Assembly: GCA_017853175.1 (NCBI GenBank)
Contig: JAFMKA010000012.1
Span: 1-41,288 of the forward strand
Direction: 5' to 3'
Source of the DNA: Steroidobacteraceae bacterium
GTDB lineage: Bacteria > Pseudomonadota > Gammaproteobacteria > Steroidobacterales > Steroidobacteraceae
Length of the DNA: 41,288 nucleotides
Shown here piece after piece: positions 1-41,288 of the stretch. The first letter of the stretch is position 1, and every line of letters begins with the position of its first letter. The position numbers and the translations under genes are program-made. A model generated the notes under the pieces. It had not been told where the DNA came from. It did no database searches and saw only the letters and a program-made list of their open reading frames with translations.

Positions 1-599
1 TCGGCAAGTTCGTCGGGGTAGGTGGCGCCTACGACGAGCAGGCAATTACCGCGAGTGTTCCATTCGGTGGCAACTTTCTCGGCGACGAGCTGATAAAGCT
101 TACGTCCACCGACGTCGAGGTCTTGTAGTTCACGCGCACCTGCGTTGGAGGTACGACACAACACGACGACACCCTTGTCGGCATATTCGAGAAAGGGTTC
201 GGCAGAGTCACGACCGAGGTAGGGGTTGATCGTGACCGCATCGGCTCCATAGCGCTCGAAAGCCTCGCGCGCATATTTCTCTGCCGTGCTCCCGATATCG
301 CCGCGTTTGGAATCGAGGATGACCTGGATTCCCGGCGCTCTGTGGCGAATGTAGCGAATCGTCTCGAGCAACTGATCTTCGGCACCTACAGCAGCGTAGT
401 GCGCGATCTGCGGTTTGTAGGCGCAGGCGAGATCTGCGGTCGCATCGATAATGGCGCGGTTGAACTCGAGAATAGCTTGTGGCCGCTGCCGCAGGTGGAC
501 TGGGAATTTCTCGACTTCAGGATCGAGACCGACACAGACCAGAGACTGCGTCGACGTCATCGCCGCATCGAGTCGTTGAAGAAACGTGGAGGCGCTCAT
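1..599 (-). CDS. pyrF: Orotidine 5'-phosphate decarboxylase (type 2), 3' end cut by window
   Basis: Decarboxylates OMP to UMP, the last step of de novo pyrimidine synthesis, in the cytoplasm. I translated the minus strand from ATG at 599; it stays open to the window edge (199 codons). The catalytic D-x-K-x-x-D array is visible as DSKRGDI, with D96, K98 and D101, and is preceded by YKPQIAHY around residue 61. The extended [11 protein letters not shown] context and the later NPYLGRDS and LCRTSNAGA motifs mark the longer type-2 family (usually about 270-300 aa) rather than the roughly 230-aa enterobacterial type. It lies 48 nt downstream of uvrD on the same strand and is probably cotranscribed. 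No clear ribosome binding site precedes the ATG. The C-terminus is outside the window. Confidence 0.9.
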
Positions 600-647
600 G
601 ATGGGACGGCAGTTTAACCGTAGCCGCCGCTCGCAGGGGCGTTCGAC

Positions 648-2843
648 TCAGGCGGGTTCGAGATTGGCGTACTGCAGCATTAGCCATTTGCTGCCCGCCC
701 CTTCGAAATTGACCTGAACGCGCGCGTGAGGCCCCTGACCTTCGATATTGAGTACGACGCCCATACCAAATTTTGCGTGGCGTACCCGTGCACCCAGCCG
801 AAGCCCCGGCGCCACCGGTTCACTGCGCAGGGCAGAGGGGCCGGAGGACCGAGGCGAGGGGTGAGCGCGGGCGATCGCCGCAGCATAGCCCTGACCGCCT
901 TGAACTCGAGGACGTACTTCTTCGAGTAACTCTTCCGGGATTTCCTTGATGAACCGCGAGGGCTGCCCATAGCTGTCGATGCCATGAAGGCGACGTTGCT
1001 CAGCGTAGGTCAGAAAGAGTTGCTTCATGGCTCGTGTCGTACCCACATAGGCCAGACGTCTTTCCTCCTCTAGGGAGTCGAGATCGTTGAGCGAGCGTTG
1101 ATGCGGGAAAAGACCGTCTTCGAGCCCCGCGAGAAAGACCAGCGGGAACTCGAGCCCCTTTGCCGTGTGCAGCGTCATCATCTGAATACAGTCTTCCCAG
1201 GCTTCGGCCTGACCCTCGCCCGACTCGAGCACCGCGTGTGCGAGAAACGCCTCGAGCGGCGGGAGATCTTCGCCGTCGACCCTCTCGGGCTCGAAGCCGC
1301 GGGCCGCGGAAACCAGTTCGAGCAGGTTCTCGGCCCGCGCTTCGCCGCGTTCCGCTTTTTCTTTACGGTGATGTTCGAGGAGACCGCTCGCATTGATAAC
1401 CTGATCAACGATTTCGTGTAGCGCGAGGCCCCGCGTATCCTCGGCAAGCCGATCGATTAACTGGAGAAAGCCGTGAACGGAGGCGCTCGCTTTGGCGCCG
1501 AGTGCGCCTGACGTCGTGGTGGCGGCAGTCCAAAGGGAACTACCGGCCGCCCGGGCTTGTTCGCGCAAGGCATCGAGACTCTTTGCCCCGATTCCTCGGG
1601 TCGGCAGGTTGACGACGCGCTCGAACGACGTGTCATCGTGACGATTCGAAACGAGCCTGAGATAGGCAAGTGCATCTTTAATTTCCGCCCGCTCGAAGAA
1701 TCGCAGCCCACCGTAGACTTTGTACGGAATGCGAGCCGATAAAAACACCTCTTCGAATACGCGAGACTGAGCGTTCGAACGATAAAGAATGGCGATATCG
1801 CGGCGATTTCCTCCGTGCGACGTCCAATCTTTGATGCGTTGCAGTACGAATTCGGCTTCGTCACGCTCGTTGAATGCCGCATACAACCTAATTGGCTCTC
1901 CGCGCGTTCCGCTCGTCCAGAGGTTTTTTCCGAGACGCCCGCTGTTGTTCGAGATGAGGGCATTTGCGGCATCGAGAATGGTGCCGGTCGATCGATAGTT
2001 CTGCTCGAGTTTGACGAGGCGTGCTTGCGGGAAATCGCGTCTGAACGTCTGCAGGTTTTCGACTCTCGCGCCGCGCCAGCGATAAATCGATTGGTCGTCA
2101 TCGCCGACGGCGAAGGGCGCACCCTCTGAGCCGACGAGCAGTTTCATCCAGGCGTATTGGATGGTGTTCGTATCTTGAAACTCGTCAATGAGTACGTGTC
2201 GGAAGCGGCGACGGTAGTGGCCGAGCATCTCCGGGTTGTCCCGCCATAACTCGAATGCGCGTAGTAATAGCTCGGCAAAGTCGACGACACCCGCTCGCTG
2301 ACACGCCTCTTCATAGTCTTGATACAACTTGATGAACTGGCGACGGGTCGGATCGTTACCGTCCTTCATCGCTTTGGGGCGCATGCCCTCGTCTTTGTTC
2401 TGGTTGATGAAGTACTGGATGTCCCGCGGGACCCAGCGCGTTTCATCGAGCGCCTGCGCTTTGAGAATTTTTTTGATCAGCCTCAGTTGATCGTCACCGT
2501 CGAGAATTTGGAATGTCTGGGGAAGATTTGCTTCCCGCCAGTGCAGGCGCAGCAGACGATGGGCGATTCCGTGAAACGTGCCGATCCAAAGTGCCGCGCC
2601 CGGCATCCCGAGCAAGGCCTCGATGCGCGCACGCATTTCGCCTGCGGCTTTGTTGGTGAACGTCACGGCCAGCACGCTGTGGGCCGATACCCCTTCTGCT
2701 TCGATGAGCCACGCGACACGATGCGTGAGCACACGCGTCTTGCCGCTACCTGCACCGGCAAGCACAAGCACAGGTCCGATCGGCGCCGTCACAGCTTCGC
2801 GCTGTGCGTCGTTGAGCGGATTGAGAATGGGCGAAACGTCCAT
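648..2843 (-). CDS. uvrD: DNA helicase II, UvrD/Rep superfamily 1A
   Basis: An ATP-dependent 3'-5' DNA helicase that acts in nucleotide excision and mismatch repair. The 731 residues are close to the 720 aa of E. coli UvrD. Walker A is GAGSGKT at about residues 30-36. Motif Ia (TFTNKAAGEM), the DEFQDT Walker B/motif II near residue 220, motif III (GDDDQSIYRWRGA), motif IV (LEQNYRS), motif V (TLHTAKGLEFP) and motif VI (EERRLAYVGTTRA) all follow in order. The C-terminal tail with RLGARVRHAKFGMG is the Tudor-like domain usual for UvrD/PcrA, which argues for UvrD over Rep. It is followed by pyrF and preceded at 65 nt by the AI-2E transporter gene, all on the minus strand. Confidence 0.96.
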   Translation of the reverse strand: MDVSPILNPLNDAQREAVTAPIGPVLVLAGAGSGKTRVLTHRVAWLIEAEGVSAHSVLAVTFTNKAAGEMRARIEALLGMPGAALWIGTFHGIAHRLLRLHWREANLPQTFQILDGDDQLRLIKKILKAQALDETRWVPRDIQYFINQNKDEGMRPKAMKDGNDPTRRQFIKLYQDYEEACQRAGVVDFAELLLRAFELWRDNPEMLGHYRRRFRHVLIDEFQDTNTIQYAWMKLLVGSEGAPFAVGDDDQSIYRWRGARVENLQTFRRDFPQARLVKLEQNYRSTGTILDAANALISNNSGRLGKNLWTSGTRGEPIRLYAAFNERDEAEFVLQRIKDWTSHGGNRRDIAILYRSNAQSRVFEEVFLSARIPYKVYGGLRFFERAEIKDALAYLRLVSNRHDDTSFERVVNLPTRGIGAKSLDALREQARAAGSSLWTAATTTSGALGAKASASVHGFLQLIDRLAEDTRGLALHEIVDQVINASGLLEHHRKEKAERGEARAENLLELVSAARGFEPERVDGEDLPPLEAFLAHAVLESGEGQAEAWEDCIQMMTLHTAKGLEFPLVFLAGLEDGLFPHQRSLNDLDSLEEERRLAYVGTTRAMKQLFLTYAEQRRLHGIDSYGQPSRFIKEIPEELLEEVRPRVQGGQGYAAAIARAHPSPRSSGPSALRSEPVAPGLRLGARVRHAKFGMGVVLNIEGQGPHARVQVNFEGAGSKWLMLQYANLEPA

Positions 2844-2908
2844 GGTGACGGAAAATCTGACGACGATCGAAAAGAGGGTGGCGATTCTAGAGCGAATCGC
2901 CCGAGTGC

Positions 2909-3976
2909 TTAAGGGTTTTTGCCGAAATCTTTCGAGCGCATCTCTTCGATAAAGCCGATCAGCACAGACATCAGCGTCAACAACACGGGCCCGATGATCA
3001 GACCGACGCCACCGAAGGCTGCTGCGCCGCCGATCACACCCATGAACACCGCGAGTGTCGAGACGTGAGCGTGTTTCGACACCAGCAAGGGTCTCAAAAA
3101 GTTGTCGGAAATCGAGATTAAGGCGCCCCAGCTGAGCATGAACAATGCCGCGCCGGTGCGACCCGTACCAAGGAGCACCACGGCAGCGGGCGCCCAGACG
3201 AACGCTGTTCCGCCCGCGGGCAGTAACGAGAACAGTGCTGCGAGCACGCCGAATACGACGGGAGAGGGAAGCCCGGTCGCTGCAAAGCCGATCGCCGTCA
3301 GTGCGCCTTGGAACACGGCGGTGAGGCCAGAGCCGTACACCACGGCACGGGTCGTGTTCGCGATCAGCGCAAAAAGCTGTTCACGTCGCCCGTGATCGAT
3401 GGGTAGCAGATGGGAGATGCGCGCCAGGAAGTGACGACCATCACGCAGCATGAAGAAGAGCAGGAATAACATCAGCAAAAAAGCCAAGATCGTATTGAGC
3501 GCTCCCAGCACCATTTGGCTGCCGAAGCTGGCGGCATAGCGCAGCAGGGTCTGGCCGAGCGTGACGAGGAAACCCGTGATCTCCGCTGGGTCGAGATCGA
3601 GGGTTTCGGTGAGCCAGGTCACGGCGCCGCCTACGACAGGATAGTCGTCGAGGCGACCGAAGAGCGATCCGTCGATCCGCCAATCGCTGTGCTGCATACC
3701 GTCGATCAGGGCGCGCCCTTGATCAATGAATTCGGCACCCAGTAAGAGCAGCGGTAGAAAAATGACCAATGGCGTGAGCAGTGTCAGCAGTGCGGCGGCG
3801 AGCGACGGCCTGTTTCCGAGTCGCAAGAGCAGTCGGTCTTGAAGCGGTGCGAGTAAAACGGTGAGCACGATCGACCAGGCAAGGGCGCCCCAGAAGGGCT
3901 GCAGTACCTGCCATACGGCGAAACCGAGGACGGCCGCACTCAGGACGAGAACGCTTCGTCGGTAAAACTCTGACAT
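2909..3976 (-). CDS. AI-2E family transporter (PerM/YdiK-like membrane protein)
   Basis: A polytopic inner-membrane protein of the AI-2E exporter family (formerly UPF0118). The substrate cannot be told from sequence, since family members include autoinducer-2 exporters, Na+/H+ antiporters and uncharacterised proteins. The protein (about 355 aa) has a paired N-terminal hydrophobic hairpin, a soluble region around residues 90-140, and a series of C-terminal membrane segments containing SDNFLRPLLVSK and a GxGLIIGPV-like end, both typical of the family. Possible starts are ATG 3976, ATG 3982, GTG 3985 and TTG 3994. I chose 3976 because a minus-strand TATAGT hexamer at 3989-3984 would place +1 at about 3977. 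None has a good ribosome binding site. It diverges from the VOC gene at 4020. Confidence 0.85.
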   Translation of the reverse strand: MSEFYRRSVLVLSAAVLGFAVWQVLQPFWGALAWSIVLTVLLAPLQDRLLLRLGNRPSLAAALLTLLTPLVIFLPLLLLGAEFIDQGRALIDGMQHSDWRIDGSLFGRLDDYPVVGGAVTWLTETLDLDPAEITGFLVTLGQTLLRYAASFGSQMVLGALNTILAFLLMLFLLFFMLRDGRHFLARISHLLPIDHGRREQLFALIANTTRAVVYGSGLTAVFQGALTAIGFAATGLPSPVVFGVLAALFSLLPAGGTAFVWAPAAVVLLGTGRTGAALFMLSWGALISISDNFLRPLLVSKHAHVSTLAVFMGVIGGAAAFGGVGLIIGPVLLTLMSVLIGFIEEMRSKDFGKNP

Positions 3977-3983
3977 GCACATC

Positions 3984-3991
3984 ACTATACT
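3984..3991. promoter_or_regulatory. Overlapping opposed -10 hexamers between transporter and VOC gene
   Basis: The octamer ACTATACT contains a plus-strand TATACT at 3986-3991 and a minus-strand TATAGT at 3989-3984. The plus version would start transcription near 3998 and leave a short leader carrying GGAGG ahead of GTG 4020. The minus version would start near 3977, at the ATG of the transporter. No convincing -35 is seen on either side. Symmetric bidirectional -10 elements are a known promoter class, but the assignment here is inference. Confidence 0.4.
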
Positions 3992-4019
3992 CAATTAGCA
4001 CAATCCGGAGGTTTCGCCC

Positions 4020-4988
4020 GTGCTGTCCCTCAACATCAATCCCAAAGCTTTCGCATACGTCTTGATCAGCGTGACCGACATGGATCAGGCGCTTGATCTT
4101 TGGGTCTCGCGTTTTGGTATGGAGGTCGTCGTACGGCGGCGAGGCGATGATCCGGGCCTCTCGCGCCTGTGGGGTCTTGCAGAGGGCGATATCCTCGACC
4201 AAGCGTTGCTGGTCACGCCGGGTCGGAGACAGGGCGGTATCCATCTCGTGCGCTTTCGTCAGCCGGGCCCGGCTGTGCGCGAAGGCGCCGCACCAACCGA
4301 CCTCGTGCCGAAGAGCGTCGATATCGCCGTGTACGATATTCAGTCTCGGTTTGCCGAGCTCGAAGCTGCAGGTTTCAAATTTCGCTCAAAGATTGGCCGC
4401 TTCGAAACCGACGGGATCGTCGTCCATGAAGTCCACATGAACGGTCCCGAGTTCGTGAACATCGTCTTCCTCGAGATGGAGGGCAAGCCCGAGCACGTTA
4501 GCGCTAAAGGTTACGGGGTAGCGCCGCAGGTGATCGCCACCACGCCCGACAATCTCGGCGAGAAAGCGTTTTTCGAGCAGGTTCTGGGTCTCGATGAGAC
4601 CTCATACCATCGCTTCGCAGGGCCCGAAGTCGAACGCACTATAGGATTACCTCCGGGCGGGGCGCTCGATGTACGAATTTTCGGCGACTCGGACTACGAC
4701 TACGGACGCCTCGAAATCGTCCAGTACGAAGGGGTTAAGAGCAAAGATCTTTACTCTCGTGCAACGCCTCCCGCTCGCGGTTTTTTGTCCGTGACGTTCT
4801 TCGTCAAAGATATCGACGGAGTACTCAGACGGGCGGCTTCACTGCAGCAATCACGCGGAGCGGGGGCCATGCGCGCACCGCCGCGCGATCATGGCGTGAT
4901 CGACACTATTTTTGGCCAGGTACGTCTAGCGACTCTGATATCGCCAGCCGGGCTTGTAGTGCTACTCGTCGAGCAGCCGAAGGACTGA
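4020..4988 (+). CDS. Tandem VOC (glyoxalase/dioxygenase-fold) protein
   Basis: A 322-aa protein made of two vicinal-oxygen-chelate modules, roughly residues 8-155 and 168-320. It resembles extradiol dioxygenase or 4-hydroxyphenylpyruvate dioxygenase relatives in layout. Each half begins with a strand followed by a helix (AYVLISVTDMDQAL and PQVIATTPDNLGEKAF) and ends with a strand carrying a Glu (NIVFLEM and VVLLVEQ). The first-strand His that normally binds metal is replaced in both halves (AYVLI and PQVIA), so a canonical metal site is doubtful and the reaction is unknown. The start is GTG 4020, backed by GGAGG about 8 nt upstream. The gene ends 4 nt from the convergent GloB-like gene. A single-domain methylmalonyl-CoA epimerase, which would fit the neighbouring pathway, is unlikely because of the two-domain length and missing ligands. 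Confidence 0.75.
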   Translation: MLSLNINPKAFAYVLISVTDMDQALDLWVSRFGMEVVVRRRGDDPGLSRLWGLAEGDILDQALLVTPGRRQGGIHLVRFRQPGPAVREGAAPTDLVPKSVDIAVYDIQSRFAELEAAGFKFRSKIGRFETDGIVVHEVHMNGPEFVNIVFLEMEGKPEHVSAKGYGVAPQVIATTPDNLGEKAFFEQVLGLDETSYHRFAGPEVERTIGLPPGGALDVRIFGDSDYDYGRLEIVQYEGVKSKDLYSRATPPARGFLSVTFFVKDIDGVLRRAASLQQSRGAGAMRAPPRDHGVIDTIFGQVRLATLISPAGLVVLLVEQPKD

Positions 4989-4992
4989 CGCT

Positions 4993-5823
4993 CTACCAGC
5001 GATTACGCAGCTCGCGCAGTTTCAAAAAAATCTCACGGGGGCCTGGTCGGTCGGCGAGATCCGGAAAAACTTTACGTAGCCCCTCGATCACCGCTGGGTT
5101 TTGCAGTCTGAAAAACGTGTTGATGCGCCGTTCGTCGCCGAGCGTCGTGACGGGCGCTCGCGCGCCATCCAAATCTTGCACTCTCGCCAGTAGGGTCGCG
5201 GCATCGCGGTTATCCGGTTCGCGATCGAGGGTGAAGGCGAGGTTACGAACGAGATAGTCGTGTCCCGGATGGATACGGGTCGCGTCCGGCAGTGGCGCGA
5301 GCCGTTGTACGAACGTGTGGTAGAGCAGCTCCGGATCTCCCCCGTTGTGACAGTTGCCCGCGCCCGCATTGAATAATGTGTCGCCGCAAAGGAGCTCAGG
5401 TGGAACGTTGGATGATCTGCCCCGCATGAGCAGACACAGATGCGAGCGCGTATGGCCCGGCGTATCGAGACACTCGAGTTCTACGCTGCGGCCGACCCTG
5501 ACCGTATCGCCATGAGAAAGACCGCGATCTAGGCCGGGGATGCGTCCGGCTGCTCCGACATGCGCGAGCACTCGTGCTCGGGTCGCGGCTCGAAGCGGCT
5601 CGTTACCGCCGATGTGATCGCCGTGCTCGTGGGTATTGAGGATCTGGGTGATGGTCCAACCACGGGCCCGAGCCGTGGCCGCGCACAACTGCCAGTCGAG
5701 GGGATCGACCGCGAGGGCCTCCCCGGTCTCGGTACAGGCGATGAGGTAGTGGTAGTTACGCCACGCATTCGCCGGCCAAAGGCGTTCGATGATCATATTT
5801 TGACAGTGAATTTTAACACGCAT
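4993..5823 (-). CDS. GloB-like metallo-beta-lactamase-fold hydrolase (hydroxyacylglutathione hydrolase family)
   Basis: Glyoxalase II family members hydrolyse S-D-lactoylglutathione and related thioesters with a binuclear metal centre. The HxHxDH signature is THEHGDHIGG. Further ligands are seen in CLDTPGHTRSHLCL, LLCGDTLFNAGAGNCHNG and IHPGHDYL, and the C-terminal segment ERRINTFFR resembles the substrate-binding tail of GloB. From ATG 5823 it is 276 aa; ATG 5796 (267 aa) is equally compatible with homology. Extending to 5877 would run into the divergent pcs start and is unlikely. A weak GGGAG precedes 5823, and a TAAAAT hexamer (5815-5810) could serve ATG 5796. It diverges from pcs and converges on the VOC gene. 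The substrate is inferred from family only. Confidence 0.85.
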   Translation of the reverse strand: MRVKIHCQNMIIERLWPANAWRNYHYLIACTETGEALAVDPLDWQLCAATARARGWTITQILNTHEHGDHIGGNEPLRAATRARVLAHVGAAGRIPGLDRGLSHGDTVRVGRSVELECLDTPGHTRSHLCLLMRGRSSNVPPELLCGDTLFNAGAGNCHNGGDPELLYHTFVQRLAPLPDATRIHPGHDYLVRNLAFTLDREPDNRDAATLLARVQDLDGARAPVTTLGDERRINTFFRLQNPAVIEGLRKVFPDLADRPGPREIFLKLRELRNRW

Positions 5824-5840
5824 CTTTTCACATACTCCCG

Positions 5841-5866
5841 TGCTAGTCTGGGCTTGGGGGTCGGAG
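5841..5866 (+). promoter_or_regulatory. Putative extended -10 and ribosome binding site of the pcs operon
   Basis: TGCTAGTCT at 5841-5849 matches an extended -10 (TGn plus TAGTCT) and would start transcription near 5856. GGAG at 5863-5866 is followed by 10 nt and then the pcs ATG at 5877. No clear -35 is present, as expected for an extended -10 promoter. A TTGACA occurs at 5800-5805 but has no -10 at proper spacing. No operator-like palindrome is evident between the two divergent genes. Confidence 0.35.
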
Positions 5867-5876
5867 TGCGGCATCA

Positions 5877-8800
5877 ATGTCGAGTTTTAACGGGTCCATG
5901 GACACGGCCCCGACGCCCGTGGCGGTTACGCCACCGTCGGCTTCCGTAAACCCCTTCGTCCACCGAGCTGCTTGGCAGGCTGCGCGCGATGCGTGCGCAG
6001 CAGACCCTGGCAAGTTTCATGGCGGTATCGCCAGTCGCGAAATTCATTGGTTCGAGCCCAAGGCCGGGCCGCAGGGCGCATGGATTACTCGCGACGCCGA
6101 AGGGCGTTGGCGAGGATTCGACGCTCGAACCGGCGAACCCGTCGAACCTTCCCTGCCTCAAAGTTATCTACCCTGGAGCCGCGGACTCGATGATTCCGAG
6201 GCGCCGTTCTATCGATGGTTCAGCGATGCCCTGACGAACGCGTGCTTCAATGAAGTCGATCGTCATGTCCTCGCCGGACATGGCGCCGAGGCGGCATTGT
6301 GGTTCGAGGGAGATCGTTGGGACCAGTCGCAAGATGGCGGACGCGGCGCTCCCGTCGTTTCTTATAGTGTCTCGCGCAAGCAGCTGATGCTCGAGGTGGC
6401 GCGGTGTGCACTCGCGCTGCGTCATCTTGGCCTCAAGGCAGGCGATCGCATCGCGATCAACATGCCGAATATTCCCGAGCAGATCTACTGGACCGAGGCC
6501 TGCAAGCGTCTCGGTATCGTCTACACGCCTGTGTTTGGTGGATTCAGCGATAAAACGCTATCGGATCGTATCCACAACGCAGGCGCTCGTATCGTCATCA
6601 CGGCCGATGGTGGCTATCGGAACGCGCAAATTGTCGCGTTCAAAGAGGCGTATACCGACCCGGCTCTCGATGGTTATGTACCCGCTGAGACGGCGATCGC
6701 TGCGGTGACTCAAGCGCTCGAGTCTCTCGGTCTCGAAACACTGCACTCCAACGCGATTCTCGAGGGCGCACGCAAAGCCGTCGCCAATGAAATCACTCTC
6801 GAACGCTCGGATGTCATGCGCGGTGTCGGCCGAGCACTCGAGGGGATCTCCGGGCTTTCGCCGTCTGCCGCCAGTCGAATTCGTACAGCGATCGCCAGCG
6901 CCCTCGTGACAACTCCACCGCGAGTCGACACGGTCGTGGTCGTCAAACATGCGGGACAAGCCGACATCGTGTGGCGTCCGGAGCGAGATCGTTGGGCCCA
7001 CGCGCTGACCGATGCTGCGATGCAAACGTTGTTGGAGGGTGCACGCAAGGCGGGTCATGCCGTTACCGATGAAGCGCAGTTATTGGCGCTCGATGATCGC
7101 GCCTTCGTCGCCGCGATCTGGGCGACGGTTCCTCCGGAGCCGCTCGACGCCGAATTCCCGATGTTCTTTATCTACACGTCGGGCTCGACCGGAAAACCCA
7201 AAGGCGTCGTGCATGTTCACGGCGGTTACGTCAGCGGGGTCGCCTATACCCTGCGTGTGGCATTTGACGCCCGCGCCGGAGACGTGATGTACGTGGTCGC
7301 TGATCCGGGCTGGATCACGGGACAGAGCTACATGATTTGCGGCGCTCTCACGACGCGCGTGACGACGGTGATTGCTGAAGGAGCGCCTGTTTTTCCGAGT
7401 GCCGGCCGCTTCGCGAGCATCATCGAGCGGTTGAAGGTCAATATATTCAAAGCCGGCGTGACCTTCCTCAAAACCGTGATGACTGATCCGCAGAACGTCG
7501 AGGACGTGCGTGCGTACTCGCGTGCAAGCCTGCGTGTTGCAACGTTTTGCGCCGAGCCCACTTCGCCGGTGGTTCAGCAGTTCGGTATGGAGCTCGTCAC
7601 GCCTTGGTACACCAATTCGTATTGGGCGACGGAGCACGGCGGTATCGTGTGGACACACATGTTCGGCAATGCGGACTTCCCGCTGCGTGCCGATGCGCAT
7701 ACTTATCCGCTGCCGTGGATTATGGGCGATGTTTGGCTCGCCGATAGTGAGCCCGATGAGTCGGGCACGGTCGTTGCGCGCGCGGCAGATGCCGGCGAGA
7801 AGGGCGAAATCGTGATCGCGGCGCCGTTTCCGTATCTCTGCCGCACTATTTGGGGCGCGGAGGGAGACTTCAAAGTCGAGGGGCGTCGAGTCGTCCGTCA
7901 ATGGCGTGGCGATTTCGAGCGGTACCGAAAAACGTATTGGACCCGCTGGAAGGGGCAGCTTGCCTACACGCAGGGCGACTTCGCAGTGAAGTACGCCGAT
8001 GGCGGTTTCTCGTTGCATGGACGATCGGACGACGTGATCAACGTGTCGGGTCATCGACTCGGCACCGAAGAAATCGAAGGCGCAATCCTGCGCGATAAGC
8101 AGGTGAATCCGGACTCACCCGTCGGTAATGTCATCGTGGTCGGCGCACCGCACGCACAAAAAGGTTTGACACCGCTCGCGTTCGTCCGGCCCGCGCCCGG
8201 CCGCAAAATCACTGCTGAGGATCGTCGTCGTCTAATCGAGACCGTCCGACAGGAAAAAGGTCAGGTTGCGATTCCGGAAGACTTCGTCGAAGTCACGCAG
8301 TTCCCCGAGACTCGTAGCGGCAAATACATGCGACGCATGGTGCGCGCCCTCGTCGAAGGCCAGGAGGTCGGCGACACATCGACGCTGCGCAACCCCGAAT
8401 CTATCGCCGAACTGCGCAGCGCGATTGCCGAGTGGCAAGCGCGCCAGAGAGTCGCGGACGAGCAGCAGCTTTTCGAAGACTTTCGTTATTTCAGAATTCA
8501 TTACCACTCGCTCGCGGCGCCTTCGGTCGGCAAGCGACGCTCAAAAAAGACTGCGCTGCGCATTGCGGTCATCACGATCAACAACCCACCGGTGAACGCG
8601 CTCAACGAGCGCGCCCTCGACGAGCTCAACATCGTGATCGATCACGTTGCGCGGCGTGATGACGTCAAGGCCGTGGTGTTCACCGGGCAGGGAACCTCGG
8701 CATTCGTCGCCGGTGCCGATATTCGCCAGCTCTACGAAGACGTCCATACGCTCGACGAAGCCCTTCCGCTGCCGAACAACGCGCATCTCGCATTTCGCAA

Positions 8801-11372
8801 GATCGAGGCGATGGACAAACCTGCGATCGCGGCGATCAACGGCGTCGCACTCGGCGGCGGGATGGAATTCGCGATGGCGTGTCACGTGCGCGTTGCCGAG
8901 CCACTCGCCACCTTTGGACAACCTGAAGTTCGTCTCAATCTATTGCCGGGATACGGCGGCACACAAAGATTACCGAGACTGCTCGAGCAGGCGGGTCATC
9001 CGTCACCGCTCGTGCGTTCGCTCGAGATCATCATGGGCGGCAGAACGCTCGAGGCTGCAGAAGTTCAGGCCGATGGTTTACTGCACGCGTTGTCAGATGA
9101 CAACGAAGACGTGTTGGCACTCGCGACACGACTCGCCCGCGAGTATGTCGCGGCGCCTGCGGGGCGCAATCTCGTCGCAAAGGCCTTTGCTGCGCGCCGA
9201 GCGGCGAATGCGGCTTGGCAATCTGCGGGGCGCGCCGATTTCGATGCCGCGCTAACGGATTCGGAAGTGCAGCGTTTGCTCGCGCAAGCGCGAGCCGTCG
9301 GGCGCGGCCCCACAGCCGAGCGGATTTTCGATGCCGTTAAGACGGGTTGGCATCAGGGCATCGGCGCGGGACTCGCTCGCGAGGCACAGTTATTTGCCGA
9401 GGCGATCGTCGATCCTCAAGGTGGAAAGGCGGGCATTCGAGCGTTCTTCGATAAGCAGAGCGCGCCGTTGCCGACGCGCCGCGCCGAAACACCCCGAACG
9501 GAACAGGTCGGAGATCTCGTCAAGCGAGGCGATTTGCTTCCGGTCGGCGCCGCATTTTTCCCTGGACTGACTCCGCTACCGAAATGGCAATACGGTCACG
9601 CTGTCGTCAAAGACGAACGAACCGGAGCGCCAGCTCACGGTCTTCCGAAGAACGCTGAGCGAGAGATCATCGTACCGGTGCCGACACCCGGCCCGAACGA
9701 AGCGCTCGTGTATGTGTTGGCGTCCGAGGTCAACTTCAATGATATCTGGGCGATCACCGGCATCCCGGTTTCGCCTTTTGATAATCACGATCTCGACTAT
9801 CAAGTCACGGGCTCCGGCGGAGTCGCCCTCATTGCGGCGGTGGGCAGCGAGGTCAAGCGCGAAGGCCGATTGAAAGTCGGCGATCTCGTCACGGTGTATT
9901 CCGGACAAAGCGACTTGCTGTCTCCGCTCGCGGCCCGCGATCCGATGTATGCCGGATTTTCAATTCAAGGATATGAAACCGACACCGGTAGCCATCAACA
10001 GTTTCTGCTCGTGCAGGGACCTCAGTTGCATTCGCTACCCCCCGATCTCACGCTAGAAGCCGCCGGTTCGTACGTTCTCAATCTCGGTACGGTGGTTAGA
10101 GCCCTCTTCACCACCTTACAGATCGAAAGTGGCAAGACGCTGTTCGTCGAAGGTGCCGCGACGGGTACCGGATTCGAAGCGCTCAAGAGCGCTGCGCGTA
10201 ATGGACTCACGAGCGTCGGCTTGGTGTCGAGTTCAGAGCGCGCGACATTCATTGCCGGACACGGCGCTGCAGGCGCCATCAATCGCCGCGATCCGCGTTG
10301 GGCGAAAGCGTTCACGGTCGTTCCTGAGAGTGCGGCAGACATTGCGGCATGGGAGCAGGCGGGCGAGCCCATTCTCGATGAAATGCGGCGACAGGCGGAC
10401 GGTCGACTGGCGGACTATGTGGTGTCACATGCCGGGCAGGAGTCCTTCCCGCGTTCCTTCCAGTTGTTGGCCGAGAACGGCACGCTGACTTTCTACGGCG
10501 CGACGAGTGGTTACTGGTTCTCTTTCGTCGGCAAACAAGGCGCTGCGACACCCGAGGAGATGCTTCGTCGGGCGCGGTTGCGGGCCGGCGAAGCCGTACT
10601 GCTGTATTACGGAGTCGGCGCGCAAGATCTTCTCGACCCAGTCGGGCTCGAGGCGATCGAGGCTGTACGCAAGGCCGGTGGACGACTGGTCGTGGCGACG
10701 GCTACCGATGCTCAGAGAGAGTTCGTACAGTCGCTCGGTTACGGCGATGCCGTGCGCGGCGTCGTATCCATCGAGGAAATCCGTCGCAAGGAGGGTGCGG
10801 ACTTCGATTGGCCATCGGCGCTTCCCGCCATGCCCGACTCAAAGAAAGATACGGTGCGTTTCAAAGAGGCCGTACGACAATTTCAGGATCGCACCATGAA
10901 GCCTTTTGGTGGTGCGATCGGACGATGGTTACGCTCTGCAGACAATCCGCGCGGCTATCCAGATCTCATTATCGAGCGTGCGGGGCATGATGCCCTCGCG
11001 GCCTCGACGTCACTAGTCAAACCGTTTACGGGCCGAGTGGTGTATTGCGAGTCGATGGCCGGCCGTCGCTATACGTTCTACGCACCGCAAGTCTGGATGC
11101 GGCAGCGACGAATCATCATGCCCACCGCCACGATTGCCGGAACGCATTTATGCAACGCGTTCGAAGTTGCCCGCATGAACGACATGATCGCAGCAGGGCA
11201 ACTCGAGGTTAGCCCGCCGACCATCGTTCCGTGGAGCGAGCTACCTGCCGCTCACCAGTCGATGTGGGATAACACTCACGCTGGAGCGAATTACGTTGTT
11301 AACCATGCGCTGCCAAGGATCGGGTTGCGCTCGCGCGATGAACTTTTCCAGGAATGGGGAGCGGCTCGATGA
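5877..11372 (+). CDS. pcs: Trifunctional propionyl-CoA synthase (ligase / dehydratase / acrylyl-CoA reductase)
   Basis: Converts 3-hydroxypropionate, CoA, ATP and NADPH to propionyl-CoA through 3-hydroxypropionyl-CoA and acrylyl-CoA, the key step after malonyl-CoA reductase in the 3-hydroxypropionate bicycle. The 1831 residues match the size of Chloroflexus Pcs (about 1820 aa). Domain 1 (about 20-870) is an AMP-forming acyl-CoA synthetase with YTSGSTGKPKG at 433-443, a GRSDDVINVSGHR hinge motif and a SGK catalytic lysine at K816. Domain 2 (about 885-1180) is a crotonase with an oxyanion GADIRQL motif and both catalytic glutamates (E997 in GGGMEF, E1017 in GQPEVRL). Domain 3 (about 1220-1831) is a zinc-free medium-chain reductase related to crotonyl-CoA carboxylase/reductase. 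Its TGA overlaps the mcr ATG. No frameshift is seen, and domain order is exactly that of the family. Confidence 0.95.
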   Translation: MSSFNGSMDTAPTPVAVTPPSASVNPFVHRAAWQAARDACAADPGKFHGGIASREIHWFEPKAGPQGAWITRDAEGRWRGFDARTGEPVEPSLPQSYLPWSRGLDDSEAPFYRWFSDALTNACFNEVDRHVLAGHGAEAALWFEGDRWDQSQDGGRGAPVVSYSVSRKQLMLEVARCALALRHLGLKAGDRIAINMPNIPEQIYWTEACKRLGIVYTPVFGGFSDKTLSDRIHNAGARIVITADGGYRNAQIVAFKEAYTDPALDGYVPAETAIAAVTQALESLGLETLHSNAILEGARKAVANEITLERSDVMRGVGRALEGISGLSPSAASRIRTAIASALVTTPPRVDTVVVVKHAGQADIVWRPERDRWAHALTDAAMQTLLEGARKAGHAVTDEAQLLALDDRAFVAAIWATVPPEPLDAEFPMFFIYTSGSTGKPKGVVHVHGGYVSGVAYTLRVAFDARAGDVMYVVADPGWITGQSYMICGALTTRVTTVIAEGAPVFPSAGRFASIIERLKVNIFKAGVTFLKTVMTDPQNVEDVRAYSRASLRVATFCAEPTSPVVQQFGMELVTPWYTNSYWATEHGGIVWTHMFGNADFPLRADAHTYPLPWIMGDVWLADSEPDESGTVVARAADAGEKGEIVIAAPFPYLCRTIWGAEGDFKVEGRRVVRQWRGDFERYRKTYWTRWKGQLAYTQGDFAVKYADGGFSLHGRSDDVINVSGHRLGTEEIEGAILRDKQVNPDSPVGNVIVVGAPHAQKGLTPLAFVRPAPGRKITAEDRRRLIETVRQEKGQVAIPEDFVEVTQFPETRSGKYMRRMVRALVEGQEVGDTSTLRNPESIAELRSAIAEWQARQRVADEQQLFEDFRYFRIHYHSLAAPSVGKRRSKKTALRIAVITINNPPVNALNERALDELNIVIDHVARRDDVKAVVFTGQGTSAFVAGADIRQLYEDVHTLDEALPLPNNAHLAFRKIEAMDKPAIAAINGVALGGGMEFAMACHVRVAEPLATFGQPEVRLNLLPGYGGTQRLPRLLEQAGHPSPLVRSLEIIMGGRTLEAAEVQADGLLHALSDDNEDVLALATRLAREYVAAPAGRNLVAKAFAARRAANAAWQSAGRADFDAALTDSEVQRLLAQARAVGRGPTAERIFDAVKTGWHQGIGAGLAREAQLFAEAIVDPQGGKAGIRAFFDKQSAPLPTRRAETPRTEQVGDLVKRGDLLPVGAAFFPGLTPLPKWQYGHAVVKDERTGAPAHGLPKNAEREIIVPVPTPGPNEALVYVLASEVNFNDIWAITGIPVSPFDNHDLDYQVTGSGGVALIAAVGSEVKREGRLKVGDLVTVYSGQSDLLSPLAARDPMYAGFSIQGYETDTGSHQQFLLVQGPQLHSLPPDLTLEAAGSYVLNLGTVVRALFTTLQIESGKTLFVEGAATGTGFEALKSAARNGLTSVGLVSSSERATFIAGHGAAGAINRRDPRWAKAFTVVPESAADIAAWEQAGEPILDEMRRQADGRLADYVVSHAGQESFPRSFQLLAENGTLTFYGATSGYWFSFVGKQGAATPEEMLRRARLRAGEAVLLYYGVGAQDLLDPVGLEAIEAVRKAGGRLVVATATDAQREFVQSLGYGDAVRGVVSIEEIRRKEGADFDWPSALPAMPDSKKDTVRFKEAVRQFQDRTMKPFGGAIGRWLRSADNPRGYPDLIIERAGHDALAASTSLVKPFTGRVVYCESMAGRRYTFYAPQVWMRQRRIIMPTATIAGTHLCNAFEVARMNDMIAAGQLEVSPPTIVPWSELPAAHQSMWDNTHAGANYVVNHALPRIGLRSRDELFQEWGAAR

Positions 11373-14300
11373 TCGTCAGGACGACCAAGATCAAAAAGAC
11401 CAAGAAATCGAAGACCAAGACGGCTGTATCAAAAAAAACAGTCGCCAAGGCGAGCGCGCCCAAACTATCCGCGGCTAAAGCCAAACCGACGTCCAAGCGC
11501 GCGTCGACGAAAGTAACCGTTGCGGCTGCAAGACCCAGCCGTTCACGAGTGAAGCGACTCGCCGGAAAAGTGGCTCTCGTATCCGGCGCAGCCGGCAATA
11601 TCGGCGAGGTGATCGTACGGCGCTATCTTGAAGAAGGTGCCCGCGTCGTAATGGTCGGACGAAATCGGGCGAAACTCGAGGCCGCGCGCGAGAAACTGCT
11701 TGCGACAACCGGTGCTCCTGCGAGTCACGCATACGTTCTCGATTTCGATGCCTCAGATTCTGGGCAGGCCCGATATGGCGTCGAAGCGACGATGCGTCAC
11801 TTCGGTCGAATAGACATACTCGTCAATAATGCCGGCTCCGCCGGTCCGAAGGCGCCGATCGAAAAACTGCCTCTGTCGCGTGACGAGCTGGACAGCCAAC
11901 GCGCGGCTGGCTCGACCGACACCGAGACCGTAGCCGACGCTGCCGGAAACTTACTCGGGCTAAGTTGGAACATGGTTCGAGCGACGGCGCCTCATCTGCA
12001 GGCTGGTGCGTCGATCATCAACGTCTCGACGATTTTCTCGCGAACCAAATATTTCGGGCGTGCAGCTTACGTTGTTCCGAAATCCGCGCTCAATGCGTTC
12101 TCGCGACAACTCGCGTTGCAGCTGGGTCAGCGGGGCATCCGAGTCAACACGGTATACCCAGGCCCCATCGAGAGTCAGCGCATTCGGACGGTGTTCAAGG
12201 CGATGGACCAGTTGCGCAAAGCGCCTGATGGGACGACGGCCAATGATTTCATCTCAACGATGGCACTGTCGCGAGCCGAGCCCGAGACGGGTGCGACGCA
12301 TACTTTTCCGAGCGTCGAAGACGTTGCCAACACCATCGTTTTTCTCGGCAGCGATGAATCTCAAGCGTTCAGTGCCCAAGGGTTCGAAGTCACGAATGGC
12401 ATGCAGGTCATGCAAGAGTCGCGATCGACTTGGGTATCGCGACCCGAACTTCGGACCGTGGATGGAACGGGCTCGACAGTGCTCGTGGCAGCCGGGGATC
12501 AGGTCGCCGATGCTCTGACCATCGCCCGTATCCAAGCGGGCTGTGGTGCCCGCGTTCTTTTAGGTCTCGGCACCGAAGAGGCGGTGCAAGCGGCTGTAGC
12601 CGCATTGCAAAACAGCGACGCCGATCGTCGCATCAAGCCCGTACTTTTCGATCGTCATCGTCCCGACACGTTGGCGAACTCGCTTGCATCGGTCGATCCC
12701 GCTCAAGCATTGCATGGCGCCGTGGTACTGCCGGCATTCGGTAACTGGCGTTTCAAGGCGCCGCTTTCTGAGGCCAGCGATGCGGATGTCGAAGCGTTTT
12801 TGAAGGGTGAACTTGCCGGCGCCATTGGTATCGCGAGAGAGCTCTCGCGCCTTTGGCACCGTCTTGCTCCGTCTGGCGTCAGCCCGCGGATCATTTTCAT
12901 GTCGAATGGTAGCGACGAGGCGGGCGATACCTATGCCGACATCCTGCGCGCAGGAATCGAACAACTCGTCCGCGTCTGGCGCGACGAGAGTGAAACGCAG
13001 GTGAAATCCGGCGATCGTGCGGCGCTCGAATGGTCGAACCAAATTCTTCGCTGGTCGAATACGGAAGAGAACGGCTTGCTCTTCGCCGGCGCTCAGGCGG
13101 CTCGCTTGCTTTACACCAAGCGACGCGTTCCGCAGGTGAACCTTTATATGCCTGCCGCAATCGTCGATGCGACGGGTTCCACGCGTCCTAACTTCGGCTG
13201 GATCGAATCGCTCATGGGCTTGCACCTCGGCAAGTGCGTGCTGATCACGGGTGGCTCGGCGGGTATCGGAGGTCAGTTGGGGCGCTTACTCGCGATCTCC
13301 GGCGCACGAGTCATGCTCACGGCTCGTCGCGAAAATCAGCTGATCGATCTGCGTGACAGCATCGTTCGCGAGCTCGAAGAAATCGGCTACAACCGACCGC
13401 ATGAACGAGTTCGCATTCTCGCCGACATCGATGTCGCCGATGAAAATGGACTCGTTAAATCGGTTGCCGCGACCCTCAAGGCCTTTGGCCGTATCGACTA
13501 TCTGATCAACAACGCCGGGGTCGCGGGAGCCGAGCAGATGGCCGTCGATTTGCTGCCCGAAGACTGGCGCAACACGCTGCATGCCAATCTGGTGTCGAAC
13601 TATTCCCTCATCGAAAAAGTCGTTCCGATGATGAAGCAGCAGGGGTCGGGCTACATCCTAAACGTCAGCTCTTACTTCGGCGGCGAGAAATACATCGCTG
13701 TGCCTTATCCGAACCGATCCGACTACGCCGTTTCTAAAGCGGGCCAGCGCGCCCTCGTCGAAAACCTCGCACGATTCGTGGGTCCAGAAATTCAGATCAA
13801 TGCCATTGCGCCGGGGCCCGTCGAAGGCCAGCGTCTCAAGGGCAAGGATGGCAAAGCGGGGCTCTTCGATCGTAGGGCTAAGTTGATCCTCGAAAACAAA
13901 CGTTTGAATCAGTTGCATGGTGCCGTGCTGAAGGCTCTCGCCGACGGCTCAACGATCGATGCCGTTCTTGGTGCGATGTGCTCCAACGACATCGGTTTAT
14001 TGCAGTCACCCGAGGCACCCGCCGCTTTACGGGAGCTGAGCATCAAACTGAAATCGGAGGCTAATGGCTCCGAAGAGCCGACTCATTCGTCGTTGCACTT
14101 CTTGATGACGCGACCGATGGCGACTCGACTCGTCGCGCGTTTGCGTAATGGCTGCCTGATGCCGCAGGTTATTCATCATGATCTGGCTGAGCGATGGATT
14201 CTCGATCTACCCGTTCCGCCGGAGCCTTTCATCGACCCTGCGCGTATCGAGATCGAAGCCGAAAAAATTCGCACCGGTGTGATCGGCATGTTGCACCTCA

Positions 14301-15190
14301 ATCGCATGCCCACCGAAACCGATGTCGCGCTCGCCACGGTGTTTTTCATGGCAGACCGAGCGATCTCGGGCGAAACCTTCGAACCGTCTGGCGGCTTGCA
14401 ACAAGAACGTACGATCACCGAGCGCGAGCTTTTTGGCCGTGCCAAGCCTGAGCGTGTGCGACGGATGGAAGGCGAGACGATCTGGCTCATCGGCGAACAT
14501 ATGTCCGAACCACTCGCCGCGGCTGCGAAGTTATTTTTGGCGGAGGGCCACGTTGGCAGTATCGTAATGCTGACGCGCACGGCTGCTGCAGGGGATGCGA
14601 TCAAGTTCTCACTCGGCCGCGCACTCGGGCACGACCGAATTTCATATCTTGCGGTCGGCGACGCGCTCGAAGAAGGCATGGACAACGCGTTCGCTAGTCA
14701 CGGACCGCCGGCCGCCGTGGTGTCGACGCCATTCGCGCCGATTCCGCGTGCGCTGTTCGGCATTGAAGGTAAGGATCATCTCGCCGCGCCGGAATTTTCC
14801 GAACTCATCGAGATGAATCTAACCCATCATTTCCGAGTGGCGCGTAAGGTGTCTTTGTTCAAAGGAGCCCGACTCATTCTCACTTCGCCGGACGTACCCG
14901 CCGGAGGCACTCTGGCTCAGTTCGCGATGGCCAATTTCGTGAAGACCACGTTGCATGCATTCACCGCGACGCTGGGCGTCGAAAACGAGCGTCTACCGAC
15001 TGCGGTGCCGGTGAACCAAGTCAATCTCACGCGACGCATGCGTAGCGAAGAGCCGAGAGATGCCGCCGAGCAAGCCGAGGAATATCAACGCTATGCTCAT
15101 GCGGTGTTGTTGGCTGCCGCCCCCATCGTCGAGGCACAAGAGAGCCGGTATCGCGCTCGAATCTATCGAGGACTCGCCATCACGGTATGA
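11369..15190 (+). CDS. mcr: Bifunctional malonyl-CoA reductase with Lys-rich N-terminal tail
   Basis: Reduces malonyl-CoA to malonate semialdehyde (C-terminal half) and then to 3-hydroxypropionate (N-terminal half), using two NADPH. Four short-chain-dehydrogenase modules are visible. The first has SGAAGNIGE (about 71-79) and YVVPK (Y234, K238). The third has TGGSAGIGG (627-635) and YAVSK (Y786, K790). The second and fourth are degenerate, as in Chloroflexus Mcr (about 1220 aa), and the C-terminus [10 protein letters not shown] nearly matches that enzyme. I chose ATG 11369 over ATG 11354 because it forms an ATGA overlap with pcs and has GGGGAG 7 nt upstream. This gives 1273 aa with a 60-residue tail containing 15 Lys, 5 Arg and no Asp/Glu. 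In-frame GTG 11549 would give a tail-free 1213-aa protein but has no ribosome binding site. Confidence 0.95.
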   Translation: MIVRTTKIKKTKKSKTKTAVSKKTVAKASAPKLSAAKAKPTSKRASTKVTVAAARPSRSRVKRLAGKVALVSGAAGNIGEVIVRRYLEEGARVVMVGRNRAKLEAAREKLLATTGAPASHAYVLDFDASDSGQARYGVEATMRHFGRIDILVNNAGSAGPKAPIEKLPLSRDELDSQRAAGSTDTETVADAAGNLLGLSWNMVRATAPHLQAGASIINVSTIFSRTKYFGRAAYVVPKSALNAFSRQLALQLGQRGIRVNTVYPGPIESQRIRTVFKAMDQLRKAPDGTTANDFISTMALSRAEPETGATHTFPSVEDVANTIVFLGSDESQAFSAQGFEVTNGMQVMQESRSTWVSRPELRTVDGTGSTVLVAAGDQVADALTIARIQAGCGARVLLGLGTEEAVQAAVAALQNSDADRRIKPVLFDRHRPDTLANSLASVDPAQALHGAVVLPAFGNWRFKAPLSEASDADVEAFLKGELAGAIGIARELSRLWHRLAPSGVSPRIIFMSNGSDEAGDTYADILRAGIEQLVRVWRDESETQVKSGDRAALEWSNQILRWSNTEENGLLFAGAQAARLLYTKRRVPQVNLYMPAAIVDATGSTRPNFGWIESLMGLHLGKCVLITGGSAGIGGQLGRLLAISGARVMLTARRENQLIDLRDSIVRELEEIGYNRPHERVRILADIDVADENGLVKSVAATLKAFGRIDYLINNAGVAGAEQMAVDLLPEDWRNTLHANLVSNYSLIEKVVPMMKQQGSGYILNVSSYFGGEKYIAVPYPNRSDYAVSKAGQRALVENLARFVGPEIQINAIAPGPVEGQRLKGKDGKAGLFDRRAKLILENKRLNQLHGAVLKALADGSTIDAVLGAMCSNDIGLLQSPEAPAALRELSIKLKSEANGSEEPTHSSLHFLMTRPMATRLVARLRNGCLMPQVIHHDLAERWILDLPVPPEPFIDPARIEIEAEKIRTGVIGMLHLNRMPTETDVALATVFFMADRAISGETFEPSGGLQQERTITERELFGRAKPERVRRMEGETIWLIGEHMSEPLAAAAKLFLAEGHVGSIVMLTRTAAAGDAIKFSLGRALGHDRISYLAVGDALEEGMDNAFASHGPPAAVVSTPFAPIPRALFGIEGKDHLAAPEFSELIEMNLTHHFRVARKVSLFKGARLILTSPDVPAGGTLAQFAMANFVKTTLHAFTATLGVENERLPTAVPVNQVNLTRRMRSEEPRDAAEQAEEYQRYAHAVLLAAAPIVEAQESRYRARIYRGLAITV

Positions 15191-15840
15191 AGATCGAAGT
15201 TGTTCCGGTTACTGCCTTCCAGCAGAACTGTAGCGTCGTATGGTGTGAGGACACGCGGCGTGCGGCAGTGGTTGATCCGGGCGGTGATCTCGATCGTGTT
15301 TTGGCAGCCGTCGAGCGGCATGGTCTGACGCTCGAGAAGATTCTCATCACCCATGCACATCTCGATCATGCCGGAGCGACGGCCGAACTGGCCCGCCGAT
15401 ATTCGCTACCGATCGAAGGGCCGCAGACGGACGATCAGTTCTGGATCGATCAGATGCCGGCGCAAGCCGAGATGTTCGGCTTTCCGCCCTCCGAGCGCTT
15501 CGCACCTGATCGCTGGCTGGTACAAGGGGACCGGGTCACCGTCGGTGAAGTCGAGTTCGAAGTGCTGCACTGTCCCGGACATACACCCGGGCACGTCGTG
15601 TTTTTCCAACGCATTTCACGGTTTGCCATCGTCGGTGACGTGATTTTTGCGGGCTCCATCGGCCGTACCGATTTTCCACGCGGCAACCATGATCAGCTGT
15701 TGCGCTCGATTCGTGAGAACTTGTTTCCGCTAGGCGACGACGTGACCTTTTTACCGGGTCACGGACCTACGTCCACCTTTGGTGCAGAACGGCGTAGCAA
15801 TCCGTTCGTGGCAGATCGTCTGTTTTCAGATCGCGTGTAG
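15187..15840 (+). CDS. GloC/YcbL-like metallo-beta-lactamase-fold hydrolase, coupled to mcr
   Basis: A 217-aa hydrolase, close in size to E. coli YcbL (GloC, a type II glyoxalase). The metal-binding HxHxDH is H56-A-H58-L-D60-H61. Further ligands lie in [29 protein letters not shown] and [12 protein letters not shown], all standard for this subfamily. The ATG at 15187 overlaps the mcr stop as ATGA, so translation is probably coupled to mcr and the gene forms the third cistron of the pcs-mcr operon. Family knowledge suggests thioester hydrolysis. Whether it acts on a glutathione thioester, on a CoA thioester of this pathway, or has a general detoxification role is inference. Its 3' end overlaps the convergent ctaB gene by 15 nt. 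Confidence 0.88.
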
Positions 15841-16737
15841 TTGGGTGGTCGGCAGATAGTGATCGACCAGCAACGCGATGAACAGCCACATCAAGTATGA
15901 AATAGAAAACTTGAAGATCTTCATCGGTAGCTCGGCACGAGCTGTCAGCTTGAGCGCGAACGCGTAATACAGAAATCGTGCATTCAGCACGAGCACGGCG
16001 GCGAGATAGATCAGGCCGCTCATTCCCGATATCCAGGGCATCAAAGTCACGAGCACCAACAATACCGTGTAGAGCAATACCTGCAGGCGGGTATAGGGGA
16101 TGCCGTGGGTCACGGGAAGCATCGGAATACCGGCCTTCGCATATTCATCACGACGGGCGATGGCGAGCGCCCAAAAGTGCGGCGGCGTCCAGATGAAGAT
16201 GATGAGGAACAGCAATAGCGCGTTTGGCTCGATCGAGTTGGTGACAGCGGCCCAACCGAGTACGGGCGGAGCCGCTCCTGCTGCGCCACCGATGACGATA
16301 TTTTGCGACGTCGCCCGCTTGAGGAATACGGTGTAGATCACGGCATAACCAATCAGCGAAGCGAAGGTGAGCACCGCCGTCAGTGGGTTTACGAGGAACC
16401 ACAGGATGAGCATCGAAAGCACACCAAGTGAAAACGCAAACGTGAGCGCCTGAGAAGTTTTCAGCGTACCGGTTGCGAGTGGACGCTTCTGCGTACGCGC
16501 CATCTGCTCGTCGATTTTTTGATCGAGGACGTGGTTGATCGCCGCAGCACATCCTGAGGCGAGTGCGATGCCAAGATTTCCCCAAAGCAGCGCATCGAGA
16601 GGCGGTATGCCCGGGCTTGCGAGCAACGTCCCCACAATGGCGGTGAAGACGATGAGTGCGACAACCTTAGGTTTCGTGAGCTCGAGGTAGAGCTTCCACG
16701 TTGGGCGATTCGTAAGAGCGCTGGCAGGGGTCGACAT
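15826..16737 (-). CDS. ctaB: Protoheme IX farnesyltransferase (heme O synthase)
   Basis: Adds a farnesyl chain to heme B to make heme O, the precursor of heme A for the aa3 oxidase encoded nearby. The 303-aa protein is a UbiA-superfamily membrane prenyltransferase with about nine hydrophobic segments. The first Asp-rich motif is in [16 protein letters not shown], followed by KRPLATG. A second conserved loop is [16 protein letters not shown]. It starts 1 nt after the heme A synthase stop and is the last gene of the surf1-SCO-like-ctaA-ctaB unit. Its C-terminal codons overlap the convergent hydrolase gene. The alternative name cyoE refers to the same family; the ctaA neighbour favours ctaB here. 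Confidence 0.95.
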
Positions 16738-16738
16738 C

Positions 16739-17785
16739 TCAGGCCTCGCGCAAGCGGCGGTTAAGGAGAATCATCGACATCAGCAACAACGCTGCTCCGG
16801 CGTTGTGTCCTGCCGCCAGCGATAGAGGGAACGCTTTGAGAATCATCAAAAAAGCGATGAGCAGCTGAACGCCCAGTGCTCCGATCGCCCAGTAGCCGGC
16901 TCGCCTCACGAGCGGAGTCGGAGCACGGCTGATGGCGAGCCATGCCGCGAACAACACGGCCAAGGTTGCGACGATAGCGCCCATTCGGTGAGTGAAATGA
17001 ATGGCGACTCGCGCCGGGTGTTCGAGCACGCCTCCGGTGTAGTTGATGTCGAGCCCTCGCCAAAGTACGAATGCCTCGCCGAAATCCATGCCCTCGGGCC
17101 ACCACTGCTGCTGGCACTTCGGCAGATCTGGGCAGGCTACCGCGGCGTAATTGCTGCTCGTCCAACCGCCGAGCATGATTTGGAAGGCAACGACGATCGT
17201 TGCGACTACGGCCATTCGACGTGCGCCATCGAGCGCAGAGATATGTGTAGCACCCGGCGTAGGCTCGACGATTCGGGTTCGGCGCCGCATATCGAGCCAC
17301 AACCACAGCAGCAGTGAGAGAGTCGTGAGCCCACCGATCAGATGTAGAACGACCACGAGAGGTTTGACCAACCACCACACCGTGAAGGCTCCGAGTGCAC
17401 CCTGCAACACCACGACGACGAGTAATCCGAGCGCCAAAGGAAGGCGGACCGGCCGTTCACGTCGGTAAGCGAGAGCAATCGCTGTGATGAGCACGATGAT
17501 GAAGCCAAGGCTCGTCGCGGCATAACGATGGATCATTTCGCGCCAGGCTTTGCCGGAATCGTATTCCCACCCCGGAGAGTAGGACTCGATCTTCCCCTCA
17601 TTGCGTTCCGCGCCGGCAGGCGTGACATGACCATAACAGCCCGGCCAGTCGGGACAGCCGAGACCCGCATCGGTCAGTCTCACCCAAGCACCGAGAACGA
17701 TGACTACAAGACACAACGCCACGCCGAGTAAGGCGAGTCGTCGAACGGCAACGGCACCCGAAGGAATGGAAGCATGGGTAGACAT
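16739..17785 (-). CDS. ctaA: Heme A synthase (COX15/CtaA family)
   Basis: Oxidises the C8 methyl group of heme O to the formyl group of heme A in the membrane. The 348-aa protein has about eight hydrophobic segments. Candidate heme-ligand histidines occur in [27 protein letters not shown] and AAGHNAGAA. Two extracytoplasmic cysteine pairs are seen, one in [13 protein letters not shown] and one in ACPDLPKCQ. The first transmembrane segment follows a short N-terminus ([16 protein letters not shown]). It sits 6 nt after the SCO-like gene and 1 nt before ctaB. Having both ctaA and ctaB implies a true heme-A oxidase rather than an o-type quinol oxidase. Confidence 0.94.
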
Positions 17786-17791
17786 AGATGA

Positions 17792-18403
17792 TCAGCCGAT
17801 GTGTGAAAGCTTGAGAAGTTTTTCGAGGTCTTGCAGCAGACCCTTCGGGTTCTGACGCGAATCGAATCGCATCATGAGGTTGCCGAGCGGATCGACGATG
17901 AAAATGTAAGGCGTGACTCCTGCGGCATCACGCGGAAATTGAGTCAGCCACGCCTGCGCTTGGTCGCCAGAGACCTGTAGGGTTTCGAGTCCCGGATGCT
18001 CGGCCGTCAAAAACGCCGAATCACAGCAATTGCTCTCGGCGATGAACACGCGCTGTACGCGGTCCATATCTTCGGCGAGCAAGAGACGAGTCTGACGGAT
18101 GGTCCAAAGAGCCTGTCGGCAGGTCTCGTCACAACGTCCGTCATCGATGTAGAGCAGCGTCCACTTGCCGCGGAATAAATTTTCCTTCGCCGTAGAACCA
18201 CCGAGAGTGGTGAGCTCGTATTGCGCGAGGGGTCTGGCGGGCGAGATCAGTTCGCCGTGATTCGTGCTGCCCGCAGGTCGCCAACCTCCCGAGTAATACA
18301 GCCAGAAGGCGCCCATCAGTGGAATGAAGAACAGGGCCGCAAGCCCGATCAGCGCTCCCCGACCGGAGTTCTGAGTGTGAACCTTAGGAGTCTCAGTCGT
18401 CAT
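17792..18403 (-). CDS. SCO-like membrane-anchored thioredoxin-fold protein, probable oxidase assembly factor
   Basis: A 203-aa protein with one N-terminal membrane anchor (about residues 20-40, ALIGLAALFFIPLMGAFWLY) and a periplasmic domain. That domain carries CxxxC in GRCDETCRQ, resembling the copper-binding CxxxC of SCO1/SenC proteins. The following WTLLYIDDG and the later TPYIFIVDPLGNLMMRF fit a thioredoxin fold. An extra CC pair (SNCCDS) is unusual, and I cannot place the distal His of classical SCO. I chose ATG 18403 because it overlaps the SURF1 stop as ATGA; a longer reading from 18472 would lie inside surf1. Family and position between surf1 and ctaA suggest a role in CuA-site maturation, but this is inference. 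Confidence 0.8.
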   Translation of the reverse strand: MTTETPKVHTQNSGRGALIGLAALFFIPLMGAFWLYYSGGWRPAGSTNHGELISPARPLAQYELTTLGGSTAKENLFRGKWTLLYIDDGRCDETCRQALWTIRQTRLLLAEDMDRVQRVFIAESNCCDSAFLTAEHPGLETLQVSGDQAQAWLTQFPRDAAGVTPYIFIVDPLGNLMMRFDSRQNPKGLLQDLEKLLKLSHIG

Positions 18404-19149
18404 TCTGCATCCCGTTTCTTTAAATTCATGACCACGAATAACACCAGCAGCAGTACGGCAAAACTCCACCACTGAATCGCATAAGACCAGTTTTGTTCTG
18501 GTCCTTTGACGAAGGGCTTCCAGTCACGCCGATAACCGTTGGGTGCCGAAGCATCGAGCAACACCACCCTTGTCTCAAGACGTCCTTCGTCGACCCCCAG
18601 CGCGCGGGCGAGTTCCGCGGGCAGCGGAAATGCCGTCACGCGAGGCCAGCTTCCTGAAACGGCCGGTGCCGCCCGGCCTCCTGCCAGTCCTGCCGCAGGC
18701 AGTTCGTCGAGTCTGCCAGCGACGGTCACCCGATCATCGACCGATGGCAAATCCACATCGGGTAGACGATCGCGGTAACCCTCGAAAGGCAACCATCCCC
18801 GATTCACCAACAGCACGCGTCCATCGTCGAGCTGCAGTGGCGTCATCACTTCGTAACCGGCTCGTCCGTCGCGTGTGCGATTATCGAGCAGAAACTGGCG
18901 AGAGCTGTCCCATGCTCCGCTCACTTCAACGCGCGAGTAGCGCGGCAGATCGGTCGTCGCCTTCGAGCCGAGTGCGACAGCGTGATCAGCGCCCATCGTG
19001 AACTCTTCACTCAGGCGCTGCTTGAACTCCGCACGGCCCCATTGCCAACGGCCGAGGCTGATGAAGAGAACTAAAAGCAGCAGGGTGATGACAGTCATCA
19101 GCCACGACGGAGAAAAAACCCTGCGGCCGACGGCGATTCTGAGCGGCAC
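18400..19149 (-). CDS. SURF1 family cytochrome c oxidase assembly protein
   Basis: SURF1 proteins help insert heme A into subunit I. The 249-aa protein has the expected two membrane segments, one near the N-terminus (TVITLLLLVLFISLGRWQWGRA) and one near the C-terminus (SYAIQWWSFAVLLLVLFVVMN). Between them lies a periplasmic domain containing the family signatures GRWQWGRAEFKQ, VSGAWDSSRQFLLDNRTR, VLLVNRGWLPF and the AIQWW C-terminal motif. The start is GTG 19149, only 18 nt from the divergent gene at 19168 and with no ribosome binding site. It heads the surf1-SCO-like-ctaA-ctaB unit and is coupled to the next gene by ATGA. Confidence 0.92.
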   Translation of the reverse strand: MPLRIAVGRRVFSPSWLMTVITLLLLVLFISLGRWQWGRAEFKQRLSEEFTMGADHAVALGSKATTDLPRYSRVEVSGAWDSSRQFLLDNRTRDGRAGYEVMTPLQLDDGRVLLVNRGWLPFEGYRDRLPDVDLPSVDDRVTVAGRLDELPAAGLAGGRAAPAVSGSWPRVTAFPLPAELARALGVDEGRLETRVVLLDASAPNGYRRDWKPFVKGPEQNWSYAIQWWSFAVLLLVLFVVMNLKKRDAE

Positions 19150-19154
19150 GGTCT

Positions 19155-19161
19155 TATAATA
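19155..19161. promoter_or_regulatory. Opposed, overlapping -10 hexamers (TATAAT / TATTAT) between surf1 and the DUF2909 gene
   Basis: The plus strand carries a perfect TATAAT at 19155-19160, which would put +1 at about 19167-19168, the first base of GTG 19168. The minus strand carries TATTAT at 19161-19156, which would put +1 at about 19149, the first base of the surf1 GTG. Both genes lack room for a leader, so both mRNAs are predicted to be leaderless. No convincing -35 is visible on either side. Confidence 0.5.
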
Positions 19162-19167
19162 ACGGTT

Positions 19168-19380
19168 GTGGAACTCTTTCGGCTCCTTGTTGGCATCGTG
19201 ATGCTGGGCATCGTTATCAGCCTAGGCTCGGCCTTGTTCCATCTCATGACCGATAAAGGTGATTCCAAGAAAATGGTCAGAGCGCTGACGGTCCGCGTGG
19301 GCTTGTCGGTGGGTCTCTTCCTGCTACTCATGGCAGCGTGGGCCGCTGGCTTGATCCAGCCGCTCGGCGCCGGACGCTAA
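19168..19380 (+). CDS. Twin-transmembrane DUF2909 protein
   Basis: A 70-aa protein with two hydrophobic helices. The first is about residues 2-24 (FRLLVGIVMLGIVISLGSAL) and the second about residues 45-66, joined by a short charged loop (TDKGDSKKMVRALTVR). This pattern and the position between oxidase subunit III and SURF1 fit the DUF2909 family seen in many proteobacterial oxidase clusters. Its role is unknown and an assembly function is only inferred from location. The start is GTG 19168 directly downstream of a TATAAT hexamer. It is the only plus-strand gene within the oxidase region, and its stop overlaps the U-tract side of the ctaE terminator. Confidence 0.8.
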   Translation: MELFRLLVGIVMLGIVISLGSALFHLMTDKGDSKKMVRALTVRVGLSVGLFLLLMAAWAAGLIQPLGAGR

Positions 19381-19409
19381 AAAGCAAACGGGCCGGTTAC
19401 CCGGCCCGT
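19379..19409 (-). terminator. Rho-independent terminator of the ctaC-ctaE unit
   Basis: A 9-bp perfect stem, ACGGGCCGG (19388-19396) and CCGGCCCGT (19401-19409), has a 4-nt loop. Read on the minus strand it is followed by TTGCTTTTT (19387-19379), a U-rich tail. The plus-strand side lacks a T run, so it mainly serves the minus-strand oxidase genes ending at 19448. A second smaller hairpin, GGTGGC-AGTC-GCCACC at 19425-19440, lies just upstream of it. Confidence 0.8.
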
Positions 19410-19447
19410 CGCATCATCTTAAGGGGTGGCAGTCGCCACCTGAGTCA

Positions 19448-20335
19448 TCAGACCCAGTAGACGAACACGAACAGTCCCAGCCAGACCACGTCAACGAAGT
19501 GCCAGTACCACGCGACGGCCTCGAAGCCGAAGTGTCGCTGCGGCGTGAAGTGACCCTTCATAGTTCGGAACCAGATGACGAGCAACATGATGGCACCGAG
19601 CGTCACGTGTACGCCGTGGAAGCCCGTCAGCATGAAGAACGTCGATCCGTAGATGCCTGTGGACAGCGTGAGTCCGAGTTCCGTGTAGGCGTGAATGTAT
19701 TCCTCGGCCTGCAGTCCTACGAACAAAAAGCCCAATAAGAAGGTTGCCGCGAGGAAAATATTGAGAATCTTGCGATTGCCCTCTTTGAGCGCATGGTGCG
19801 CGATGGTGATCGTGACACCCGAGAGCAGCAAGATCGCCGTGTTGATGGCAGGCAGCCCGAAAGCCGGAATGGTTTCGAAAGAACCATCGTCACGCGGGCC
19901 GAGGGCCGCCGGGCCGTTCGTCGGCCAAGTGGCGGTGTAATCCTGGAACAGCAGCAACTTGTTGAAGATCTTCACGCCTTCACCGCCGATCCAGGGAACC
20001 GACAGTTGTCGCGCATAAAAGAGTGCGCCGAAGAAGGCAGCGAAGAACATCACTTCAGAGAAGATGAACCACATCATTCCCATTCGGAATGACTTGTCGA
20101 CCTGCATGTTGTACATGCCGCGCTGATGCTCGTTGATGACGACAGCAAACCAGCCGACGAAGAGCGCGATCAGCATGACCACACCGGTGGCGAACACCCA
20201 AGGCCCGTACCACTCGTTGAGCCAGCCACACAGTCCGATCATGAACACGAACAGCGTTGCCGAACCGTAGATCGGCCAGGGGCTTTCGTGAGGAACGTAA
20301 TACTTATCGGCAGCGTGTTCTGTGGCGTTGGCCAT
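19448..20335 (-). CDS. ctaE: Cytochrome c oxidase subunit III
   Basis: A 295-aa integral membrane subunit of the aa3 oxidase that supports proton uptake and stability of the catalytic core. About seven hydrophobic segments are visible. Family signatures include the N-terminal YYVPHESPWPIYGS, MWFIFSEVMFFAAFFGALFYAR with its conserved Glu, and the C-terminal FHGVHVTLG and VAWYWHFVDVVWLGLFVFVYW. An internal segment of about 30 residues between the ARQLS and INTAILL helices contains NGPAALGPRDDGSF and is hydrophilic. It begins 10 nt after ctaG and ends at the terminator near 19388-19409. Confidence 0.96.
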   Translation of the reverse strand: MANATEHAADKYYVPHESPWPIYGSATLFVFMIGLCGWLNEWYGPWVFATGVVMLIALFVGWFAVVINEHQRGMYNMQVDKSFRMGMMWFIFSEVMFFAAFFGALFYARQLSVPWIGGEGVKIFNKLLLFQDYTATWPTNGPAALGPRDDGSFETIPAFGLPAINTAILLLSGVTITIAHHALKEGNRKILNIFLAATFLLGFLFVGLQAEEYIHAYTELGLTLSTGIYGSTFFMLTGFHGVHVTLGAIMLLVIWFRTMKGHFTPQRHFGFEAVAWYWHFVDVVWLGLFVFVYWV

Positions 20336-20345
20336 ATGGTATTTC

Positions 20346-20897
20346 CTAGTTCAGCGCGGCGACCCGCGTCGAGTTATCGTAAAAAACGTAAGACAAAGTG
20401 ACCCGATCGATGCTCTTGGGTAGGTTCGGGTCGATCACGAAGCGCACCGGCATGACGCGCTCTTCGTCTTTCGCGAAATTCTGCGGAACGAAGCAGAAGC
20501 ATTCCGTCTTACGAAAGAACGCAGTCGCTTTACCGGGCGCGACACTCGGGATCGCTTGTGCGACCGTATCGCGTCCCGTCAGGTTTCGGGCGACATAATC
20601 GATTTCATACAACCGACCCGGAGTCACCTTCATTTCGGCGGTGACCGGGTGAAACTCCCAGCTGCCGACGGTCGGCAGATCTGCAACGAATTCGACGGTG
20701 ACCTGTCGCGACTCGTCGTACTCGACTGACTGCACATTGGAGGCGCGCAGCAGATCTTTGGGATTGCCAACACCGGTGATGTCGCAGATCACGTCGTAGA
20801 GCGGAACCAAAGCAAATCCGAACGCGAAGGCACCCGCTGCGAATCCGAGCAAGCGCAACGTCAGACGACGATTGCTTTGATCGCGCGACTCGCTCAT
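20346..20897 (-). CDS. ctaG: Cytochrome c oxidase assembly protein CtaG (Cox11)
   Basis: Delivers copper to the CuB site of subunit I. The 183-aa protein has one N-terminal membrane helix (about 11-31, [25 protein letters not shown]) and a periplasmic beta-domain. The copper-binding CFCF motif is clear in [12 protein letters not shown]. The [14 protein letters not shown] motif after the helix and [22 protein letters not shown] near the end are further Cox11 marks. The ATG overlaps the stop of the preceding 42-aa gene as ATGA, so the two are probably coupled. Confidence 0.95.
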
Positions 20898-21022
20898 TGC
20901 CTAAAGCCCAGAAGCGACATCAGGATAAATGCCAGATAGAACCCGAACGCGACGAGGCCGAGCACGATCGCTGAGCGTTTCACTCGGCGAGCGCGTTCGG
21001 CGTCGTTGGCGTTGGGCTCCAT
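20894..21022 (-). CDS. Small oxidase-associated membrane protein (42 aa)
   Basis: A 42-residue reading frame begins with ATG 21022 and encodes a charged N-terminus ([16 protein letters not shown]) followed by one membrane helix ([20 protein letters not shown]). It lies between ctaD (stop at 21043) and ctaG, overlapping the latter as ATGA. Small single-helix proteins with this position are known in proteobacterial oxidase operons as a cytochrome oxidase small assembly protein. A longer upstream reading to 21151 would run inside ctaD and is rejected. The precise function is unknown. Confidence 0.75.
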
Positions 21023-21042
21023 CGCGTAGCGTCCGTGACGAC

Positions 21043-22650
21043 TCAGTGCATCGCGCCTTGCGAGATGACGGCACGAGACGGCGGCGTCTCCCAGCTGTGG
21101 TAAGGCGCTGGCGTCGGCAGCTCCCACTCGAGGCCGTGAGCACCTTCCCACGGACGATCAGCTGCTTTCTCACCCGATCGCACCGCGCTCCAGATGACAT
21201 AGACGAAGAGCAGCTGAGAGAAACCGAAGATGAAGGCGCCGATGGACGACACCATGTTCCAGTCGGCGAACTGCGTCGAGTAGTCGGGAATACGACGAGG
21301 CATACCGGCAAGCCCCAGGAAGTGCTGCGGGAAGAACAGCACGTTCACGCCGATCGTCGACAGCCAGAAGTGCAGCTTGCCGACCTTTTCGTTGTACATG
21401 CGACCCGACCACTTGGGCAGCCAGTAGTACACGCCCGCCATGATGGCGAAGACTGCGCCAGGAACCAGCACGTAGTGGAAGTGAGCCACGACGAAGTAGC
21501 TGTCGTGATACTGGAAGTCCGCCGGGACGATGGCGAGCATCAGGCCCGAGAAACCACCAATCGTGAACAAGAAGAGGAAGGCGATCGAGAACAGCATCGG
21601 CGTCTCGAAGCTGATCGAGCCTTTCCACATCGTCGCGCACCAGTTGAACACTTTCACGCCGGTGGGGACTGCGATGAGCATGGTCGACAGCATGAAGAAC
21701 AGCTGCCCCGCGAGCGGCATACCGACGGTGAACATGTGGTGCGCCCAGACGATGAACGAGAGGAACGCGATCGACGCGGAGGCGTAGACCATCGACTCAT
21801 AGCCGAACAGCGGCTTGCGCGAGAACGTCGGAATGATTTCCGAAACGACACCGAAGGCCGGCAGGATGAGGATGTACACCTCGGGGTGTCCGAAGAACCA
21901 GAAGATGTGCTGGAACATCACCGGGTCACCGCCACCCGAGGCGGCGAAGAAGCTCGTACCGAAGAAATAGTCGGTGAGCAGCATGGTGACCGCGCCCGCG
22001 AGCACCGGCATGACGGCGATCAGCAGGTACGCCGTGATCAGCCACGTCCAGCAGAAGAGCGGCATGTTGAGCAGACCCATTCCCGGGGCGCGCATATTGA
22101 GAATGGTGACGACGACGTTGATCGCGCCGAGGATCGACGAGATACCCATGAGGTGAATCGCGAAGATCGTGAGCGGGAAGCTGTCACCGGCCTGCAGAGA
22201 GAGAGGCGGATAAAGCGTCCAGCCGCCTGCGGGAGCGCCACCCGGCACGAACAGCGTGAGCAGCAGCAGCGTGAAGGCGAACGGGAGCAGCCAGAAGCTG
22301 AAGTTGTTGAGTCGCGGCAGCGCCATATCCGGCGCGCCCACTTGCATCGGCACCATCCAGTTGGCGAGCCCTGTCCATGCCGGCATCACAGCGCCGAAGA
22401 TCATCAGCAGCGCGTGCATCGTCGTCATGGAATTGAAGAAACCCGGATCGACGAACTGCAAGCCCGGCTGGAAGAGTTCCGCGCGAATGACGAGAGCCAT
22501 GGCGCCGCCCATGAAGAACATCGCGCAAGCGAACACGAGGTACATCGTGCCGATGTCCTTATGGTTCGTGGCGAAGAGCCAGCGCTTGAGGCCGTGCGGC
22601 TTGTGATCGTGGTGATCGTGAGCGTGATCGTGGGTCGCGGTATTGGCCAT
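21043..22650 (-). CDS. ctaD: Cytochrome c oxidase subunit I (aa3, A1 type)
   Basis: The catalytic subunit of the terminal oxidase, with heme a, heme a3 and CuB; it pumps protons while reducing O2 to water. The 535-aa protein has about 12 membrane segments. The His-Tyr crosslink region and D-channel Glu are in FGHPEVYILILP, the two CuB histidines in FIVWAHHMFTVG, the heme ligands in YFVVAHFHYVL, the D-channel entry in GAPDMALPRLNNFSFW, and the K-channel lysine in PTGVKVFNW. The N-terminus is His/Asp-rich (TATHDHAHDHHDHKPHG), a possible metal-binding tail before the KRWLFATNHKDIGTMY start of the core. GAGAGAG lies 10 nt before ATG 22650. It follows ctaC by 60 nt. Confidence 0.97.
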   Translation of the reverse strand: MANTATHDHAHDHHDHKPHGLKRWLFATNHKDIGTMYLVFACAMFFMGGAMALVIRAELFQPGLQFVDPGFFNSMTTMHALLMIFGAVMPAWTGLANWMVPMQVGAPDMALPRLNNFSFWLLPFAFTLLLLTLFVPGGAPAGGWTLYPPLSLQAGDSFPLTIFAIHLMGISSILGAINVVVTILNMRAPGMGLLNMPLFCWTWLITAYLLIAVMPVLAGAVTMLLTDYFFGTSFFAASGGGDPVMFQHIFWFFGHPEVYILILPAFGVVSEIIPTFSRKPLFGYESMVYASASIAFLSFIVWAHHMFTVGMPLAGQLFFMLSTMLIAVPTGVKVFNWCATMWKGSISFETPMLFSIAFLFLFTIGGFSGLMLAIVPADFQYHDSYFVVAHFHYVLVPGAVFAIMAGVYYWLPKWSGRMYNEKVGKLHFWLSTIGVNVLFFPQHFLGLAGMPRRIPDYSTQFADWNMVSSIGAFIFGFSQLLFVYVIWSAVRSGEKAADRPWEGAHGLEWELPTPAPYHSWETPPSRAVISQGAMH

Positions 22651-22710
22651 GATGTTCGTGCTCTCTCGAATTGAATCTGGTGTTGAATTCTTTGGTTAGT
22701 CGTCGACGAT

Positions 22711-23610
22711 TCAGCCGCGGGGCGCAGCAGGAAGTGCCGCAACGGTGGGCGCGGCGTCAGCAGCCGGTTCGCTCGTCGTATCGGCAGGCGCCGCAGCACC
22801 GGGTTTTTGCGCGGCAAGCCACGCGCGGTATTCGTCCTTCGTGACGACCTTCACGACGATCGGCATGAAGCCGTGATCACGTCCGCAGAGCTCTGCGCAC
22901 TGGCCACGGTAGAGACCGGTCTTACCCTTCTCGACCTTGAACCAAAGTTCGTTGACGTTGCCCGGGATCGCATCCTTCTTCATGCCGAAGGCTGGAACCC
23001 ACCAGGCGTGGATGACGTCTTGCGCAGTCAGCAGCACGCGGACTTTGGTGTCTTCGGGAACGACGAGCGGGTTGTCGACATCGAGCAAGTAGTTTTCGAC
23101 GGATTCGGGATTGACGCCCGACTTGAGTTGGCGCGCTTCGTCACTCGCGCGAGCGAGGGAGGAGAAAAACTTTACGTCTTCGCCGAGGTAGTCGTAGTGC
23201 CACTTCCACTGGTAGCCCGTCACCTTGATGCTGATCTCGGTGTTGCGCGTGTCTTCGATCGCGATGAGCGTACGGGCGGCGGGAATCGCCATGATCACGA
23301 GGATGACGACCGGAATCACCGTCCAGATGATTTCGGCCTTCGTGCTATGGGTCATGGTGGTGTCGGGCTTCGCACCCTGCGATTTACGGAATGCGACGAG
23401 CGACCAGATCATCCAGCCAAAAACAAACACGCCAATGGCCACGCACCACCAGAAGATCGTCATGTGCAGCGAGTGGATTTCTTTGGACAACTCGGTGACA
23501 CCGACCGTCATGTTCACGTTGCCCCATTCGGCATGGGCAGCGAGCGGGGCGAGACCGCCCAGGATCGCGAAGGCGGCGGCGGCAAGGGCAGAGCGAGCGT
23601 GTCTGGTCAT
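22711..23610 (-). CDS. ctaC: Cytochrome c oxidase subunit II
   Basis: Carries the CuA centre that receives electrons from cytochrome c. The 299-aa protein has a signal peptide (cleavage likely after AHA near residue 27), two membrane helices (about 50-70 and 90-115) and a periplasmic cupredoxin domain. CuA ligands are visible in VIHAWWVPAFG and in the CxxxCxxxH array of QCAELCGRDHGFM. There is no CxxCH, so this is a plain aa3 and not a caa3 subunit. The last 30 residues are Ala/Pro-rich (AAPADTTSEPAADAAPT) and probably disordered. It heads the ctaC-ctaD-small protein-ctaG-ctaE unit and lies 59 nt after the DUF2244 gene. Confidence 0.96.
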   Translation of the reverse strand: MTRHARSALAAAAFAILGGLAPLAAHAEWGNVNMTVGVTELSKEIHSLHMTIFWWCVAIGVFVFGWMIWSLVAFRKSQGAKPDTTMTHSTKAEIIWTVIPVVILVIMAIPAARTLIAIEDTRNTEISIKVTGYQWKWHYDYLGEDVKFFSSLARASDEARQLKSGVNPESVENYLLDVDNPLVVPEDTKVRVLLTAQDVIHAWWVPAFGMKKDAIPGNVNELWFKVEKGKTGLYRGQCAELCGRDHGFMPIVVKVVTKDEYRAWLAAQKPGAAAPADTTSEPAADAAPTVAALPAAPRG

Positions 23611-23669
23611 GGCTTATCCAATGGGTCGATCAAAACACCAAAAAACGCGCCAGCCCTGAAGCGTGCCGG

Positions 23670-24167
23670 TTAAGCCGGACCACCCTGGGCGGGCAATGGC
23701 GGGGATTCTGCTATTCGGCCAATCAAGCGACGAAGCCGCTTGGCGAGACTGAGCCGCTCCTGCTCATTGAGGAACTGCCCAACCTCGAGGCCGCGACCAT
23801 GCGACTCGACGGTCAGTCGACTCGGATGCAGCGGTGAACCCCCAGCGCGAATTCTAACTTGCGCCCAGTGTCGCGGGAACTCGACACGCTGCCGAGTGGG
23901 GGGAGACACGTCCTCGATCGTGACGACCTCATCGGACACGATGATCGTCTGCCGCTGATGCCGTCTCGCCATACTGACCCGCAATGCCCAGCCCACCAGC
24001 GCGAGCTCTAGGCCTGCAAAGGGCAACACGAGCCAGAACCCCATTATCGAGAGGGGGAGCGCGATCGACAGCGAAGCCACACAGACGCTGGCAAAAAACC
24101 ATCGAGCTCCGCGGGGTGACAGTGAGCAATGCGGGGCGATTTCTATGCGGGCTTCGGGCTCTGGCAT
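23670..24167 (-). CDS. DUF2244 membrane protein
   Basis: A 165-aa protein of the DUF2244 family, which is often found next to oxidase genes. It has two adjacent hydrophobic helices (about 22-42 and 43-64) near the N-terminus and a soluble C-terminal part. Family features include the early HCSLSPRGARWFF and the later ALRVSMARRHQRQTI, VEFPRHWAQVRI and the VGQFLNEQERLSLAKRL end. ATG 24167 has GAGGTG 8 nt upstream, an unusually good ribosome binding site for this window. It lies between bioD and ctaC on the same strand. No biochemical function is established. Confidence 0.85.
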   Translation of the reverse strand: MPEPEARIEIAPHCSLSPRGARWFFASVCVASLSIALPLSIMGFWLVLPFAGLELALVGWALRVSMARRHQRQTIIVSDEVVTIEDVSPPTRQRVEFPRHWAQVRIRAGGSPLHPSRLTVESHGRGLEVGQFLNEQERLSLAKRLRRLIGRIAESPPLPAQGGPA

Positions 24168-24229
24168 GAATCGGGCACCTCAGACAGGCATCGGGATGCT
24201 ATCGATCAACTAAACTTCAACCAATACAG

Positions 24230-25529
<1,300 letters not shown>

Positions 25530-25533
<4 letters not shown>

Positions 25534-26678
25534 GTCGCTGCCTCCAACGCCGAAAGCAATCTATCGACTTCTGACTCGCTATGCGACGCCGAAAGTGTGA
25601 TTCGAAGTCTCGCCGTACCGTGAGGGACCGTCGGCGGTCTGATCGCGGTGACGCGGAACCCCGCCGCTGCGAGTTTCGCGCTCGCTGCGAGCGCCTCCTC
25701 CGCCTGGCCGAGAATCATCGGTTGAATCGGTGTAGCCGACTCCATCAGGCGAAGACCGCGAGCCTTCGCGCCAGCACGAAATCTCATGATCAATGAATTC
25801 AGGTGCTCGCGTCGCCACGTTTCCTTTTGAACGATCGCGAGCGACATCCGTGTGGCAGCCGCAACGGCGGGAGGGAGTGCGGTGGTGTAAATGTAACTCC
25901 GCGCACGTTGCACGAGCAGCTCGATGACGTTCGAGTCCCCAGCGACGAACGCCCCGAACGTTCCGAACGCTTTGCCGAAAGTCCCCACGAGCACCGGAAC
26001 CTCGCGAGGGCTTAAGCCAAAGAGCTCGCAACTTCCCCGTCCCGTCCTTCCGATCACGCCGATTCCGTGTGCATCGTCCACGACGAGCCAGCCCTGATAT
26101 TCACGTATCGCTGTGGCAAGGGCCGGAAGAGGGGCCAGATCTCCGTCCATGCTGAATACGCCGTCGGTAATGACGAATGTACCGCCGCCCGCTTCGATGA
26201 CGCCCGGCGCATAGCGATCAAGCAGCGAGCGTGCTGCGGCCGCATCGCCGTGCGGGTATCGAAGGTTAGATGTACTTCGAACGAGTCGTGCCGCATCGAT
26301 CAGGGAGGCATGGTTGAGTTCGTCGGCTACGAGCAGATCGCGACGATCGGCCAGCGCCGACAGCACGCCGAGGTTTGCCATGTAGCCGGTCGAGAACACC
26401 AGCGCGCGTTCGCGTCCGGTGAAGTCTGCGAGTTCGCGTTCGAGTGCGTCATGTTCGGCCGTGTGTCCGCTGACGAGATGGGACGCGCCCGCACCCGCTC
26501 CGAACTGGCGAGCAGCGTCCGCCATGGCACTTGCGACCCGCTCGTCGTTAGCGAGGCCCAGATAGTCATTACTACAAAAATTGACTCGACCGTCCGGAGC
26601 GAGTTCGCGTCGTCGACGGAGATTGCGGGACTCGATATCGCCGAGTGCGGCGGCGATGGCCTCAGGCGTGCAACGCAC
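25530..26678 (-). CDS. bioF: 8-amino-7-oxononanoate synthase
   Basis: A PLP enzyme that condenses pimeloyl-ACP/CoA with alanine. From GTG 26678 it is 382 aa, close to the 384 aa of E. coli BioF. Upstream codons to 26909 lie within bioB and are not BioF-like. A GGGGG run 7 nt before GTG 26678 may serve as the ribosome binding site. Motifs include [11 protein letters not shown], the [11 protein letters not shown] glycine/serine loop, [41 protein letters not shown] and the PLP-lysine segment VGTFGKAFG. It overlaps the bioB 3' end by 17 nt and the methyltransferase-like gene by ATGA. Confidence 0.93.
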
Positions 26679-27639
26679 CGGATGCCCCCGTCGCGGTGCG
26701 TATGCCGAGACGTTCGAGCAACTCGCGATCGTGTTCGACGTCGGGATTGCCCGTAGTGAGCAGCTTCTCGCCGTAGAAGATCGAATTGGCACCCGCGAAG
26801 AAAGCGAGTGCCTGCAGTTCGTCAGACATTTGCTCGCGCCCTGCCGACAGACGCACGGCCGATTTGGGCATGAGGATGCGCGCCACCGCAATGGTGCGAA
26901 CGAAGTCAAAGGGGTCGATGGGCGTCTGATCGGCGAGCGGTGTACCGGGCACCGCTACGAGCTGATTGATAGGTACGCTTTCGGGATGCTGATCGAGATT
27001 CGCGAGTACTTGCAGCATTCGCGCGCGGTCTTTCGTCGTTTCGCCCATGCCGACGATGCCGCCGCAGCAAACGTTCATACCGGCTTCGCGTACCGCTTCG
27101 AGTGTATCGAGCCTATCCTGGAAATCTCGTGTAGTGATGATCTTGTCGTAGAACTCCGGAGAGGTATCGATGTTGTGGTTGTAATAATCGAGCCCTGCAT
27201 CGCGTAATTCTTTGGCCTGCTCTCGATTGAGCATGCCGAGGGTGGCACAGCTTTCAAGACCGAGCGCCTTGACCTCCCGAATCATCGCGGTCATCACGTC
27301 GATATCTTTTTTCTTTGGTGACCGCCACGCCGCGCCCATACAAAACCGTGTGGCACCGGCCTCCTTGGCGGCTCGGGCGCGTTCGGCGACATCGGCTACG
27401 GCCATTAAGGCCTCGCGATCAAGCCCGGTGTCATAGCGGATGCTCTGCGGGCAATACGCGCAGTCTTCAGGGCAGGCGCCCGTCTTGACCGACAACAGCG
27501 TACTCATCTGCACGGTATTGGGGGCTTGATGCTCGCGGTGCGCCGACTGCGCGCGGAACAACAGATCTTGGAAGGGCAGCGCAAACAGCGTCTCAACCTC
27601 CTCGATAGACCAATCGTGTCGGACGGCGTGTTCAGTCAT
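26662..27639 (-). CDS. bioB: Biotin synthase
   Basis: A radical SAM enzyme that inserts sulfur into dethiobiotin. From ATG 27639 it is 325 aa. The radical-SAM CxxxCxxC is C56, C60, C63 in [13 protein letters not shown]. Further marks are [25 protein letters not shown] and the [15 protein letters not shown] segment with the [2Fe-2S]-cluster Arg region just before it. I prefer 27639 over an upstream in-frame start at 27729 because homology begins at about [12 protein letters not shown] and the extension has low complexity. GGGAA lies close upstream. It is the first gene of the bio run and diverges from comF. Confidence 0.94.
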
Positions 27640-27749
27640 GGTGTTTCCCGGTTCGATGACGACATTGGCGGGCTGCCAGAGGGCGCTGCCCGAGGCAGTC
27701 TTTCGCGCTGCTGTCCGGATGTTCCTCAAGGGCGGGGGAGGCTGTCAAC

Positions 27750-28484
27750 TTGCAAGCATCACTCAAGTCGACAATTCATCCTGTACGTCTTTGGCTGGGT
27801 GAAAGTCGCTCGCGATTACCTTGGCGAGCCCGTTGGACCTTCGTCGGTCTGCCACCGCGGTGCTATTTCTGCGACGCCGAGGGTGATCTCGGCCTCATCG
27901 ATCTGTGCGCCGAGTGCTTCACCGCGCTGCCATGGACGGCCGAACCCGACCGCTACGCCTCGACGTTCTCTGCCTTGGCGTACCGAGACCCGATCGACGA
28001 CGCCTTGAAAGCGCTCAAATATCGAGGCGATCGACGCGCCGCACGCCTCTTTGGTGGGCTGCTCGCCGCCGCCGCCCGAAATCTAGCCACCCCCGATGCG
28101 CTGATTCCTATGCCTTTGCATCCCGACCGGGTTTGCAGTCGCGGCTTCAATCAATCCTTGCTCATCGCAAAACACACCGGAGATTGGCTTCGGCGACCGG
28201 TGCGCTCGAACTGGATAACACGACTTCGCGCGACGCCTTCGCAAACCGGGCTGCACGCGGCCGAGCGACGACGAAACGTAGAGGGCGCATTCGTCGTATC
28301 GTCCAATATTCAAAAAGAGATCGAATCGTTAGGCGTGCGTCGCGTCGCGCTCATCGACGATGTCGTCACCACTGGGGCAACACTCGACGCTGCACGGCAT
28401 GCGCTGCTCGAGGCGGGGGTAGCGGATGTTCAGCGCTGGGCCGTGGCCAGAGCGATGCTCGCGAAGAGCACCATACCGACATAG
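27750..28484 (+). CDS. comF: ComF family phosphoribosyltransferase-like protein
   Basis: ComF/GntX family members are linked to DNA uptake and the use of imported DNA; the enzymatic activity is uncertain. The 244-aa protein has an N-terminal cysteine cluster (CYFCDAEG and LCAEC, consistent with a zinc ribbon), the middle motif ALKYRGDRRAARLFG, PMPLHPDRVCSRGFNQS, and the PRPP-binding segment VALIDDVVTTGATL. The start is TTG 27750, with a strong GGGGGAG 9 nt upstream that decides it. No better ATG precedes the cysteine region. Its 3' end overlaps the convergent ubiA gene by 55 nt. Confidence 0.88.
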   Translation: MQASLKSTIHPVRLWLGESRSRLPWRARWTFVGLPPRCYFCDAEGDLGLIDLCAECFTALPWTAEPDRYASTFSALAYRDPIDDALKALKYRGDRRAARLFGGLLAAAARNLATPDALIPMPLHPDRVCSRGFNQSLLIAKHTGDWLRRPVRSNWITRLRATPSQTGLHAAERRRNVEGAFVVSSNIQKEIESLGVRRVALIDDVVTTGATLDAARHALLEAGVADVQRWAVARAMLAKSTIPT

Positions 28485-29299
28485 TGATTATCGAGAAACG
28501 CGCGGAAACAGGCCGCACGATCACGGCTTCTTGTAGCCCAGAGTTGCCAGGCGAAGAGTCCTGCGGCGCAGACCACGCCGAAAAAATAAATCCAGCCGAG
28601 ACCGGCAAGCACGCCAACTACCGCGAGCATGATGATCATCAAGGCTTGCAGCGCCGCGATAATGAATAAATCGTAGCGTCCGAATAGCAAAGCCGTCGAT
28701 CGAATGCCGATGCGACGATCGTCATCACGATCGACCATCGCGTAGAACGTGTCGTAGATACAAGCCCAGATTACCGTCGCAGCAAAAATCAGCCATCCGA
28801 TCAGCGGAATTTTTCCTTGTGTGGCCATGAACGCCATGGGAACCGCCCAGCCGAAGGCGAGACCCAGATAGAGCTGTGGAGCCGGAAAGAATCTTTTGAA
28901 GAGTGGGTAGGTGGCCAGAAGTGCAGCGGCCACCCACGACAACACGACCGTTTTCGTATCGAGTTGTAACACTAAAAAAAAGGCGAGCAGCATGAGAACC
29001 ACAAAAAGACCGATAGCCTCATAAGGCGAGACACGACGGGCGGCGAGTGGCCGTTCTCGAGTTCGCTCAACGTGCGGATCGAAATCACGGTCTGCAAAAT
29101 CATTGATGATGCAGCCGGCCGAGCGCGTGAGCAGCGTACCTAACACAAAGACGATCAGAAGAATCGGGTCGGGTATGCCGCCCGCGCCGATCCAGAGTGC
29201 CCATAGAGCCGGCCACAAGAGCAGCAGCGTTCCAATCGGACGATTGAATCTCGTCAGCAACACGTATTCATGAAGACGTCGCTTGAGCGCGGGCGTCAT
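28430..29299 (-). CDS. ubiA: 4-hydroxybenzoate polyprenyltransferase
   Basis: Attaches the polyprenyl tail to 4-hydroxybenzoate in the membrane during ubiquinone synthesis. The 289-aa protein has about eight or nine hydrophobic segments. The two Asp-rich, Mg-diphosphate-binding motifs are clear as CIINDFADRDFDPHVERT and IYDTFYAMVDRDDDRRIGIRS. It overlaps ubiC by ATGA, so the enzyme making the substrate and the enzyme using it are translated together. The 3' end extends 55 nt into the convergent comF gene, and I see no hairpin terminator there. Confidence 0.95.
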   Translation of the reverse strand: MTPALKRRLHEYVLLTRFNRPIGTLLLLWPALWALWIGAGGIPDPILLIVFVLGTLLTRSAGCIINDFADRDFDPHVERTRERPLAARRVSPYEAIGLFVVLMLLAFFLVLQLDTKTVVLSWVAAALLATYPLFKRFFPAPQLYLGLAFGWAVPMAFMATQGKIPLIGWLIFAATVIWACIYDTFYAMVDRDDDRRIGIRSTALLFGRYDLFIIAALQALMIIMLAVVGVLAGLGWIYFFGVVCAAGLFAWQLWATRSRDRAACFRAFLDNHYVGMVLFASIALATAQR

Positions 29300-29883
29300 G
29301 GCAGGTTCGTCCCGACACGGGCTGATGCTTCGGTAACGCCACGTTGCCCGATGGCCGGCAAAAAAACCTCGTAAAGATCAAACGGGGACTCACCCACGAC
29401 GAAGGCCGAGTGACGAATCCATAACGATTGCGGCGGCAGTTGTGCATGTCGAAGAGTTCGTTCGGCGAGCCAGCTATCCGGATAAAGCTGTGCGTAGCGG
29501 AAGTCCTCACGCTTCAGGTCGCCATGTCCGGCGAGCGCCTCGCCCAAAGTTCGGCTGCCGATCTGCCCGAGCCAAGGATGCGCGCGCACCGTCGCCGCCG
29601 GAATGCGCGTATGCGCGAACATCCAGACAACGCTGTCGCAACACATGTCGATCTCTCGAACATGCTCGTTCCCCATCGGGCCTTCGCTTAGGCAATGCAT
29701 GGCGAACCCATCGCCCGCCGCGTCACGAATGCGCTGCGTGAGTAGGCCCGGTGTGAGTAGCCACGAGCGCATGGAGGGATCGCCGACGTAGCAGTTGAGC
29801 GCGCTTCCCGGCAACCACATCGCCGTGGTGGGAACGGGAGGTGGCAGCGAATTGGAGTCAGCCGATTCGGCCATATCGTTCAT
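29296..29883 (-). CDS. ubiC: Chorismate lyase
   Basis: Converts chorismate to 4-hydroxybenzoate and pyruvate, the entry step of ubiquinone synthesis. The 195-aa protein carries the family features WLLTPGLLTQRIRDAAG near the N-terminus, VREIDMCCDSVVWMFAHTRIP, the conserved GSRTLGEAL, and the C-terminal LWIRHSAFVVGESPFDLYEVFLP with a lyase Glu. The first ATG (29883) and another at 29874 both lie within the 3' end of recG, overlapping it by up to 26 nt, so translation is probably coupled to recG. It is followed by ubiA with an ATGA overlap. Confidence 0.92.
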   Translation of the reverse strand: MNDMAESADSNSLPPPVPTTAMWLPGSALNCYVGDPSMRSWLLTPGLLTQRIRDAAGDGFAMHCLSEGPMGNEHVREIDMCCDSVVWMFAHTRIPAATVRAHPWLGQIGSRTLGEALAGHGDLKREDFRYAQLYPDSWLAERTLRHAQLPPQSLWIRHSAFVVGESPFDLYEVFLPAIGQRGVTEASARVGTNLP

Positions 29884-31939
29884 CCGTCCCGATCCAGCGT
29901 TGGGTCAGGGGTGCAATTCTATCGCGATGAGATGCGAGCAGAATCTCCGCTGCTTCTTGTACGCGTGGCAACAGGTCGGCATCACGAATGAGATCAGCGA
30001 CTCGCATACGAGCGAGCCCCGTCTGTCGGGTGCCGAGCAACTCACCCGGTCCACGCAGTTCGAGATCTCGGCGCGCGATCTCGAAACCGTCGTTGCTCTC
30101 GCGAATGGCGTTGAGCCGTGCCCGGGCGAGCGGACCGAGCGGTGCTCGATAAAGCAGCACGCAACCGCTTTCACGCGAGCCACGACCCACGCGACCGCGT
30201 AGCTGATGCAGCTGCGCGAGACCCATACGCTCCGCATTTTCGATCACCATCAGCGTGGCGTTGGGGACGTCGACACCCACTTCGATTACGGTCGTCGCGA
30301 CGAGCAGATCAATTTTTCCAGCTTTGAAGGCCATCATGGTGGCCTCTTTCTCGCGCGGCTTTTGCCGGCCATGCACGAGTCGAACGACGAGATGAGGCAG
30401 CGCTTCGGCGAGCACGGCGGCCGTTTCCTCTGCAGCCTGACACTGAAGCTCTTCGGATTCTTCGATGAGCGGACAGACCCAATAGGCCTGACTACCTTCG
30501 CGACACGCGGCATCGATTCGTGCGACGACCTCATCCCGTCGAGTCTCGGCAGCCACGACCGTTTTGACCGGAGTTCGCCCTGGAGGCAGGGCATCGATTA
30601 CCGACACATCGAGATCCGCATAGGCGGTCATGGCGAGTGTTCGCGGAATGGGCGTCGCGGTCATGATGAGCTGATGAGGATGACGTCCGCTTGCCTGTCC
30701 TTTTTCCGCGAGGCGCAATCGTTGTTGCACACCGAAGCGGTGTTGTTCATCGACAATGACGAGTGCGAGATCGCGGAACTGCATGCCTTCTTGAAAGAGG
30801 GCATGGGTACCGACCACGATCTGAACCTCGCCAGCCGCTACGGCCTCAAGCGCACTTCGTCGAGTACGCGCAGGTTGCGAGCCCGACACTAAAGCGACCG
30901 TGACACCCAGAGGTCGAAACCAGGCATCAAGATTTCTTTGATGTTGCTCGGCGAGTAGCTCGGTCGGGGCCATGAGCGCCGCTTGCCGTCCGCTGCCCAC
31001 AGCGCGCGCCGCCGCCGCAGCAGCGACTACGGTCTTTCCGCAGCCCACATCACCTTGTACGAGTCGTACCATCGGCCGCTCGCGCGCAAGATCGGCGTCG
31101 ACCTCATCGAGGGCGCGCTGTTGGGCGTTCGTCAATGAATAAGGAAGCGCGGCGATGAATCGAGACTCGAGTCCGTCGCGGTCATCGAGAGACCAAGCTG
31201 GATCCGTTCGTGTGGATTCACGCAGCCTTCGCATTACGGTTTGATGCGTGAGTAACTCCTCGAAAGCCAGACGCCGCTGCGCCGGATGTTTTCCGGCCTC
31301 GAGTTCGTCGAGCGCTGCGTCAACCGGAGGTTTGTGTACGTATCGCAGCGCATCACGAAGGGGAGGTAGACCGAGGGGCGCGATGATCGAGGTCGGCAAC
31401 CAATCGCGAACGCCCGCAGTATCGAGTTCGCGTAGTGCCAGATTGATGAGCATGCGCAGTCGTCCCTGGCTGACACCCTCAGTAGCGGGGTATACCGGTG
31501 TCAACGAATCTTCGAGCGGCGCACGGTCGTCGAAAATTCTTCGGTATTCGGGATGCACCATCTCGAGCCCGAGGGGCCCTCGTCGTACTTCTCCGAAGCA
31601 TCGGATACGGGTGCCGCGCGCGAGACCTTCCTGTTGCGCAGCTGAAAAGTAGAAAAAGCGAAGCGTGAGAAAACCCGAGCCGTCGGCGATGCGACACAGC
31701 ATTTGACGGCGTCGCCGGAAGACGACTTCCGTCAATTGCACCTCGCCCTCGACGACGGCGCGGTGACCTGCGAGCAGCGAACCGATGGGCTGAACGCGAG
31801 TTCGGTCTTCGTATCGGGTGGGCAGGACGAAGAGCAGATCTTGTACGGTCGTCACGCCGAGCACGGCGAGGCGAGCCGCGAGCGCATCTCCGACGCCGCG
31901 TAGAGCTGTGACCGGACGTTGTTCTCGAGGTTCAGTCAA
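29858..31939 (-). CDS. recG: ATP-dependent DNA helicase RecG
   Basis: Remodels stalled forks and Holliday junctions. From TTG 31939 the protein is 693 aa, the same length as E. coli RecG. This start overlaps the ridA stop (TTGACTGA), and the following residues [16 protein letters not shown] lead directly into the family N-terminus. A longer reading to 32005 lies inside ridA. The wedge/OB-fold region spans about 60-150. Helicase motifs are GDVGCGKT at 296-303, [18 protein letters not shown] (DEQH box), [20 protein letters not shown] and HQLRGRVGR. It lacks a clear ribosome binding site, which fits coupling to ridA. Confidence 0.94.
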
Positions 31940-32315
31940 GGTGCAGGATGCAATCGACCTCGACTCTCGCCCCTTTCGGCAGTTGCGAGACACCGAGCGC
32001 GGCACGTGCCGGCCAGGGCTGCGGGAAATAGGTCGCCATCACTTCATTGACCTTCGCGAAATTCGCAAGGTCGGTGAGAAATACGGTGACCCGCACGGCA
32101 TTCTTGAGTGAGCCCCCTGCAGCTTTCGCTACAGCAGCCAGATTATCGAAGACTCGGCGGATCTCGACTTCGATATCCCCGCTCACGAGTTCACCCGTCG
32201 CAGGGTCGAGCGGAATCTGACCAGAAATATAGACGGTTTGACCCACGCGTACGGCTTGCGAGTAGGTACCGATGGCTTTCGGCGCGTCGGGCGTGTTGAT
32301 GATCTGTCGAGTCAT
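31932..32315 (-). CDS. ridA: RidA family 2-iminobutanoate/2-iminopropanoate deaminase
   Basis: Hydrolyses reactive enamine/imine intermediates released by PLP enzymes such as threonine dehydratase. The 127-aa protein starts [21 protein letters not shown] and has the catalytic-Arg segment [22 protein letters not shown] plus the C-terminal [12 protein letters not shown]. The motifs [14 protein letters not shown] and [18 protein letters not shown]-like [13 protein letters not shown] are family hallmarks. It lies 30 nt after spoT and overlaps the recG start, a common gammaproteobacterial order. Confidence 0.95.
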
Positions 32316-32345
32316 GTCGTGATCCTCTTGAATTTTGACCGCGGG

Positions 32346-34541
32346 TCAATCGTCGCGGGTCTTGACCGCAAGTGTACGCGAGAGCCGTAGCACGTCGGGC
32401 ATTCGGCGAATCACTCGCATGACACTTGCAAGATGTTGGCGATCGCGAACCCGCACCTCGAAGATGAGCACCGAGGTGTCCGTATCGCGCTCTTCGAGTT
32501 CGACGTGATCGATGTTGGTTTCGGTGCCGGCGATGGCCGACGCCACCGCAGCGAGCACGCCCATTCTGTTCTGTACTTCTACCCGCAACTCGCAACCAAA
32601 CATTCGCGCGGTTTGCTCGGCCCAGGTTACGGAGATCCACTTCTCCGGATGCTTTCGGTAATCATCGACGTTTGCGCAATCTTCGCGATGAACGATGATG
32701 CCGCGCCCACTCGAGAGGTAGGCGAGGATCGGATCACCCGGCACGGGAAAGCAGCAGCGCGCGTAACTGACGAGTAGTCCTTCGGTCCCGGCGATCGCGA
32801 GCGGCGCGGGCGCACTCTCACCCGCTTCAGCACTTCCGGGTGCCGCCGTCGAGGGCGCTGCAGGTCCGAGCCGACGTGCGATGAGCGGCGCGAGACGCTC
32901 GCCCAAGCCCACTTTTTCGAATAACTCGTCGGCATCGGACATACCGAGTTCGCCGGCCGTCGCGGCCAAAGCGGTTTCGCTGATGTCGGTGAGCGAGAGG
33001 TCGAACTCCGCGAGCGACTGATTGACGAGTCGTTGACCGAGTTCGATGGCTTCGGATCTTCGTAGTCCCTTGAGGTATTGCCGGATCGCCGCACGAGCCT
33101 TGGCCGTGACGACGAAGTTGACCCATGACGGATTCGGGATTGCGCCGGGCGCGGTGACGACCTCGACGGTCTGGCCGTTTCGCAACTGCGTACGCAGGGG
33201 CGCGAGTCTGCGATCTATCTTTGCCGCGACGCAACGATTACCGACATCGGTATGCACGGCGTAGGCGAAATCGACGACCGTCGCGCCGCGCGGCAGTCGG
33301 AGAATCTTGCCTTTCGGCGTGAATACATAGACCTTGTCCGGAAAGAGATCGAGCCGGACACTTTCGAGAAATTCTTCGGAGGAGCCCGCCTCCTGCATCG
33401 AGATCAGGTTAGATAACCACTCGCGTGCGCGCGCCTGCTCGTGCCCCGCCGAGGCCTCGCCCGACTTGTATTTCCAGTGCGCGGCAATTCCTGATTCGGA
33501 GACGCGATGCATGTCCCGCGTACGAATTTGCGCCTCGATCGGCTGGCCGTTGGGCCCGAACAACGTGGTATGCAGCGATTGATAGCCGTTGACGCGTGGA
33601 ATCGCGATGTAATCTTTGAAGCGACCTGGCATCGGACGATACGAGCCATGTACGACGCCGAGCGCGCGGTAGCAGTGATCGACGGACTCGACGATGACGC
33701 GTAGCCCATAGACGTCGACGATTTCCGAGAGCGAAGTGCGCTTGCGCTGCATCTTCCGATAGATGCTGTAGAGATGTTTTTCTCGAGCTTCGACGTCGGC
33801 TTCGATACCTGCTTTGGCCAGAGCGGTGCTGATATTTTCTGAGATCCGGGTGAGAAATTCTTTTTGGTTACCGCGAGCTCGCTTGAGAGCTTTCTCGATG
33901 ACCTTGTATCGACGCGGATAGAGCGCATGAAAGCCGAGATCTTCGAGTTCGAGCTTCATCGCATACAGCCCGAGTCGCTCGGCAAGAGGCGCATAAATGT
34001 CGAGCGTCTCTCGGGCGATGGCGCGCCGACGCGGCGGAGCCATTCCCTCGATCGTTCGCATGTTGTGCAGTCGATCGGCGAGTTTGACCAGGATCACTCG
34101 CAGATCCCGGACCATCGCCAGCAGCATTTTGCGGAAAGATTCCGCCTGGGCTTCTTCGCGACTCTTGAACTGAATCTGGTCGAGCTTCGTGACGCCGTCG
34201 ACGATGTCCGCGACCGTTTGACCGAAGCGAGTCGCCAGATCTTCTTTGGCTATCGGCGTGTCTTCGATGACGTCGTGCAGGATGGCTGCGACGATGGTGT
34301 CGGCATCAAGCCGCAGGTTTGCGAGCACTTCGGCGGCGGCCACCGGATGCGCGATATACGGTTCACCCGTTTTGCGCTTCTGGCCTCGATGGGCTTCAGC
34401 GCCGAACTCCGCCGCTTCGCGGATACGTTCGACGTGCTCGGGGGGCAGGTACGCGCTGGCAGCGCTCAGGAGCTCCTTGAGGCCGGGGGTCCTGCGTGAA
34501 CCGCCGGGCAGGAGGCCGAGCAGTGTCTGCTCATAATCCAA
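32346..34541 (-). CDS. spoT: Bifunctional (p)ppGpp synthetase/hydrolase
   Basis: Makes and degrades the stringent-response alarmone. The 731-aa protein has an N-terminal HD hydrolase domain with H65 and the H89-D90 pair (AAILHDVIEDT), so hydrolysis is expected to be active. A RelA/SpoT synthetase domain follows (about 240-350, with GRFKDYIAIPRVNGYQSLHT and IRTRDMHRVSESGIAAHWKYK). Next come TGS (about 405-465, VYVFTPKGKILRLPRGATVVDFAY) and a C-terminal ACT domain. The start is TTG 34541 with GGAGG 4 nt upstream; no ATG is available before the HD domain. It follows rpoZ by 29 nt. I use spoT because of the rpoZ-spoT-recG context and the intact HD site. Confidence 0.95.
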   Translation of the reverse strand: MDYEQTLLGLLPGGSRRTPGLKELLSAASAYLPPEHVERIREAAEFGAEAHRGQKRKTGEPYIAHPVAAAEVLANLRLDADTIVAAILHDVIEDTPIAKEDLATRFGQTVADIVDGVTKLDQIQFKSREEAQAESFRKMLLAMVRDLRVILVKLADRLHNMRTIEGMAPPRRRAIARETLDIYAPLAERLGLYAMKLELEDLGFHALYPRRYKVIEKALKRARGNQKEFLTRISENISTALAKAGIEADVEAREKHLYSIYRKMQRKRTSLSEIVDVYGLRVIVESVDHCYRALGVVHGSYRPMPGRFKDYIAIPRVNGYQSLHTTLFGPNGQPIEAQIRTRDMHRVSESGIAAHWKYKSGEASAGHEQARAREWLSNLISMQEAGSSEEFLESVRLDLFPDKVYVFTPKGKILRLPRGATVVDFAYAVHTDVGNRCVAAKIDRRLAPLRTQLRNGQTVEVVTAPGAIPNPSWVNFVVTAKARAAIRQYLKGLRRSEAIELGQRLVNQSLAEFDLSLTDISETALAATAGELGMSDADELFEKVGLGERLAPLIARRLGPAAPSTAAPGSAEAGESAPAPLAIAGTEGLLVSYARCCFPVPGDPILAYLSSGRGIIVHREDCANVDDYRKHPEKWISVTWAEQTARMFGCELRVEVQNRMGVLAAVASAIAGTETNIDHVELEERDTDTSVLIFEVRVRDRQHLASVMRVIRRMPDVLRLSRTLAVKTRDD

Positions 34542-34570
34542 GGTGCCTCCGCCCCGTCAGGGCCGCGCGA

Positions 34571-34861
34571 TCAGTCTCCGAGACCGAACTGGGGAGCACG
34601 GAAGCCCGGATCGGGCTCCATGATGTCGGGAAGTAAGCTCGGTTCCGGCTCGGGTTCCGGCTCGGGTTCGAGCAGCATTTCGGGGGTGATGTTGCCCGCG
34701 GCGATTTCGCGCAGCGCGACGACGGTGGGCTTGTCGTTTTCCCAGGGCACGGTCGACTCGGCTCCGTTGGCCAGCCGGCGCGCACGCTGCGAGGCGAGGA
34801 TCACGAGCTGGAAGATGTTGTCGACGTTTTGGAGACAGTCTTCGACGGTGATTCGCGCCAT
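34571..34861 (-). CDS. rpoZ: RNA polymerase omega subunit with Glu-Pro repeat tail
   Basis: A small subunit that assists beta-prime folding and forms part of a ppGpp site in proteobacterial RNA polymerase. The 96-aa protein starts [20 protein letters not shown] and has the conserved [13 protein letters not shown] and [16 protein letters not shown] segments. The C-terminal third is atypical: residues 65-74 are EP repeated five times, followed by [16 protein letters not shown], a proline-rich acidic end. The repeat is encoded by a 12-bp tandem DNA repeat. It lies between gmk and spoT, the two genes of guanine-nucleotide and alarmone metabolism. Confidence 0.95.
34641..34670 (+). repeat. 12-bp tandem repeat within rpoZ (2.5 copies)
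   Basis: The plus strand reads GGTTCCGGCTCG twice in a row (34641-34652 and 34653-34664) followed by a half copy GGTTCG. On the coding strand it encodes part of the Glu-Pro tract of omega. The unit is a multiple of three, so slippage would lengthen or shorten the tail in steps of four residues without a frameshift. Confidence 0.85.
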
Positions 34862-34910
34862 GTGGAGAAGCCCTCGGGATGAACCCGGAATAACCTGAAA
34901 TGGGCCGTCA

Positions 34911-34948
34911 AGTATAGGCCAGCGCGGGGGTTCACCGCCAGCGGCGGT
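34911..34948 (-). promoter_or_regulatory. Possible rpoZ promoter -10 and upstream hairpin in the gmk-rpoZ gap
   Basis: The 102-nt gap between gmk and rpoZ contains a minus-strand TATACT (34916-34911) about 50 nt before the rpoZ ATG. No good -35 is seen 16-18 nt upstream. A small GC-rich hairpin, ACCGCC-AGC-GGCGGT at 34934-34948, lacks a following T run on the minus strand, so it is not a standard terminator. Together these could separate rpoZ-spoT expression from yicC-gmk, but the evidence is weak. Confidence 0.3.
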
Positions 34949-34963
34949 CTCGCTCGGGGCGGT

Positions 34964-35596
34964 CTAGCCGAGCAGATCGCGCAGCAGGGGATCAAGCGAC
35001 GCTCGACCGCCGGCCAAGTCCTCAGCGCCTCCGGCCACGATACGCAGTAAGTCGGCCACGGCCTGGTCGAAATCCTGGTTGACGATGACGTACTCGAACT
35101 CATCGTGATGTCTCATGTCGGCAACGGCATCGCGCAGCCGCCGCTCGATCACTGATTCGCTGTCGGTACCGCGTCCGCGCAGACGGCGCTCAAGTTCCGC
35201 CCGCGAGGGCGGAAGCACGAAGATGCTGACACACCCCGGGTGACCCGTCATCGGATCCCGAGTGCGCTCGCGCACCTGTCTTGCGCCCTGCCAGTCGATT
35301 TCGAGGATGACGTCATATCCACGACCGAAGGCTTCCTCGAGCGCCTTACGGCTCGTGCCGTAGAAATTATCGAATACAGGCGCATATTCGAGGAAGCCGT
35401 CTGCCGCGATCATTTCTTTGAAGTGATCGACGGTAATAAAGTGGTAATCGCGACCATCGACTTCATTGGTACGCCGAGCACGCGTCGTGTGTGAGACGCA
35501 AACGCGAAGGTTGGGCGCGCGCTCGAGCGCCGCCTTGACGAGGCTGGTCTTGCCGGCACCGGACGGTGCGGCGATTACGAAAAGCCGGCCACTCAT
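34964..35596 (-). CDS. gmk: Guanylate kinase
   Basis: Phosphorylates GMP to GDP with ATP. The 210-aa protein has the P-loop APSGAGKTS at 10-18, the GMP-binding SHTTRARRTNEVDGRDYHFI, and ILEIDWQGARQVRE, VSIFVLPPSRAELERRLRGRGTDSE and IVNQDFDQAVADL, all in the family order. It overlaps yicC by ATGA (35593-35596). The rpoZ gene follows after 102 nt. Confidence 0.96.
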   Translation of the reverse strand: MSGRLFVIAAPSGAGKTSLVKAALERAPNLRVCVSHTTRARRTNEVDGRDYHFITVDHFKEMIAADGFLEYAPVFDNFYGTSRKALEEAFGRGYDVILEIDWQGARQVRERTRDPMTGHPGCVSIFVLPPSRAELERRLRGRGTDSESVIERRLRDAVADMRHHDEFEYVIVNQDFDQAVADLLRIVAGGAEDLAGGRASLDPLLRDLLG

Positions 35597-36486
35597 TCGA
35601 TGTTTTGCACCTGCTCGCGCATTTGTTCGATCAAAACTTTCATGTCGACCGCGATGCGCGTGACATCGATTTCTTGGGATTTCGATGACAAGGTATTCGC
35701 TTCGCGATTGAGTTCCTGCATGAGAAAGTCGAGACGACGACCTGCAGCCTCATCGCCTTCGATCACCCGGCGGATTTCGGCAATGTGGCCATCGAGACGA
35801 TCGAGTTCCTCGTCGACGTCGGCGCGTTGCAACAGCAATGCGACTTCCTGTTCAAAACGACCGGCATCTACTGTAGTTCCGAGTTCGGCAAGGCGCTCTT
35901 TCAAACGAGTACGCAGGCGTGTCTGCAATTCCGGCATGCGTGAACGCAGACTCGTGACGAGTTCGGCAAGTGCGATGCAGCGCTGCTCGATGAGTTCACG
36001 TAATCTTTGACCCTCACGACGGCGCGCCGCGGCCATCTCTTTGACGGTTTCTTGGAAGAGTAGCCGACAAGCACCCTGCAGGCTTTCGGTGTCAGGGGCG
36101 TCGTCTTTCAGAACTCCTGGCCAGCGCAGCACATCGAGAGGATCAACCCGCGCTGAGCCTAAGAGCGCGCCGAAAATCGTGCCGCCCGGAAGCCGCTGCG
36201 CGATGTTTTCTGTGCGCGTTAGCAGGCGCTGCAACGCTGCTTCGTCGATCCTCAGTTCTCGCTCAGCGAGATGCGACCCGCGAAGATGGATCGTGCAATC
36301 GAGTTTGCCGCGGCGAAGTTCCTTGGCGAGCAGCTGCCGCAACTCGCCCTCTAGTGAGCGCAACTCTTCGGGCAGTCGAAACCCGGGCTCTAGGTAGCGG
36401 TGGTTGACGCTACGCAGTTCGCAGGTGAGTTCGCCGAAAGAGCCGCTCACCTCGCGTCGCGCGAAGCCCGTCATGCTGCTGATCAT
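35593..36486 (-). CDS. yicC: YicC family endoribonuclease
   Basis: YicC-family proteins are metal-dependent endoribonucleases involved in RNA turnover. The 297-aa protein starts ISSMTGFARREV, the family signature. It continues with ELRSVNHRYLEPGFRLPEELRSLE, a coiled-coil-rich middle (about 150-230), and the C-terminal signature RRLDFLMQELNREANTLSSKSQ followed by DMKVLIEQMREQVQNIE. It is the first gene of the minus-strand cluster, diverges from rph across 104 nt and is coupled to gmk. The gene pair with gmk is widely conserved. Confidence 0.94.
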   Translation of the reverse strand: MISSMTGFARREVSGSFGELTCELRSVNHRYLEPGFRLPEELRSLEGELRQLLAKELRRGKLDCTIHLRGSHLAERELRIDEAALQRLLTRTENIAQRLPGGTIFGALLGSARVDPLDVLRWPGVLKDDAPDTESLQGACRLLFQETVKEMAAARRREGQRLRELIEQRCIALAELVTSLRSRMPELQTRLRTRLKERLAELGTTVDAGRFEQEVALLLQRADVDEELDRLDGHIAEIRRVIEGDEAAGRRLDFLMQELNREANTLSSKSQEIDVTRIAVDMKVLIEQMREQVQNIE

Positions 36487-36590
36487 CGAGAGTCCTCTGC
36501 TCGCGGCCGCGGCTATCGTGCGTCCAGGCCGGCCGGGGTGTATAAAGCGCGCAGTTTATCCCACTGGTCTGCCAGACACGGAAATCAAAG

Positions 36591-37322
36591 ATGTTTCAAC
36601 GTCCGAGCGGTCGTCGCCCCGACCAACTTCGCCCCGTCAGTTTTCATCGTCATTACACCCGACATGCCGAGGGGTCGGTATTGGTGGAGTTCGGCGGTAC
36701 GAGGGTACTTTGCACGGCCAGTATCGAAGAGGGCGTCCCCGGATTTCTTCGCGGCCGAGGCCAGGGGTGGGTGACCGCAGAATACGGCATGCTGCCGCGA
36801 TCGACTCATACTCGATCGGCTCGCGAAGCGGCGAAGGGAAAGCAATCGGGGCGCACCCAAGAAATCCAGCGACTGATCGGCCGCAGTCTGCGCGCGGTCA
36901 TCGATATGGCTGCGCTCGGTGAGCGCACCGTCACGCTCGATTGCGACGTCTTGCAGGCCGACGGCGGCACACGCACTGCAGCGATCACGGGAAGCTATGT
37001 GGCGCTGGTCGACGCCTGTCAGACCTTGATCACCCGCGGCACGCTTGCACGCTCACCCTTGCATGGGCAGGTCGCGGCGGTATCGGTCGGCATCTGTGGC
37101 GGTGTTCCCGTGCTCGATCTCGATTACCCGGAAGACTCGCAGGCGGAAACCGACATGAACGTCGTCATGAAGGATGGCGGTAGTTTCGTTGAGATTCAGG
37201 GCACAGCCGAAGGACATGCCTTCCGTCGCGAGGAACTCGACGTCATGTTGGCGTTGGCCTCCAGCGGAATCTCGCAATTGCACGAACTGCAGCGCGAGGC
37301 GCTGAAAACGGGTAAGCCCTGA
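36591..37322 (+). CDS. rph: Ribonuclease PH
   Basis: A phosphorolytic 3'-5' exoribonuclease that trims tRNA 3' ends. The 243-aa protein is typical in size. It contains [42 protein letters not shown]-type RNA-binding Arg residues, [30 protein letters not shown] and [25 protein letters not shown] hexamer at 36541-36546 lies about 45 nt before the ATG and may be its -10, without a clear -35. The rdgB GTG follows immediately after its stop. Confidence 0.95.
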
Positions 37323-37916
37323 GTGATGCGAATCGTACTCGCCACCGGTAATGCCGGAAAAATCCGCGAGTTTTCCGACATGCTCGGGCCTCTCGGCTTC
37401 GAGTTCGTACCGCAGAGCGAGTTTGGAATCGAGCCGCCCGAAGAGACGGGCGATACTTTTGAAGATAACGCGATACTCAAGGCTCGCTATGCCTCGGCCC
37501 GCAGTGGTCTGCCGGCGATGGCCGACGACTCCGGCCTCGAGGTCGATGCGTTAGGCGGCGCGCCTGGGGTGCGCTCTGCGCGCTATGCGGGCGAGGGTTC
37601 TGGCGATCTCGCCAATATCGAAAAATTGCTCGAGGCGATGACGCTCGTGCCAGACGCATCGCGATCGGCGCGCTTTCGGTGCGTGATTGCTCTGGCTCGC
37701 ACTGCCGATGATCCGTCACCCGTGTTTGGTCGCGGTGTCTGGGAAGGCGTCATCTTGCGCGCGCCGAGAGGTCATGGCGGTTTCGGTTACGACCCGGTGT
37801 TCGCGCCTCGAGGCGAGACTCGCAGCGTTGCCGAACTCCCCGCCGCAGAGAAACACACCCAGAGTCATCGCGGCTCGGCCCTGCGCGATCTGCATGCACG
37901 ACTCCGTCGTATCTGA
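37323..37916 (+). CDS. rdgB: XTP/dITP diphosphatase (RdgB/HAM1)
   Basis: Removes non-canonical purine nucleotides (XTP, dITP, ITP) from the pool. The 197-aa protein starts at GTG 37323 directly after the rph stop, or at the adjacent ATG 37326. Family motifs are LATGNAGKIREFSDML, ETGDTFEDNAILKARYAS, MADDSGLEVDALGGAPGVRSARYAG, GRGVWEGVILRAPRGHGGFGYDPVF and the C-terminal SHRGSALRDL. It lies between rph and hemW in a conserved plus-strand group, 13 nt before hemW. Confidence 0.95.
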   Translation: MMRIVLATGNAGKIREFSDMLGPLGFEFVPQSEFGIEPPEETGDTFEDNAILKARYASARSGLPAMADDSGLEVDALGGAPGVRSARYAGEGSGDLANIEKLLEAMTLVPDASRSARFRCVIALARTADDPSPVFGRGVWEGVILRAPRGHGGFGYDPVFAPRGETRSVAELPAAEKHTQSHRGSALRDLHARLRRI

Positions 37917-37929
37917 ACTGCGGCGAACC

Positions 37930-39171
37930 ATGAACCATGAGACGCCCCTCAGCTTGTACATCCATTTTCCGTGGTGTGTCAGCAAGTGCCCTTACTGCGA
38001 CTTCAACTCCCACGCGCTGCGGGAGGATGTGCCTGGTCGCGAGCGAGTGCCGGAAGAGTCGTACGTCGCCGCGCTAGTCGGCGATCTTGCACACCAATGT
38101 GAGTCCCAGGCGACGCTCATCGGTGAGCGTCGTATCGCGACCGTCTTCATGGGTGGTGGTACCCCGAGTTTGTTTTCGCCCGCTGCCATCGGCCGCGTGA
38201 TCGATGCAGTTCGAGCGGGGCCCGGCCTCACGGCAGATGCCGAGATCACCCTCGAGGCGAATCCCGGCACCATCGAGCGAGGACGTTTTGCCGAGTACGC
38301 CGCAGCCGGCGTCAATCGCGTTTCGCTCGGGGCTCAAAGTTTTAATGCACAGGCGTTGAGAAAACTCGGACGAATTCACTCATCCGACGAAACACGAGCC
38401 GCTGCCGCAGAGCTTCACGCTGCGGGGCTTACGAATTTCAACATCGATTTGATGTACGGATTGCCCGATCAAGACGAAGCGGGCGCCCTTCGAGATATCG
38501 AGGACGCGCTTGTCCTTTCGCCAGCGCAGATTTCCCACTACCACCTGACACTCGAGCCGGGCACGCCTTTCGCAGCCCGCCCGCCCTCGGGTTTGCCCGT
38601 CGACGATCAGGTGTCGCGCATGCTCGAGATCACGAGCGGCCGACTCGCAGACGAGGGCTACCTTCGATATGAGGTGTCGGCTTATGCGCGCGAGGGATTC
38701 GACTGCAAGCACAACCTCGGTTACTGGGGCTTTGGCGACTACCTGGGTATCGGCGCAGGAGCACACGGCAAGCTGTCTGCAGCGCGTGCCGAGGGCGGCA
38801 TCGCCGTCGTCAGAAGCGTGCAACCTCGCGAGCCACGTCGTTATCAACGCGACCCGCAGGGTGCGCTCGTTTGGCAAACCGTCGAGGAAGATCAGCGGCC
38901 GTTCGAATTCATGTTGAATGCACTGCGGCTGACCGCGGGCTTCGAGATCGAAATCTTCGAGCGGCGCACCGGGTTGTCCTGGGACGCGGTGAGCCCGGTC
39001 GTGCAGCGACTGCAAGGTCGCGGACTACTGTCCGTCACGGCATGCCCTTCGGGCCGAGGACGGGTCACGCCGACTTCCGTCGGATTCCAGTTTCTCAACG
39101 AGGTATTGCTGGAATTCCTCCCGGAAGAGGGGCCAAAAAGTATGCACAGCGCACAAAAAACCTCGCCGTAG
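37930..39171 (+). CDS. hemW: Radical SAM heme chaperone HemW
   Basis: A HemN-like radical SAM protein that binds heme and is implicated in heme delivery to respiratory enzymes; it is often annotated as coproporphyrinogen-III oxidase-like. From ATG 37930 it is 413 aa. The CxxxCxxC cluster motif is C16, C20, C23 in WCVSKCPYCDF, without the extra Cys that true HemN carries right after the motif. Other marks are TVFMGGGTPSLF, EITLEANPGTIE, GVNRVSLGAQSFN, IDLMYGLPDQ and GIGAGAHGKL. An upstream in-frame extension lies within rdgB and is rejected. The ribosome binding site is weak. The nearby aa3 oxidase genes offer a heme client. Confidence 0.93.
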   Translation: MNHETPLSLYIHFPWCVSKCPYCDFNSHALREDVPGRERVPEESYVAALVGDLAHQCESQATLIGERRIATVFMGGGTPSLFSPAAIGRVIDAVRAGPGLTADAEITLEANPGTIERGRFAEYAAAGVNRVSLGAQSFNAQALRKLGRIHSSDETRAAAAELHAAGLTNFNIDLMYGLPDQDEAGALRDIEDALVLSPAQISHYHLTLEPGTPFAARPPSGLPVDDQVSRMLEITSGRLADEGYLRYEVSAYAREGFDCKHNLGYWGFGDYLGIGAGAHGKLSAARAEGGIAVVRSVQPREPRRYQRDPQGALVWQTVEEDQRPFEFMLNALRLTAGFEIEIFERRTGLSWDAVSPVVQRLQGRGLLSVTACPSGRGRVTPTSVGFQFLNEVLLEFLPEEGPKSMHSAQKTSP

Positions 39172-39315
39172 TCATGAATTACGCGATTTTTTCAGTTTTA
39201 CTACAAAAAGTAATCTCTAAGTCCATGTTTTTAATAAAAAAAGCTCCATAACAATTTTTTGAAGAAAGACCAAAAAAGGCCGAAATGATGGATTTGGGGC
39301 GCGGGACAGTCGCGC

Positions 39316-39337
39316 TATTCCACAGACTTATCCACAG
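39316..39337 (+). promoter_or_regulatory. Two tandem DnaA-box-like sites
   Basis: TTATCCACA at 39328-39336 is a perfect match to the strong E. coli-type DnaA box. TATTCCACA at 39316-39324 matches the looser TTWTNCACA consensus with one mismatch. The two are direct repeats with a 12-bp period (TATTCCACAG and TTATCCACAG) and flank the AT-rich tract. Function as DnaA sites is inference. Confidence 0.5.
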
Positions 39338-39395
39338 TTTTCATGGACTTGAGCCTCGAAACCGGTCTCAGGGCTGGCGCGGCGGCCTTCGGCCC

Positions 39396-39425
39396 TTGTC
39401 GAAACCGGGTTCCCGCGCTTAGACT
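39396..39425 (+). promoter_or_regulatory. Candidate rpmE promoter
   Basis: TTGTCG at 39396-39401 is followed after 17 nt by TTAGAC (39419-39424), or after 18 nt by TAGACT (39420-39425). Both fit a sigma-70 type promoter and leave a leader of about 35-40 nt before the rpmE ATG at 39469. GGAAGGTCGG precedes the start codon as ribosome binding site. Confidence 0.5.
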
Positions 39426-39468
39426 GCGCGCCCTTTTTCGTCCTGCCCGCTAATTTGGAAGGTCGGTC

Positions 39469-39681
39469 ATGAAGCCCTCGATTCACCCGGAATACCACGA
39501 GATCAAAGTGTCCTGCTCCTGCGGTAACACTTTTCAGACGCGCTCGACCCTCGGCCAGGATCTCTCGCTCGAAGTCTGCTCGAGCTGCCACCCGTTCTAC
39601 ACGGGCAAGCAGAAAATCGTCGATACGGCCGGCCGCGTCGACAAGTTCCGCAAGAAATACGCTTCCGCCGCTGCGCGTTGA
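39469..39681 (+). CDS. rpmE: 50S ribosomal protein L31 (zinc-binding type)
   Basis: A small protein of the large ribosomal subunit. The 70-aa protein starts [20 protein letters not shown] and has the four zinc-ligand cysteines in CSC (C16, C18) and CSSC (C37, C40), so it is the zinc-containing L31 form rather than the cysteine-free YkgM paralogue. The C-terminus [20 protein letters not shown] is typical. It is a single-gene unit with its own promoter and terminator. Confidence 0.97.
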
Positions 39682-39688
39682 GGCTGCC

Positions 39689-39744
39689 AAGGCCGCTGCC
39701 TGCGGCCTTCGCGATGAATCGACCAAGCGCCCGAAAGGGCGCTT
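39689..39744 (+). terminator. Double hairpin terminator after rpmE
   Basis: The first hairpin is AAGGCCGC (39689-39696) and GCGGCCTT (39702-39709) with a 5-nt loop. The second is AAGCGCCC (39725-39732) and GGGCGCTT (39737-39744) with a GAAA tetraloop, followed by TTGTCGTTTT. The second has the form of an intrinsic terminator; the first may strengthen it or protect the mRNA end. Confidence 0.8.
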
Positions 39745-39831
39745 TGTCGTTTTGGGTAGACGGTATCCGTATTCACCGGAACTTCTGCTAGCGTCTGATC
39801 GTCGAATTTTCGTGAATTCCGGAATCGCTGC

Positions 39832-41288
39832 ATGAAAACCTCGAGAGTGTTCGCCACTCTGTGCGTCGCGTTAACCATCGCGTCAGCGCCCTTGCATCTC
39901 GATGCCCAATCTTCGGCAGGCAAACAGGTCGAACGTAAATCGCAGGAGAGCTCGAGCTCGCGCAAGGCACACGAGCAAATCCTCAAAGCCTACGGGGTCT
40001 ACGACAACCAAGCCCTTCAAGACTACGTCAGCGAAATCGGTCAGCGCGTGGCTCGGCAAAGCAGTCTCGCCGACGAAGAATGGAAATTCGTCGTACTCGA
40101 TGACGACTCCATCAACGCGTTCACGACCGGCTGCTGCTACGTGTACGTTCATCGCGGTTTGTTGATCCAACTCAACTCCGAGGCTGAGCTGGCTTCAGTG
40201 CTTGGGCACGAGGTCGCCCACGTCACCGCGAAGCATCCCCAGAAAAGAATGACCCGCGGCGTACTGGCGACGCTTGCAGCCACCGCCGCGGCGATCTACA
40301 CCGGCTCTAGCGCCGTCGCCGATCTCGCGAATCTCGGGGCGACCGCATGGATGCGCGGGTACGGTCGAGAGAATGAGCTCGAAGCCGATCGTATCGGGCT
40401 GCAGTACGCCGTTCGTGCGGGCTATCGACCCGAGGCGATGGGCGAAGTCTTCGAGATGTTCAGACGCGGCGAGCGTTTTGAAATCGATCGGGCTCGAGCG
40501 GAGGGGCGAGAGCCGCGCGTGTACCACGGCATGTTCTCGTCGCACCCCGCACCCGATGCGCGCGCCGTCCAGGCGGCCAAGGCCTCGGCCAAGCTTGAGG
40601 CGGGCCCGACGGGGGGATGGATCGACAACCGCGAGCGCTACATGAAAGCGATCGACGGTCTAACTTACGGGTCGAGTCGAGCACAGGGTATCGTTCGCGG
40701 AAATCGCCTCTACCACGCCGAGCTCGGCATCACAGTTGCCTTTCCGAAAGCCTGGACCGTCGATAACCAGCGGGACGCACTCATCGCTCATACCCCCAAC
40801 AAAGACACGTTGATGCAGATCACGCTGCGCGACTATCCACCGACGATGGGGCCGCGTGAGTTCCTGCTCTCGCAACTGCGGGGGGCCACGTTATCGGGGG
40901 GCAAGCCCATCCAGATCAACGGAATGGAGGGGTACACGGTACGCACGACTTCCGGCTCGCCTCTCGACAACGGGGCAGGGCCCGTACGTTGGACGGTTCT
41001 CTACCGAAATAAGAGTGCCTATTTGTTTGCCGGTGCGAGCCGGTCGTCGCGAGGAGCCGTTCCGGAGTCCGATGGACTCTTTTTATCCGTCGCCGAAACG
41101 CTTCGCCCGCTCAAACCCTCTGAGTTTCCGCTAGCGGAGCCGTACCGATTACGAATTCGAACGTCCACGGCCGACACCCGACTCGAGGACTACGCCGAAG
41201 ACATGCCCGTCGAGAAATACCCGCGGGAAGAGCTGATGCTCATCAACGGTTTGTATCCCGACCGCAAGTTACAGCCGGGCACTCTCTA
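39832..41288 (+). CDS. M48 family metalloprotease (BepA-like), 3' end cut by window
   Basis: A secreted zinc protease related to periplasmic outer-membrane quality-control proteases. From ATG 39832 the frame stays open for 485 codons to the window edge. Residues 1-26 form a signal peptide (hydrophobic core FATLCVALTIASAPL, likely cleavage after LDA). The zinc site is H126-E-V-A-H130 in LGHEVAHVTAKH, with the third ligand E184 in NELEADRIG. A membrane-associated hydrophobic loop follows the HExxH (TLAATAAAIYTG). After about residue 280 comes a beta-rich domain (ITVAFPKAWTVDN) seen in larger members, and then a C-terminal LysM-like region (EELMLINGLYPDRKLQPG). It has no TPR region within the window, unlike E. 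coli BepA. Confidence 0.87.
   Translation, partial: MKTSRVFATLCVALTIASAPLHLDAQSSAGKQVERKSQESSSSRKAHEQILKAYGVYDNQALQDYVSEIGQRVARQSSLADEEWKFVVLDDDSINAFTTGCCYVYVHRGLLIQLNSEAELASVLGHEVAHVTAKHPQKRMTRGVLATLAATAAAIYTGSSAVADLANLGATAWMRGYGRENELEADRIGLQYAVRAGYRPEAMGEVFEMFRRGERFEIDRARAEGREPRVYHGMFSSHPAPDARAVQAAKASAKLEAGPTGGWIDNRERYMKAIDGLTYGSSRAQGIVRGNRLYHAELGITVAFPKAWTVDNQRDALIAHTPNKDTLMQITLRDYPPTMGPREFLLSQLRGATLSGGKPIQINGMEGYTVRTTSGSPLDNGAGPVRWTVLYRNKSAYLFAGASRSSRGAVPESDGLFLSVAETLRPLKPSEFPLAEPYRLRIRTSTADTRLEDYAEDMPVEKYPREELMLINGLYPDRKLQPGTL

Follow-up and report, generated by a model that had tools for sequence, protein, structure and literature searches.

Two adjacent genes in a 41,288-nucleotide stretch of Steroidobacteraceae DNA (contig JAFMKA010000012.1; hereafter the window) raise the question of what a gammaproteobacterium does with the signature enzymes of the 3-hydroxypropionate (3HP) bicycle. 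The original prediction described the window's two largest genes as full-length, intact homologues of propionyl-CoA synthase (Pcs) and malonyl-CoA reductase (Mcr) with conserved catalytic residues, and comparison with solved structures bears this out.

5877..11372, plus strand: pcs, trifunctional propionyl-CoA synthase, 1831 aa; intact ORF with CoA ligase, enoyl-CoA hydratase and enoyl-CoA reductase domains
11354..15190, plus strand: mcr, bifunctional malonyl-CoA reductase, 1278 aa from the first ATG; intact ORF, likely start 11369

All three Pcs domains lie on a single chain homologous to the solved chain 6eqo, to which residues 30-1830 align with 2452 bits. Identity to relatives in our genome sample ranges from 54 to 97%, and K816, E997 and E1017, which we take to be the ligase lysine and the two crotonase glutamates, are invariant in the alignment of relatives. 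Mcr is homologous end to end with the Chloroflexus-type bifunctional malonyl-CoA reductase: residues 64-1278 align to the solved full-length 8hi4 (1219 bits) and residues 66-1278 to the solved full-length 8hjw (1151 bits), the latter presumably the Chloroflexus enzyme. The numbering of 8hi4 is that of a Roseiflexus study (PMC10470521), which lists Thr165-Tyr178-Lys182 and Tyr172/Arg175 for SDR1 and Ser731-Tyr749-Lys753, Tyr743, Arg746, Arg785, Leu795 and Arg799 for SDR3. The SDR1 equivalents in the window's protein, read from the 8hi4 alignment, are T226, Y239, K243, Y233 and R236; those of SDR3 are S773, Y791, K795, Y785, R788, R827, L837 and R841. Every catalytic or substrate-binding residue named there that could be placed is invariant across 10 aligned sequences, the window's included, and R1213 is probably the counterpart of Roseiflexus Arg1164. 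As far as sequence can tell, the pair should lead from malonyl-CoA to propionyl-CoA, known enzymes in a new host lineage.

The joint between the genes depends on where mcr begins. From the first ATG (11354) the overlap with pcs is 19 bases; the ATGA overlap originally predicted arises only from the second (11369, residue 6 of the longest ORF). We favor 11369 because a GGGGAG stretch lies immediately 5' of it and most genus relatives have a start codon at the corresponding position. A 3041-aa ORF spanning pcs and mcr at locus L081 was dismissed as a frame artefact, pcs there occupying another frame. The pair is flanked by the following features.

4993..5877, minus strand: hydroxyacylglutathione hydrolase-like gene, divergent, upstream of pcs
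15187..15840, plus strand: metallo-beta-lactamase-fold hydrolase (glyoxalase II-like), ATGA overlap with mcr
15826..23610, minus strand: heme-copper oxidase cluster with UbiA-type (ctaB), COX15-CtaA, SCO1-like, SURF1, COX3, Cox11, COX1 and COX2 genes

The divergent hydrolase-like gene probably starts near 5800, since most relatives align from residue 26-28. The oxidase cluster, with COX1, COX2, COX3 and assembly genes in the window, is syntenic among genus relatives, and pcs-mcr therefore belong to a genuine chromosomal neighborhood. Base composition lends no support to a foreign origin (GC 0.599 for the pair, 0.599 for the rest of the window). Throughout the order, mcr adjoins pcs in all 17 Pcs-positive genomes. 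The metallo-hydrolase gene directly follows mcr in all 9 Pcs-positive sampled genus genomes; as a general partner of the pair it was discarded, being adjacent only in this genus and at three f7 loci (L034, L035, L037), where the hydrolase is a different protein. Among 88 loci inspected, mcr is directly followed by an accA-type gene (checked by Pfam in one member) in 23, all of them titled as sphingomonads. The pair had been called rare, which holds across the class (2 of 369 genomes, this one included) and fails within the genus, where 9 of 10 sampled genomes carry it.

A search for puf genes, proposed with the original prediction, found pufM together with pufC and puhE in the same genome (81% complete), and the nearest relative (G187) carries bchX, bchY and bchZ. 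Because of these genes and the heme-copper oxidase genes of the window, the host is predicted to be an aerobic anoxygenic phototroph, presumably freshwater-type judging by the sample names of related records. Across the order, reaction-centre genes (PF00124) occur in 17/17 Pcs-positive versus 23/279 Pcs-negative genomes, an association whose Fisher p value ignores phylogeny. Of the order's 40 genomes with reaction-centre genes, 23 lack Pcs, and a reaction-centre-positive member of the host's own genus (G275) has no Pcs. The four Pcs genera all fall among the 15 reaction-centre genera of 68 (chance 0.0017), and in the class sample both Mcr-positive genomes fall among 7 PF00124 positives of 369.

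More widely, we considered close Mcr relatives: from 312, the 80 best were retained, each with at least 50% identity across its best segment, a sample that does not extend to distant Mcr such as those of Chloroflexota and Actinobacteriota. From these 80, 50 genomes were tested for PF00124, the 14 own-genus-cluster loci (L042-L053, L057, L086) and L106-L121 being left out. A match was present in 46 of the 50 and was not found in L060, L081, L093 and L096; without the order members L056, L087, L058 and L065 the count is 42/46 (by their equal contigs and positions, L056 and L087 are identical with G170 and G031 from the order sample, and L058 and L065 lie within the host's genus clade). According to PMC9802188, 27 Actinobacteriota MAGs contain key 3HP-bicycle enzymes, a finding that speaks against tying these enzymes strictly to phototrophy. 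Linkage of the pair to the photosynthesis cluster was also rejected: visual comparison of 40 pairs gave only 4 in which the mcr and pufM contigs have equal length and hence are probably one contig (L090, L092, L097 and L103, spaced about 42-178 kb), and in the host's own genome they lie on different contigs.

The original prediction further held that the enzymes completing the bicycle are absent. This is correct for the window and incorrect for the genome with respect to propionyl-CoA carboxylase (PCC) and methylmalonyl-CoA mutase (MCM), both of which it had suggested looking for. Contig C21 carries MCM, MeaB, PccB-like, PccA-like and epimerase-type Glyoxalase_4 genes together, the mutase and MeaB above NCBIfam cut-offs and the carboxylase subunits and epimerase named by family resemblance; the genome thus contains the carboxylase, epimerase and mutase section of the complete 3HP bicycle. 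Additionally, accD is present. Because of this cluster elsewhere in the genome, the conversion of acetyl-CoA and 2 HCO3- to succinyl-CoA appears to be largely encoded. Canonical MCM occurs in 10/17 Pcs-positive versus 5/23 Pcs-negative reaction-centre genomes (G043 of the latter with a partial match). The other 7 Pcs-positive genomes lack it: the one in G170 measures 559 aa, and only an IcmF-like fused protein turned up in G073, G017, G031, G105, G109 and G121.

We consider it likely that the pair is a two-enzyme anaplerotic module for CO2 co-assimilation in a predicted aerobic anoxygenic phototroph. Observed for this module are the genes, their conserved catalytic residues, their pairing and their co-occurrence with reaction-centre genes; since most examined pair-bearing relatives have the latter, the pair is suggested to help such bacteria put CO2 into central metabolism. 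Acetyl-CoA carboxylase would supply malonyl-CoA, which Mcr would convert with 2 NADPH to 3-hydroxypropionate; Pcs would activate this product (ATP to AMP), dehydrate it and reduce it with 1 NADPH to propionyl-CoA, and the carboxylase, epimerase and mutase encoded elsewhere would carry propionyl-CoA to succinyl-CoA. On balance, acetyl-CoA and 2 HCO3- would yield succinyl-CoA, with light-driven ATP paying and NADPH also consumed. The reactions and cofactors of this route are established biochemistry; that the module is active, runs in this direction and carries a light-dependent flux is what we infer from the genes. Mixotrophic carbon assimilation was among the roles originally offered, and the PCC/MCM-type cluster and the reaction-centre genes make it the best supported of them. 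A role as replacement for the glyoxylate shunt was set aside, because the host's genome has isocitrate lyase (ICL) and malate synthase and ICL is widespread, with matches in 17/17 Pcs-positive genomes (weak in G261) and 262/296 across the order sample.

The same enzymes could act mainly as an electron sink, in which 3 NADPH are oxidized per malonyl-CoA for redox balance in the light, any gain of carbon being a side effect. The three NADPH-using steps, which follow from the known reactions, and the association of the pair with reaction centres are consistent with this reading. RuBisCO is the classical electron sink of purple bacteria, and it was found neither in the host's genome (81% complete) nor elsewhere among the order's 17 Pcs-positive genomes. 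Of the Pcs-negative reaction-centre genomes, 5/23 have it, a distribution that also counts in favor of the co-assimilation module. However, the accA-type gene after sphingomonad mcr and the PCC/MCM-type genes here fit carbon flow into succinyl-CoA. Nothing in the sequences alone separates the two readings, and we regard a primary electron sink as rather unlikely.

In an alternative explanation of the distribution, pair and reaction centre were simply co-inherited, so that the statistics score kinship: the members of the genus are closely related, which the Fisher test disregards. Quick LG+G4 tree searches bear on this point. They covered 55 genomes, comprising 40 of the 46 PF00124-positive Mcr genomes (G298 and G327 entering as G170 and G031, G342 absent, and G310, G317 and G335 omitted because pufM was fragmentary or the only match was L-type), together with 15 of the order's 17 Pcs-positive genomes (G149, which is partial, omitted, as was G244 in spite of an available pufM locus). 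Distances of Mcr and Pcs agree (rho 0.92), whereas those of Mcr and PufM agree poorly (0.28; 48 genomes). On 55 genomes the Mcr-PufM correlation, though low (0.27), exceeds all 999 permutations and therefore indicates some shared history. Mcr nonetheless rejects a single clade both for Gemmatimonadota (p-AU 2.7e-64) and, less extremely, for the order (p-AU 1.75e-5); PufM, with only 252 columns and less power, does so for neither (0.877 and 0.421). Combined with the genus-level count above, these results argue against shared ancestry as the only cause, which we judge improbable.

By these comparisons pcs and mcr travel together, both in vertical inheritance and in transfer. Because the Mcr tree rejects single clades and the shorter PufM rejects neither, lineages with a reaction centre seem to have acquired the pair on several occasions, recruiting it repeatedly as a unit. 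More speculatively, mcr-pcs of this branch may be a mobile carbon cassette of two genes, retained by hardly any bacteria other than those with a type II reaction centre, crossing phyla as a unit and apart from the photosynthesis genes, and recruited several times by existing phototrophs. We hold this reading to be slightly short of an even call, down from even, because of the Actinobacteriota enzymes reported in PMC9802188 and an Mcr sample limited to close relatives. The recruitment pattern is the interesting part, the enzymes themselves being known already; we found no publication in the open-licence literature stating the nested distribution or the repeated recruitment.

Supply of propionyl-CoA for odd-chain lipids or polyhydroxyalkanoate (PHA), or salvage of external 3-hydroxypropionate or acrylate by Pcs alone, follows from the reactions, and PhaC_N matches occur in genus member G251 and in 8/10 sampled non-genus genomes (G244 below cut-off). 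PHA supply, another of the roles first offered, nevertheless falls for this genus, as PhaC_N is missing from 9/10 sampled genus genomes, the host's included, and the invariable neighborhood of mcr and pcs in the order argues for synthesis from malonyl-CoA and against salvage as the sole role. We give this group of explanations little credence.

Least probable by our reckoning, and hardly to be expected, is a complete autotrophic bicycle including the mesaconyl-CoA (glyoxylate) half: such bicycles are reported for photosynthetic Burkholderiales and Gemmatimonadota in PMC9802188, and an 81% complete genome leaves room, but the proposed search, run for malyl-CoA lyase and mesaconyl-CoA hydratases, returned only a single CitE/RipC-like HpcH_HpaI match far under NCBIfam cut-offs (RipC 163 of 375 bits, citE 155 of 443 bits) and, as sole above-cut-off PF19315 match, a short RipB/Ich-like protein. 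No full-length mesaconyl-CoA hydratase was found in this genome, and on that half-cycle the predicted absence agrees with our result. Elsewhere in the order, G109 carries CoA-transferase, 2-methylfumaryl-CoA isomerase-like and mesaconyl-CoA-hydratase-like genes about 9-14 kb downstream of mcr, with an HpcH_HpaI match among them, which speaks for the complete bicycle.

The anaplerotic module has counterparts among known systems. The partial 3HP pathway of Erythrobacter/Porphyrobacter (6eqo, presumably from an organism of this system; PdMCR 6k8s; strain ULC335) likewise combines aerobic anoxygenic phototrophy with both enzymes, Pcs and Mcr, and lacks a full fixation pathway. Unlike it, the present pair belongs to a gammaproteobacterium, adjoins ctaBA and a metallo-hydrolase and not accA, and is 63% (Pcs) and 52% (Mcr) identical to that of E. 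dokdonensis (L098). PMC10674011 already proposes CO2 co-assimilation for that system and reports 3HP genes up by day in strain ULC335. With the Chloroflexus/Roseiflexus bicycle our host shares a full-length bifunctional Mcr of the same layout and catalytic residues and the route from acetyl-CoA to succinyl-CoA; it differs in its glyoxylate shunt and heme-copper oxidase, in being a gammaproteobacterium and in that no convincing mesaconyl half-cycle was found in its 81% complete genome. The Burkholderiales and Gemmatimonadota of PMC9802188 also carry 3HP bicycle genes outside Chloroflexota, photosynthesis being noted for Burkholderiales, but are reported to have glyoxylate-salvage genes in one operon, an arrangement not seen in the host's genome. 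Kentron, also a gammaproteobacterium with an incomplete bicycle in heterotrophic use, is the mirror image according to PMC6593406, keeping the remainder without Mcr and Pcs.

The contribution of aerobic anoxygenic phototrophs to CO2 uptake is of interest, many of them being without RuBisCO (35/40 of the order's genomes with reaction-centre genes). Should the pair mark a bicarbonate route supported by light, genome sequences would reveal where that route exists, and labelled bicarbonate could be used to test it. Repeated gain by reaction-centre lineages, if true, would allow the connection of light with this pathway to be examined in several phyla, beyond one or two isolates, and a mobile mcr-pcs cassette would give these bacteria a means other than RuBisCO of linking CO2 uptake to light.

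By homology, the genes for propionyl-CoA synthase (Pcs) and bifunctional malonyl-CoA reductase (Mcr) are a real, intact pair encoding already known enzymes. The original prediction that both are full-length and intact is borne out by their open reading frames and by matches to proteins of solved structure: residues 30–1830 of Pcs align with the solved chain 6eqo, and Mcr matches the solved full-length malonyl-CoA reductases 8hi4 and 8hjw. The predicted ATGA joint between them requires that translation of Mcr begin at the second of its ATG codons (11369); with the first, the overlap is 19 bases.

5877–11372, + strand: pcs, intact ORF with CoA-ligase, enoyl-CoA hydratase and zinc-type reductase domains
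11354–15190, + strand: mcr, intact ORF homologous to full-length solved malonyl-CoA reductases
15187–15840: third gene, metallo-beta-lactamase-fold hydrolase with an ATGA overlap with mcr

The predicted conservation of catalytic residues stands for the Mcr residues named as catalytic or substrate-binding for Roseiflexus in PMC10470521: over the part of the alignment read, SDR1 keeps T226, Y233, R236, Y239 and K243, and SDR3 keeps S773, Y785, R788, Y791, K795, R827, L837 and R841. All 13 are identical in the window Mcr and nine other Mcr. The Mcr N-terminus (window 11369–11554) is a lysine/alanine-rich tail of ~60 residues, missing from the solved full-length Mcr, which we take to resemble histone H1 in look. 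Lysine-rich tails of ~20–65 aa, depending on the chosen start, occur in most genus relatives (loci L025 and L050 are without), and Mcr starts in other lineages are mostly shorter and less lysine-rich.

Synteny of the flanking uvrD and cox/cta genes in relatives shows that the pair is not an assembly artefact. The metallo-hydrolase follows mcr in all nine Pcs-positive sampled genus genomes and is missing after mcr at locus L058 (RGUL01000002.1), although that locus falls in the same Mcr clade. There, a genus-type pcs–mcr stands without uvrD, glyoxalase, metallo-hydrolase or cta neighbours, indicating that the pair is placed elsewhere in that genome. In f7, another lineage of the order (L034, L035, L037), a different metallo-beta-lactamase-fold protein is encoded immediately upstream of pcs. 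Two loci titled as Klebsiella pneumoniae MAG (L048, L053) are placed in the window's genus by gene content and synteny, and their titles look like labelling errors.

Pcs is encoded in 17 of 296 sampled genomes of the order (15 in one piece, two split at contig ends), with mcr adjoining pcs in all 17. PF00124, our marker of reaction-centre genes, was found in 17/17 of these genomes versus 23/279 others (Fisher p 4.9e-17, uncorrected for kinship), and the four Pcs genera all lie within the 15 reaction-centre genera of 68 (chance 0.0017). In the class sample, Mcr at E 1e-100 or better occurs in 2/369 genomes (our own and G369), both belonging to the seven with PF00124. Among the best 80 of 312 Mcr loci, each at least 50% identical over its best segment, 73 carry a Pcs match above 600 bits; in six of the remaining seven, the available contig stops within mcr or no more than 1.7 kb upstream of it, and three of these six hold a Pcs fragment. 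L054, titled a Rhodocyclaceae MAG, has an Mcr 75% identical to the window's and no pcs within 10 kb upstream of mcr; it may use Mcr only or carry pcs elsewhere in its genome. PF00124 was present in 46 of 50 tested genomes from the best 80 loci (not found in L060, L081, L093 and L096), and in 42/46 after removal of four genomes of this order or genus clade. An accA-type gene directly follows mcr in 23/88 loci, all titled as sphingomonads (one member checked is PF03255).

The host is itself a predicted phototroph. Its genome (1.92 Mb, 128 contigs, 81% complete), of which the window makes up contig C89, has on contig C20 a pufM gene (500 bits, cut-off 364) together with pufC, puhE, dxs and ispH; of the pufLM genes proposed as a check, pufL was not seen because this contig ends at pufM. 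The nearest relative, G187, whose Pcs is 97% identical, has bchX, bchY, bchZ and pufC in one stretch. A heme-copper oxidase cluster lies inside the window.

Mcr and PufM trees were compared for 55 genomes, with an order constraint of 17 rows that counts L058 and L065 by their tree place near the genus. The label Gemmatimonadota needs at least three changes on supported branches of the Mcr tree and one for PufM, and f7 members fall far from the window's genus in the Mcr tree. Mcr rejects a single Gemmatimonadota clade (p-AU 2.7e-64) and a single clade for the order (1.75e-5), whereas PufM, which is short, rejects neither (0.877 and 0.421). Distances over 48 genomes correlate at 0.92 for Mcr–Pcs and 0.28 for Mcr–PufM; the latter is 0.27 over 55 genomes, still above all 999 permutations. 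Together, these tests and correlations suggest that pcs and mcr travel together and mostly independently of pufM, while still occurring in genomes with reaction centres. As read from the gene trees of Mcr and of a short PufM, this pattern exceeds what simple co-inheritance would give, and phototrophs seem to have recruited the pair repeatedly.

The enzymes completing the bicycle, originally described as absent, are partly encoded on contig C21: methylmalonyl-CoA mutase (MCM; 1287 bits, cut-off 876), MeaB, a PccB-like carboxyltransferase, a PccA-like biotin-carboxylase-type protein and an epimerase-type Glyoxalase_4 protein. With accD on contig C15, the route from acetyl-CoA and 2 HCO3- to succinyl-CoA is thus largely encoded. 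For the mesaconyl half-cycle, no convincing gene set was found in the 81% complete genome. Biotin is the cofactor of both carboxylases in the proposed route; biotin-type genes (BATS/radical SAM, aminotransferase, methyltransferase, AAA_26) lie near the pair (window 24230–27729). Contig C128 carries the genes for both isocitrate lyase and malate synthase A. Among reaction-centre genomes of the order, canonical MCM occurs in 10/17 Pcs-positive versus 5/23 Pcs-negative genomes (the five include a partial match), so the route varies in its last part and MCM lacks specificity; RuBisCO occurs in 0/17 and 5/23, respectively. In G109, which belongs to a different family of the order, a 2-methylfumaryl-CoA isomerase-like gene (658 bits, cut-off 725) is accompanied by a CoA-transferase gene and a mesaconyl-CoA-hydratase-like gene 9–14 kb downstream of mcr (L222, G109:C30:55000-62000), and a mutase search of that genome found only an IcmF-like mutase. 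Supply of propionyl-CoA for polyhydroxyalkanoate, one suggested role, is disfavored for the genus, PhaC_N being missing from 9/10 sampled genus genomes, our own included.

According to PMC10674011, both Erythrobacter NAP1 and Porphyrobacter ULC335 have key 3-hydroxypropionate (3HP) enzymes, which ULC335 induces by day, and CO2 co-assimilation is proposed; PMC9802188 describes 3HP bicycles for Gemmatimonadota as well as for photosynthetic Burkholderiales, and reports 27 Actinobacteriota MAGs with key enzymes; and PMC11089705 assigns an incomplete bicycle to bloom-associated phototrophs. Kentron has the complementary half of the pathway relative to pcs–mcr (PMC6593406). Our search of open-licence papers turned up neither the pair in this genus nor nested repeated recruitment; the enzymes themselves are known, and that literature did not place them in this phototrophic lineage. 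Among the roles first suggested, mixotrophic carbon assimilation has the best support, from the C21 genes and pufM, and the pair most likely serves light-supported bicarbonate co-assimilation with NADPH use. The distribution of the pair is the part of most interest for specialist testing.
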